In this document: positions 1 to 64,000 of the stretch, piece by piece
Numbering within the stretch: position 1 is the first letter of the stretch
How the letters are laid out: each line of letters starts with the position of its first letter
Origin: Tachypleus tridentatus
Lineage: Eukaryota; Arthropoda; Merostomata; Xiphosura; Limulidae
Direction: 5' to 3'
Assembly (NCBI RefSeq): GCF_004210375.1
Contig: NC_134834.1
Coordinates: forward strand, 15,237,857 to 15,301,856
Length of the DNA stretch: 64,000 nt
The notes under the pieces: generated by a model
The model's database searches: none
What the model was told of the DNA's origin: nothing
What the model saw: the letters and a program-made list of their open reading frames with translations, nothing else
Translations under genes and position numbers: made by a program

Positions 1-272
1 TTGGTTTGTTTTGAATTTCGCGCAAACCTGCACGACGGCTATCTGCACTAGCCGTCTCTAAGTTAGCAGTATAAGACTAGAGGGAAGGCAGCTAGTCATC
101 ACCACCCACCGCCAACTCTTCGGCTACTCTTTTACCAACGAATAGCGGGATTAACCGTGCATTATAACGCCCCCACGGCTGTAAGGGCGAGCATGTTTGG
201 TGTGACGGGGATTCGAACCCGCGACCCTCAGGTTACGAATCGTGTGCTCTAGTTACCTGGCCATGCCGAGCC
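1..272 (-). mobile_element. tRNA-derived SINE, family 1 (cut by window start)
   Basis: Read on the minus strand: a tRNA-like head with A box (GGCATGGCCAGGTAA) and B box (GGTTCGAATCCC), then a conserved body (AACATGCTCGCCCTTACAG, CCCGCTATTCGTTGGTAAAA, GGCGGTGGGTGATGACTAGC) and an A/C-rich tail. The tail end runs off the window. Confidence 0.9.
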
Positions 273-1055
273 TTACGATTTACGTATCTTCATGAAATTT
301 GACAAGCTACAGTAAACATTATAAGCCTTTTGTAAAGAAGAATAAGAATGTCTAACCAAGTATTTTTATTAAAAATTAATGTTCCCCACCTGGCTATGCT
401 GGGCCAAGTGTATTGAACATGTCACTTTTTAAGCCGTGCTATGCTATAATGTTACGACCAGTTCCGCTATTTGTCAGCTGGCGGCGGGTGTTACCAGTCG
501 GTTTACTTCCTTGTAGTCGAAATTAGGAATGGTAGCACATGGTCTCAGTAAAGAAACTCACCAAAATTAAACCTTGACTTTCTTTGTTCTTAAGGTATGC
601 GTCCACCCTCCCGTGGGTCAGTGGCAAGGCTGTAAGCTTATAACGCTAAAATCCGGGTTTTGATACCAGTGATGGACACGACACAGTTAGCACGTTGTGT
701 AACCTAGTGCTTAACAACAAGTAGACACCGATTGCTGAGCTCTGACCTAGTCTACTAGTTTACAATTAAGGATGACCAACGTGGATAGCCCTTGAGAAGC
801 TTCGGGCGAATATCGGAAAAACAAAACAAACGCAAAAAATATGAACAAACTGTGATTTTTTTCAGCAACCGCAACAAAAAAGCGAGATGACTAAAACGTA
901 ACCCAAGAGAATCAGACTGGTAAGGAAATATTCTGAAAGAAACAAAGGTTTTGGTTTTAGTTTTCATGGGTAGCCCTTCCACATTATAACTAACAAAATC
1001 CTCGATTACTACATGAATTTTCCCCCTGACTCCACGAGCTTCATCGTGCCAGCTC
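273..1055. other. Intergenic, with SINE debris
   Basis: No gene is seen. 386-405 matches the first 20 bases of a minus-strand family 1 head. 604-722 (+) is a diverged family 2 SINE (TATAACGCTAAAATCCGGG, then a GTGTAACCTAGTGCTTAACA end). About 749-832 (+) matches the 3' end of family 1, ending AACAAAACAAAC. The minus-strand reading frame over 755-1117 crosses these and is not a gene. Confidence 0.6.
604..722 (+). mobile_element. tRNA-derived SINE, family 2, diverged
   Basis: The head resembles a tRNA (GTGGGTCAGTGGCAAGG as A box, CCGGGTTTTGATACC as B box), with the family 2 body and a CTTAACAACAA tail. It is the same family as the copy at 2110-2236. Confidence 0.65.
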
Positions 1056-1487
1056 GTTAAAACAAATGTTAAAACAGATGTTAAAACACAAATGTTAAAA
1101 CAAATGTTAAAACACAAATGTTAAAACACAAATGTTAAAACAGATGTTAAAACACAAATGTTAAAACAGATGTTAAAACAGATGTTAAAACACAAATGTT
1201 AAAACAGATGTTAAAAACACAAATGTTAAAACAGATGTTAAAACACAAATGTTAAAACAGATGTTAAAACACAAATGTTAAAACAGATGTTAAAAAACAA
1301 ATGTTAAAACAGATGTTAAAACACAAATGTTAAAACAGATGTTAAAACACAAATGTTAAAACAGATGTTAAAACACAAATGTTAAAACAGATGTTAAAAC
1401 ACAAATGTTAAAACAGATGTTAAAAACAAATGTTAAAACAGATGTTAAAACACAAATGTTAAAACAGACGTTAAAAACAAATGTTAA
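1056..1487. repeat. 26-bp minisatellite (about 16 units)
   Basis: Alternating 12- and 14-bp sub-units, AGATGTTAAAAC and ACAAATGTTAAAAC, give a 26-bp period. The first units have the shorter spacing, and some lose or gain an A. It is AT-rich with no lasting open frame. Confidence 0.92.
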
Positions 1488-1565
1488 TTTCAAACCGTCA
1501 CTTTTCATCAGTTTTCTGAACTCAGTTATTATTATTTAAAGAAATGAAGAAGAAGAAGAAAGTTG

Positions 1566-1980
1566 GGCCTGACATGGCCTGGTGGTTAGGGTCTAGTATG
1601 GTCTGGTGGAAAGTTGGTCTGGTGGTTAGGGTCTAGTATGGCCTGGTGGTTAGGGTCTAGTATGGCCTGGTGGTTAGGGTCTAGTATGGTCTGGTGGTTA
1701 GGGTCTTTTATGATCTGGTGGTTAGAGCCTGGTATGGTCTTGTGGTTAGGGTCTGGTATGGCCTGGTGGTTAGAGCCTGGTATAACCTGGTTGTTAGAGC
1801 CTGGTTTGGTCTGGTGCTTACGGTCTGCTATGGTCTGGTAGTTAGAGCTTAGCATAGCCTGGCGGCTATGGCCTAACTTGGCCTGGTAGTTAGTACCTAG
1901 CATGGCCTGGTAGCTATGGTCTGGCATGATCTGGTTGTTCGGGCCTAGCATGGTCTTGTGGTTAGGGCATTACATGGCCT
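1566..1980 (+). repeat. 24-bp tandem array resembling a SINE A-box head
   Basis: About 17 units of 24 bp with core TATGGCCTGGTGGTTAGGGT. This is close to the first bases of the SINE heads in this window (CATGGCCAGGTGGTTAAGGC) and fits a Pol III A box. Divergence grows toward the right end. The open frames on both strands here arise because 24 is divisible by 3. Confidence 0.85.
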
Positions 1981-2109
1981 GTTGGTTTGCATGCGAGTTC
2001 CACTCCCTGTGGCAGAACGCACTCGTTCTATATGGATACCGTCTGTGCTGGTCACCAGGGTGTTAACATTTTGGGTTCACAAAAATAATGGCTGACCCCA
2101 AACTAGAAG

Positions 2110-2236
2110 TTGTTGTTGTTTTTAAATTAAGCACAAAGCTACACAATGGGCTATCTGTGTTCTGCCCACCACGGGTATCGAAACCCGGTTTGTAGCGTTG
2201 TAATTCCGCAGACATACCGCTGAGCCACTAGGGGGG
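2110..2236 (-). mobile_element. tRNA-derived SINE, family 2, with target-site duplication
   Basis: Minus-strand copy: A box GTGGCTCAGCGGTATG, B box GGGTTTCGATACCCG, body GCCCATTGTGTAGCTTTGTG, tail AACAACAACAAC. The 12-bp sequence CCAAACTAGAAG flanks it on both sides (2098-2109 and 2237-2248), the mark of LINE-driven insertion. Confidence 0.88.
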
Positions 2237-2248
2237 CCAAACTAGAAG

Positions 2249-3360
2249 ATGACCAAACGAAAATAAATGAGTTACTGTGCGAGGAGAACCAGTTGTTACA
2301 ACATTTTAACGTTCGAAGTAACTTGTTCCAAGCTGCCATATTTCAAGTGTGTTACACGCCCCTATCGTGAAAATGAGTCACCGATAGCAGGAAGCATACA
2401 ATATATTATCTGTCTTCCCCTGTTTACTAATATTTATCGTGCGGACAGGGAAGTATTTCGTCCTTCTGAATGTCCCTCTTGTATCGTTTTATTTACCGAC
2501 CTGTACAAACAAGTAAATCTGTCCAGTAAACTTTATTATCCACAAACTATTTTCCGGCACGTTAGAGTTTTCCTTGTAGTAAACCCACCGCTGTTGTTAT
2601 AACACTTTCCATCAACGAATAGGAGTTTTGTGATAGCCAACTTGCTTCTGCTCAGAACTCGATTACGAGCGCCCTCTTTCCTTAATCAGGAGATTAATCA
2701 GTTAGATGTAGTTAATCATACTGGTGTTACGAATCACCATCATTACAACGATGAAACTAAAATGTACAAAAACGGAGTTTGATAATTGAGGGTATGAACG
2801 GGATATCCAGGACTTCTTAACAACAACTTATTAGGATCTTCTGAATTAGCGAATGGCAAAACTTTTCCAGAGTTTCTATTCTGTGATCTGTGTAGAGTTT
2901 AATTATTACTCTATTCTTTATGTTGACAATTTATCGAACTCTCTCTTCCGAAATGTAGAATCGCTAATAACGACAACACCGAAATAAACCTTGTTAGTTC
3001 AACGGCTTAGTTTCAGTTTGTCCTATTAACGAGGATCGACAGTGGATTAATGGTTAATTTGCTGGACTTCGTATTCGAATCTTGTTACCGCCAATAAAGA
3101 AAAATCGAGCGTCTCACTTTGGAACAGCGAGAGGTTTGTTAGGGTGACAATTAGATTCTGTGAGATAAAAGTAGCCAATTAACTCTGCGTTATTGGTTGA
3201 CTAACTGGTGTATCACTTGTAAATTAGGGACGTTTAGCGTGGATATTCGTCAAATAGCTTTGCACGAAGATTCAACAAACAAACATACAAAGTAATGTAC
3301 CTATAAGTAACTTGGTGCATAAACAATGTTTAAAAAAGTCAGTTGGATCCACTCGGAATG
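2249..3360. other. Intergenic, no feature recognised
   Basis: AT-rich unique sequence. The plus-strand frame at 2267-2602 begins inside the edge of a SINE duplication and shows no domain or codon pattern that I recognise. No RNA gene or repeat is seen. Confidence 0.55.
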
Positions 3361-3373
3361 TATGGTTAAGCTT

Positions 3374-3417
3374 GTTTGTTTGTTTTGAATTCCGCACAAA
3401 GCTACTCGAGGGCTATC
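3374..3417 (-). mobile_element. Severely 5'-truncated SINE, family 1, with 13-bp duplication
   Basis: Only 44 bp of the SINE 3' end (AAGCTACTCGAGGGCTATC on the plus strand, after GTTTGTTTGTTTTGAATT) lie between two identical copies of TATGGTTAAGCTT, at 3361-3373 and 3418-3430. This is a clean record of aborted target-primed reverse transcription. Confidence 0.88.
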
Positions 3418-3501
3418 TATGGTTAAGCTTTTGGATTTTATAGGTTATTCCTAATATCCATGTTATCTTCAAATGTTAATCCACTTATCATTTAACCCTA
3501 G

Positions 3502-3592
3502 ATTGGCATGGTCTAGTGGTTAGCGTTTTGGGCTGCATTTGAATTCACGGGTTTATGGTTTGCATCCCGTTGTTAGCGTTATAAGAACGAGA
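3502..3592 (+). mobile_element. tRNA-like SINE head, other family
   Basis: GGCATGGTCTAGTGGTTAGC fits an A box and GGTTTGCATCCC a B box, followed by GCGTTATAAGAACGA. The head resembles the unit of the 24-bp array at 1566-1980. No full body is visible, so it is a fragment or an old copy. Confidence 0.55.
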
Positions 3593-3870
3593 GACCAAAC
3601 TCCTCTATAATAGTAGATTAATCCAATAGTTTATTGGTTCCGCAATACTCTAGAAGACAACAGCTAGAGGGGACTCAAAGATAGCTACATCTACTCTGTT
3701 TATAGACGTGCCTTACATGTGCTGTAAGTGTTTATAGATGAGTTCTCGGTCACAAAATGTATTAATTTTGTATACCTGACTGGAGGATCTTTCACGAGTT
3801 GGCCAGGAGGACCACTAAGGTATCCTCCTTTCATCGGACTTATAAGTATGCCACTGCTCTGTTTAACATC

Positions 3871-4147
3871 TGTTTGTTTGTTTTGAGTTTCGCGCAAAGC
3901 TACTCGAGGACTATCTGCGCTAGCCGTCCCTAATATAGCAGTTTAAGACTAGAAGGAATGCAGTTAACCATCACCACCCACCGCCAACTTTTGGGCTACT
4001 CTTTTACCAACTAATAGTGGGATTTACCGTCACATTATAATGCATCCATGGCTGAAAGGGCGGGCATGTTTGGTGCGACCGGTATTCGAACCCGCGATCC
4101 TCGGATTACGAGTCGAACGCTTTAACACGTTTGGCCATACTGGGCCA
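3871..4147 (-). mobile_element. tRNA-derived SINE, family 1, near full length
   Basis: The full layout is seen on the minus strand: head with B box GGTTCGAATACC, body, and tail of AAACAAACAAACA. The minus-strand frame over 3700-3897 and the plus-strand frame over 4040-4225 are byproducts of it. Confidence 0.92.
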
Positions 4148-4752
4148 TCTCAGTTTAAATTACTTACTGTAGGTTCAGTAAATAAACACTATTACCTCGT
4201 ACACAGGTCAGGATTCATACGGTAATTAGCACTAATACGTTGTTAATCGTTACGTAATATACGTAAAAACAATAGTGTTGACATTATAAGTGTAAAACCA
4301 ACAATTCAGTGTTTCAGATGTGCATATATATATATATACAAAACACATCTGACTGATATTGGAAAATAATTATTATTCTTTTAATTATGGTTAAAACGAA
4401 ATAAAATTTTAATAACAGTAAACGTAAAGTAGGCCTAAATATAATTTTTTTAGCTAATTCGCTAGATCGCAAAAAAGTGTGAAAAGTGTAAATGTAATAT
4501 CCACATATTTTGCTCTTTTCAAATAACCGTGATTCAAGTAAATTTTATTGCATCAAAATACTACATAGCCTTGAAAATACGTTGTACCAAGTCAATCAAA
4601 GCGATTTTTTTCAGTAATTCCAAAAAAGAGTTTTTATGATCTGAATCAAATATTTTCTGGTTGAAATTAATTAGGTTTTAAAAGTCGCAATCATTTGTTT
4701 AATTCAAAAAGGAATAACTTCTCAGTCGGATAAATATTCGGAATATTAATAA
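4148..4752. other. Intergenic, AT-rich
   Basis: No gene is seen. A short (TA)n tract lies near 4322-4338. The remainder is unique AT-rich sequence. Confidence 0.55.
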
Positions 4753-5033
4753 GTTTGTTTGTTTGTTTTTGAATTTCGCGCAAAGCTACTCAAGGGCTAT
4801 CTGCGCTAGCCGTCCCTAATTTAGCAGTGTGATACTAGAGGGAAAGCAGCTAGTCATCACCACCCACCGCCAACTCTTGAGCTACTCTTACACCAGCGAA
4901 TAGTGGGATTGACCGTCACATTATAACGCCCCCACAGCTGAAAGGGCGAGCATGTTTGGTGTGATGGGGAATCGAACCCACGACCCTCGGATTACGAGTC
5001 GAGAGCTTTAACCACCTGGCCATGCCGGGACTA
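4753..5033 (-). mobile_element. tRNA-derived SINE, family 1, near full length
   Basis: Minus-strand copy with head (GGCATGGCCAGGTGGTTAAA), B box GGGTTCGATTCCC, the standard body and an AAACAAACAAAC tail. Flanking duplications are not evident. Confidence 0.92.
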
Positions 5034-5621
5034 CAATGAATCAAACTGTGTTTTGATATGGTTGGTTTTAAGCGCTATGCTACACAATAAAATATATAAA
5101 TGTTTTTGAGTAGTTGTTTTTTAATCAAAAAGACGGCGCCACCTATTTGGTTCGTTTGATTGTTTTGTTTTTTTTATCAGACAGTGATCATCTTTCGGCA
5201 ACTATTTCTTCTCTGGGAACGCCTGTCACAACGTGTTATTATTGTAGTAGAACAAAATATATACTCACAGATCAATTTATAGGTGTCGAACTCAAAACCA
5301 GCGTTTCGAAAGCCAAGGTCACCGTGACTTAACCCCCTCAAGTGCGACCCACGTGCATAAGCGTCTCGGACAGAGAGCGACGAAACTAAACAAGGGTCAG
5401 TGAACGTTGCTTGTTTGTTTCGGTGGTAATGGATACTGTTCGTAGCCGTCCTGTAATTAGAGAATCACGTGTTTTCTCACACAACTGTTTCCTATGTTTA
5501 ATTTCTCTTAACCCTAATAAACTAATCATACTTGAATTCAGATGTTTTTCATTCATTCGAATTAATTTGGTACACGACACAAAACTACTGTTTTCTTTTG
5601 ATAATACTCATAATGTAGGTC
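5034..5621. other. Intergenic, no gene recognised
   Basis: Short overlapping frames occur on both strands (5114-5332 +, 5386-5580 -, 5411-5641 +). None shows a recognisable domain, and one runs into the SINE. Confidence 0.5.
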
Positions 5622-5893
5622 GGCCCTACATGGCCAGGTGATTGAGGCACTCGACCTATAATCCGAGGATCGCGGGTTCGATTCCTCGTCACACCAAACA
5701 TGCTCGCCCTTTCAGCCGTAGAGGCGTTATAATGTGGCGGTCAATCCCACTATTCGTTGGTAAAAGAGTAGCTCAAGAGTTGTCGGTGGATGGTGATGAC
5801 TAGCTACCTTCCCTCTAGTCTTATACTGCTAGATTAGGGACGGCTAGGACAGATAGCCCTCATGTAGCTTTGCGCAAAATTTAAAACAAACCA
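5622..5893 (+). mobile_element. tRNA-derived SINE, family 1, near full length
   Basis: Plus-strand copy: A box CATGGCCAGGTGATTGAGGC, B box GGGTTCGATTCC, body, tail TTTAAAACAAACC. Imperfect flanks (ATAATGTAGGT before, ATAACGTACGT after, 9 of 11 matching) may be its target duplication. The tRNA-like head is not a working tRNA gene. Confidence 0.92.
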
Positions 5894-6083
5894 AACATAA
5901 CGTACGTAAATTAATATACATAGAATAATATACGAACTTTTCTGTACGCTAAAATACTGTTCTCTTATTTGTGAGCCTTGGACTGCTTACTAGAGCCTTC
6001 ATCAGGCTACAATACAAAGAAAAGGATATTAACCTTTCATCATGTCAGCATTACATGTAATACAAAAGTAAAACAATAAGAAT
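5894..6083. other. Intergenic; possible retroelement 3' tail
   Basis: On the minus strand, 5978-6012 contains GTAGCCTGATGAAGGCTCTA, a motif like the end regions of some non-LTR or Penelope-like retroelements. No coding sequence is attached. Low confidence. Confidence 0.3.
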
Positions 6084-6332
6084 TGTTTGTTTGTTTGTTT
6101 CTGAATGTTGCACAAAGCTACACGACGGCTATCTGCGCTAGTCATCCCTAATTTAGCAATGTAAGACTAGATGGAAGGCAGCTATTCATCACCATCCACC
6201 GCCAACTCTTTTACCAACGAATGATGAGATTGACCATCTCATTATAACGCCCCCACGGCTGAAAAGGCAAGCATGTTTGGTGTGACAGGGATTCGAACCC
6301 GCGTACCTCAGATTGCGAATTGTGCGCCCTAA
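6084..6332 (-). mobile_element. tRNA-derived SINE, family 1, 5' end degraded
   Basis: The tail (AAACAAACAAACAATT on minus), body and B box GGGTTCGAATCCC are clear. The A-box end beyond about 6320 is lost or diverged. A short internal deletion removes part of the GGGCTACTC region. Confidence 0.85.
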
Positions 6333-6526
6333 ACGCCATGAGTGAGGGGTCATAAAAGTATAATCTACATAATTTTGTTGCTAAGTAATATGGTATAAAA
6401 AGCCATTGGTATATCACATTGTTACTAAAAAACCATTGGTATATCACATTGTTACCAAACTGCACTGGTTTTTCTATATGCTAGAAGTTGTTATATAAGA
6501 AACCATTTATTTTCTTTTTTTTTCGC

Positions 6527-6850
6527 TAACTTACCTAATTAAAAATATACGCACGCACCTGAATAAAATAAATAATAATACCCAGGTACACACCTTCAGG
6601 GTACACTTAGTTAGTATTTTAAATCTCAGGTTTTTAGGTTCTTTCCTCATGCGTATCTGTTTGTCTGTGATTTATCATCGTAACATAACGAAACAGTTCT
6701 TTTCTACGTAGTTCTTCACTAGTTTATCTCATTAAAAAGCTGCGCACGCACGTGAATAAATAATGATACTTAAGTGCACACCCTCAGGGTCTAGTTAGTA
6801 TTTGTGTGCAAAATTTGAGGTTTCTAGGTTATTTCTTCTTGGTTAGCTGT
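6527..6850. repeat. Diverged tandem duplication, about 190-bp period
   Basis: 6527-6655 and 6717-6845 share an ordered set of blocks: CATTAAAAA or AATTAAAAA, then CGCACGCAC, TGAATAAA, GTRCACACC, TCAGGGT, TTAGTTAGTATTT, and TGAGGTTTCTAGGTT or CTCAGGTTTTTAGGTT. The two copies differ by substitutions and small gaps. Origin unknown. Confidence 0.65.
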
Positions 6851-8203
6851 GGAGGTTACTAACTAACCATTTTATCATTATGAGTGTAATTATTTTAATA
6901 ACTAGATAAATAAGCAAATTCAATCATTTTGAAACAAATATGAGATTTATTTTAACTTTTCATTTCAAAAGAGGCTTATTACCTCCAGAACACGATGTGT
7001 CCAGGCATTGTTTGAGATAGTAAGAGTTATAACTGAGTTCGGTACTTTCAGATGTAACACGACACGAAAGTATATTTCATTCATTGCCAGGATATTTAAA
7101 ACTATTGTATTCAACGTTATTTCAAAAGGCAAATATTTTCTCCATTAACATTAATAAATGGCGCTGTAGTTCTACTTCGTTTTATATTTTTACCCTAAAT
7201 ACCTATATATATATATATCTTTTGTCATTATACTTTTTCTATATTCTTTTTAAACCGATAGATGACACTACCATCACGTTATGTTGCGAATTGGCAACTA
7301 TCGTTCTCAATGCCTCCTCTTTAAATAAACATTACTTTAATAGCTGTTATGACCTCATAACATTTGTAGACGTTGTTTTCGTTACCTTCCATTATTATTG
7401 CATCAATATGTCGTTTTTATTATATCATCTTTAAATACCTAGATGTCGCTTTCGTCACATCACGTTGTAGAAGGTATTCATTTGTTTACATTTTTTTAAA
7501 AATACATATGTCTCTTCGATAATATTACGTTTTACATTTGGTTATCACTTAAATTAATGCACCAGAAAATTATTTCGCACCGAGAGAACCCCACAAGAAG
7601 AAATATCAGAGGGTTCTTCTGTCCTAGTACATAAGATGGAGTAGTCTTCAAAGATTTCTAGACAGTCAAAACATAATAAACCATGTTCATTATAATAGAA
7701 CAATCAGTGGAATTCTGATACATCCTTACTACTACTAATAAAACAATATCTGTTGATGTTTTATATTAAATCAAAATTTACGTTTTCCTTATGATTAACT
7801 TTTGAGTCTCAATTTGTTCTTCATCGTCGAAAACAAGTTATTGTTTTCCCTGGTACCCGATGATGCTCGTATTGGTAAACCCATGATCGTGTAATAAAGA
7901 AACTATTTGTGAAACGTGCAGTTAGCTTCATTGTACACTAAGTTATGCAATTATGGAGTTTCACTAAGTACCGACGGTTTGAAATATCAGTTACATCCAA
8001 CGATAACATGTTATAAACATAGGGATGTGGGTACAGAATTACAAAGAAAACACAATAACACAGTTTGAGTACCATACTAATAACAGACAACAAGGGTTAG
8101 CTCATATTTACTTTATTCTATGTTATTTTTCGTGTCTTCTTCTTCCTCTTTCGTGTCAGATCCATTGTTTCAAAACATCTCTACCCACAATTTGTTCAAA
8201 TTC
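6851..8203. other. Intergenic, no gene recognised
   Basis: AT-rich unique sequence with a short (AT)n tract near 7205-7220. The 116-residue plus-strand frame at 7084-7434 is hydrophobic and Tyr/Phe-rich, as expected from T-rich DNA, and has no recognisable domain. Confidence 0.5.
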
Positions 8204-8482
8204 TGGCCCGGCATGGCCAAGCGTGTTAAGGCGTGCGACTCGTAATCTGAGGGTCGCTGGTTCGCATCCCGGTCGCGCCAAACATGCTCGCCCTTTCAGT
8301 CGTGGGGGCGTTATAATGTGACGGTCAATCCCACTATTCGTTGGTAAAATAGTAGCCCAAGAGTTGGCGGTGGGTGGTGATGACTAGCTGCCTTCCCTCT
8401 AGTCTTACACTACTAACTTAGGGACGACTAGTGCAGATAGCTCTCGTGTAGCTTTGCGCGAGATTCTAAAACAAACAAACTT
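8204..8482 (+). mobile_element. tRNA-derived SINE, family 1, full length
   Basis: One of the best-preserved copies: head CCCGGCATGGCCAAGCGTGT, B box GGTTCGCATCCCGG, body, and end TTCTAAAACAAACAAAC. The plus-strand frame at 8025-8321 runs into it and is not a gene. Confidence 0.94.
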
Positions 8483-8874
8483 ATTTCATACAAAAATTTC
8501 TTTGACGTAAACGATATTTTTTGAATGATTTTAGGTATTGGATTTTAATTTGTAATATGGTTCAATAAGCACAAACATCTAATCGGATTTTTTTCATTGA
8601 GATCTTTAAAAAGTTATTTAAAGTCAAACTCAAATGTCTCGATAACCAATGTGACCAATGGACTATCTTAGTTTCAAAACAAAATATTTGATCTATAACT
8701 ATCGTAGCGTTTAGCGTCAAATATCCTTGGACCTTAGTTTTACTGTTTCAAGTTGATAAAGCTATACAGTATTCAGCATATTAAAAAAACAAAGACGTTT
8801 CGGATTTGTCAGAGAAAAAAGCTTGAAATTTCAGGTTTGATACCCATTGCGAATATTGCGCAGGTACTTAATTA
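8483..8874. other. Intergenic, no feature recognised
   Basis: AT-rich unique sequence. The short frame at 8753-8935 runs into the next SINE and shows no domain. Confidence 0.5.
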
Positions 8875-8883
8875 TTGTGTTAA

Positions 8884-9163
8884 GTTTGTTTGTTTTGAAT
8901 TTCGCGAAAAGCTATTCGAGGGTTATCTGCGCTAGTCGTCCCTAATTTAGCAGTATAAGACTAGAGGGAAAGCAGATAGTCATCACTACCCACCACCAAC
9001 TCTGGGGTTACTCTTTTACCAAAGAATAGTGGGATTAGCTATCACATTATAACGCCCCCCTCACGGCTGAAAGGGGCGAGCATGTTTAGTGCGACTGGGA
9101 TTCGAACCCGCGACCCTCAGATTATGAGTCGAATGCCTTAACGCGCTTGGCCATGCCGGGCCG
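8884..9163 (-). mobile_element. tRNA-derived SINE, family 1, full length with duplication
   Basis: Complete minus-strand copy from the CCGGCATGGCC head to the AAACAAACTT tail. The 9-bp TTGTGTTAA flanks it on both sides (8875-8883, 9164-9172). Confidence 0.93.
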
Positions 9164-9172
9164 TTGTGTTAA

Positions 9173-10020
9173 AATATAAACAAATTATTATAAATATAAT
9201 AATTTTAAATGTGTTCATTAGTAAAACTGCAAGTGTGGACAGAATTTTTAACTTTTTAAACTACTAGGAAATTAAAAAAACAAACTAGTAGATTCTATTG
9301 AAACAATTCAAAGGTAATTTTCCTACAAATAATAATCAATAAATATTAAATGTTGCAGTCAAACCTGTCCCGTATGTGTGAAACAGGATTTCCCTGGTGA
9401 ACCATTTACAACTTTTGTTTTCCTTCATGCGTCATTTCAAAAGATAAAATTTGCATTGCATTTGTTTTTAAACAATATAAATTGACTGTTATGCACTGTT
9501 GGCAAAAAAAAAGTTTGCACTTGTTACAGCTATTCAAATTAAAGGCTGAGTGAACGTGAGGATTTTTTTCTTCCGCTTGATGCCACCTCTCCTTGTTATT
9601 TTACTGGGCGAAAGAAACACCACCACACGATATATGTATATATAAACCAGATAACAACAAATATATTCTCGAACATCTAAATCTTTTAATTAGCTTTTTT
9701 TTTATCATTAATGCTCCTGACCTGGAAATTTTTTTTTTTCAATCAGTCGACAGAGAATAATATTTATTTATTAATTATTAATTATTTATATATTTCATGA
9801 ATTTTCCCTCCCCATACACATATTTTCTTTTTATCATACACAGAGTAACGAATTGGTTTTGACATTAATATGAAATTTCAGGAGTTCCAAAAAGTGACTA
9901 TTTTTTCTGTGCTGTACTCTTAAAAATAAGTATTTTAATTTATACTTTAGCGAAGCTGAATAAATAAACTCATAAGAAAGGACTGTGTTAAAAACAGCAA
10001 ATCCAAACCTCTGGTTAGTT
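9173..10020. other. Intergenic, AT-rich, no gene recognised
   Basis: Unique AT-rich sequence with poly-T and short AT tracts. No open frame of note, RNA gene or recognisable repeat. Confidence 0.5.
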
Positions 10021-10591
10021 ATATAATTTGTTATTTTAACTCAAAAACAAGCCGAAGCAAAAACAAATCAAACAAAAACGCTGAATCAACTAAAAAGATC
10101 CCAGAGTACAAACTACAGTGTGGGATTATAAAATGTATCCTAAGTTTTGGAGGTGACTGCGGAAGTAGGATCTACATAGCGGTGGGGGTACACCGTCTAT
10201 CAATCTCAATCTCAATTCGTCAGTTTCACATAAGAAATAAAAGGGTAGCAATATATGTAGAAATAGAAATTAGGAGAGGGAAACGTAGGTGTTCAAGCCC
10301 ACAACGTCCCATATCTATATCACCCGTCACTGCCTGCAGACAGTTCTAGAAAGGTGACTGTTCTCTAAAGTAAAGAATTAATTGAAATAAAAGTTAGAAA
10401 TAATAAAAAATAAAGAAATAAGGTTCTATTTCTCGACATATGAGACATATTTTGCTATTACATTTTATAACATTTTCAGCAATGTAATTACTATAAACAG
10501 CTCCCTAGGCTTAATTATACTTTCACAATACATCATTAGTTTGATTTGTTTTTGTTTCGGCTTGTTTCTGAGTTAAAATAACAAGTTATAT
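10021..10591. mobile_element. 571-bp foldback (MITE-like) element
   Basis: The arms 10021-10073 and 10539-10591 are inverted copies of each other, 53 bp with three mismatches. Shared stretches include TTGTTATTTTAACTCA and ACAAGCCGAA. The interior (10074-10538) has no long open frame. Clear target duplications are not seen; the outer bases are AT-rich. Alternatively these could be two separate insertions in opposite directions. Confidence 0.7.
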
Positions 10592-11214
10592 TTTAATATA
10601 TATATATATACTTCTACTAATAACTGTTAAGGAGATACAGAACGTGACAGACACACATTTTACTGTTATATATATTATTTAAGTCAAATTAGTTATTGCT
10701 CCATGTTGTAGGTTTGGGAAAGCGGGCTTAAAACAAAGAAAAGCATTGCTTACTATTGTTAATATAGCTGCAGACACATTAACACCACCTTTACGACATT
10801 GCATCCTGCCTCTTTTATATCTTAACAAGAAAAGTAAATATTATTACTAGTTTCTTTATCTCCGTTGTTATAAAAAGTTTCAGGTCATGCATGACGATTG
10901 ACAATATATTCGTTATCACAAGATAACGCACGATTGTAAGTGCAAAATATGGTCATAATCACAAAATGTCATCTGACAATAGGTCAATGATCCTTTTAAT
11001 TTAATTACAAAATGTAATCATACACATAACCCATTAAATCAGATGTGGTAAGTAGGATAGCAGTAAAAGAACTGTTAAAATTTAGATTGGGTACACGATG
11101 TTAAAAATAAAAACAACTATCATAAAAACGGTGATTTTTATTAAGCACAAAGTTACACAATAGACTACATGAAACTCGATTTTAAGCAATGTAAACCGTC
11201 AGACTTAGTGTTGA
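10592..11214. other. Intergenic with a (TA)n tract and a SINE trace
   Basis: An (AT)n tract lies at about 10594-10612. 11131-11168 resembles a 3' fragment of family 2 on the minus strand (TTAAGCACAAAGTTACACAA). No gene is seen. Confidence 0.5.
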
Positions 11215-11505
11215 GCTTGTTTGTTTGTTATTTTAATTTCGCGCAAAGCTACACCAGGGTTATCTGCGCTAGCCGTCCCTAATTTAGCAGTGTAAGACTA
11301 AAGGGAAGGCAGCTAGTCATCACCACCCACCGCCAACTCTTGGGCTACTCTTTTACCAACGAATTTTGGGATTGACCGTCACATTATAACGCCCTCACGG
11401 CTGAAAGGGCGAGCATGTTTGGTGCGACGGGAATTCGAACCCGCGACCCTCAGATTACGAGTCGAACGCCTTAACCACCGGGTTAGTACGCCATGCCGGG
11501 TCTAG
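11215..11505 (-). mobile_element. tRNA-derived SINE, family 1, with small head insertion
   Basis: Full-length minus-strand copy. Near the head there are extra bases between the CCACC and GCCATGCCGGG blocks (about 11477-11492), which look like a local duplication of the A-box area. Confidence 0.92.
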
Positions 11506-11969
11506 TAATGTGCCATTGTATAAGGGACGATACGAAAGGACTAATAATAATAAGGTATAGGGTAGAAAATAGTTGCCTTCCTGTGATCCGTGGCTAGAAA
11601 TTATGATTGGCACAATATCTGGATAATTTGATCATTACTACACTATTTCCTGATAATAATGAAAGAGTTTGAGCTAACTTTAGGAAAATATAGAGTGTGA
11701 TTTGTAACATTAGTTACCATAAAATGCTAAACGATTTACTATCACTCCAATAACGCACCTACAGCTTAAAATGCGAGAGATATTCAGTGTTATGGTAAAT
11801 ATTCGAATTTAGCTCATGAGCTACAAAATCCAGACTTGCTGCAAAACCAGTTCGCGCCCATGTTACTTCAAATAGGTCGACATGTTTTGTTGGTTGTAAA
11901 TTATATTATACAAGAAAACTGTAAAAGTGAGGATTTATGGTATTTATATTTGTTTAAACAAACTTGAAG
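11506..11969. other. Intergenic upstream of HPF1
   Basis: Unique sequence with no recognised gene or repeat. It is part of the region that should contain HPF1 upstream control elements, but no specific site can be supported. Confidence 0.45.
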
Positions 11970-12098
11970 CAGTCCTCCACTGATGCAGCGATAAGTCCAC
12001 GGATTTACAACGCTAAAATCAGTGGTTTGATTTCTCTTGGTGAACTCAGCAGATAACCTGATGTGGCTTGGCTATAAGAAAACATACACACACACACT
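11970..12098 (+). mobile_element. tRNA-derived SINE, family 3, near the HPF1 start
   Basis: Head with CAGCGATAAGTCCACGGATT and B box TGGTTTGATTTC, body GAACTCAGCAGATAACC, then GGCTATAAGAAAAC and a (CA)n tail. It lies about 265 bp before the HPF1 ATG, so it sits in or next to the promoter. Confidence 0.72.
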
Positions 12099-12363
12099 CT
12101 TAGAATCATATTACCTTTCATAATTTATACTAATAACCATTATTATTTATCATGTAAATATGCATTCTTATAAATTTTAAAAGTTAAGAGTCAGTGTATA
12201 ACAAAGGTTATATCCTTAATAAATTAGGTCTTCTATATTTGTAGGAAATACATATAAATAAATAAATGTTTATTTAACATCTTTCTGAAGATTAAGCTGT
12301 AGTTAAAATAATTTTTTCTTATATTTTGTTTACATCTACATCCAGTAGATGGCTATATGAAAA
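12099..12363 (+). promoter_or_regulatory. Likely HPF1 promoter and 5' UTR
   Basis: By position only: the 265 bp between the family 3 SINE and the HPF1 ATG must contain the proximal promoter and 5' UTR, unless a noncoding first exon lies upstream. The sequence is AT-rich, with no CpG cluster and no convincing TATA or initiator element. Confidence 0.3.
12349..12360 (+). other. Minimal upstream ORF before HPF1
   Basis: ATG GCT ATA TGA lies just before the HPF1 start, with only three bases between its stop and the main ATG. If the transcript begins upstream of it, this could dampen translation or force leaky scanning. The transcription start is not visible, so this is only a candidate. Confidence 0.35.
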
Positions 12364-12513
12364 ATGGCGGGGAATAAGCGAGGTCGGGGAAAGAAAAACG
12401 AAGAAACAGAATCTAGAATACCTTGCAAGTACGGAAATTCTTGCTATCAGAAGAATCCAGAACACCTGAAGAAATTTTCTCATCATAAATCAACCGATGA
12501 AACTATTAACGCA
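12364..12513 (+). CDS. HPF1: HPF1 exon 1: start codon and PBZ zinc finger
   Basis: Fifty codons from ATG at 12364 (context AAAATGG, favourable). After a basic start (MAGNKRGRGKK), residues 21-40 carry Cys21, Cys27, His34 and His40 in PBZ spacing, with the family's YG, CY.KNP and FSH signatures. PBZ fingers bind poly(ADP-ribose), as in APLF and CHFR. The likely donor is GTGGGT at 12514; the frame otherwise reaches a stop at 12541-12543. No promoter element is evident. A four-codon upstream ORF ends three bases before this ATG. Confidence 0.88.
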
Positions 12514-15500
12514 GTGGGTGTTGTTGTTTTTATTATAAATTAATTAATTTCAAAGAACGTGGAGTGATAATTTGTATATTGTAAGTGTATAGGGATAGCT
12601 CAAAATTTGAAAGTTGATTGTATTATGAGATAGGGTCTTTACGGCTGTCAGTTAAACCACAAACTTGGTAACAGTAATACTAATACCAGTGGTAATAGAT
12701 GTAACGATATTATTCACTTAGTTACTAGTTTTGCTGTATCCACAATAGTGTTAATTAGACTTGACATATATTTTAAAACATATGTTGCAATTTAAATCTA
12801 TTGTGATTGGTAAATACATCTATATGTATAAACTATGTACTAAACTTAATTATTAAGACAAAATTAACAAGAAAGATAACAATTTCAGACTACCATTTAG
12901 TCTAATTAAATTATCTTGTTCATTGAATAGAGCAAAATTCCACATAACTCATTCATACGTGAGACTATGTTCAGGTGGTTTTACTACTAGTATTAGGGCC
13001 GTTAACTACGAGTGTTTTACACACGAGAGATGTGTTCTTCCCTAATTTCTATTTCTGTAATGTATTACTTCAAATTCCTTCATTTTTTTACCTTAAATTT
13101 TTATTTATACATACTGTTTAACCATTAAACGGCAGCTGTCATCAACCGATGCTGCTGTCTACAACATTTTCGCTGTTTAAGAGTGAATACTGTTCACATG
13201 TTTTCGATTAAAGAACCATTCTGGAGAGAATTGCACATTTCCAACCTTAGTGTCATCAATGTTTATCGTAATGTTGTTGAAAAATTATCTATTAACTGTT
13301 TCGTTCTCACGTTCGTAGGTACAGAACTTTCTTATTTCCAGGTTTATTTTTATATAAACAGTACAAAATAAGAAGACATGATTTATTATTTCCTTCCTTA
13401 TTTGGACATTGAAACTTCTAAACTTTGGGTTGTTTGAAAGGAAATCTCCTTTCTCCATGGTGATACACAATGCAAAACTTAACTGTAGTTAACACCACAT
13501 TTTTCAAGGCTACAGCAAAGCTCATAAAGTTTGCCCCTTGTATGTTTCATAGTGGCACTGTAAAGGCAGTAGCATAACTAGTTTGTGACGGACCGTAATG
13601 AGGAGGCACAAAGGACTCCAGTTGTCACTTTATCCAATCAAAAATATTTTTAATTTAGTCCATCCATTATTTATGTACCTCGATTTATGTAAATCATTAA
13701 ATAATGCAGTGAGAATCTAATGTACTGTTTTGCCTTTTGTGATGTACTTTATCAAAAGCATCTTCAAAGTAGAAATGACTTTTTTTATATCCTCTTTAAA
13801 GAAAGAAGAAAAAAGTGTAAAATTAATAACTATAATCAAATTGTCATGACAGACAAATAGTTTTTTATATCATGCATTTAATGCTAGCATTCAACTAAAA
13901 TGTTTCTTAGTTAAATTTGTCAAACACTTTGATAATAAAATAGTAAAACCGTATTTTCCTAAGTCTTCCCTGAACCTTTTTGGTTTTACAAAATTAATTA
14001 CAGTATAAATCATCAGAAATTCCTCCAATATTAAGCAATATTTTACTGATAATGGTTAAAGATTCCCAACAGCTGGTTACATAGCTTGTGTAAAAGTTTC
14101 AAGATGAATCATTTTCGAGCCAGCAGCTGTACTCCCAAGAAGATTTCTCCAAAACAACAAAAAGGGTGATAATTCTCTTTAGACTCTGACTTGTGATAAA
14201 ACCTACTGTTGTCAACTGTTTACTTTTTAAATTCAGGGAAGTATAATGAAGAAAATTGAGTTTTTTTTTAAAAGTTAAACATAGAAATAAATTATATTCT
14301 TACTGAACAAAAATGTGAAAATTCTATTTCCTACACACTTAAGTTTTAAAGAGTTTTGCATTTGCATTGGTTTTGTAAGTGTTACTGTGATAAGTAAAAC
14401 AAAACACTTGCAGACAGCTTGTGTAAAAATTATTTGTATAATATAGAAAGCTGGTGTTGCAAAGAAAAGGAAAACCGAACCGACAGAAGATCATGGTGAG
14501 TTTATTTGGTAACAGTATAAACTAATTTGTTTTGATATTCTAAACACTTGAAACGTACAGTTTAGGTTTACCTTTTGGGTCTGTGGTTCCTTAATGCTCA
14601 GTAAATATTACAATAAAGCCCAATCAGTTATGAGTACAATTTTTATTACATCCATAAAAATTTATGAAATTTCAGAAGCTGTGATTTTATTATTCTATAA
14701 TAGTGTTTTATGTAACGTTAGGCAGGCTCAGCTTAGCCATTGGAACTTTCACTGATACTACTGGTTACACGGTTTATTTATTTTAAGTGATGATTCAGTG
14801 GATGAATGGGGAGCACACAGACACTAACTCGAGGATTTACAGTTAAAGCAAAGAATTTTGAGACTAAGGTTTTAAGAATACTTTTATTAACTTTTTAACT
14901 TAATCATTACATCCAACATACATCATCTAAAAGAGATCAACTTTTCCACTTAACACTTTTACTAAATATTCATACTACTAGTATTAATACTCTATACTAC
15001 GTAATATGATGATGCTCAGGAATAATGGCATTAGGATACTTACAAAGAGTTCAGATGAGAAATGGTTGGTTGTCTCGTTACAGCGATGGACATTAAGTAT
15101 TGTAGAGAACTTGAGTGGAGTCTAGATGCAACTTCTTTCTCAGGAGAGAGTGCTTACTTTTCAGCTGTTACATGAGGTTTTATTCAGTTTCCTTAGTGTC
15201 TTTTCAATCCACCAAATGGTATGCACAACTACCTGCAAGTTGTTTCGACACTTAATTGGTCAATTCTATTATGATCATGTGCAGCAGCAAATAACAAAAA
15301 TAAATCTGCTGATCTATTGTGACAAGTTGAGATGGTGAATTACCAACCTCTTGTATCTATATTTACATTCTTGTTATCAACACTTTATCAAAGTGCCAGC
15401 TGGTTTTCTTTTCAGACAGTTTTAAGCTCAATAATTACACTATGTAACAAAAATTTTGTTCCTGGACAGTTTGTGTCGTTTCTTAACTGCTTATGTTGTA

Positions 15501-18500
15501 AAAGTACAGAAAATGGCCATTATTCCCTTCAAACTTTGCTTTTGTGACCTGGATAATGAAATTTATAAATTAACCTATTTTCTGTGTAAAAAGGGACAAA
15601 TTTGTACATTTTCATTTACATAAGGTCTGAATAAAACAACATATGGATCAAGATTTACATGTATTTATACTAAAGTTATACAGAAATGTTTAGAAGTGAG
15701 TAGTTTTTCGAGATTTGCGACTGTAATGTAAATCATTTTCACATATCAGTCCCCAAATATAATCTCCCATCATGTTTTTGTTATACATTCTCTGGTCACA
15801 GAAACAAAGTTTGAATAGAAAAATAGGTCTTTTCCATTTACTTTAGGCTTAAGCAATTGGTAAATAACACTTTCTGTCCAGGAACAAGAAACAGTAAAAC
15901 TTTTGTTACACAGCGTAATCAGTAATCAGTCATTTCTAGTTTTAACCCCTATTGCAGTGTCTTCAAGCTGTTGGAGATTCTTCCTGTTTCTCTTTAATTA
16001 ATGCAGTGTCTATAACTTGCATGACCCTTTTACTGACTTTGATAGCATCAGCTCGTTACAGTCTAAACATACAGTGGAAAGTTTCTTAATGTGTTTATCT
16101 TGAGTTTGTTTCACAAATCAATCTGTGTATAATCATATTTCATGCTCTCTGGTGGTGAATTCTGAGGACAGTCATTTCTTGCTCAGTGATGCTACACATT
16201 GCATTTGCACAATATAATTATATGGTCACATTTTCTACTGGCACTTTATATGATAAATGTGCACATATTTGTTTCTGTGGTTGTTCTGATGCTGTGATGA
16301 CATGTTAACCATTCCCTGAACTCATTTGGAAGTTCTATTTTCCAGTTTCTCTTCTTTATATAATTATGAATCCAGAGTTTTGTTTAATGGAGGCAGGGAA
16401 ACATCTTGACCTTCCTTTTTGGGAAGTTATAACTCGAGCTGTTGAAGTATGCTGTTTTTAGGTACCTTTTGTTTTTCAGGTAGTATCTAGAAATAATTAA
16501 TCTCAGTCAGGAAATATGGATTCTGACTCTTAGTATAAGCAAGAAAAATACTGTGAAAAATGTAAATAAATGGAAGGTGATATGTATTGACAAAAAACAA
16601 AATTACAAGTGCACTGGAAAAATACAGCATCATTATTGAAAGTGAAGATTGAACCTGATAAGAACTTGTTCCAATTTGAAAGTATATAAAATAAAGATTC
16701 TACAGTTTTACTTATCTCAATGTGGATGTAAAGGTTACTGAAAGACATTCCAAGAGAAAAATAAAAGTTTTAAACTTAACGTGTCATCTGACCTGCATTG
16801 GTGTATTCTATTCTACAGCTGTCTTTTGCATGAAAAAGTACACATATAACATAGAGGTGGCCAAGAATAACAGGTAGCTAGAGTGAAAGGAACTTAGCCG
16901 AGTCCCTTGATTTTATTTTTGTTGTTACAATTAAACAAATATTGTATGTGCAAAAATTTTTTGAATTGTTAGAGAACTTAAAACTCTTATCTTAACTGAA
17001 GGTAAATACTAGGTATGCATCTGCATACCATTGAAGGTATTTATTCTTAAAATGTCATTTTTGGAAATCATGGGTTTGAAAGTTGGTGTCAAACATGCTC
17101 ATCTTAGGAATATTGTAGTGTGACTATCAGTCACCTTATTCATACATAAAGAATAGCACAAGAGTTTGTGGTAGGTATTTATGGCCATTCATCTTTCTTG
17201 TGGTCAGCAGTTCAGAGTTAGTGACTTCAATAAGTAGCCTTAGTAATTTTCTCTTGAACAAATATTTGAAAATGGATCAAGTGATGGGTCATTTGATGAT
17301 CAATGATTTCTCCGAGTTGGTCTATTCTTTAACAGGACATTTTTACCTCACAGAGAGACTTCATGTATAGTAGGTTTGTTGCAGAACTAATAATCAGTGA
17401 TGTCGAGAAAACCCACTTGTAGAGAAATATATATGCAAAAACACCACACCAACATTATTTATAAAATACAATGTGATAACTACCACAACTTCTATATTGG
17501 AAAACAAGTAGAAAAATGGAAACCAGATTCAAAGAACATAAAAAGTCACCTTCACACGTTTTTGAACACTGCAAGTCAAATAAACACAACATAACCATAG
17601 AAAACACTCAAATACTAAATAAAGAAACAAACATAAACAAACGCAAAATTAAAGAAGCCTTACTTATACAACAACTCAAACCCAAAATAAACCAATATAA
17701 AGGCACGCCTTTATACCTATATTAATATAATAAAATAAATAAAATTATATATTCAAACATCTAACACAGCCCTCTACATTCTGACACTCAGTTACACAAC
17801 CCCTTTCAAACATGTAGTCAGCTTCCGGTCAGTTACCTCTTTCTGTGTGAACCTGACGATGACCGATTAAGGTCGAAACGTTGTTTGCTCTTCTATGTAA
17901 AATATTTTCTCAACCCAAACAAGCCGTTTTTGCATATATGTGTTGCAGAACTGTTGTGATCCAATCATCAAATTTTTTCCTTTTCAGAAACAACCCAGGA
18001 ACAAACTACCTTTGTTTTGAACTAGTGCCTTTTATCTTATTTTTAATAACATTTGGAAAAGTGCTCTTTAATTTTTTTTTAACAATGTTCAAATGAGGAG
18101 TCCCACAGTTCTTTTTCACCTCTTAAACTGTCAGTCTTTCTTATCTGCCTATTTTTTAACCAGCAAATATACATTTTCCTTCTGATTGATTATATTAGTT
18201 CACTGTGGTATTTATTTCACACTTACAACCAGTTGTGAAACCTGTGTTGTTTTACAACATTTCATATTTTGAGATGGGGTGGAATTTTTTTTATTGATAT
18301 GATATTTGATGACATACAACAGGTAGCTAGAGTGAAAGGAACTTTGCCATGTTTCTTGATTGATATTATGTTGAAAAAGGTTAGTATAGAAAAACTATTT
18401 CCTTTAATTCATTCATCTGGTTCCTCATTGGTCACATTTGTTTTGTATGTGAGAACAACTGTTAGTTTGAGCCTCTTATGTTAATAATGTATTTAGCTCT

Positions 18501-21500
18501 TGTGTTCTCATCAGGGTTGCTAAAGAACTTGTTCTGCTGTGCTTGGGAATGATTTTTGTCATATTTTGGGATCACTTTGAATACCTTACTACAAATTCTG
18601 GACTGTATTGCAAGTTGAGATGAGTGATGAACTACTAACTAACGTGGCAGGGGTTTAGTTTAGAGAGAGAGAAATCAGAAGAGTTCTCTCTCCAACTGGG
18701 GTGTTCAGGAACGTTGTGGTTCTTCGTCCTCTTTTGTGAATTGTTATTAGGAATAAGTTGTTTTTTTGTTGTTTTTTTTAAATTAATCATTATTATTATT
18801 TTTAACTCTTTGGGTGGAGGATGTCTCTAAATGTTGTCTTGGGTGGAGGCAAAGGCAGCACCGGAAAGAAAGGCCGAGACCTGACCCAAAAGGAAGATAT
18901 GAATAGAATTCAAATCAAATCAAACGGCGTGATTCAGGGTCATGAGTGATGAAAAACAAATCTTCTTTTTAACTGTCTTGACCCAGAATTGAATGATAAA
19001 GGTTTTTATTGTCTGTTTGGTGTACTGGTCAGTGTGTTACTTGACTTTTATTTGCAAACACCTTTTAGGGCCAGATTATTGTATTTATGGTACATAAACT
19101 ATTGGATATTTTAAAGTTACAACTCATGTTCCCTCTAATTTTTTCAGTCCATGTACAGAATTAATTTCTTCATTTGCACCAGTAACAAGAAAATGTGCTG
19201 ATGTGTGCTACCAGTGTTTTTGTTGTTTTTATTTTTGTGGGGGGTGTGTGTATTTTTTGACCATGATTTCTATTGGGCTTTAGGCCTATCAGTTGCCAAG
19301 GTTATTAAGGATGTGCGTGGCATTTGATTGGTCGTCATGCAGCTTAAAAGGAACACTGATTACAACCTCCAGTTTACTTTCCACTTTGTAAATATTTTCT
19401 GCATTAAACTTGTAGTAGGAGCATTGTGTTCCATATTAACTTTTTATCAATAAAATATAATTCAAATAGGTGCTCACACCTACTGTTCCATCCTCCATAT
19501 GGTACAAATAGGTGTTTACACCGACTGTTCCATCCTCCATATCGTACAAATAGGTGCTCACACCGACTGTTCCATCCTCCATACTGTACAAATAGGTGCT
19601 TACACCTACTGTTCTATCCTCCATATCGTACAAATAGGTGCTTACACCTACTGTTCCATCCTCCATACTGTACAAATAGGTGCTTACACCTACTGTTCCA
19701 TCCTCCATATCGTACAAATAGGTGCTTACACCTACTGTTCCATCCTCCGTACTGTACAAATAGGTGCTTACACCTACTGTTCTATCCTCCATATCGTACA
19801 AATAGGTGCTTACACCTACTGTTCCATCCTCCATACTGTACAAGTAGGTGCTTACACCTACTGTTCCATCCTCCATATCGTACAAATAGGTGCTTACACC
19901 TACTGTTCCATCCTCCATACTTTACAAATAGGTGCTTACACCTACTGTTCCATCCTCCATACTTTACAAATTTGGAAAAAAGTAATAATGGTAATAATGT
20001 TAAGTGGAAGTGTACACATCAGAATGAACTATTAGTGTTTGATAAGGAATGATTGGCCTGAAAATTCTGTCAACCAAGGGCATGAGATCTTTACATAACT
20101 GTATGGTAGAGACAAGTAACTCTGGTTCAGGGTTATGGTAGAGACATGTAACTCTATGGTTCAGGGTTACAGTAGAGACAAGTAACTCTATGGTTCAGTG
20201 TTACAGTAGAGACAAGTAACTCTATGGTTCAGTGTTACAGTAGAGACAAGTAACTCTATGGTTCAGGGTTACTGTAGAGACAAGTAACTCTATGGTTCAG
20301 GGTTACAGTAGAGACAAGTAACTATGGTTCAGGGTTACAGTAGAGACAAGTAACTCTATGGTTCAGGGTTATAGTAGAGACAAGTAACTCTATGGTTCAG
20401 GGTTATAGTAGAGACAAGTAACTCTATGGTTCAGGGTTATAGTAGAGACAAGTAACTCTATGGTTCAGGGTTATAGTAGAGACAAGTAACTCTATGGTTC
20501 AGGGTTATAGTAGAGACAAGTAACTCTATGGTTCAGGGTTATAGTAGAGACAAGTAACTCTATGGTTCAGGGTTATAGTAGAGACAAGTAACTCTATGGT
20601 TCAGGATTACTGTAGAGACAAGTAACTCTATGGTTCAGGGTTACTGTAGAGACAAGTAACTCTATGGTTCAGGGTTACAGTAGAGACAAGTAACTATGGT
20701 TCAGGGTTACAGTAGAGACAAGTAACTCTATGGTTCAGGGTTACAGTAGAGACAAGTAACTCTATGGTTCAGGGTTACAGTAGAGACAAGTAACTCTATG
20801 GTTCAGGGTTACAGTAGAGACAAGTAACTATGGTTCAGGGTTACAGTAGAGACAAGTAACTCTATGGTTCAGGGTTACAGTAGAGACAAGTAACTCTATG
20901 GTTCAGGGTTACAGTAGAGACAAGTAACTCTATGGTTCAGGGTTATAGTAGAGACAAGTAACTCTATGGTTCAGGGTTATAGTAGAGACAAGTAACTCTA
21001 TGGTTCAGGGTTATGGTAGAGACAAGTAACTCTATGGTTCAGGGTTATAGTAGAGACAAGTAACTCTATGGTTCAGGGTTATAGTAGAGACAAGTAACTC
21101 TATGGTTCAGGGTTATAGTAGAGACAAGTAACTCTATGGTTCAGGGTTACAGTAGAGACAAGTAACTCTATGGTTCAGGGTAACAAGTAACTCTATGGTT
21201 CAGGGTTACAGTAGAGACAAGAAACTCTGGTTAGACAAGTCTATGGTTCAGGGTTACAGTAGAGACAAGTAACTCTATGGTTCAGGGTTACAGTAGAGAC
21301 AAGTAACTCTATGGTTCAGGGTTATGGTAGAGACAAGTAACTCTATGGTTCAGGGTTACAGTAGAGACAAGTAACTCTATGGTTCAGGGTTACGGTAGAG
21401 ACAAGTAACTCTCTATGGTTCATGGTTAGTAGAGACAAGTAACTATGGTTCAGGGTTATCATGGTTCACAGTAGAGACAAGTAACTCTATGGTTCAGGGT

Positions 21501-24500
21501 TATGGTAGAGACAAGTAACTCTATGGTTCAGGGTTAAGTAGAGACAAGTAACTCTATGGTTCAGGGTTATGGTAGAGACAAGTAACTCTATGGTTCAGGG
21601 TTACAGTAGAGACAAGTAACTCCTCATGGTTCAGGGTTATGGTAGAGACAAGTAACTCTATGGTTCAGGGTTACAGTAGAGACAAGTAACTATGGTTCAG
21701 GGTTATGACAAGTTCATGGTTCAGGGTTACAGTAGAGACAAGTAACTCTATGGTTCAGGGTTACAGTAGAGACAAGTAACTCTATGGTTCAGGGTTACAG
21801 TAGAGACAAGTAACTCTATGGTTCAGGGTTACAGTAGAGACAAGTAACTCTATGGTTCAGGGTTACAGTAGAGACAAGTAACTATGGTTCAGGGTTACAG
21901 TAGAGACAAGTAACTCTATGGTTCAGTAGAGACAAGTAACTCTATGGTTCAGGGTTATAGTAGAGACAAGTAACTCTATGGTTCAGGGTTACAGTAGAGA
22001 CAAGTAACTCTATGGTTCAGGGTTATAGTAGAGACAAGTAACTCTATGGTTCAGGGTTACAGTAGAGAGTAACTCTATGGTTCAAGTAGACAAGTCTATG
22101 GTTCAGGGTTACAGTAGAGACAAGTAACTCTATGGTTCAGGGTTAGAGTAGAGACAAGTAACTCTATGGTTCAGGGTTATGGTTCAGGGTTAGAGACAAG
22201 TAACTCTATGGTTCAGGGTTATAGTAGAGACAAGTAACTCTATGGTTCAGGGTTACAGTAGAGACAAGTAACTCTATGGTTCAGGGTTATGGTTCAGTAA
22301 CTCTATGGTTCACAGTAGAGACAAGTAACTCTATGGTTCAGGGTTACAGGGTAGAGACAAGTAACTCTATGGTTCAGGGTTACAGTAGAGACAAGTAACT
22401 CTATGGTTCAGGTTCAGGGTTACAGTAGAGACAAGTAACTCTATGGTTACAGAGGTTATGGTTCAGGGTTACAGTAGAGACAAGTAACTCTATGGTTCAG
22501 GGTTATGGTAGAGACAAGTAACTCTATGGTTCAGGGTTATAGTAGAGACAAGTAACTCTATGGTTCAGGGTTATGGTAGAGACAAGTAACTCTATGGTTC
22601 AGGGTTATGGTAGAGACAAGTAACTCTATGGTTCAGGGTTATGGTAGAGACAAGTAACTCTATGGTTCAGGGTTATGGTAGAGACAAGTAACTCTATGGT
22701 TCAGGGTTCAGAGACAAGTTATGGTTCAGGGTTACAGTAGAGACAAGTAACTCTATGGTTCAGGGTTACAGTAGAGACAAGTAACTCTATGGTTCATGGG
22801 GTTACAGTAGAGACAAGTAACTCTATGGTTCAGGGTTACAGTAGAGACAAGTAACTCTATGGTTCAGGGTTACAGTAGAGACAAGTAACTCTATGGTTCA
22901 GGGTTACAGTAGAGACAAGTAACTCTATGGTTCAGGGTTACAGTAGAGACAAGTAACTCTATGGTTCAGGGTTACAGTAGAGACAAGTAACTCTATGGTT
23001 GGTTTCAGAGACAAGTAACCTATGGTTCAGGGTTAGTAGAGACAAGTAACTCTATGGTTCAGGGTTACAGTAGAGACAAGTAACTCTATGGTTCAGGGTT
23101 ACAGTAGAGACAAGTAACTCTATGGTTCAGGGTTACAGTAGAGACAAGTAACTCTACAGTAGAGACAAGTAACTCTATGGTTCAGGGTTACAGTAGAGAC
23201 AAGTAACTCTATGGTTCAGGGTTACAGTAGAGACAAGTAACTCTATGGTTCAGGGTTACAGTAGAGACAAGTAACTCTATGGTTCAGGGTTACAGTAGAG
23301 ACAAGTAACTCTATGGTTCAGGGTTACAGTAGAGACAAGTAACTCTATGGTTCAGGGTTACAGTAGAGACAAGTAACTCTATGGTTCAGGGTTACAGTAG
23401 AGACAAGTAACTCTATGGTTCAGGGTTACAGTAGACAAGACAAGTAAGTAACTATGGTTCAGGGTTACAGTAGAGACAAGTAACTCTATGGTTCAGGGTT
23501 ACAGTAGAGACAAGTAACTCTATGGTTCAGGGTTACAGTAGAGACAAGTAACTCTATGGTTCAGGGTTACAGTAGAGACAAGTAACTCTATGGTTCAGGG
23601 TTACAGTAGAGACAAGTAACTCTATGGTTCAGGGTTACAGTAGAGACAAGTAACTCTATGGTTCAGGGTTACAGTAGAGACAAGTAACTCTATGGTTCAG
23701 GGTTACAGTAGAGACAAGTAACTCTATGGTTCAGGGTTACAGTAGAGACAAGTAACTCTATGGTTCAGGGTTACAGTAGAGACAAGTAACTCTATGGTTC
23801 AGGGTTATAGTAGAGACAAGTAACTCTATGGTTCAGGGTTACAGTAGAGACAAGTAACTCTATGGTTCAGGGTTATGGTAGAGACAAGTAACTCTATGGT
23901 TCAGGGTTACAGTAGAGACAAGTAACTCTATGGTTCAGGGTTACAGTAGAGACAAGTAACTCTATGGTTCAGGGTTACAGTAGAGACAAGTAACTCTATG
24001 GTTCAGGGTTACAGTAGAGACAAGTAACTCTATGGTTCAGGGTTACAGTAGAGACAAGTAACTCTATGGTTCAGGGTTACAGTAGAGACAAGTAACTCTA
24101 TGGTTCAGGGTTACAGTAGAGACAAGTAACTCTATGGTTCAGGGTTTCAGAGACAAGTCTATGGTTCAGGGTTACAGTAGAGACAAGTAACTCTATGGTT
24201 CAGGGTTACAGTAGAGACAAGTAACTCTATGGTTCAGGGTTACAGTAGAGGTAACTATGGTTCAGGGTTAGAGACAAGTAACTCTATGGTTCAGGGTTAC
24301 AGTAGAGACAAGTAACTCTATGGTTCAGGGTTACAGTAGAGACAAGTAACTCTATGGTTCAGGGTTACAGTAGAGACAAGTAACTCTATGGTTCAGGGTT
24401 ACAGTAGAGACAAGTAACTCTATGGTTCAGGGTTAAGTAGAGACAAGTAACTATGGTTCAGGGTTACAGTAGAGACAAGTAACTCTATGGTTCAGGGTTA

Positions 24501-27500
24501 CAGTAGAGACAAGTAACTCTATGGTTCAGGGTTACAGTAGAGACAAGTAACTCTATGGTTCAGGGTTACAGTAGAGACAAGTAACTCTATGGTTCAGGGT
24601 TATAGTAGAGACAAGTAACTCTATGGTTCAGGGTTACAGTAGAGACAAGTAACTCTATGGTTCAGGGTTACAGTAGAGACAAGTAACTCTATGGTTCTAT
24701 GGTTCATGGTTCAGGGTTACAGTAGAGACAAGTAACTCTATGGTTCAGGGTTACAGTAGAGACAAGTAACTCTATGGTTCAGGGTTACAGTAGAGACAAG
24801 TAACTCTATGGTTCAGGGTTACAGTAGAGACAAGTAACTCTATGGTTCAGGGTTACAGTAGAGACAAGTAACTCTATGGTTCAGGGTTACAGTAGAGACA
24901 AGTAACTCTATGGTTCTATGACAAGTTCATGGTTCAGGTTACAGTAGAGACAAGTAACTCTATGGTTCAGGGTTACAGTAGAGACAAGTAACTCTATGGT
25001 TCAGGGTTACAGTAGAGACAAGTAACTCTATGGTTCAGGGTTACAGTAGAGACAAGTAACTCTATGGTTCAGGGTTACAGTAGAGACAAGTAACTCTATG
25101 GTTCATGGTTACAGTAGAGACAAGTAACTCTATGGTTCAGGGTTACAGTAGAGACAAGTATCTCTATGGTTCAGGGTTATGGTTCAGTAGAGACAAGTAA
25201 CTCTATGGTTCAGGGTTACAGTAGAGACAAGTAACTCTATGGTTCAGGGTTACAGTAGAGACAAGTAACTCTATGGTTCAGGGTTACAGTAGAGACAAGT
25301 AACTCTATGGTTCAGGGTTACAGTAGAGACAAGTAACTCTATGGTTCAGGGTTACAGTAGAGACAAGTAACTCTATGGTTCAGGGTTACAGTAGAGACAA
25401 GTAACTCTATGGTTCAGGGTTATAGTAGAGACAAGTAACTCTATGGTTCAGGGTTATAGTAGAGACAAGTAACTCTATGGTTCAGGGTTACAGTAGAGAC
25501 AAGTAACTCTATGGTTCAGGGTTACAGTAGAGACAAGTAACTATGGTTCAGGGTTACAGTAGAGACAAGTAACTCTATGGTTCAGGGTTACAGTAGAGAC
25601 AAGTAACTCTATGGTTCAGGGTTACAGTAGAGACAAGTAACTCTATGGTTCAGGGTTACAGTAGAGACAAGTAACTCTATGGTTCAGGGTTACAGTAGAG
25701 ACAAGTAACTCTATGGTTCAGGGTTACAGTAGAGACAAGTAACTCTATGGTTCAGGGTTACAGTAGAGACAAGTAACTCTATGGTTCAGGGTTACAGTAG
25801 AGACAAGTAACTCTATGGTTCAGGGTTACAGTAGAGACAAGTAACTCTATGGTTCAGGGTTACAGTAGAGACAAGTAACTCTATGGTTCAGGGTTATGGT
25901 TCAGTAGAGACAAGTAACTCTATGGTTCAGGGTTACAGTAGAGACAAGTAACTCTATGGTTCAGGGTTACAGTAGAGACAAGTAACAAGTCTATGGTTCA
26001 GGGTTACAGTAGAGACAAGTAACTCTATGGTTCAGGGTTACAGTAGAGACAAGTAACTCTATGGTTCAGGGTTACAGTAGAGACAAGTAACTCTATGGTT
26101 CAGGGTTACAGTAGAGACAAGTAACTCTATGGTTCAGGGTTACAGTAGAGACAAGTAACTCTATGGTTCAGGGTTACAGTAGAGACAAGTAACTATGGTT
26201 CTATGGTTCAGGGTTACAGTAGAGACAAGTAACTCTATGGTTCAGGGTTACAGTAGAGACAAGTAACTCTATGGTTCAGGGTTACAGTAGAGACAAGTAA
26301 CAAGTCTATGGTTCAGGGTTACAGTAGAGAGACAAGTAACAAGTCTATGGTTCAGGGTTACAGTAGAGACAAGTAACTCTATGGTTCAGGGTTACAGTAG
26401 AGACAAGTAACTATGGTTCTATGGTTCAGGGTTACAGTAGAGACAAGTAACTCTATGGTTCAGGGTTACAGTAGAGACAAGTAACTCTATGGTTCAGGGT
26501 TACAGTAGAGACAAGTAACTCTATGGTTCAGGGTTACAGTAGAGACAAGTAACTCTATGGTTCAGGGTTACAGTAGAGACAAGTAACTCTATGGTTCAGG
26601 GTTACAGTAGAGACAAGTAACTCTATGGTTCAGGGTTACAGTAGAGACAAGTAACTCTATGGTTCAGGGTTACAGTAGAGACAAGTAACTCTATGGTTCA
26701 GGGTTACAGTAGAGACAAGTAACTCTATGGTTCAGGGTTACAGTAGAGACAAGTAACTCTATGGTTCAGGGTTACATGGTAGAGACAAGTAACTCTATGG
26801 TTCAGGGTTACAGTAGAGACAAGTAACTCTATGGTTCAGGGTTACAGTAGAGACAAGTAACTCTATGGTTCAGGGTTACAGTAGAGACAAGTAACTCTAT
26901 GGTTCAGGGTTACAGTAGAGACAAGTAACTCTATGGTTCAGGGTTACAGTAGAGACAAGTAACTCTATGGTTCAGGGTTACAGTAGAGACAAGTAACTCT
27001 ATGGTTCAGGGTTACAGTAGAGACAAGTAACTCTATGGTTCAGGGTTACAGTAGAGACAAGTAACTCTATGGTTCAGGGTTACAGTAGAGACAAGTAACT
27101 CTATGGTTCAGGGTTACAGTAGAGACAAGTAACTCTATGGTTCAGGGTTACAGTAGAGACAAGTAACTCTATGGTTCAGGGTTACAGTAGAGACAAGTAA
27201 CTCTATGGTTCAGGGTTACAGTAGAGACAAGTAACTCTATGGTTCAGGGTTACAGTAGAGACAAGTAAGTCTATGGTTCAGGGTTACAGTAGAGACAAGT
27301 AACTCTATGGTTCAGGGTTACAGTAGAGACAAGTAACTCTATGGTTCAGGGTTACAGTAGAGACAAGTAACTCTATGGTTCAGGGTTACAGTAGAGACAA
27401 GTAACTCTATGGTTCAGGGTTATAGTAGAGACAAGTAACTCTATGGTTCAGGGTTACAGTAGAGACAAGTAACTCTATGGTTCAGGGTTATGGTCAGAGA

Positions 27501-30500
27501 CAAGTAACTCTATGGTTCAGGGTTACAGTAGAGACAAGTAACTCTATGGTTCAGGGTTACAGTAGAGACAAGTAACTCTATGGTTCAGGGTAGAGACAAG
27601 TAACTCTATGGTTCAGGGTTACAGTAGAGACAAGTAACTCTATGGTTCAGGGTTACAGTAGAGACAAGTAACTATGGTTCAGGGTTACAGTAGAGACAAG
27701 TAACTCTATGGTTCAGGGTTACAGTAGAGACAAGTAACTCTATGGTTCAGGGTTATAGTAGAGACAAGTAACTCTATGGTTCAGGGTTATGGTAGAGACA
27801 AGTAACTCTATGGTTCATGGTTCAGGGTTACAGGGTACAGTAGAGACAAGTAACTCTATGGTTCAGGGTTATGGTAGAGACAAGTAACTATGGTTCTATG
27901 GTTCAGGGTTACAGTAGAGACAAGTAACTCTAGAGACAAGTAACTCTATGGTTCAGGGTTACAGTAGAGACAAGTAACTCTATGGTTCAGGGTTAGTAGA
28001 GACAAGTAACTCTATGGTTCAGGGTTATGGTAGAGACAAGTAACTCTATGGTTCAGGGTTACAGTAGAGACAAGTAACTCTATGGTTCAGGGTTACGGTA
28101 GAGACAAGTAACTCTATGGTTCAGGGTTACAGTAGAGACAAGTAACTCTATGGTTCAGGGTTACAGTAGAGACAAGTAACTCTATGGTTCAGGGTTACAG
28201 TAGAGACAAGTAACTCTATGGTTCAGGGTTACAGTAGAGACAAGTAACTCTATGGTTCAGGGTTACAGTAGAGACAAGTAACTCTATGGTTCAGGGTTAT
28301 AGTAGAGACAAGTAACTCTATGGTTCAGGGTTATGGTAGAGACAAGTAACTCTATGGTTCAGGGTTACAGTAGAGACAAGTAACTCTATGGTTCAGGGTT
28401 ACAGTAGAGACAAGTAACTCTATGGTTCAGGGTTACAGTAGAGACAAGTAACTCTATGGTTCAGGGTTATAGTAGAGACAAGTAACTCTATGGTTCAGGT
28501 AGAGACAAGTAACTCTATGGTTCAGGGTTATAGTAGAGACAAGTAACTCTATGGTTCAGGGTTATAGTAGAGACAAGTAACTCTATGGTTCAGGGTTACA
28601 GTAGAGACAAGTAACTCTATGGTTCAGGGTTATAGTAGAGACAAGTAACTCTATGGTTCAGGGTTACAGTAGAGACAAGTAACTCTATGGTTCAGAGGTT
28701 ACAGTAGAGACAAGTAACTCTATGGTTCAGGGTTACAGTAGAGACAAGTAACTATGGTTCAGGGTTACAGTAGAGACAAGTAACTCTATGGTTCAGGGTT
28801 ACAGTAGAGACAAGTAACTCTATGGTTCAGGGTTATGGTAGAGACAAGTAACTCTATGGTTCAGGGTTACAGTAGAGACAAGTAACTCTATGGTTCAGGG
28901 TTACAGTAGAGACAAGTAACTCTATGGTTCAGGGTTACAGTAGAGACAAGTAACTCTATGGTTCAGGGTTACAGTAGAGACAAGTAACTCTATGGTTCAG
29001 GGTTACAGTAGAGACAAGTAACTCTATGGTTCAGGGTTACAGTAGAGACAAGTAACTCTATGGTTCAGGGTTAGTAGAGACAAGTAACTCTATGGTTCAG
29101 GGTTACAGTAGAGACAAGTAACTCTATGGTTCAGGGTTACAGTAGAGACAAGTAACTCTATGGTTCAGGGTTACAGTAGAGACAAGTAACTCTATGGTTC
29201 AGGGTTACAGTAGAGACAAGTAACTATGGTTCAGGGTTACAGTAGAGACAAGTAACTCTATGGTTCAGGGTTACAGTAGAGACAAGTAACTCTATGGTTC
29301 AGGGTTACAGTAGAGACAAGTAACTCTATGGTTCAGGGTTACAGTAGAGACAAGTAACTCTATGGTTCAGGGTTACAGTAGAGACAAGTAACTCTATGGT
29401 TCAGGGTTACAGTAGAGACAAGTAACTCTATGGTTCAGGGTTACAGTAGAGACAAGTAACTCTATGGTTCAGGGTTACAGTAGAGACAAGTAACTCTATG
29501 GTTCAGGGTTATGGTAGAGACAAGTAACTCTATGGTTCAGAGACAGAGACAAGTAACTCTATGGTTCAGGGTTACAGTAGAGACAAGTAACTCTCATGGT
29601 TCAGGGTTATGGTTCAGTAGAGACAAGTAACTCTATGGTTCAGGGTTACAGTAGAGACAAGTAACTCTATGGTTCAGGGTTACAGTAGAGACAAGTAACT
29701 CTATGGTTCAGGGTTACAGTAGAGACAAGTAACTCTATGGTTCAGGGTTACAGTAGAGACAAGTAACTCTATGGTTCAGGGTTACAGTAGAGACAAGTAA
29801 CTCTATGGTTCAGGGTTACAGTAGAGACAAGTAACTCTATGGTTCAGGGTTACAGTAGAGACAAGTAACTCTATGGTTCAGGGTTATAGTAGAGACAAGT
29901 AACTCTATGGTTCAGGGTTACAGTAGAGACAAGTAACTCTATGGTTCAGGGTTACAGTAGAGACAAGTAACTCTATGGTTCAGGGTTACAAGTAACTAGT
30001 AGAGACAAGTAACTCTATGGTTCAGGGTTACAGTAGAGACAAGTAACTATGGTTCAGGGTTATAGTAGAGACAAGTAACTCTATGGTTCAGGGTTACAGT
30101 AGAGACAAGTAACTATGGTTCAGGGTTACAGTAGAGACAAGTAACTCTATGGTTCAGGGTTACAGTAGAGACAAGTAACTCTATGGTTCAGGGTTACAGT
30201 AGAGACAAGTAACTCTATGGTTCAGGGTTACAGTAGAGACAAGTAACTCTATGGTTCAGGGTATACAGTAGAGACAAGTAACTCTATGGTTCAGGGTTAC
30301 AGTAGAGACAAGTAACTCTATGGTTCAGGGTTACAGTAGAGACAAGTAACTCTATGGTTCAGGGTTACAGTAGAGACAAGTAACTCTATGGTTCAGGGTT
30401 ACAGTAGTTCATGGTTCAGGGTTACAGTAGAGACAAGTAACTCTATGGTTCAGGGTTACAGTAGAGACAAGTAACTCTATGGTTCAGGGTTACAGTAGAG

Positions 30501-33500
30501 ACAAGTAACTCTATGGTTCAGGGTTACAGTAGAGACAAGTAACTCTATGGTTCAGGGTTACAGTAGAGACAAGTAACTCTATGGTTCAGGGTTACAGTAG
30601 AGACAAGTAACTCTATGGTTCAGGGTTACAGTAGAGACAAGTAACTCTATGGTTCAGGGTTACAGTAGAGACAAGTAACTCTATGGTTCAGGGTTACAGT
30701 AGAGACAAGTAACTCTATGGTTCAGGGTTACAGTAGAGACAAGTAACTCTATGGTTCAGGGTTACAGTAGAGACAAGTAACTCTATGGTTCAGGGTTACA
30801 GTAGAGACAAGTAACTCTATGGTTCAGGGTTACAGTAGAGACAAGTAACTCTATGGTTCAGGGTTACAGTAGAGACAAGTAACTCTATGGTTCAGGGTTA
30901 CAGTAGAGACAAGTAACTCTATGGTTCAGGGTTACAGTAGAGACAAGTAACTCTATGGTTCAGGGTTACAGTAGAGACAAGTAACTCTATGGTTCAGGGT
31001 TATAGTAGAGACAAGTAACTATGGTTCAGGGTTACAGTAGAGACAAGTAACTCTATGGTTCAGGGTTACAGTAGAGACAAGTAACTCTATGGTTCAGGGT
31101 TACAGTAGAGACAAGTAACTCTATGGTTCAGGGTTACAGTAGAGACAAGTAACTCTATGGTTCAGGGTTACAGTAGAGACAAGTTACTATGGTAGAGACA
31201 AGTAACTCTATGGTTCAGGGTTACAGTAGAGACAAGTAACTCTATGGTTCAGGGTTACAGTAGAGACAAGTAACTCTATGGTTCAGGGTTACAGTAGAGA
31301 CAAGTAACTCTATGGTTCAGGGTTACAGTAGAGACAAGTAACTCTATGGTTCAGGGTTACAGTAGAGACAAGTAACTCTATGGTTCAGGGTTACAGTAGA
31401 GACAAGTAACTCTATGGTTCAGGGTTACAGTAGAGACAAGTAACTCTATGGTTCAGGGTTACAGTAGAGACAAGTAACTCTATGGTTCAGGGTTACAGTA
31501 GAGACAAGTAACTCTATGGTTCAGGGTTACAGTAGAGACAAGTAACTCTATGGTTCACAGTAGAGACAAGTAACTATGGTTCAGGGTTACAGTAGAGACA
31601 AGTAACTCTATGGTTCAGAGACAAGTTATGGTTCAGGGTTAGAGACAAGTAACTCTATGGTTCAGGGTTACAGTAGAGACAAGTAACTCTATGGTTCAGA
31701 GACAAGTTACAGGGTAGTAGAGACAAGTAACTCTATGGTTCAGGGTTACAGTAGAGACAAGTAACTCTATGGTTCAGGGTTACAGTAGAGACAAGTAACT
31801 CTATGGTTCAGGGTTATGGTTCAGTAGAGACAAGTAACTCTATGGTTCAGGGTTACAGTAGAGACAAGTAACTCTATGGTTCAGGGTTACAGTAGAGACA
31901 AGTAACTCTATGGTTCAGGGTTACAGTAGAGACAAGTAACTCTATGGTTCAGGGTTACAGTAGAGACAAGTAACTCTATGGTTCAGGGTTACAGTAGAGA
32001 CAAGTAACTCTATGGTTCAGGGTTACAGGGTTAGAGACAAGTAACTCTATGGTTCAGGGTTAGTAGAGACAAGTAACTCTATGGTTCAGGGTTAGTAGAG
32101 ACAAGTAACTCTATGGTTCAGGGTTACAGTAGAGACAAGTAACTCTATGGTTCAGGGTTAGTAGAGACAAGTAACTCTATGGTTCAGGGTTACAGTAGAG
32201 ACAAGTAACTCTATGGTTCAGGGTTACAGTAGAGACAAGTAACTCTATGGTTCAGGGTTACAGTAGAGACAAGTAACTCTATGGTTCAGGGTTACAGTAG
32301 AGACAAGTAACTCTATGGTTCAGGGTTACAGTAGAGACAAGTAACTCTATGGTTCAGGGTTACAGTAGAGACAAGTAACTCTATGGTTCAGGGTTACAGT
32401 AGAGACAAGTAACTATGGTTCAGGGTTACAGTAGAGACAAGTAACTCTATGGTTCAGGGTTACAGTAGAGACAAGTAACTCTATGGTTCAGGGTTACAGT
32501 AGAGACAAGTAACTCTATGGTTCAGGGTTACAGTAGAGACAAGTAACTCTATGGTTCAGGGTTACAGTAGAGACAAGTAACTCTATGGTTCAGGGTTACA
32601 GTAGAGACAAGTAACTCTATGGTTCAGGGTTACAGTAGAGACAAGTAACTCTATGGTTCAGGGTTACAGTAGAGACAAGTAACTCTATGGTTCAGGGTTA
32701 CAGTAGAGACAAGTAACTCTATGGTTCAGGGTTACAGTAGAGACAAGTAACTCTATGGTTCAGGGTTACAGTAGAGACAAGTAACTCTATGGTTCAGGGT
32801 TACAGTAGAGACAAGTAACTCTATGGTTCAGGGTTACAGTAGAGACAAGTAACTCTATGGTTCAGGGTTACAGTAGAGACAAGTAACTCTATGGTTCAGG
32901 GTTACAGTAGAGACAAGTAACTCTATGGTTCAGGGTTACAGTAGAGACAAGTAACTCTATGGTTCAGGGTTACAGTAGAGACAAGTAACTCTATGGTTCA
33001 GGGTTACAGTAGAGACAAGTAACTCTATGGTTCAGGGTTACAGTAGAGACAAGTAACTCTATGGTTCAGGGTTACAGTAGAGACAAGTAACTCTATGGTT
33101 CAGGGTTACAGTAGAGACAAGTAACTCTATGGTTCAGGGTTACAGTAGAGACAAGTAACTCTATGGTTCAGGGTTACAAGTAACTCTAGTTCAGACAACA
33201 AGTAACTCTATGGTTCAGGGTTACAGTAGAGACAAGTAACTCTATGGTTCAGGGTTACAGTAGAGACAAGTAACTCTATGGTTCAGGGTTACAGTAGAGA
33301 CAAGTAACTCTATGGTTCAGGGTTACAGTAGAGACAAGTAACTCTATGGTTCAGGGTTACAGTAGAGACAAGTAACAAGTCTATGGTTCAGGGTTACTCT
33401 ATGGTTCAGGGTAGAGACAAGTAACTCTATGGTTCAGGGTTACAGTAGAGACAAGTAACTCTATGGTTCAGGGTTACAGTAGAGACAAGTAACTCTATGG

Positions 33501-36500
33501 TTCAGGGTTACAGTAGAGACAAGTAACTCTATGGTTCAGGGTTACAGTAGAGACAAGTAACTCTATGGTTCAGGGTTACAGTAGAGACAAGTAACTCTAT
33601 GGTTCAGGGTTACAGTAGAGACAAGTAACTCTATGGTTCAGGGTTACAGTAGAGACAAGTAACTCTATGGTTCAGGGTTACAGTAGAGACAAGTAACTCT
33701 ATGGTTCAGGGTTACAGTAGAGACAAGTAACTCTATGGTTCAGGGTTACAGTAGAGACAAGTAACTCTATGGTTCAGGGTTACAGTAGAGACAAGTAACT
33801 CTATGGTTCAGGGTTACAGTAGAGACAAGTAACTCTATGGTTCAGGGTTACAGTAGAGACAAGTAACTCTATGGTTCAGGGTTACAGTAGACAAGTAACT
33901 CTATGGTTCAAGTAGAGACAAGTCTATGGTTCAGGGTTACAGTAGAGACAAGTAACTCTATGGTTCAGGGTTACAGTAGAGACAAGTAACTCTATGGTTC
34001 AGGGTTACAGTAGAGACAAGTAACTCTATGGTTCAGGGTTACAGTAGAGACAAGTAACTCTATGGTTCAGGGTTACAGTAGAGACAAGTAACTCTATGGT
34101 TCAGGGTTACAGTAGAGACAAGTAACTCTATGGTTCAGGGTTACAGTAGAGACAAGTAACTCTATGGTTCAGGGTTACAGTAGAGACAAGTAACTCTATG
34201 GTTCAGGGTTACAGTAGAGACAAGTAACTCTATGGTTCAGGGTTACAGTAGAGACAAGTAACTCTATGGTTCAGGGTTACAGTAGAGACAAGTAACTCTA
34301 TGGTTCAGGGTTACAGTAGAGACAAGTAACTCTATGGTTCAGACAAGGTTATGGTTCAGGGGTAGAGACAAGTAACTCTATGGTTCAGGGTTACAGTAGA
34401 GACAAGTAACTCTATGGTTCAGGGTTACTATGGTAGAGACAAGTAACTCTATGGTTCAGGGTTACAGTAGAGACAAGTAACTCTATGGTTCAGGGTTACA
34501 GTAGAGACAAGTAACTCTATGGTTCAGGGTTACAGTAGAGACAAGTAACTCTATGGTTCAGGGTTACAGTAGAGACAAGTAACTCTATGGTTCAGGGTTA
34601 CAGTAGAGACAAGTAACTCTATGGTTCAGGGTTACAGTAGAGACAAGTAACTCTATGGTTCAGGGTTACAGTAGAGACAAGTAACTCTATGGTTCAGGGT
34701 TACAGTAGAGACAAGTAACTCTATGGTTCAGGGTTACAGTAGAGACAAGTAACTCTATGGTTCAGGGTTACAGTAGAGACAAGTAACTCTATGGTTCAGG
34801 GTTACAGTAGAGACAAGTAACTCTATGGTTCAGGGTTACAGTAGAGACAAGTAACTCTATGGTTCAGGGTTACAGTAGAGACAAGTAACTCTATGGTTCA
34901 GGGTTACAGTAGAGACAAGTAACTCTATGGTTCAGGGTTACAGTAGAGACAAGTAACTCTATGGTTCAGGGTTACAGTAGAGACAAGTAACTCTATGGTT
35001 CAGGGTTACAGTAGAGACAAGTAACTCTATGGTTCAGGGTTACAGTAGAGACAAGTAACTCTATGGTTCAGGGTTACAGTAGAGACAAGTAACTCTATGG
35101 TTCAGGGTTACAGTAGAGACAAGTAACTCTATGGTTCAGGGTTACAGGTTAGAGACAAGTAACTCTATGGTTCAGGGTTACAGTAGAGACAAGTAACTCT
35201 ATGGTTCAGGGTTACAGTAGAGACAAGTAACTCTATGGTTCAGGGTTACAGTAGAGACAAGTAACTCTATGGTTCAGGGTTACAGTAGAGACAAGTAACT
35301 CTATGGTTCTATGGTTCAGGGTTACAGTAGAGACAAGTAACTCTATGGTTCAGGGTTACAGTAGAGACAAGTAACTCTATGGTTCAGGGTTACAGTAGAG
35401 ACAAGTAACTCTATGGTTCAGGGTTATAGTAGAGACAAGTAACTCTATGGTTCAGGGTTATAGTAGAGACAAGTAACTCTATGGTTCAGGGTTACAGTAG
35501 AGACAAGTAACTCTATGGTTCAGGGTTACAGTAGAGACAAGTAACTCTATGGTTCAGGGTTACAGTAGAGACAAGTAACTCTATGGTTCAGGGTTACAGT
35601 AGAGACAAGTAACTCTATGGTTCAGGGTTACAGTAGAGACAAGTAACTCTATGGTTCAGGGTTACAGTAGAGACAAGTAACTCTATGGTTCAGGGTTACA
35701 GGGTTAGTAGAGACAAGTAACTCTATGGTTCAGGGTTACAGTAGAGACAAGTAACTCTATGGTTCAGGGTTACAGTAGAGACAAGTAACTCTATGGTTCA
35801 GGGTTACAGTAGAGACAAGTAACTCTATGGTTCAGGGTTACAGTAGAGACAAGTAACTCTATGGTTCAGGGTTACAGTAGAGACAAGTAACTCTATGGTT
35901 CAGGGTTATAGTAGAGACAAGTAACTCTATGGTTCAGGGTTACAGTAGAGACAAGTAACTCTATGGTTCACGGTTATAGTAGAGACAAGTAACTCTATGG
36001 TTCAGGGTTACAGTAGAGACAAGTAACTCTATGGTTCAGGGTTATAGTAGAGACAAGTAACTCTATGGTTCAGGGTTATAGTAGAGACAAGTAACTCTAT
36101 GGTTCAGGGTTATAGTAGAGACAAGTAACTCTATGGTTCAGGGTTATAGTAGAGACAAGTAACTCTATGGTTCAGGGTTACAGTAGAGACAAGTAACTCT
36201 ATGGTTCAGGGTTACAGTAGAGACAAGTAACTCTATGGTTCAGGGTTACAGTAGAGACAAGTAACTCTATGGTTCAGGGTTACAGTAGAGACAAGTAACT
36301 CTATGGTTCAGGGTTACAGTAGAGACAAGTAACTCTATGGTTCAGGGTTACAGTAGAGACAAGTAACTATGGTTCAGGGTTACAGTAGAGACAAGTAACT
36401 CTATGGTTCAGGGTTACAGTAGAGACAAGTAACTCTATGGTTCAGGGTTACAGTAGAGACAAGTATCTCTATGGTTCATGGTTACAGTAGAGACAAGTAA

Positions 36501-39500
36501 CTCTATGGTTCAGGGTTACAGTAGAGACAAGTAACTCTATGGTTCAGGGTTACAGTAGAGACAAGTAACTCTATGGTTCAGGGTTACAGTAGAGACAAGT
36601 AACTCTATGGTTCAGGGTTACAGTAGAGACAAGTAACTCTATGGTTCAGGGTTACAGTAGAGACAAGTAACTCTATGGTTCAGGGTTACAGTAGAGACAA
36701 GTAACTCTATGGTTCAGGGTTACAGTAGAGACAAGTAACTCTATGGTTCAGGGTTATGGTTCAGTAGAGACAAGTAACTCTATGGTTCAGGGTTACAGTA
36801 GAGACAAGTAACTCTATGGTTCAGGGTTACAGTAGAGACAAGTAACTCTATGGTTCAGGGTTACAGTAGAGACAAGTAACTCTATGGTTCAGGGTTACAG
36901 TAGAGACAAGTAACTCTATGGTTCAGGGTTACAGTAGAGACAAGTAACTCTATGGTTCAGGGTTACAGTAGAGACAAGTAACTCTATGGTTCAGGGTTAC
37001 AGTAGAGACAAGTAACTCTATGGTTCAGGGTTACAGTAGAGACAAGTAACTCTATGGTTCAGGGTTACAGTAGAGACAAGTAACTCTATGGTTCAGGGTT
37101 ACAGTAGAGACAAGTAACTCTATGGTTCAGGGTTACAGTAGAGACAAGTAACTCTATGGTTCAGGGTTATAGTAGAGACAAGTAACTCTATGGTTCAGGG
37201 TTACAGTAGAGACAAGTAACTCTATGGTTCAGGGTTACAGTAGAGACAAGTAACTCTATGGTTCAGGGTTACGGTAGAGACAAGTAACTCTATGGTTCAG
37301 GGTTACAGTAGAGACAAGTAACTCTATGGTTCAGGGGGTAGAGACAAGTAACTCTATGGTTCAGGGTAGAGACAAGTAACTATGGTTCTATGGTTCAGGG
37401 TTACAGTAGAGACAAGATGGTTCACAAGTAGACAAGTAACTCTATGGTTCAGGGTTACAGTAGAGACAAGTAACTCTATGGTTCAGGGTTACAGTAGAGA
37501 CAAGTAACTCTATGGTTCACGGTTACAGTAGAGACAAGTAACTCTATGGTTCAGGGTTACAGTAGAGACAAGTAACTCTATGGTTCACGGTTACAGTAGA
37601 GACAAGTAACTCTATGGTTCAGGGTTACAGTAGAGACAAGTAACTCTATGGTTCAGGGTTATAGTAGAGACAAGTAACTCTATGGTTCAGGGTTATAGTA
37701 GAGACAAGTAACTCTATGGTTCAGGGTTATAGTAGAGACAAGTAACTCTATGGTTGAGGGTTATAGTAGAGACAAGTAACTATGGTTCAGGGTTAGAGTA
37801 GAGACAAGTAACTATATGGTTCACGGTTATAGTAGAGACAAGTAACTCTATGATTCAGGGTTACAGTAGAGACAAGTATCTCTATGGTTCATGGTTACAG
37901 TAGAGACAAGTAACTCTATGGTTCAGGGTTACAGTAGAGACAAGTAACTCTATGGTTCAGGGTTACAGTAGAGACAAGTAACTATGGTTCAGGGTTACAG
38001 TAGAGACAAGTAACTCTATGGTTCAGGGTTACAGTAGAGACAAGTAACTCTATGGTTCAGGGTTAAGGTAGAGACAAGTAACTCTATGGTTCAGGGTTAC
38101 AGTAGAGACAAGTAACTCTATGGTTCAGGGTTACAGTAGAGACAAGTAACTCTATGGTTCAGGGTTACAGTAGAGACAAGTAACTCTATGGTTCAGGGTT
38201 ACAGTAGAGACAAGTAACTCTATGGTTCAGGGTTACAGTAGAGACAAGTAACTATGGTTCAGGGTTACAGTAGAGACAAGTAACTCTATGGTTCAGGGTT
38301 ACAGTAGAGACAAGTAACTCTATGGTTCAGGGTTACAGTAGAGACAAGTAACTCTATGGTTCAGGGTTACAGTAGAGACAAGTAACTCTATGGTTCAGGG
38401 TTACAGTAGAGACAAGTAACTATGGTTCAGGGTTACAGTAGAGACAAGTAACTCTATGGTTCAGGGTTATAGTAGAGACAAGTAACTCTATGGTTCAGGG
38501 TTACAGTAGAGACAAGTAACTCTATGGTTCAGGGTTACAGTAGAGACAAGTAACTCTATGGTTCAGGGTTATAGTAGAGACAAGTAACTCTATGGTTCAG
38601 GGTTACAGTAGAGACAAGTAACTCTATGGTTCAGGGTTATAGTAGAGACAAGTAACTCTATGGTTCAGGGTTACAGTAGAGACAAGTAACTCTATGGTTC
38701 AGGGTTATAGTAGAGACAAGTAACTCTATGGTTCAGGGTTATAGTAGAGACAAGTAACTCTATGGTTCAGGGTTATAGTAGAGACAAGTAACTATGGTTC
38801 AGGGTTAGAGTAGAGACAAGTAACTCTATGGTTCAGGGTTATAGTAGAGACAAGTAACTCTATGGTTCAGGGTTATAGTAGAGAGACAAGTAACAAGTAA
38901 CTCTATGGTTCAGGGTTACAGTAGAGACAAGTAACTTTATGGTTCAGGGTTACAGTAGAGACAAGTAACCCTATGGTTCAGGGTTACAGTAGAGACAAGT
39001 AACCTTATGGTTCAGGGTTACAGTAGAGACAAGTAACTCTATGGTTCAGGGTTACAGTAGAGACAAGTAACTCTATGGTTCAGGGTTACAGTAGAGACAA
39101 GTAACTCTATGGTTCAGGGTTACAGTAGAGACAAGTAACTCTATGGTTCAGGGTTACAGTAGAGACAAGTAACTCTATGGTTCAGGGTTACAGTAGAGAC
39201 AAGTAACTCTATGGTTCAGGGTTACAGTAGAGACAAGTAACTCTATGGTTCAGGGTTACAGTAGAGACAAGTAACTCTATGGTTCAGGGTTACAGTAGAG
39301 ACAAGTAACTCTATGGTTCAGGGTTACAGTAGAGACAAGTAACTCTATGGTTCAGGGTTACAGTAGAGACAAGTAACTATGGTTCAGGGTTACAGTAGAG
39401 ACAAGTAATTCTATGGTTCAGGGTTATACTAGAGACAAGTAACTCTGTGGTTCAGGGTTATAGTAGAGACAAGTAACTCTATGTATCATATTTCATTGAT

Positions 39501-42500
39501 GAAATGTCCATACTTATTACTAAACATTCTATAAATATTAACTTTTATATATAATAGTAATTAAATTTATATATTTTTCTCCAGAAAAGCTTCTCCAGTA
39601 AATAAATTGGAGGATGAAAATAGTGAAATAAAGCTTCCTTCTTCTCCAGACGATATCCATGAAAATATTAAGTCAAAGTTTCTCGTAACAATGCCAGAAG
39701 ACTTCTTTCATTTTTGGGAGTTTTGTAAATCCATGAATGCTGAAAAGCCACAGGGTAACCTTTAAACTCAAAATTGTTTCTTTCTGTAAAATAATAATAA
39801 AGATTGTTTGCCAGTATGGGACAGAAAGTTCCTGTACTTAAAACTTCGTATTACACAACTTAAAACATTTTAAATTATGTTTATTTTCAGAGAAATAGGT
39901 GGAGTGTAATTATTAAAATTTGTTAGCTGGTACATTTAATTTTTTAACAAACAATTAAAATGTGTGTTATCTTTTATAAATGTGTGCATAATATTATGAG
40001 TATTGTTTTAAGGTGTTTCTAAAATAAATAATCATTGTATTTGAATTTGTTAAACTATGAAATATTAAGGCTTTAGTTATCACATGTATGATATTTTGTG
40101 CAATGCTTTCTCTCAACAAAACATGCAGGGGGCTGGGTCATTAGACTGACTATAATTCGAAATTTATTGTGTTTTTTTCATAGAACCTAACGAGCTTTTA
40201 TTATTATGTACATGTCTGTGAATTATCAATTTCACTATGGCTCAGGCTGAGAAGTTGTGGTCAAGATAATGCACATTTGATAAAAATATGTATTATTTTG
40301 TCCTGCTTACAGTTTACATCTACTTGACCCATGAACTCTTCAGAATGCAACCTACACTTTTATTCAGTATTTCTGTATTTTGTATCTGATACTTCCTCTC
40401 TTCTACCTCAAATTGTTGTTAACTAATCACTTTAGAGTAAAAAAAAATAGATAGCTCTGACATCAAATATATAATACCATTCTGTAAAAGTTTATGACAT
40501 ATGATCCTTGGCCCTCCCTATACAAATAAGGTTAAATAATTATTACATTGCTAAATAATATCCAGAAAACTGACACAACTTCAGTGAAGAAGCCACTTGT
40601 CATGCTAGAAGTCTCAGATTTTATCCCAAGACAAGGAGATGCTGGAACTTAGAGCTTAACCATTTTCAGCCCCTGTAATAGTGATTTCCTTTATAGATGG
40701 ACTTAGAAATAACATTTTGACTTAGAGTTTAGATTAATTCTGTTCATTATAAAGGAAATTATAGAGATTTGTTCTCAAGTTCATTTATTCCACAAGCTTG
40801 TGGAACCTTCAGTTGGACAGAGGTTATTAAGTCTTTAACAATGTTTATAAAAATGCTAGCCAAAGGTGTACGTGGTTTCTTATAGCAAAGTGACCTCAGG
40901 CTATATGCTGTGTCTACCGAGAGGAAACAATTCCCTGATTTTAGCATTGTAAGTCAAAGAAACTTATATACTGTCCCACAGTGGGATGTGTACTGAGTGA
41001 ACAGATTTCTAAGCTTGTATTAAGTTTAATGATACAATGAAATCCACATTTATAGCTACCCCATTCTTACCCCAATGCTGTTGTAAATCACTCTAGACTA
41101 TTAATTTACAATTATATAGTTTTTACTTTTAAGAATTATTATATTTAATATTGTACATGAAGTCACAAGTCCTTAGTCTTCTGTGGCATAAGCTGGTTGG
41201 TTTTCCAACATTTTATTTGAGGCTAAGGCAGTTTAACTGGTTTGTTCTAGATGCCTTAAAAAATGCATTGGGAATTGAACTTGTAGGACCATTTGATATT
41301 CTGGGGAAAAAGCTTAGGAACATTCATGTACAGAAACCCAGTGACTTCCTCCGTCACTGGCGATATTACTACGATCCACCAGAGTTTCAGACGGTCTTTA
41401 AAGGTGACAACAAAACCCAGTATCACTTAGGATACTTCAGGTAAAACGTTTCTCCTTCCAAAATAATTTTGTTGCCGATCGACTGTTTAACTGTATACGA
41501 TGGTAAAAGTTCACCGTGTTTCCATCATGTATAAAAGGATAAAACAGAAACTGTTTAAAATTACTTTGTTTTTTACTACTTAAGTTTTAAGATCACTTAT
41601 CCATCCACTGTAGAACTTTTAAATACAGACGTAGTCAGACGAGAAGAAAACTAGTCGGAGAAATGTATTTAGTGCATGTGTTTGAGATTTGAAGACATCT
41701 TGTGTTGATAGTAAGGAACATCATATTGATGTAAGTAACTTCAGGGGTATTTATTTATGTTAAATGGACAACTTCCAAGTTCACAGGAAGTATCATGATT
41801 CATAAGTGGTTATACAAAGAGTGTTAACTGATTTCTCCTGAGAGATGTTAGGAGAATAACTAACCTTCTTGTTCACATTAGAGATGAACCCGGTGAACCA
41901 CCAGTATTTGTAGCTGCTAATTCTGCTACTAGGGGATGCAAGATCACTCCTGTAGGCGACAATCTTTTTGCTGCTGTCAAGTAAGTTCTTACCTTTAACC
42001 CTTTTTACAACAGAAATCTTATGGTAAAACCTCATAGCGTGAGAGGTTTTCTTTACATTTCTACCCACTACATGAAATATGGTTATTTCTTTGCCTGTTT
42101 TGCATTTTGTGTGGTTCAATTGAAAATGATTTTAAAGTAAACAAGAATTCTATATTAATTGGTCATGTGTTAGCAGTATCAAGTATACCTATGTTTGCAG
42201 TATAAATCAAAACCTAGTCTGAGAACTATGATCCAAGAGTTAGCTGTTAGTACTGTCAAATAACTGCTTTCCTTCCAATCTACCAGTTTAAAATTATGGA
42301 TAGCTTGCTGTATCTATGTGAAAGAAATTCCACCAACTCCACGTATATATACATTTAATACATTTGGTAATGATCTCAAATTTGTATAGTCTTTTCAATA
42401 AGTAACATAAAGGAACTTCTGTTGCTGAAGGGTTTTTGGACAAATAACTAAGAACCATTTTGTTCTATCTGGTAAAAGTTTATGATTTATGTTGGGAATC

Positions 42501-43911
42501 AGATGATGTTTTATGTTAAACCTATATATTAATCGATGCATATAGTATGTGTGATAGCATTCATAGTTACATATTACATATACATTCTTCATTGGAAGCC
42601 GATCAAAATATGGTTTTCAGCTTTAAACGATTTTGTATTAAACGGTATTGTAAACAGCTTCCTCCCAAAGCTGAAACATGTTTAGTTTTTGATTTTATAT
42701 TTATCAGTGTGGAAATAACAAAGGTTCTTCAGACGTCTTGTGCAAAGAAAATGAAAGACAAATTACTCGAAATCCAAGAGACATTAAAGAAGTGGGCAGA
42801 CAAACATCACTACAGTTTAGAAACAAAAACAATGAATATTAAAAAGAGGAACAGAAAGATAGTGACAAAGACGTTCCACGGTGCAGGAATAGTTGTCCCC
42901 GTCGACAGTAATAACGTGGGTTATAGACCTCTACCAGAAACTAACAGTAAGTAATTCCACTTTTATACCTTGTAAACTTCGCTTGTGATTTGTTTTCTAA
43001 AATAGACCACTTAGAGTTAGTTTACAGACAATCTTAATGAATGTTATTAATGTAAATGCATCTACCTAAACAAACCCACTAGAAAATCAAGCACAAAATG
43101 TTTACTGTTTCTTGTTCCTGGACAGAAAGTGTTATTTACCAATTACTTATGTCTAAAGTAAATGGAAAAGACCTATTTTTCTCTTCAAACTTTGCTTTTG
43201 TGACCTGGGAGCATATAACGAAAACATGATAGGAGACTGTATTTAGGGGCTGATACGTGAAAGTGATTTACATTACAGTCACAAATATCGAAAAACTACT
43301 CACTTCTAAACATGTTTGCATAACTTTAGTATAAATACATGTAAATCTTGATTCATATGTTGTTTTATTCAGACCTTATGTAAATGAAAATGTGCAAATT
43401 TGTCTGTTTTTATATATAAAATAGGTGCATTTCTAAATTTGATTATCCAGGTCACAAAAGCAAAGTTTGAAGGGAATAATGGCCATTTTCTGTACTTTTA
43501 CAACATAAGCAAATAACACATACTATCCAGGAACAAAATTTGTGTTACATAGTGTTATTGGTTGAGAGTTAAAATATTCTAATGAATTAGGAATATGTGT
43601 TTCCAGGTAACCTCAAAAACATTCTTGCCAGGATATGCGACAGTAAAACTGACAAGGAACGAGACAGACACCTTGATGACTTGCATGAAATAATGACCTT
43701 GGTCCAGTTTGCCAACGATGAATGTGACTATGGAATGGGATTTGAATTAGGAATGGATCTATTCTGTTACGGAGATTCCAGGCTCCATCCCCATATCCTA
43801 AACCTGTTGCCATTAGCGTGCGATCTTTTGGGAAGAAACGAGTTTGGGAAGATTTTGGAAGCTCATCTGTCAGATCGAAAATATACACCAGACCTCAGTG
43901 TTCTGAGCTAG
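12364..43911 (+). CDS. HPF1: Histone PARylation factor 1, complete gene (7 coding exons, 398 aa)
   Basis: HPF1 is the nuclear cofactor of PARP1/PARP2. It forms a joint active site that switches ADP-ribosylation to serine on histones and other proteins. Coding segments are 12364-12513, 14447-14495, 39590-39754, 41251-41440, 41882-41980, 42708-42946 and 43607-43911. All junctions are GT/AG, phases agree, and the sum is 1197 nt (399 codons with stop). Residues 21-40 form a PBZ zinc finger (C-x5-C-x6-H-x5-H). A basic KKRK stretch (56-59) may be a nuclear signal. From about residue 95 the protein follows human HPF1: MPEDFFHFWEFC, LVGPFDIL, YYDPPEFQT, GDNKTQYHLGYFR, VTKTFHGAG, FANDECDYGMG, ELGMDLFCYG. 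Tyr290-Arg291 match human Tyr238-Arg239 (PARP contact). Asp335-Glu336 match human Asp283-Glu284 (catalytic Glu). Human HPF1 is 346 aa; the extra length is the N-terminal zinc finger and linker. Family identity is very secure. The exon 1 and 2 borders are less certain because that part is poorly conserved. Confidence 0.95.
12514..14446 (+). other. HPF1: HPF1 intron 1
   Basis: 1,933 bp, AT-rich. No nested gene or recognisable repeat. Small frames at 13183-13371 (+) and 13285-13470 (-) overlap each other and carry no known domain. Confidence 0.7.
14447..14495 (+). CDS. HPF1: HPF1 exon 2: short basic linker
   Basis: A 49-nt exon between an ATATAG acceptor and a GTGAGT donor. It encodes 16 residues plus one base, including KKRKTEP, a plausible monopartite nuclear localisation signal. 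It enters in phase 0 from exon 1 and leaves in phase 1, as exon 3 requires. The linker is not conserved enough to confirm by homology, so the call rests on splice signals, phase and the open frame. Confidence 0.72.
14500..15430. other. Intron 2 unique sequence
   Basis: No feature recognised. The 70-residue plus-strand frame at 15126-15338 has no known domain. Confidence 0.5.
15434..15919 (+). mobile_element. MITE-like element, copy 1 (about 486 bp)
   Basis: Ends are imperfect inverted repeats of about 120-140 bp. ATTACACTATGTAACAAAAA at the left matches the reverse complement of the right end, and both arms contain GTTCCTGGACAG and a CAAACTTTG-TGTGACC block. A near-identical copy lies at 43091-43559 in the opposite orientation, which fixes the borders. 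No transposase frame is present; the two short frames over 15126-15547 are incidental. Confidence 0.82.
15920..17030. other. Intron 2 unique sequence with one short dispersed repeat
   Basis: 16869-16912 is nearly identical to 18318-18361 (ACAGGTAGCTAGAGTGAAAG within it). Otherwise nothing is recognised. Confidence 0.55.
17031..17250 (+). mobile_element. Ancient, heavily diverged family 1 SINE
   Basis: Ordered remnants of the family 1 body can be followed: CAAACATGCTC, then TCAGTCACC...ATTC, AAAGAATAGCACAAGAGTTT and GGTAGGTATTTATGGCC. The head and tail are hardly recognisable. It must be much older than the other copies. Confidence 0.6.
17397..17960 (+). mobile_element. Penelope-like retroelement, 3' fragment with GIY-YIG remnant
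   Basis: Translated segments resemble the C-terminal GIY-YIG endonuclease of Penelope-like elements: IIYKIQCDN and FYIG in one frame (17397-17510), then ETRFKEHKK...SHVFEHCKSNKHNI and IKEALLIQQLKPKIN in another (from 17516), ending at 17725. The two parts are in different frames, so the copy is broken. 3' of this, 17849-17886 holds CTGACGATGACC...GGTCGAAACG, the terminal motif of such elements. No reverse transcriptase region is seen upstream, so it is 5' truncated. Confidence 0.78.
17849..17880 (+). ncRNA. Hammerhead-ribozyme-like half core in the Penelope fragment
   Basis: CTGACGA, a short hairpin GACC-GATTAA-GGTC, and GAAAC match the CUGANGA - stem II - GAAA layout of hammerhead ribozymes, which are known in Penelope-like elements. 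One extra T lies between the core and stem II. I could not find the matching cleavage-site strand, so activity is doubtful. Confidence 0.35.
17961..19462. other. Intron 2 unique sequence
   Basis: No gene recognised. It includes the second copy of a 44-bp dispersed repeat (18318-18361). Short frames at 17881-18096 and 18269-18484 are incidental. Confidence 0.5.
19463..19970. repeat. 42-bp minisatellite (about 12 units), 84-bp higher order
   Basis: Period 42 bp (for example 19681-19722). Units mostly alternate between a CATATCGTAC and a CATACTGTAC form, so the true repeat is an 84-bp dimer. Each unit holds the inverted repeat TAGGTG-CTTA-CACCTA. Because 42 is divisible by 3, frames stay open on both strands (208, 178 and 160 codons). 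These are repeat artefacts in an intron. Confidence 0.95.
20101..39483. repeat. 34-bp satellite array, 19.4 kb, about 570 units
   Basis: The unit is 34 bp (for example 23195-23228), containing GGTTCAGGGTTACAGTAGAG and ACAAGTAACTCTAT. Main variants are TACAG, TATAG and TATGG at one site, and a 32-bp form lacking CT. Identity between units is very high across the whole array. Scattered shorter scrambled joins (for example near 21180-21480, 22060-22450, 31600-31720 and 37330-37430) suggest slippage, unequal exchange or read-consensus errors. It lies wholly inside HPF1 intron 2 and ends 106 bp before exon 3. No unrelated DNA interrupts it. Confidence 0.98.
39590..39754 (+). CDS. HPF1: HPF1 exon 3: start of conserved HPF1 domain
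   Basis: The 165-nt exon begins about 106 bp after the end of the 34-bp array. The AG at 39588-39589 gives the correct phase; an AG five bases earlier would run into TAA. The exon encodes an acidic linker, then LVTMPEDFFHFWEFC and EKPQ, closely matching human LPEDFYHFWKFC and EKPSD. The donor is GTAACC at 39755. Confidence 0.9.
39755..41250 (+). other. HPF1: HPF1 intron 3
   Basis: 1,496 bp from GTAACC to TTCTAG, AT-rich, no recognised repeat or nested gene. The minus-strand frame at 40759-40947 shows no domain. Confidence 0.75.
41251..41440 (+). CDS. HPF1: HPF1 exon 4
   Basis: The 190-nt exon lies between TTTGTTCTAG and GTAAAA. It encodes residues 122-184 with ALGIELVGPFDIL, HWRYYYDPPEFQT and GDNKTQYHLGYF, all strongly conserved in the family. 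The ATG at 41151 in this frame belongs to the intron, not to a separate gene. Confidence 0.95.
41441..41881 (+). other. HPF1: HPF1 intron 4
   Basis: 441 bp from GTAAAA to CACATTAG. Nothing else is seen. Confidence 0.8.
41882..41980 (+). CDS. HPF1: HPF1 exon 5
   Basis: The 99-nt exon lies between CACATTAG and GTAAGT. It encodes DEPGEPPVFVAAN and GDNLFAAV, matching human DSPDEFPVYVGIN and GDNVFAAV. Entry and exit phases are both 2. Confidence 0.94.
41981..42707 (+). other. HPF1: HPF1 intron 5
   Basis: 727 bp from GTAAGT to TTATCAG. Nothing else is seen. Confidence 0.8.
42708..42946 (+). CDS. HPF1: HPF1 exon 6: PARP-binding Tyr-Arg
   Basis: The 239-nt exon lies between a pyrimidine-rich TTATCAG acceptor and GTAAGT. 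It encodes a helical stretch, then KIVTKTFHGAGIVVPVD and NVGYRPLPET. The Tyr-Arg pair (290-291) aligns with human Tyr238-Arg239, which is needed for PARP1 interaction. The donor at 42947 gives phase 1, as exon 7 needs. Confidence 0.94.
42947..43606 (+). other. HPF1: HPF1 intron 6
   Basis: 660 bp from GTAAGT to TTTCCAG. About 70% of it is the second, inverted MITE-like copy. Confidence 0.85.
43091..43559 (-). mobile_element. MITE-like element, copy 2, inverted
   Basis: Its reverse complement follows copy 1 (15434-15919) along almost its full length, by eye about 90% identical. Shared blocks include GTACAGAAAATGGCCATTAT, AATAAAACAACATATG and TTTAGAAGTGAGTAGTTTTT. Both arms again carry GTTCCTGGA and CCAGGAAC. 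The end near 43091 is more diverged. Confidence 0.85.
43607..43911 (+). CDS. HPF1: HPF1 exon 7: catalytic Asp-Glu and stop
   Basis: The final coding exon follows TTTCCAG. It encodes LVQFANDECDYGMG and ELGMDLFCYG, the most conserved part of HPF1; Glu336 aligns with human Glu284, the residue that completes the PARP active site. The helical C-terminus LLPLACDLLGRNEF and EAHLSDR matches human LLPLAYNLLKRNLF and EEHLANR. Stop is TAG at 43909-43911. Confidence 0.96.
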
Positions 43912-43989
43912 ATATCTCATTGATAAGAGCATATATATATTCATTACTTAGATTGGTGTAGTTCTTATATATTTTATGTAGCTTATTAA

Positions 43990-43995
43990 AATAAA
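43990..43995 (+). terminator. HPF1 polyadenylation signal AATAAA
   Basis: A canonical AATAAA about 80 bp after the HPF1 stop, followed by a T-rich stretch (GTTTGTTTTT) that could serve as the downstream element. It implies a short 3' UTR of about 100 nt. Confidence 0.75.
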
Positions 43996-44095
43996 ACTGA
44001 GTTTGTTTTTTATATAGTTCACTTTATGATTGGGTGTTTATGAAACGAATTAGAAAACCAGAATTGTAGGCAAATGAGAAAATACATAAGGTCAG

Positions 44096-44101
44096 TTTAT
44101 T
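44096..44101 (-). terminator. Lipoxygenase polyadenylation signal (minus strand)
   Basis: TTTATT on the plus strand reads AATAAA on the minus strand, about 140 bp after the lipoxygenase stop at 44238. It lies about 100 bp from the HPF1 signal, so the two convergent genes have almost touching 3' ends. Confidence 0.65.
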
Positions 44102-44237
44102 AAATCATAAAACCACAGTAAAAAGTATTAATAAAAAATTTCTGTATATTTCCACAAAATGAGCAAACGTATAATTAAGCTGCAGTTAAAACAAATCATT
44201 TCTATAGCCTTAAAAATAATCAAATGCTTTGTGTATT

Positions 44238-44352
44238 TTAGATGCTAATGGAATTTGGAACAATCTCAGGATCCAGCCAAGAGTAGGGGAAGTCAGCAGT
44301 TTTATTCCGTTGTTGAATATTTTTGCTGATTGCTTTCAGTTCTGCACGGAAT
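44238..44352 (-). CDS. Lipoxygenase last exon, C-terminal Ile
   Basis: After the CTTGCTAG acceptor, it completes a Glu codon and encodes FRAELKAISKNIQQRNK and LDPEIVPNSISI, then TAA. This matches ALOX5 FRKNLEAI...ERNK and IPNSVAI. The final Ile is an iron ligand through its carboxylate, so the enzyme's extreme C-terminus is intact. Confidence 0.95.
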
Positions 44353-47300
44353 CTAGCAAGAAGTAAACAACAGCACATTGAAATGTTGCTAAATAAAGAC
44401 CCCTTCACAATTATACATACATACAGCATCTGTTATAAGCTCCTGAACAAAAGACACTGTAAATAATTTTTTTAAAAAAGTTTTTCTTTCACTATATACT
44501 GAATTACTCACTCTTGGGCAGCTCTTACACAGACTGGGTGGTATAAATATTGAACTTCAAAATCGCCCAGAGATTTGGTTCCTCGAGCACTTAACAGCTT
44601 GGTTATAACCATTATATCAAGAGTTGTTTCTTTATCTGGCAGAGTCCTCAAGACGTCCTGAAGTGTGCGTGGCCTCTACAGAAGTGCAGCATACAAAGAT
44701 GAAAAAAAAGATTACATTAAAAGAAACATGATTTAAGATGTAGAGATACTAGAAATTTAAAAACCAGCTTTAGTGTGTCAATTCCCACGTTTTCTTTCTC
44801 TTATAGCTGTGGCCGAGTCGTCTGAAGGTTGCAGGTTCAAATCCCCATCACACCAAACATGCTTGCCCTTTCAGCTGTGGGGGCATTATAAGGTCAATCC
44901 CACTATTTGTTGGTGAAAGAGTAGCCCAAGAGTTGGCAGTGGGTGGTGATGACTAGTTGCCTTCCCTCTAATCTTAAACATTGCTAAATTAGGGACAGCT
45001 AAAGCAGATAGCCCTCGAGTAGCTTTGTACAAAATTAAGGAAACAAATCTTATAGCAGCTATTCTCTGCTAGTTGCTACAGAATTATCGGTTATAATCAC
45101 AACATTATGTCCATGGACAACATGGCATTCAGTGCACACTTTTGCAGAAATGATGACATTCAAATGAGAAAGGTTTTCACAGGTGTTGAAATTGGTTGAA
45201 AATAGATGTTTTTGTTTGTTTGTTTGTTTCATTTTAAATGTCATTCCTAAGATTAAGAGGTTGGCCATCTTCTCATATCAAAACCATACCCCTGCTAACC
45301 CTGAAGACTTGTGTAGGAGCGACACAATGTTGCTGTCACGGCTGACAACAAGCCACAGTTATGAGGCCAAGTTCACGTCCACCTTATTAACTCCTATCTA
45401 CATATAACCTTGAACTTCTTCAAAGCAATATGGATAAACTTATCTAGAATAACAGTATCTTTAAAAAGTCAGTACAGTATTTTTTAAACCCATAATATCA
45501 CTCAAGCTAAACACTTTACAAGGTACTCTAGGACTTCAAGTGAATAGCATACAATTGATTGTTTCATTCTTGTTTTTACAAATTGGCAACACTAATGACA
45601 CTTACTTTGTCTTGAATAATTTCATCACATACAATGCCAGGATAATTTGGTGGAAAACCATACTCTGAATATTGCTGGAAGTTAGCTGCAGCATGTCCAA
45701 TGCTACAAGTCGATATCACAACACTCACCACATCAATAACCTGATCAACTGTGGTGAATTTCCCACTTTCTCCTGGAACACCCTAATCCAAAAATAAATC
45801 ACTCTATAGTCTGATAAGTTTACCACAAGAATACATGTTTTTTGGGGTTGAGAAAGTTGTCAACTTGATTCATCTACATTTTTACCAATACAAGGAAGGG
45901 GGGTACGAGACCCAGCTGTTGAGAATTTATCAAAGAAAAACTTTACACTGGAATAAACCAGTAATAATATTTTTTTTTCCTCACTGAAAGTTTTTGTAAA
46001 TATATGATTAAACTAGTCGTTTGTACATACAAACAAGCCAACGTACGTACCAACAAGCCAACACCGCCTTCGTTTCTACTTAGAACCAATTCTTCTCTCC
46101 AGTGCTGGAGTTCAGTATCATTGGTAACCTTTTGTGGCTCATCTGAAAAAAAAAGTGTTAAACTCCTCATAGTTTTGATGAAAAATAGTTTTGAAAACTT
46201 AGTGGATGAATAGTTTAAGACATTCGAGTGAAATTTTTCACAGTTACAACAGTTATTTTATATAACTCCATCAAAATTGGCTTGAGAAGTTTATGTTTTA
46301 TGAAAAGTACCATATAACACTTATAAAAACCAAAACTTGTTCCATTGAGTGCAGTTTATATGTAGTCTTATCACCATCAACTTGTGATTTAAAACCAGAT
46401 AGCCATTCATTAGGTGGACCTTTCTTCTTCAGGGGTAAACTGGGACAGTACTGAAGAAGAAAGGGTACATTTTTTCAAAGTGCTTGGGTTACAGGGTTTT
46501 AACTTCTATCAAGACTTTGAACCTGTTTGTTTTTTAACATCATCTTGTGGAAACCTCTAAATTTCCTGTACGGCTGCCACTGTTTGCAGAAGAAAAAGTG
46601 TGTTAATTTGTAACATACTAAACTACCATAGAGAATCAATACCACCAGAAAATTAATGGTTAGCACAACAGTTGGTCTTCTGTGGGTTTTATCTACTGAA
46701 AGCTAAACCCTTGAAGGAGATGCAAATGAGGTCCACAAGTATTCATCAAAACAGATGAATAATACCCGAGATAGTTCAAATACCACTTTCAGCAACGTCA
46801 CAAGAATTCACCAAAACAGATGAATAATACCAGAGATAGTTCTAATACCACTCAGCAACGTCACAATTATTCACTAAAACAGATGAATAATACCCGAGAT
46901 AGTTCAAATACCACTTTCAGCAATGTCACAAGAATTCACCAAAACAGATGAATAATACCAGAGATAGTTCTAATACCACTTTCAGCAACGTCACAAGTAT
47001 TCACCAAAACAGATGAATAATACCAGAGATAGTTCTAATACCACTTTCAGCAACGTCACAAGTATTCACCAAAACAGATGAATAATACCCGAGATGGTTC
47101 TAATACCACTTTCAGCAACGTCACAAGTATTCACCAAAACAGATGAATAATACCCGAGATAGTTCTAATACCACTTTCAGCAACGTCACAAGTATTCACC
47201 AAAACAGATGAATAATACCAGAGATAGTCCTAATACCACTTTCAGCAACGTCACAAGTATTCATCAAAAAATGATGAATAATACCCGATATAGTTCTAAT

Positions 47301-49493
47301 ACCACTTTCAGTAACGTCACAAGTATTCACCAAAACAGATGAATAATACCAGAGATAGTTCTAATACCACTTTCAGTAACGTTACAAGTATTCACCAAAA
47401 CAGATGAATAATACCAGAGATAGTTCTAATACCACTTTCAGTAACGTCACAAGTATTCATCAAAACAGATGAATAATACCCGAGATAGTTCTAATACCAC
47501 TTTCAGCAACGTCACAAAAATTCACCAAAACAGATGAATAATACCCGAGATAGTTCTAATACCACTTTCAGCAACGTCACAAGTATTCACCAAAACAGAT
47601 GAATAATACCAGAGATAGTTCTAATACCACTTTCAGCAACGTCACAAGTATTCACCAAAACAGATGAATAATACCCGAGATAGTTCTAATACCACTTTCA
47701 GCAACGTCACAAGTATTCCCAAAACAGATGAATAATACTCGAGATAGTTCTAATACCACTTTCAGCAACGTCACAAGTATTCACCAAAACAGATGAATAA
47801 TACCAGAGATAGTCCTAATACCACTTTCAGCAACGTCACAAGTATTCATCAAAAAATGATGAATAATACCCGATATAGTTCTAATACCACTTTCAGTAAC
47901 GTCACAAGTATTCACCAAAACAGATGAATAATACCAGAGATAGTTCTAATACCACTTTCAGTAACGTTACAAGTATTCACCAAAACAGATGAATAATACC
48001 AGAGATAGTTCTAATACCACTTTCAGTAACGTCACAAGTATTCATCAAAACAGATGAATAATACCAGAGATAGTTCTAATACCACTTTCAGTAACGTCAC
48101 AAGTATTCATCAAAACAGATGAATAATACCCGAGATAGTTCTAATACCACTTTCAGCAACGTCACAAGTATTCACCAAAACAGATGAATAATACCAGAGA
48201 TAGTCCTAATACCACTTTCAGCAACGTCACAAGTATTCATCAAAAAATGATGAATAATACCCGAGATAGTTCTAATACCACTTTCAGCAACGTCACAAAA
48301 ATTCACCAAAACAGATGAATAATACCCGAGATAGTTCTAATACCACTCAGCAACGTCACAAGTATTCACGAAAACAGATGAATAATACCCGAGATAGTTC
48401 TAATACTACTTTCAGTAACGTCACAAGTATTCACCAAAACAGATGACTAATACCCGAGATAGTTCTAATACCACTTTCAGCAACGTCACAAGTATTCACC
48501 AAAACAGATGAATAATACCCGAGATAGTTCTAATACCACTTTCAGTAACGTTACAAGTATTCACCAAAACAGATGAATAATACCAGAGATAGTTCTAATA
48601 CCACTCAGCAACGTCACAAGTATTCACCAAAACAGATGAATAATACCAGAGATAGTTCTAATACTACTTTCAGTAACGTCACAAGTATTCACCAAAACAG
48701 ATGAATAATACCAGAGATAGTTCTAATACTACTTTCAGTAACGTCACAAGTATTCACCAAAACAGATGAATAATACCAGAGATAGTTCTAATACTACTTT
48801 CAGTAACGTCACAAGTATTCACTAAAACAGATGAATAATACCAGAGATAGTTCTAATACCACTTTCAGTAACGTTACAAGTATTCACCAAAACAGATGAA
48901 TAATACCAGAGATAGTTCTAATACCACTCAGCAACGTCACAAGTATTCACCAAAACAGATGAATAATACCAGAGATAGTTCTAATACTACTTTCAGTAAC
49001 GTCACAAGTATTCACCAAAACAGATGAATAATACCAGAGATAGTTCTAATACTACTTTCAGTAACGTCACAAGTATTCACCAAAACAGATGAATAATACC
49101 AGAGATAGTTCTAATACTACTTTCAGTAACGTCACAAGTATTCACTAAAACAGATGAATAATACCAGAGATAGTTCTAATACCACTTTCAGCAACGTCAC
49201 GAGTATTCACTAAAACAGATGAAAAATACCCGAGATAGTTCTAATACCACTTTCAGTAACGTCACAAGTATTCACTAAAACAGATGAATAATACCAGAGA
49301 TAGTTCTAATACCACTCAGCAACGTCACAAGTATTCACCAAAACACATACTTTCTTAAATTCTATGTTCACACTTGTTATAACATACCGTAGTAAAACTT
49401 GACAACTTTGGTAACGTAGTTACGTATGGCTGTGAATATAGCGGTAGAATCGTCCCTGTATGGATAATAGGGTAAGACGTTGGGATCGTCAAC
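44238..49493 (-). CDS. Lipoxygenase, 3' half of gene (last 5 coding exons, 217 residues)
   Basis: An animal-type lipoxygenase: a non-heme iron dioxygenase that makes hydroperoxy fatty acids from arachidonate-like substrates. Exons in transcript order are 49388-49493, 46051-46142, 45606-45782, 44512-44675 and 44238-44352. All have GT/AG borders and compatible phases (654 nt with stop). Family signatures, numbered within this fragment: LPYYPYRDD (7-15); SIGHAAANF with His96 and Asn100 in the H-x3-N spacing of the iron ligands (ALOX5 His550/Asn554); LDPEIVPNSISI ending in Ile217, the C-terminal iron ligand. The N-terminal PLAT domain and the exon with the H-x4-H iron ligands must lie beyond 64000. 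Substrate and position specificity cannot be told from this part; an ALOX5-like or allene-oxide-synthase-linked enzyme are both possible. The gene converges on HPF1, and its introns carry a SINE and large minisatellites. Confidence 0.93.
44512..44675 (-). CDS. Lipoxygenase exon (fourth visible)
   Basis: The 164-nt exon follows CTTCTGTAG and ends before GTGAGT. It encodes LQDVLRTLPDKETTLDIM and GTKSLGDFEVQYLYHP, matching the lipoxygenase block of LxTLP followed by the segment before the last helix. A second in-line AG two bases downstream gives the wrong frame. Confidence 0.9.
44676..45605 (-). other. Lipoxygenase intron with SINE
   Basis: 930 bp, from GTAAGT to CTGTAG on the minus strand. 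It contains a family 1 SINE (44808-45047). Short frames at 45059-45268 and 45183-45407 have no domain. Confidence 0.75.
44808..45047 (+). mobile_element. tRNA-derived SINE, family 1, inside lipoxygenase intron
   Basis: Plus-strand copy with shortened head (GTGGCCGAGTCGTCTGAAGG, B box GGTTCAAATCCCC), the usual body and tail GGAAACAAA. The 9-bp TCTTATAGC flanks it (44799-44807 and 45048-45056). It is inserted antisense to the lipoxygenase transcript. Confidence 0.9.
45606..45782 (-). CDS. Lipoxygenase exon with His/Asn iron ligands
   Basis: The 177-nt exon encodes exactly 59 codons between GGATTAG and GTAAGT. It holds STCSIGHAAANFQQYSEYG. His and Asn in HAAAN match the two iron ligands of ALOX5 (HAAVN). 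The residue before the His is Gly, which may be a lineage difference. Confidence 0.94.
46051..46142 (-). CDS. Lipoxygenase exon (second visible)
   Basis: The 92-nt exon lies between TTTTTCAG and GTACGT. It encodes DEPQKVTNDTELQHWREEL, matching the variable lipoxygenase segment with the DxELQxWxxE core. It completes a GAT codon with the previous exon and ends in phase 0. Confidence 0.87.
46143..49387 (-). other. Lipoxygenase intron, mostly minisatellite
   Basis: 3,245 bp between the first and second visible exons. About 80% is the 65-bp array (46734-49345); the rest (46143-46733) is unique AT-rich sequence with nothing recognised. Confidence 0.85.
46734..49345. repeat. 65-bp minisatellite (about 40 units)
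   Basis: Period 65 bp (for example 46981-47045), with TTCAGCAACGTCACAAGTAT and AACAGATGAATAATACC. A 62-bp form lacks three bases (ACTCAGC instead of ACTTTCAGC). A marked variant with TCATCAAAAAATGATG recurs at 47261, 47846 and 48237. The first two are 585 bp apart (nine units), showing block duplication. Confidence 0.97.
49388..49493 (-). CDS. Lipoxygenase exon (first visible)
   Basis: The exon enters after TTTTAACAG in phase 0 and leaves at GTATGT in phase 1. It encodes VDDPNVLPYYPYRDD and a helix ending in KVVKFYY, matching the lipoxygenase LPYYPYRDDxxxI...YV..YY block. Upstream exons are outside the window, beyond the 46-bp array. Confidence 0.92.
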
Positions 49494-49653
49494 CTGTTAA
49501 AACAAACATCACTTGTAAACACCCTAGAGAACATTGGCTACATGATACATGTGTACAGTAATGTAAATATAGTAAACACCTGTTGTATTGTCTCCATCAC
49601 TCGTTCAAAGATACATACTTATTTCAAAAATTAAGTTGGATACTATTTTAGAA

Positions 49654-49917
49654 TTTCTTTGTTTTGGAATTTCGCAGAAAACTACTCGAGGGCTATCTGT
49701 GCTAGCCGTCCATAATTTAGCAGTGTAAGAATAGAGGGAAGGCAGCTAGTCATCACCACCCACCGCCAACTCTTGGGCTACTCTTTTACCAACGAAAAGT
49801 GGGATTGACCGTAACTTATAACGCCCCCTCGGTTGGGAGAGCGAGCATGTTTGGCGCGAACCTGCGACCCTCAGATTACGAAGCGCACGCCTTAACGCGC
49901 TAGGCCATGTCAGGCCC
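49654..49917 (-). mobile_element. tRNA-derived SINE, family 1, between lipoxygenase exon and 46-bp array
   Basis: Minus-strand copy, in sense with the lipoxygenase transcript. Head GGCCTGACATGGCC, body and tail are present. The stretch around the B box is shortened. The 12-bp ACTATTTTAGAA flanks it (49642-49653 and 49918-49929). The minus-strand frame over it is not a gene. Confidence 0.92.
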
Positions 49918-49972
49918 ACTATTTTAGAAAAGTACATACAAATAACAACAACAAACCTTAAAACTTCTGAAC

Positions 49973-52900
49973 CCTAGTAAGTAATGTATAGTGAGCTGTG
50001 TTAATAATGACAATGGTACCTAGTAAGTAATGTATAGTGAGCTGTGTTAATAATGACAATGGTATCTAGTAAGTAATGTATAGTAATCTGTATTAATAAT
50101 GACAATGGTATCTAGTAAGTAATGTATCGTAAGATGTGTTAATAATGACATTGGTATCTAGTAAGTAATGTATCGTAAGTTGTGTTAATAGTGACAATGG
50201 TATCTAGTAAGTAATGTATAGTAAGATGTGTTAATAATGACAATGGTATCTAGTAAGTAATGTATAGTAAGCTGTGTTAATAATGACAATGGTATCTAGT
50301 AAGTAATGTATCGTAAGATGTGTTAATAATGACATTGGTATCTAGTAAGTAATGTATCGTAAGTTGTGTTAATAGTGACAATGGTACCTAGTAAGTAATG
50401 TATCGTAAGATGTGTTAATAATGACATTGGTATCTAGTAAGTAATGTATCGTAAGTTGTGTTAATAGTGACAATGGTATCTAGTAAGTAATGTATAGTAA
50501 GATGTGTTAATAATGACAATGGTATCTAGTAAGTAATGTATAGTAAGCTGTGTTAATAATGACAATGGTATCTAGTAAGTAATGTATAGTAAGATGTGTT
50601 AATAATGACATTGGTATCTAGTAAGTAATGTATAGTAAGCTGTGTTAATAGTGACAATGGTACCTGGTAAGTAATCTACAGTAAGCTGTGTTAATCATGA
50701 CAATGGTATCTAGTAAGTAATCTATAGTAAGCTGTGTTAATAATGACAATGGTACCTGGTAAGTAATCTACAGTAAGCTGTGTCAATCATTACAATGGTA
50801 TCTAGTAAGTAATCTATAGTAAGCTGTGTTAATAATGACAATGGTACCTGGTAAGTAATCTACAGTAAGCTGTGTTAATCATGACAATGGTATCTAGTAA
50901 GTAATGTATAGTAAGCTGTATTAATAATGACAATGGTACCTAGTAAGTAATGTATAGTAAGCTGTATTAATAATGACAATGGTACCTAGTAAGTAATGTA
51001 TAGTAAGTTGTGTTAATAATGACAATGGTACCTAGTAAGTAATCTACAGTAAGCTGTGTTAATAGTGACAATGGTACCTAGTAAGTAATGTATAGTAAGT
51101 TGTGTTAATAATGACAATGGTATCTAGTAAGTAATGTATAGTAAGTTGTGTTAATAATGACAATGGTACCTAGTAAGTAATGTATAGTAAGTTGTGTTAA
51201 TAATGACAATGGTACCTTGTAAGTAATCTATAGTAATCTGTATTAATAATGACAATGGTACCTAGTAAGTAATGTATAGTGAGCTGTGTTAATAATGACA
51301 ATGGTACCTAGTAAGTAATCTACAGTAAGCTGTGTTAATAGTGACAATGGTATCTAGTAAGTAATCTACAGTAAGCTGTGTTAATCATGACAATGGTATC
51401 TAGTAAGTAATCTATAGTAAGCTGTGTTAATAATGACAATGGTACCTAGTAAGTAATGTATAGTGAGCTGTGTTAATAATGACAATGGTACCTAGTAAGT
51501 AATCTACAGTAAGCTGTGTTAATCATGACAATGGTATCTAGTAAGTAATGTATAGTAAGCTGTGTTAATAATGACAATGGTATCTAGTAAGTAATGTAGA
51601 GTAAGCCGTGTTAATAATGACAATGGTACCTAGTAAGTAATGTATAGTAAGTTGTGTTAATAATGACAATGGTACCTTGTAAGTAATCTATAGTAATCTG
51701 TATTAATAATGACAATGGTACCTAGTAAGTAATGTATAGTGAGCTGTGTTAATAATGACAATGGTACCTAGTAAGTAATCTACAGTAAGCTGTGTTAATA
51801 GTGACAATGGTATCTAGTAAGTAATGTATAGTCAACTGTGTTAATCATGACAATGGTATCTAGTAAGTAATGTATAGTCAACTGTGTTAATAGTGACAAT
51901 GGTATCTAGTAAGTAATCTACAGTAAGCTGTGTTAATAGTGACAATGGTACTTGGTAAGTAATCTACAGTAAGCTGTGTTAATAGTGACAATGGTATCTA
52001 GTAAGTAATCTATAGTAAGCTGTGTCAATAATGACAATGGTACCTAGTAAGTAATCTACAGTAAGCTGTGTTAATCATGACAATGGTATCTAGTAAGTAA
52101 TGTATAGTAAGCTGTGTTAATAATGACAATGGTATCTAGTAAGTAATCTACAGTAAGCTGTGTTAATAGTGACAATGGTACCTAGTAAGTAATCTACAGT
52201 AAGCTGTGTTAATAGTGACAATGGTATCTAGTAAGTAATCTATAGTAAGCTGTGTTAATAATGACAATGGTACCTGGTAAGTAATCTACAGTAAGCTGTG
52301 TTAATCATGACAATGGTATCTAGTAAGTAATGTATAGTAAGCTGTATTAATAATGACAATGGTACCTAGTAAGTAATGTAGAGTAAGCCGTGTTAATAAT
52401 GACAATGGTATCTAGTAAGTAATGTATAGTGAGCTGTGTTAATAATGACAATGGTATCTAGTAAGTAATGTATAGTCAACTGTGTTAATAATGACAATGG
52501 TATCTAGTAAGTAATGTATAGTCAACTGTGTTAATAATGACAATGGTACCTAGTAAGTAATGTAGAATAAGCCGTGTTAATAATGACAATGGTATCTAGT
52601 AAGTAATGTATAGTGAGCTGTATTAATAATGACAATGGTACCTAGTAAGTAATGTAGAGTAAGCTGTGTTAATAATGACAATGGTATCTGGTAAGTAATG
52701 TATAGTAAGTTGTGTTAATCATGACAATGGTATCTAGTAAGTAATGTATAGTCAACTGTGTTAATAGTGACAATGGTATCTAGTAAGTAATGTAGAGTAA
52801 GCCGTGTTAATAATGACAATGGTATCTAGTAAGTAATGTATAGTGAGCTGTATTAATAATGACAATGGTACCTAGTAAGTAATGTATAGTAAGTTGTGTT

Positions 52901-55900
52901 AATAATGACAATGGTACCTAGTAAGTAATCTACAGTAAGCTGTATTAATAGTGACAATGGTACCTAGTAATTAATGTATAGTAAGTTGTGTTAATAATGA
53001 CAATGGTATCTAGTAAGTAATGTATAGTAAGCTGTGTTAATAATGACAATGGTACCTTGTAAGTAATCTATAGTAATCTGTATTAATAATGACAATGGTA
53101 CCTAGTAAGTAATGTATAGTAAGCTGTGTTAATAATGACAATGGTACCTAGTAAGTAATCTACAGTAAGCTGTGTTAATAGTGACAATGGTATCTAGTAA
53201 GTAATCTACAGTAAGCTGTGTTAATCATGACAATGGTATCTAGTAAGTAATCTATAGTAAGCTGTGTTAATAATGACAATGGTACCTGGTAAGTAATCTA
53301 CAGTAAGCTGTGTTAATCATGACAATGGTATCTAGTAAGTAATGTATAGTAAGCTGTGTTAATAATGACAATGGTATCTAGTAAGTAATGTAGAGTAAGC
53401 CGTGTTAATAATGACAATGGTACCTAGTAAGTAATGTATAGTAAGCTGTGTTAATAATGACAATGGTACCTTGTAAGTAATCTATAGTAAGCTGTATTAA
53501 TAATGACAATGGTACCTAGTAAGTAATGTATAGTGAGCTGTGTTAATAATGACAATGGTACCTAGTAAGTAATCTACAGTAAGCTGTGTTAATAGTGACA
53601 ATGGTATCTAGTAAGTAATGTATAGTCAACTGTGTTAATCATGACAATGGTATCTAGTAAGTAATGTATAGTCAACTGTGTTAATAGTGACAATGGTATC
53701 TAGTAAGTAATCTACAGTAAGCTGTGTTAATAGTGACAATGGTACTTGGTAAGTAATCTACAGTAAGCTGTGTTAATAGTGACAATGGTATCTAGTAAGT
53801 AATCTATAGTAAGCTGTGTCAATAATGACAATGGTACCTGGTAAGTAATCTACAGTAAGCTGTGTTAATCATGACAATGGTATCTAGTAAGTAATGTATA
53901 GTAAGCTGTGTTAATAATGACAATGGTATCTAGTAAGTAATCTACAGTAAGCTGTGTTAATAGTGACAATGGTATCTAGTAAGTAATGTACAGTAAGCTG
54001 TGTTAATAGTGACAATGGTATCTAGTAAGTAGTAATCTACAGTAAGCTGTGTTAATAGTGACAATGGTACTTGGTAAGTAATCTACAGTAAGCTGTGTTA
54101 ATAGTGACAATGGTATCTAGTAAGTAATCTACAGTAAGCTGTGTTATAGTGACAATGGTACTTGGTAAGTAATCTACAGTAAGCTGTGTTAATAATGACA
54201 ATGGTACTTGGTAAGTAATCTACAGTAAGCTGTGTTAATAGTGACAATGGTATCTAGTAAGTAATCTACAGTAAGCTGTGTTATAGTGACAATGGTACTT
54301 GGTAAGTAATCTACAGTAAGCTGTGTTAATAGTGACAATGGTACTTGGTAAGTAATCTACAGTAAAATGTGTTAATAGTGACAATGGTACTTGGTAAGTA
54401 ATCTACAGTAAGCTGTGTTAATAGTGACAATGGTATCTAGTAAGTAATCTACAGTAAGCTGTGTTAATAGTGACAATGGTATCTAGTAAGTAATCTACAG
54501 TAAGCTGTGTTAATAGTGACAATGGTATAGTAAGTAATCTACAGTAAGCTGTGTTATAGTGACAATGGTACTTGGTAAGTAATCTACAGTAAGCTGTGTT
54601 AATAGTGACAATGGTATCTAGTAAGTAATCTACAGTAAGCTGTGTTATAGTGACAATGGTATCTAGTAAGTAATCTACAGTAAGCTGTGTTAATAGTGAC
54701 AATGGTATCTAGTAAGTAATCTACAGTAAGCTGTGTTAATAGTGACAATGGTATCTAGTAAGTAATCTACAGTAAGCTGTGTTAATAGTGACAATGGTAT
54801 CTAGTAAGTAATCTACAGTAAGCTGTGTTAATAGTGACAATGGTATCTAGTAAGTAATCTACAGTAAGCTGTGTTATAGTGACAATGGTATCTAGTAAGT
54901 AATCTACAGTAAGCTGTGTTATAGTGACAATGGTACTTGGTAAGTAATCTACAGTAAGCTGTGTTAATAGTGACAATGGTATCTAGTAAGTAATCTACAG
55001 TAAGCTGTGTTAATAGTGACAATGGTATCTAGTAAGTAATCTACAGTAAGCTGTGTTATAGTGACAATGGTTATCTGGTAAGTAATCTACAGTAAGCTGT
55101 GTTAATAGTGACAATGGTACTTGGTAAGTAATCTACAGTAAGCTGTGTTAATAGTGACAATGGTACTTGGTAAGTAATCTACAGTAAGCTGTGTTAATAG
55201 TGACAATGGTACTTGGTAAGTAATCTACAGTAAGCTGTGTTAATAGTGACAATGGTACTTGGTAAGTAATCTACAGTAAGCTGTGTTAATAGTGACAATG
55301 GTACCTGGTAAGTAATCTACAGTAAGCTGTGTTAATCATGACAATGGTATCTAGTAAGTAATGTATAGTAAGCTGTGTTAATAATGACAATGGTATCTAG
55401 TAAGTAATCTACAGTAAGCTGTGTTAATAATGACAATGGTACCTAGTAAGTAATGTACAGTAAGCTGTGTTAATAGTGACAATGGTACCTTGTAAGTAAT
55501 CTACAGTAAGCTGTGTTAATAGTGACAATGGTACCTAGTAAGTAATCTACAGTAAGCTGTGTTAATAGTGACAATGGTACCTAGTAAGTAATCTACAGTA
55601 AGCTGTGTTAATAGTGACAATGGTATCTAGTAAGTAATCTACAGTCAACTGTGTTAATCATGACAATGGTATCTAGTAAGTAATGTATAGTCAACTGTGT
55701 TAATAGTGACAATGGTATCTAGTAAGTAATCTACAGTAAGCTGTGTTAATAGTGACAATGGTACTTGGTAAGTAATCTACAGTAAGCTGTGTTAATAGTG
55801 ACAATGGTATCTAGTAAGTAATCTACAGTAAGCTGTGTTAATAGTGACAATGGTATCTGGTAAGTAATCTACAGTAAGCTGTGTTAATAGTGACAATGGT

Positions 55901-58900
55901 ATCCTAGTAAGTAATGTACAGTAAGCTGTGTTAATAGTGACAATGGTATCTAGTAAGTAATCTACAGTAAGCTGTGTTAATAGTGACAATGGTATCTAGT
56001 AAGTAATGTACAGTAAGCTGTGTTAATAATGACAATGGTATCTAGTAAGTAATCTACAGTAAGCTGTGTTAATAGTGACAATGGTACTTGGTAAGTAATC
56101 TACAGTAAGCTGTGTTAATAGTGACAATGGTATCTAGTAAGTAATCTACAGTAAGCTGTGTTAATAGTGACAATGGTACCTGGTAAGTAATCTACAGTAA
56201 GCTGTGTTAATAGTGACAATGGTATCTAGTAAGTAATCTACAGTAAGCTGTGTTAATAGTGACAATGGTACCTAGTAAGTAATCTACAGTAAGCTGTGTT
56301 AATAGTGACAATGGTATCTAGTAAGTAATCTACAGTGAGCTGTGTTAATAGTGACAATGGTATCTAGTAAGTAATCTACAGTAAGCTGTGTTAATAGTGA
56401 CAATGGTATCTAGTAAGTAATGTATAGCAACTGTGTTAATAGTGACAATGGTATCTAGTAAGTAATCTACAGTAAGCTGTGTTAATAGTGACAATGGTAT
56501 CTAGTAAGTAATCTACAGTAAGCTGTGTTAATAGTGACAATGGTATCTAGTAAGTAATGTACAGTCAACTGTGTTAATAGTGACAATGGTACCTAGTAAG
56601 TAATCTAGAGTAAGCTGTGTTAATAAGTGACAATGGTATCTAGTAAGTAATGTATAGTGAGCTGTGTTAATAGTGACAATGGTACCTAGTAAGTAATCTA
56701 GAGTAAGCCGTGTTAATAATGACAATGGTATCTAGTAAGTAATGTATAGTAAGCTGTGTTAATCATGACAATGGTATCTAGTAAGTAATGCACAGTAAGC
56801 TGTGTTAATAGTGACAATGGTATCTAGTAAGTAATCTACAGTAAGCTGTGTTAATAGTGACAATGGTATCTAGTAAGTAATCTACAGTGAGCTGTGTTAA
56901 TAGTGACAATGGTACCTAGTAAGTAATCTACAGTAAGCTGTGTTAATAGTGACAATGGTACCTAGTAAGTAATGTACAGTAAGCTGTGTTAATAGTGACA
57001 ATGGTATCTAGTAAGTAATCTACAGTAAGCTGTGTTAATAGTGACAATGGTATCTAGTAAGTAATCTACAGTAAGCTGTGTTAATAGTGACAATGGTATC
57101 TAGTAAGTAATCTACAGTAAGCTGTGTTAATAGTGACAATGGTACTTGGTAAGTAATCTACAGTAAGCTGTGTTAATAGTGACAATGGTATCTGGTAAGT
57201 AATCTACAGTAAGCTGTGTTAATAGTGACAATGGTACTTGGTAAGTAATCTACAGTAAGCTGTGTTAATAGTGACAATGGTATCTGGTAAGTAATCTACA
57301 GTAAGCTGTGTTAATAGTGACAATGGTACTCTGGTAAGTAATCTACAGTAAGCTGTGTTAATAGTGACAATGGTACTTGGTAAGTAATCTACAGTAAGCT
57401 GTGTTAATAGTGACAATGGTATCTAGTAAGTAATCTACAGTAAGCTGTGTTAATAGTGACAATGGTATCTAGTAAGTAATCTACAGTAAGCTGTGTTAAT
57501 AGTGACAATGGTATCTAGTAAGTAATCTACAGTAAGCTGTGTTATAGTGACAATGGTATCTTGGTAGTAATCTACAGTAAGCTGTGTTAATAGTGACAAT
57601 GGTACTTGGTAAGTAATCTACAGTAAGCTGTGTTAATAGTGACAATGGTATCTAGTAAGTAATCTACAGTAAGCTGTGTTAATAGTGACAATGGTACTTG
57701 GTAAGTAATCTACAGTAAGCTGTGTTAATAGTGACAATGGTACTTCTAGTAAGTAATCTACAGTAAGCTGTGTTAATAGTGACAATGGTATCTAGTAAGT
57801 AATCTACAGTAAGCTGTGTTAATAGTGACAATGGTATCTAGTAAGTAATCTACAGTAAGCTGTGTTAATAGTGACAATGGTATCTAGTAAGTAATCTACA
57901 GTAAGCTGTGTTAATAGTGACAATGGTATCTAGTAAGTAATCTACAGTAAGCTGTGTTTATAGTGACAATGGTACTTGGTAAGTAATCTACAGTAAGCTG
58001 TGTTAATAGTGACAATGGTATCTAGTAAGTAATCTACAGTAAGCTGTGTTATAGTGACAATGGTACTTGGTAAGTAATCTACAGTAAGCTGTGTTAATAG
58101 TGACAATAAGTAATCTACAGTATCTAGTGACAAGTAATCTACAGTAAGCTGTGTTAATAGTGACAATGGTATCTAGTAAGTAATCTACAGTAAGCTGTGT
58201 TAATAGTGACAATGGTATCTAGTAAGTAATCTACAGTAAGCTGTGTTAATAGTGACAATGGTATCTAGTAAGTAATCTACAGTAAGCTGTGTTAATAGTG
58301 ACAATGGTATCTAGTAAGTAATCTACAGTAAGCTGTGTTAATAGTGACAGTGGTATCTAGTAAGTAATCTACAGTAAGCTGTGTTATAGTGACAATGGTA
58401 TCTAGTAAGTAATCTACAGTAAGCTGTGTTATAGTGACAATGGTACTCTGGTAAGTAATCTACAGTAAGCTGTGTTAATAGTGACAATGGTATCTAGTAA
58501 GTAATCTACAGTAAGCTGTGTTAATAGTGACAATGGTATCTAGTAAGTAATCTACAGTAAGCTGTGTTAATAGTGACAGTGGTATCTAGTAAGTAATCTA
58601 CAGTAAGCTGTGTTATAGTGACAATGGTATCTAGTAAGTAATCTACAGTAAGCTGTGTTATAGTGACAATGGTACTTGGTAAGTAATCTACAGTAAGCTG
58701 TGTTAATAGTGACAATGGTATCTGGTAAGTAATCTACAGTAAGCTGTGTTAATAGTGACAATGGTACTTGGTAAGTAATCTACAGTAAGCTGTGTTAATA
58801 GTGACAATGGTATCTAGTAAGTAATCTACAGTAAGCTGTGTTAATAGTGACAATGGTATCTGGTAAGTAATCTACAGTAAGCTGTGTTAATAGTGACAAT

Positions 58901-61900
58901 GGTACTTGGTAAGTAATCTACAGTAAGCTGTGTTAATAGTGACAATGGTATCTAGTAAGTAATCTACAGTAAGCTGTGTTATAGTGACAATGGTACTTGG
59001 TAAGTAATCTACAGTAAGCTGTGTTAATAGTGACAATGGTACTTGGTAAGTAATCTACAGTAAGCTGTGTTAATAGTGACAATGGTATCTAGTAAGTAAT
59101 CTACAGTAAGCTGTGTTATAGTGACAATGGTACTTGGTAAAGTAATCTACAGTAAGCTGTGTTAATAGTGACAATGGTATCTAGTAAGTAATCTACAGTA
59201 AGCTGTGTTAATAGTGACAATGGTACTTGGTAAGTAATCTACAGTAAGCTGTGTTAATAGTGACAATGGTATCTAGTAAGTAATCTACAGTAAGCTGTGT
59301 TAATAGTGACAATGGTATCTAGTAAGTAATCTACAGTAAGCTGTGTTAATAGTGACAATGGTATCTAGTAAGTAATCTACAGTAAGCTGTGTTATAGTGA
59401 CAATGGTACTTAGTAAGTAATCTACAGTAAGCTGTGTTAATAGTGACAATGGTATCTAGTAAGTAATCTACAGTAAGCTGTGTTAATAGTGACAATGGTA
59501 CTTGGTAAGTAATCTACAGTAAGCTGTGTTAATAGTGACAATGGTATCTAGTAAGTAATCTACAGTAAGCTGTGTTAATAGTGACAATGGTATCTAGTAA
59601 GTAATCTACAGTAAGCTGTGTTAATAGTGACAATGGTATCTAGTAAGTAATCTACAGTAAGCTGTGTTAATAGTGACAATGGTATCTAGTAAGTAATCTA
59701 CAGTAAGCTGTGTTAATAGTGACAATGGTATCTAGTAAGTAATCTACAGTAAGCTGTGTTAATAGTGACAGTGGTATCTAGTAAGTAATCTACAGTAAGC
59801 TGTGTTATAGTGACAATGGTATCTAGTAAGTAATCTACAGTAAGCTGTGTTATAGTGACAATGGTACTCTAGTAAGTAATCTACAGTAAGCTGTGTTAAT
59901 AGTGACAATGGTATCTAGTAAGTAATCTACAGTAAGCTGTGTTAATAGTGACAATGGTATCTAGTAAGTAATCTACAGTAAGCTGTGTTAATAGTGACAA
60001 TGGTATCTAGTAAGTAATCTACAGTAAGCTGTGTTAATAGTGACAATGGTATCTAGTAAGTAATCTACAGTAAGCTGTGTTATAGTGACAATGGTACTTG
60101 GTAGTAAGTAATCTACAGTAAGCTGTGTTAATAGTGACAATGGTACTTGGTAAGTAATCTACAGTAAGCTGTGTTAATAGTGACAATGGTATCTAGTAAG
60201 TAATCTACAGTAAGCTGTGTTAATAGTGACAATGGTACTTGGTAAGTAATCTACAGTAAGCTGTGTTAATAGTGACAATGGTATCTAGTAAGTAATCTAC
60301 AGTAAGCTGTGTTAATAGTGACAATGGTATCTGGTAAGTAATCTACAGTAAGCTGTGTTAATAGTGACAATGGTATCTAGTAAGTAATCTACAGTAAGCT
60401 GTGTTAATAGTGACAATGGTATCTAGTAAGTAATCTACAGTAAGCTGTGTTATAGTGACAATGGTACTTGGTAAGTAATCTACAGTAAGCTGTGTTAATA
60501 GTGACAATGGTACTTGGTAAGTAATCTACAGTAAGCTGTGTTAATAGTGACAATGGTATCTAGTAAGTAATCTACAGTAAGCTGTGTTATAGTGACAATG
60601 GTACTTGGTAAAGTAATCTACAGTAAGCTGTGTTAATAGTGACAATGGTATCTGGTAAGTAATCTACAGTAAGCTGTGTTAATAGTGACAATGGTATCTA
60701 GTAAGTAATCTACAGTAAGCTGTGTTAATAGTGACAATGGTATCTAGTAAGTAATCTACAGTAAGCTGTGTTAATAGTGACAATGGTACTTGGTAAGTAA
60801 TCTACAGTAAGCTGTGTTAATAGTGACAATGGTATCTAGTAAGTAATCTACAGTAAAGCTGTGTTATAGTGACAATGGTATCTAGTAAGTAATCTACAGT
60901 AAGCTGTGTTAATAGTGACAATGGTATCTAGTAAGTAATCTACAGTAAGCTGTGTTAGTGATAGTGACAATGGTATCTTAGTAAGTAATCTACAGTAAGC
61001 TGTGTTAATAGTGACAATGGTATCTAGTAAGTAATCTACAGTAAGCTGTGTTAATAGTGACAATGGTATCTAGTAAGTAATCTACAGTAAGCTGTGTTAA
61101 TAGTGACAATGGTATCTAGTAAGTAATCTACAGTAAGCTGTGTTAATAGTGACAATGGTATCTAGTAAGTAATCTACAGTAAGCTGTGTTAATAGTGACA
61201 ATGGTATCTAGTAAGTAATCTACAGTAAGCTGTGTTAATAGTGACAATGGTATCTAGTAAGTAATCTACAGTAAGCTGTGTTAATAGTGACAATGGTATC
61301 TAGTAAGTAATCTACAGTAAGCTGTGTTAATAGTGACAATGGTATCTAGCTGTGTAAGTAATCTACAGTAAGCTGTGTTAATAGTGACAATGGTATCTAG
61401 TAAGTAATCTACAGTAAGCTGTGTTAATAGTGACAATGGTATCTAGTAAGTAATCTACAGTAAGCTGTGTTAATAGTGACAATGGTATCTAGTAAGTAAT
61501 CTACAGTAAGCTGTGTTAATAGTGACAATGGTATCTAGTAAGTAATCTACAGTAAGCTGTGTTAATAGTGACAATGGTATCTAGTAAGTAATCAGTACTG
61601 TGTTAATAGTGACAATGGCTGTGTAATTAAAGCTGTGTGACAATGGTATCTAGTAAGTAATCTACAGTAAGCTGTGTTAATAGTGACAATGGTATCTAGT
61701 AAGTAATCTACAGTAAGCTGTGTTAATAGTGACAATGGTATCTAGTAAGTAATCTACAGTAAGCTGTGTTAATAGTGACAATGGTATCTAGTAAGTAATC
61801 TACAGTAAGCTGTGTTAATAGTGACAATGGTATCTAGTAAGTAATCTACAGTAAGCTGTGTTAATAGTGACAATGGTATCTAGTAAGTAATCTACAGTAA

Positions 61901-64000
61901 GCTGTGTTAATAGTGACAATGGTATCTAGTAAGTAATCTACAGTAAGCTGTGTTAATAGTGACAATGGTACTTGGTAGTAAGTAATCTACAGTAAGCTGT
62001 GTTAATAGTGACAATGGTATCTAGTAAGTAATCTACAGTAAGCTGTGTTAATAGTGACAATGGTATCTAGTAAGTAATCTACAGTAAGCTGTGTTAATAG
62101 TGACAATGGTATCTAGTAAGTAATCTACAGTAAGCTGTGTTAATAGTGACAATGGTATCTAGTAAGTAATCTACAGTAAGCTGTGTTAATAGTGACAATG
62201 GTATCTAGTAAGTAATCTACAGTAAGCTGTGTTAATAGTGACAATGGTACTAGTAGTAAGTAATCTACAGTAAGCTGTGTTAATAGTGACAATGGTATCT
62301 TAGTAAGTAATCTACAGTAAGCTGTGTTAATAGTAGTGACAATGTGTAGTGACAATGGTATCTAGTAAGTAATCTACAGTAAGCTGTGTTAATAGTGACA
62401 ATGGTATCTGGTAAGTAATCTACAGTAAGCTGTGTTAATAGTGACAATGGTATCTAGTAAGTAATCTACAGTAAGCTGTGTTAATAGTGACAATGGTATC
62501 TAGTAAGTAATCTACAGTAAGCTGTGTTAATAGTGACAATGGTATCTAGTAAGTAATCTACAGTAAGCTGTGTTAATAGTGACAATGGTATCTGGTAAGT
62601 AATCTACAGTAAGCTGTGTTAATAGTGACAATGGTATCTAGTAAGTAATCTACAGTAAGCTGTGTTAATAGTGACAATGGTATCTAGTAAGTAATCTACA
62701 GTAAGCTGTGTTAATAGTGACAATGGTATCTAGTAAGTAATCTACAGTAAGCTGTGTTAATAGTGACAATGGTATCTAGTAAGTAATCTACAGTAAGCTG
62801 TGTTATATAGTGACAATGGTATCTAGTAAGTAATCTACAGTAAGCTGTGTTAATAGTGACAATGGTATCTAGTAAGTAATCTACAGTAAGCTGTGTTAAT
62901 AGTGACAATGGTATCTAGTAAGTAATCTACAGTAAGCTGTGTTAATAGTGACAATGGTATCTAGTAAGTAATCTACAGTAAGCTGTGTTAATAGTGACAA
63001 TGGTATCTGGTAAGTAATCTACAGTAAGCTGTGTTAATAGTGACAATGGTATCTAGTAAGTAATCTACAGTAAGCTGTGTTATAGTGACAATGGTATCTA
63101 GTAAGTAATCTACAGTAAGCTGTGTTAATAGTGACAATGGTATCTAGTAAGTAATCTACAGTAAGCTGTGTTAATAGTGACAATGGTATGGTAAGTAATC
63201 TACAGTAAGCTGTGTTAATAGTGACAATGGTATCTAGTAAGTAATCTACAGTAAGCTGTGTTAATAGTGACAATGGTATCTAGTAAGTAATCTACAGTAA
63301 GCTGTGTTAATAGTGACAATGGTATCTAGTAAGTAATCTACAGTAAGCTGTGTTAATAGTGACAATGGTATCTAGTAAGTAATCTACAGTAAGCTGTGTT
63401 ATAGTGACAATGGTACTTGGTAAGTAATCTACAGTAAGCTGTGTTAATAGTGACAATGGTATCTAGTAAGTAATCTACAGTAAGCTGTGTTAATAGTGAC
63501 AATGGTATCTAGTAAGTAATCTACAGTAAGCTGTGTTAATAGTGACAATGGTATCTAGTAAGTAATCTACAGTAAGCTGTGTTGACAATAGTGACAATGG
63601 TATCTAGTAAGTAATCTACAGTAAGCTGTGTTAATAGTGACAATGGTATCTAGTAAGTAATCTACAGTAAGCTGTGTTAATAGTGACAATGGTATCTAGT
63701 AAGTAATCTACAGTAAGCTGTGTTAATAGTGACAATGGTATCTAGTAAGTAATCTACAGTGACAAGCTGTGTTACATAGCTGTGTGACAATGGTATCTAG
63801 TAAGTAATCTACAGTAAGCTGTGTTAATAGTGACAATGGTATCTAGTAAGTAATCTACAGTAAGCTGTGTTAATAGTGACAATGGTACTTGGTAAGTAAT
63901 CTACAGTAAGCTGTGTTAATAGTGACAATGGTATCTAGTAAGTAAGTAATCTACAGTAAGCTGTGTTAATAGTGACAATGGTATCTAGTAAGTAATCTAC
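49973..64000. repeat. 46-bp satellite array, at least 14 kb (305 or more units), open at window end
   Basis: Period 46 bp (for example 61081-61126), with TCTACAGTAAGCTGTGTTAA and GTGACAATGGTATCTAGTAA. The first 4 kb holds many variants (TGTATAGTGAG, TGTATAGTCAAC, CATGAC, ATTGG). From about 54 kb the units are almost uniform, with a few scrambled joins (61591-61650, 62330-62350, 63750-63790). Since 46 is not a multiple of 3, frames rotate, giving repeated short false ORFs on the minus strand. It lies 5' of the last visible lipoxygenase exon, very likely within an intron of that gene. Confidence 0.98.

Follow-up and report, generated by a model that had tools for sequence, protein, structure and literature searches.

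A 34-bp minisatellite private to an intron of the Tachypleus tridentatus HPF1 gene, very probably one of many local arrays of variable length

How does a gene come to hold some 570 copies of one short unit between two of its exons, and what kind of sequence is such an array? The question is raised by a window of 64,000 nucleotides of the horseshoe crab Tachypleus tridentatus (contig NC_134834.1, positions 15,237,857 to 15,301,856 of the forward strand), for which the original prediction described a near-uniform 34-bp satellite of about 19.4 kb, free of foreign insertions, between exons 2 and 3 of an intact HPF1 gene. The predicted host gene is recognised as HPF1 by two domains (Pfam PF10228, E 3.8e-98; PBZ finger PF10283, E 2.9e-10), and among invertebrates some orthologues, in insects, in sea urchins and in mollusks, likewise have an N-terminal PBZ (PMC4858568). 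The features of the locus are as follows.

12364..12513, plus strand: HPF1 exon 1, PBZ zinc finger (Pfam; donor chosen by score)
14447..14495, plus strand: HPF1 exon 2, predicted, with no homology support of its own
19463..19971, plus strand: 42-bp minisatellite, 12 units, HPF1 intron 2, ending 134 bp before the 34-bp array
20106..39483, plus strand: 34-bp minisatellite array, about 570 units, consensus GTAGAGACAAGTAACTCTATGGTTCAGGGTTACA (Tandem Repeats Finder, cyclic alignment)
39585..39754, plus strand: HPF1 exon 3 (alternative start 39590)
41251..41440, plus strand: HPF1 exon 4 (Pfam)
41882..41980, plus strand: HPF1 exon 5 (Pfam)
42708..42946, plus strand: HPF1 exon 6 (Pfam)
43607..43911, plus strand: HPF1 exon 7, including the stop codon (Pfam)
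44241..45782, minus strand: lipoxygenase 3' exon pieces 45579-45782, 44511-44675 and 44241-44432
46734..49345, no strand assigned: 65-bp minisatellite, 40 units, lipoxygenase intron
49371..49469, minus strand: probable exon of the lipoxygenase gene, with the 65-bp array on one side and the 46-bp array on the other (Pfam profile 459-491)
49974..64000, no strand assigned: 46-bp minisatellite between lipoxygenase exons, running past the window (26.0 kb in total)

The array itself is as regular as had been described. Tandem Repeats Finder reports a period of 34 and 569.6 copies (score 31912), and cyclic alignment to the consensus divides the 19378 bp, which is the size as assembled, into 573 units of 103 distinct types, with a mean identity of 97.5% and 372 units exactly matching the consensus. 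Since the units span only 19 to 49 bp, the array holds no foreign insert; elsewhere in intron 2 other repeats do occur, namely the 42-bp array and a repeat element of about 480 bp. Head-to-tail units of this size fit the definition of a minisatellite or VNTR (roughly 7–100 bp each). No long blocks of rare variants in common, as higher-order repeats would have, were found within it, and non-consensus neighbours are identical 24 times, against a mean of 4.9 and a maximum of 14 in 2000 shuffles. It is on this clustering of identical non-consensus neighbours that a reading by replication slippage rests. In the microhomology analysis of unit-indel junctions a single recurrent variant dominates; some of the indel units may be sequencing errors. 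Among the best-ranked literature matches there was no earlier description of this array.

The label of satellite is not supported by an exact-match search of the whole assembly. Exact copies of a 31-base core of the unit number 536 in the 2.17-Gb genome; the window contains 384 of them and a second copy of the locus the other 152, and the search found none anywhere else. Judged on exact cores, the array thus lacks what defines a classical satellite, one unit family at many loci, and is better called a private minisatellite. The window is rich in SINE-like and other repeat elements, which might suggest that a dispersed satellite or a transposon-borne repeat landed in the intron; this origin is extremely improbable given the confinement of the exact cores to the two copies of the locus, flanks that resemble no dispersed element within the window, and the absence of any exact match in viral and prokaryotic contig collections.

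The neighbouring lipoxygenase gene houses further minisatellite arrays in its introns. Piece 45579-45782 is recognised by Pfam (E 6.5e-06); in joined queries it also matches lipoxygenases of the PDB (E 1.8e-05), as does piece 44241-44432 (E 1.1e-04), and piece 44511-44675 matches weakly (E 0.026). The probable exon at 49371-49469 scores under the curated Pfam cut-off (E 0.021) and stands in the correct order of the profile. A SINE ends about 50 bp before the 46-bp array. The consensus of the SINE-like elements is suggestive of horseshoe crabs, and a SINE fragment turned up in none of the papers searched.

The second copy begins 37 kb past the window on the same contig (C10:15339225-15371856, the part covered), with its exon 3 about 72 kb downstream of the first. 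It starts at a scaffold gap of 500 N that interrupts the 34-bp array. The flanks of the two copies are 98.5% identical over 7264 aligned positions, with 64 substitutions and 20 gap openings, and 98.7% identical over another 628; arrays of more than 300 bp occur at the same sites and with the same units in both. Their lengths differ in all five arrays that are fully spanned, measuring in the window, or on its side, and in the second copy, respectively, 2612 and 3389 bp (65-bp unit), 26000 and 6181 bp (46-bp), 1125 and 693 bp (19-bp), 2488 and 1627 bp (31-bp), and 301 and 496 bp (39-bp). The 34-bp array has 19378 bp in the window as opposed to at least 9644 bp in the second copy, where the assembly gap interrupts it. 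The order of its units is hardly collinear between the copies (best local score 21.8; 10.8–20.5 in 8 shuffles; 20.4 when reversed), and the homology of the two arrays rests on their unique flanks because the similarity of their right edges (0.966) does not exceed the maximum of an internal control (0.984).

We regard the second copy as probably the other haplotype. If the HPF1-lipoxygenase region had instead truly been duplicated in tandem, the unlike lengths would reflect turnover between paralogues and not allelic variation. The position of the second copy downstream on the same contig would suit such a duplicate, as would five exon indel events of 1–2 bp, of the sort that a decaying copy might accumulate. 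We nevertheless consider a duplicate unlikely, given how few substitutions and gap openings separate the flanks, a beginning at the gap within the array such as would be seen where a contig of the other haplotype broke, and the fact that three of the five indels lie in, or create, homopolymer runs, like residual long-read errors. A locus occurring twice around a gap, with indels between copies that suggest imperfect polishing, could also mean that the size of the 34-bp array is an artefact of collapse, expansion or chimeric assembly. We think this improbable: the copy beyond the gap again has an array of at least 9.6 kb with the matching unique right flank, and the 103 distinct unit types would give long reads anchors.

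The original prediction had exons 2 and 3 reading in phase, and this stands in the window copy when donor 14495 is paired with the weak acceptor at 39590 (1.1 bits), but fails with the strong one at 39585 (7.9 bits), the top-scoring pair being out of phase; the scores come from splice matrices. The second copy has one extra G at the exon 3 acceptor, besides four other exon indels, and by hand translation this base brings the strong pair 14495/39585 into phase there. Small indels of the assembly blur the phase of these two exons. A search for a phase-restoring extra exon in 14500-19462 gave three overlapping or weak candidates with no homology, and its antisense control gave none. In the same intron, the stretch at 17394-17722, which by eye we took to resemble a retroelement endonuclease remnant, had no match in Pfam or PDB (17480-17722 being compared with Pfam alone).

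Could the array, spliced out or not, act on the gene? It might be proposed that it slows transcription, offers decoys for U1 binding or splicing, or forms R-loops, and in this way regulates HPF1. The donor-like motif CAAGTAACT is present in 546 copies on the sense strand while no antisense site reaches 4 bits, neither AATAAA nor ATTAAA occurs in the 19.4 kb, and the GC skew is near +0.3 throughout. These features lose their weight on inspection, as an equally good donor appears in 29% of shuffled units, so that a splice-decoy or telescripting role was rejected on donor content not above chance, and the array has no poly(A) signals because a single unit is repeated. Moreover, read in the sense direction of the lipoxygenase gene, the 46-bp and 65-bp arrays offer best donors of 0.0 and 4.2 bits, and array lengths are unconserved between the locus copies. 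A regulatory function is therefore very unlikely.

Taken together, these observations make it highly probable that the 34-bp array is a locus-private, hypervariable intronic minisatellite (VNTR) that grew locally, is spliced out and is one of many. A short unique piece of HPF1 intron 2 would have been duplicated in place and would have grown to about 570 copies by repeated local duplication, whether by unequal exchange or by replication slippage, while its units turned over rapidly. The array has no coding content and would be expected to be transcribed and then removed with the intron, apparently serving no function. It does not look special to HPF1, but like one among many local, length-variable repeats of a repeat-rich genome.

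Arrays of some 19 kb are generally uncommon in the introns of human genes. The nearest likeness is TRACT, a 30-bp VNTR of 3–30+ kb in an intron of human CACNA1C with long alleles of about 24 kb (PMC13131567, a preprint, in the sections consulted): it too is intronic, with a unit of about 30 bp, kilobase scale, few common unit variants and runs of perfect copies, and its alleles differ greatly in length, as the arrays here would if the second copy is the other haplotype. Host, gene and unit differ, and TRACT is linked to disease-risk haplotypes and its long alleles to lower expression in two tissues (PMC13131567). The satellite-filled gigantic introns of Drosophila kl-3 and kl-5 have tandem repeats that are transcribed, as those of HPF1 intron 2 would be, yet they consist of simple satellite that runs to megabases and belong to spermatocyte Y-loop genes (PMC6508621), whereas HPF1 has 19 kb of a private unit in a widely conserved gene, in an intron (14496-39584) of 25.1 kb, far from the hundreds of kilobases to megabases of the Y-loop type. 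The minisatellite VNTRs and complex tandem repeats of human genes resemble the array in unit size and intronic presence, and probably in variable copy number (PMC8096271, PMC10502081). So large an expansion had been called surprising for such a gene; the arrays in the lipoxygenase introns and in genome samples, and the human intronic precedent, make it much less so. By itself, the HPF1 array would add one to the large VNTRs known from introns.

The minisatellite load of the genome is more interesting than this one array. In three samples, all small, minisatellites occupied 61,769 of 139,671 bp (44%) at 5 Mb on 14 contigs, with none at three of the 14 places; 7,044 of 40,000 bp (18%) at 20 random places, with none at 14; and 2,000 of 14,000 bp (14%) at 14 contig midpoints, with none at 12. 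Mononucleotide shuffles of 34 sampled genome stretches yielded 0 bp of such repeats, and the units of 66 arrays (second copy excluded) formed only six related pairs, both members always from one place. As a rough yardstick, since methods differ and the assemblies are older, all 1–50 bp tandem repeats make up 1.3%, 2.4% and 2.9% of three other arthropods (PMC3152781); the human reference set amounts to 0.52% of that genome (PMC8096271, PMC10502081). The words "satellite" and "tandem repeat" are absent from the main text of two horseshoe crab genome papers, in those parts that were searched. It is quite possible, and we propose it tentatively, that locus-private minisatellites in their thousands, with units of about 20–110 bp and no shared family, fill perhaps a fifth of the 2.17 Gb, possibly more densely off the chromosome middles, growing in the introns of ordinary genes and changing several-fold in length between haplotypes. 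If so, tandem duplication would be unusually permissive in this lineage, which would offer a natural way to test how genes tolerate large, unstable introns; should reads confirm the load, the animal would lend itself well to asking what limits minisatellite growth in genes.

The 34-bp minisatellite in intron 2 of the predicted HPF1 gene extends from 20106 to 39483 and holds 569.6 copies according to Tandem Repeats Finder; alignment to the cyclic consensus divides it into 573 units (372 exact, 110 with an indel, 103 distinct types) with a mean identity of 97.5%. The longest unit measures 49 bp, and therefore no foreign sequence interrupts the array, so that the original prediction of a large array without foreign insertion is borne out as assembled. 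A higher-order repeat was looked for within the array and none was seen. Adjacent units that are identical and of non-consensus type occur 24 times; 2000 shuffles give 4.9 on average and 14 at most, and this excess indicates that variants have spread locally. The longest stop-free stretch is of 56 codons and the array is without coding content; as to function, nothing in it rises above chance, since the donor-like site is equalled in 29% of shuffled units.

The window corresponds to C10:15237857-15301856. A search of the genome (2,167,478,450 bases, 205 contigs) for the exact 31-base core of the unit returned 536 occurrences, all on the same strand: 384 within the window and 152 in a second copy of the locus on the same contig, C10. 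All exact copies therefore lie at one locus, present twice in the assembly.

C10:15338725-15371856, second copy of the HPF1-lipoxygenase region, including a 500-N gap, 98.5% identical

Beyond the gap (C10:15338725-15339224) the sequence resumes within the 34-bp array, which runs for 9,644 bp and is followed by HPF1 exon 3 and onward. The unique DNA of this copy is 98.5% identical to window positions 39484-46733 and 98.7% identical to 49346-49973, and all arrays of more than 300 bp reached in it have the same site and the same unit as on the window side. Five arrays are spanned in full, and the length of each differs between the copies.

Array lengths (bp), window side and second copy
65-bp array: 2612 and 3389
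46-bp array: 26000 and 6181
19-bp array: 1125 and 693
31-bp array: 2488 and 1627
39-bp array: 301 and 496

The 34-bp array of the second copy is less uniform than that of the window (145 of 283 units exact), its substitutions outside two variable positions amounting to 1.1% versus 0.3%. Fourteen unit types are common to both arrays (the second copy has 84), and unit order has been reshuffled to the point of being hardly collinear (21.8, slightly above the 10.8-20.5 of eight shuffles and the 20.4 reversed). Three left edges (65-, 46- and 31-bp arrays) and one right edge (31-bp array) resemble their counterparts in the other copy more closely than any internal control does; at the right ends of the 65-, 46- and 34-bp arrays the likeness does not exceed all controls. 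This fits fast-turning-over minisatellites. The second copy is most likely a retained (unpurged) second haplotype, less probably a tandem duplicate of the locus.

The seven exons of the predicted HPF1 gene, from 12364 to 43911, encode 398 residues. Pfam profiles identify an HPF1 domain at E 3.8e-98 and a PBZ finger at E 2.9e-10; a finger of this type is also reported for HPF1 from insects, sea urchins and mollusks (PMC4858568). The array accounts for 19.4 kb of the 25.1 kb of intron 2. Scored with splice matrices, the strongest donor, at 14495 (10.4 bits), and the strongest acceptor, at 39585 (7.9 bits), are out of phase in the window; the claim that the flanking exons read in phase holds for the acceptor chosen originally (39590, 1.1 bits) with donor 14495, and fails for 39585. 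The second copy carries one extra G directly after the acceptor, with which, by hand translation, the strong pair 14495/39585 would be in phase, and it has four further indels in HPF1 exons.

39588, 39684-39686, 41306, 41889 and 43820, HPF1 exon indels between the copies, three of the five in or making homopolymers

Their placement suggests residual sequencing errors in the assembly, and if they are read in this way some indel units of the array may therefore be errors too. Introns 2 and 6 also carry, in opposite orientation, copies (15420-15906 and 43093-43574, 89% identical) of an element of about 480 bp that contains inverted repeats some 95 bp long; a third copy of the element lies at C10:15333491-15333960, some 31.6 kb right of the window. 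A retroelement endonuclease remnant, proposed by eye from overlapping open frames at 17394-17722 in intron 2, found no support in Pfam, or in PDB for 17394-17591.

Next to HPF1 lies a lipoxygenase gene, recognised in pieces.

44241-44432, strand opposite to HPF1, exon piece, 5-LOX C terminus (E 1.1e-04, joined query)
44511-44675, opposite strand, weak exon piece (E 0.026, below cut-off but in order)
45579-45782, opposite strand, exon piece (Pfam E 6.5e-06)
49371-49469, opposite strand, weak exon piece (E 0.021, likewise below the cut-off and in the expected order)
about C10:15335462, 33.6 kb right of the window, exon further upstream (PDB lipoxygenases, E 1e-06)

Provided that these pieces form one gene, its exons enclose the 65-bp array, the 26-kb array of 46-bp units and several further arrays. 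HPF1 is not singled out. Within the window part of the 46-bp array (49974-64000), identity to the consensus climbs from left (0.909) to right (about 0.99), which suggests older units at the left edge. A tRNA-like SINE of about 280 bp aligns in ten copies in the window (e.g., 49650-49920, 8186-8483, 11214-11479), one stopping about 50 bp short of the 46-bp array.

Minisatellites, counted when the unit was at least 15 bp and repeated at least three times, made up 61,769 of 139,671 bp (44%, bootstrap 26-64%) in 14 stretches, one taken at the 5-Mb point of each of contigs C1-C14, three of these ten-kb stretches being nearly all repeat. The share was 7,044 of 40,000 bp (17.6%, 4-35%) in 20 random stretches (the first 20 of 60 drawn places, each cut to 2 kb) and 2,000 of 14,000 bp (14%) at 14 contig midpoints; no minisatellite (0 bp) was left when the first 34 stretches were shuffled by mononucleotide. 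The distribution is patchy, no minisatellite being present at 3 of the 14, 14 of the 20 and 12 of the 14 places, respectively. When the units of 66 arrays, taken from the window, its surroundings (second copy left out) and the samples, were compared, six pairs proved related, the two members of each coming from a single place. The load is thus high, of local origin and possibly denser away from chromosome middles, but the samples on which this rests are small and have overlapping intervals. By other methods and on older assemblies, repeats of 1-50 bp total 1.3-2.9% of the genome in three arthropods (PMC3152781).

The best supported reading is that the array began as a short, unique piece of the intron that was duplicated where it lay; it would have grown through slippage or unequal exchange, and would be transcribed and then removed with the intron; here we infer mechanism, allelism and splicing, while the private unit, the length differences of neighbouring arrays and the reshuffled unit order are observed. 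The human CACNA1C VNTR is an almost identical object: an intronic array with a 30-bp unit, 3-30+ kb long, with long alleles near 24 kb and growth ascribed to perfect-repeat runs (PMC13131567). The premise that arrays of such size belong in heterochromatin is therefore too strong. The satellite introns of Drosophila kl-3 and kl-5 are far larger than HPF1 intron 2, yet are transcribed (PMC6508621). The observation behind the original prediction thus stands as assembled and its interpretation is partly supported: the HPF1 array is an unexceptional example of an established type, and it is the minisatellite load of this genome that merits a proper survey.
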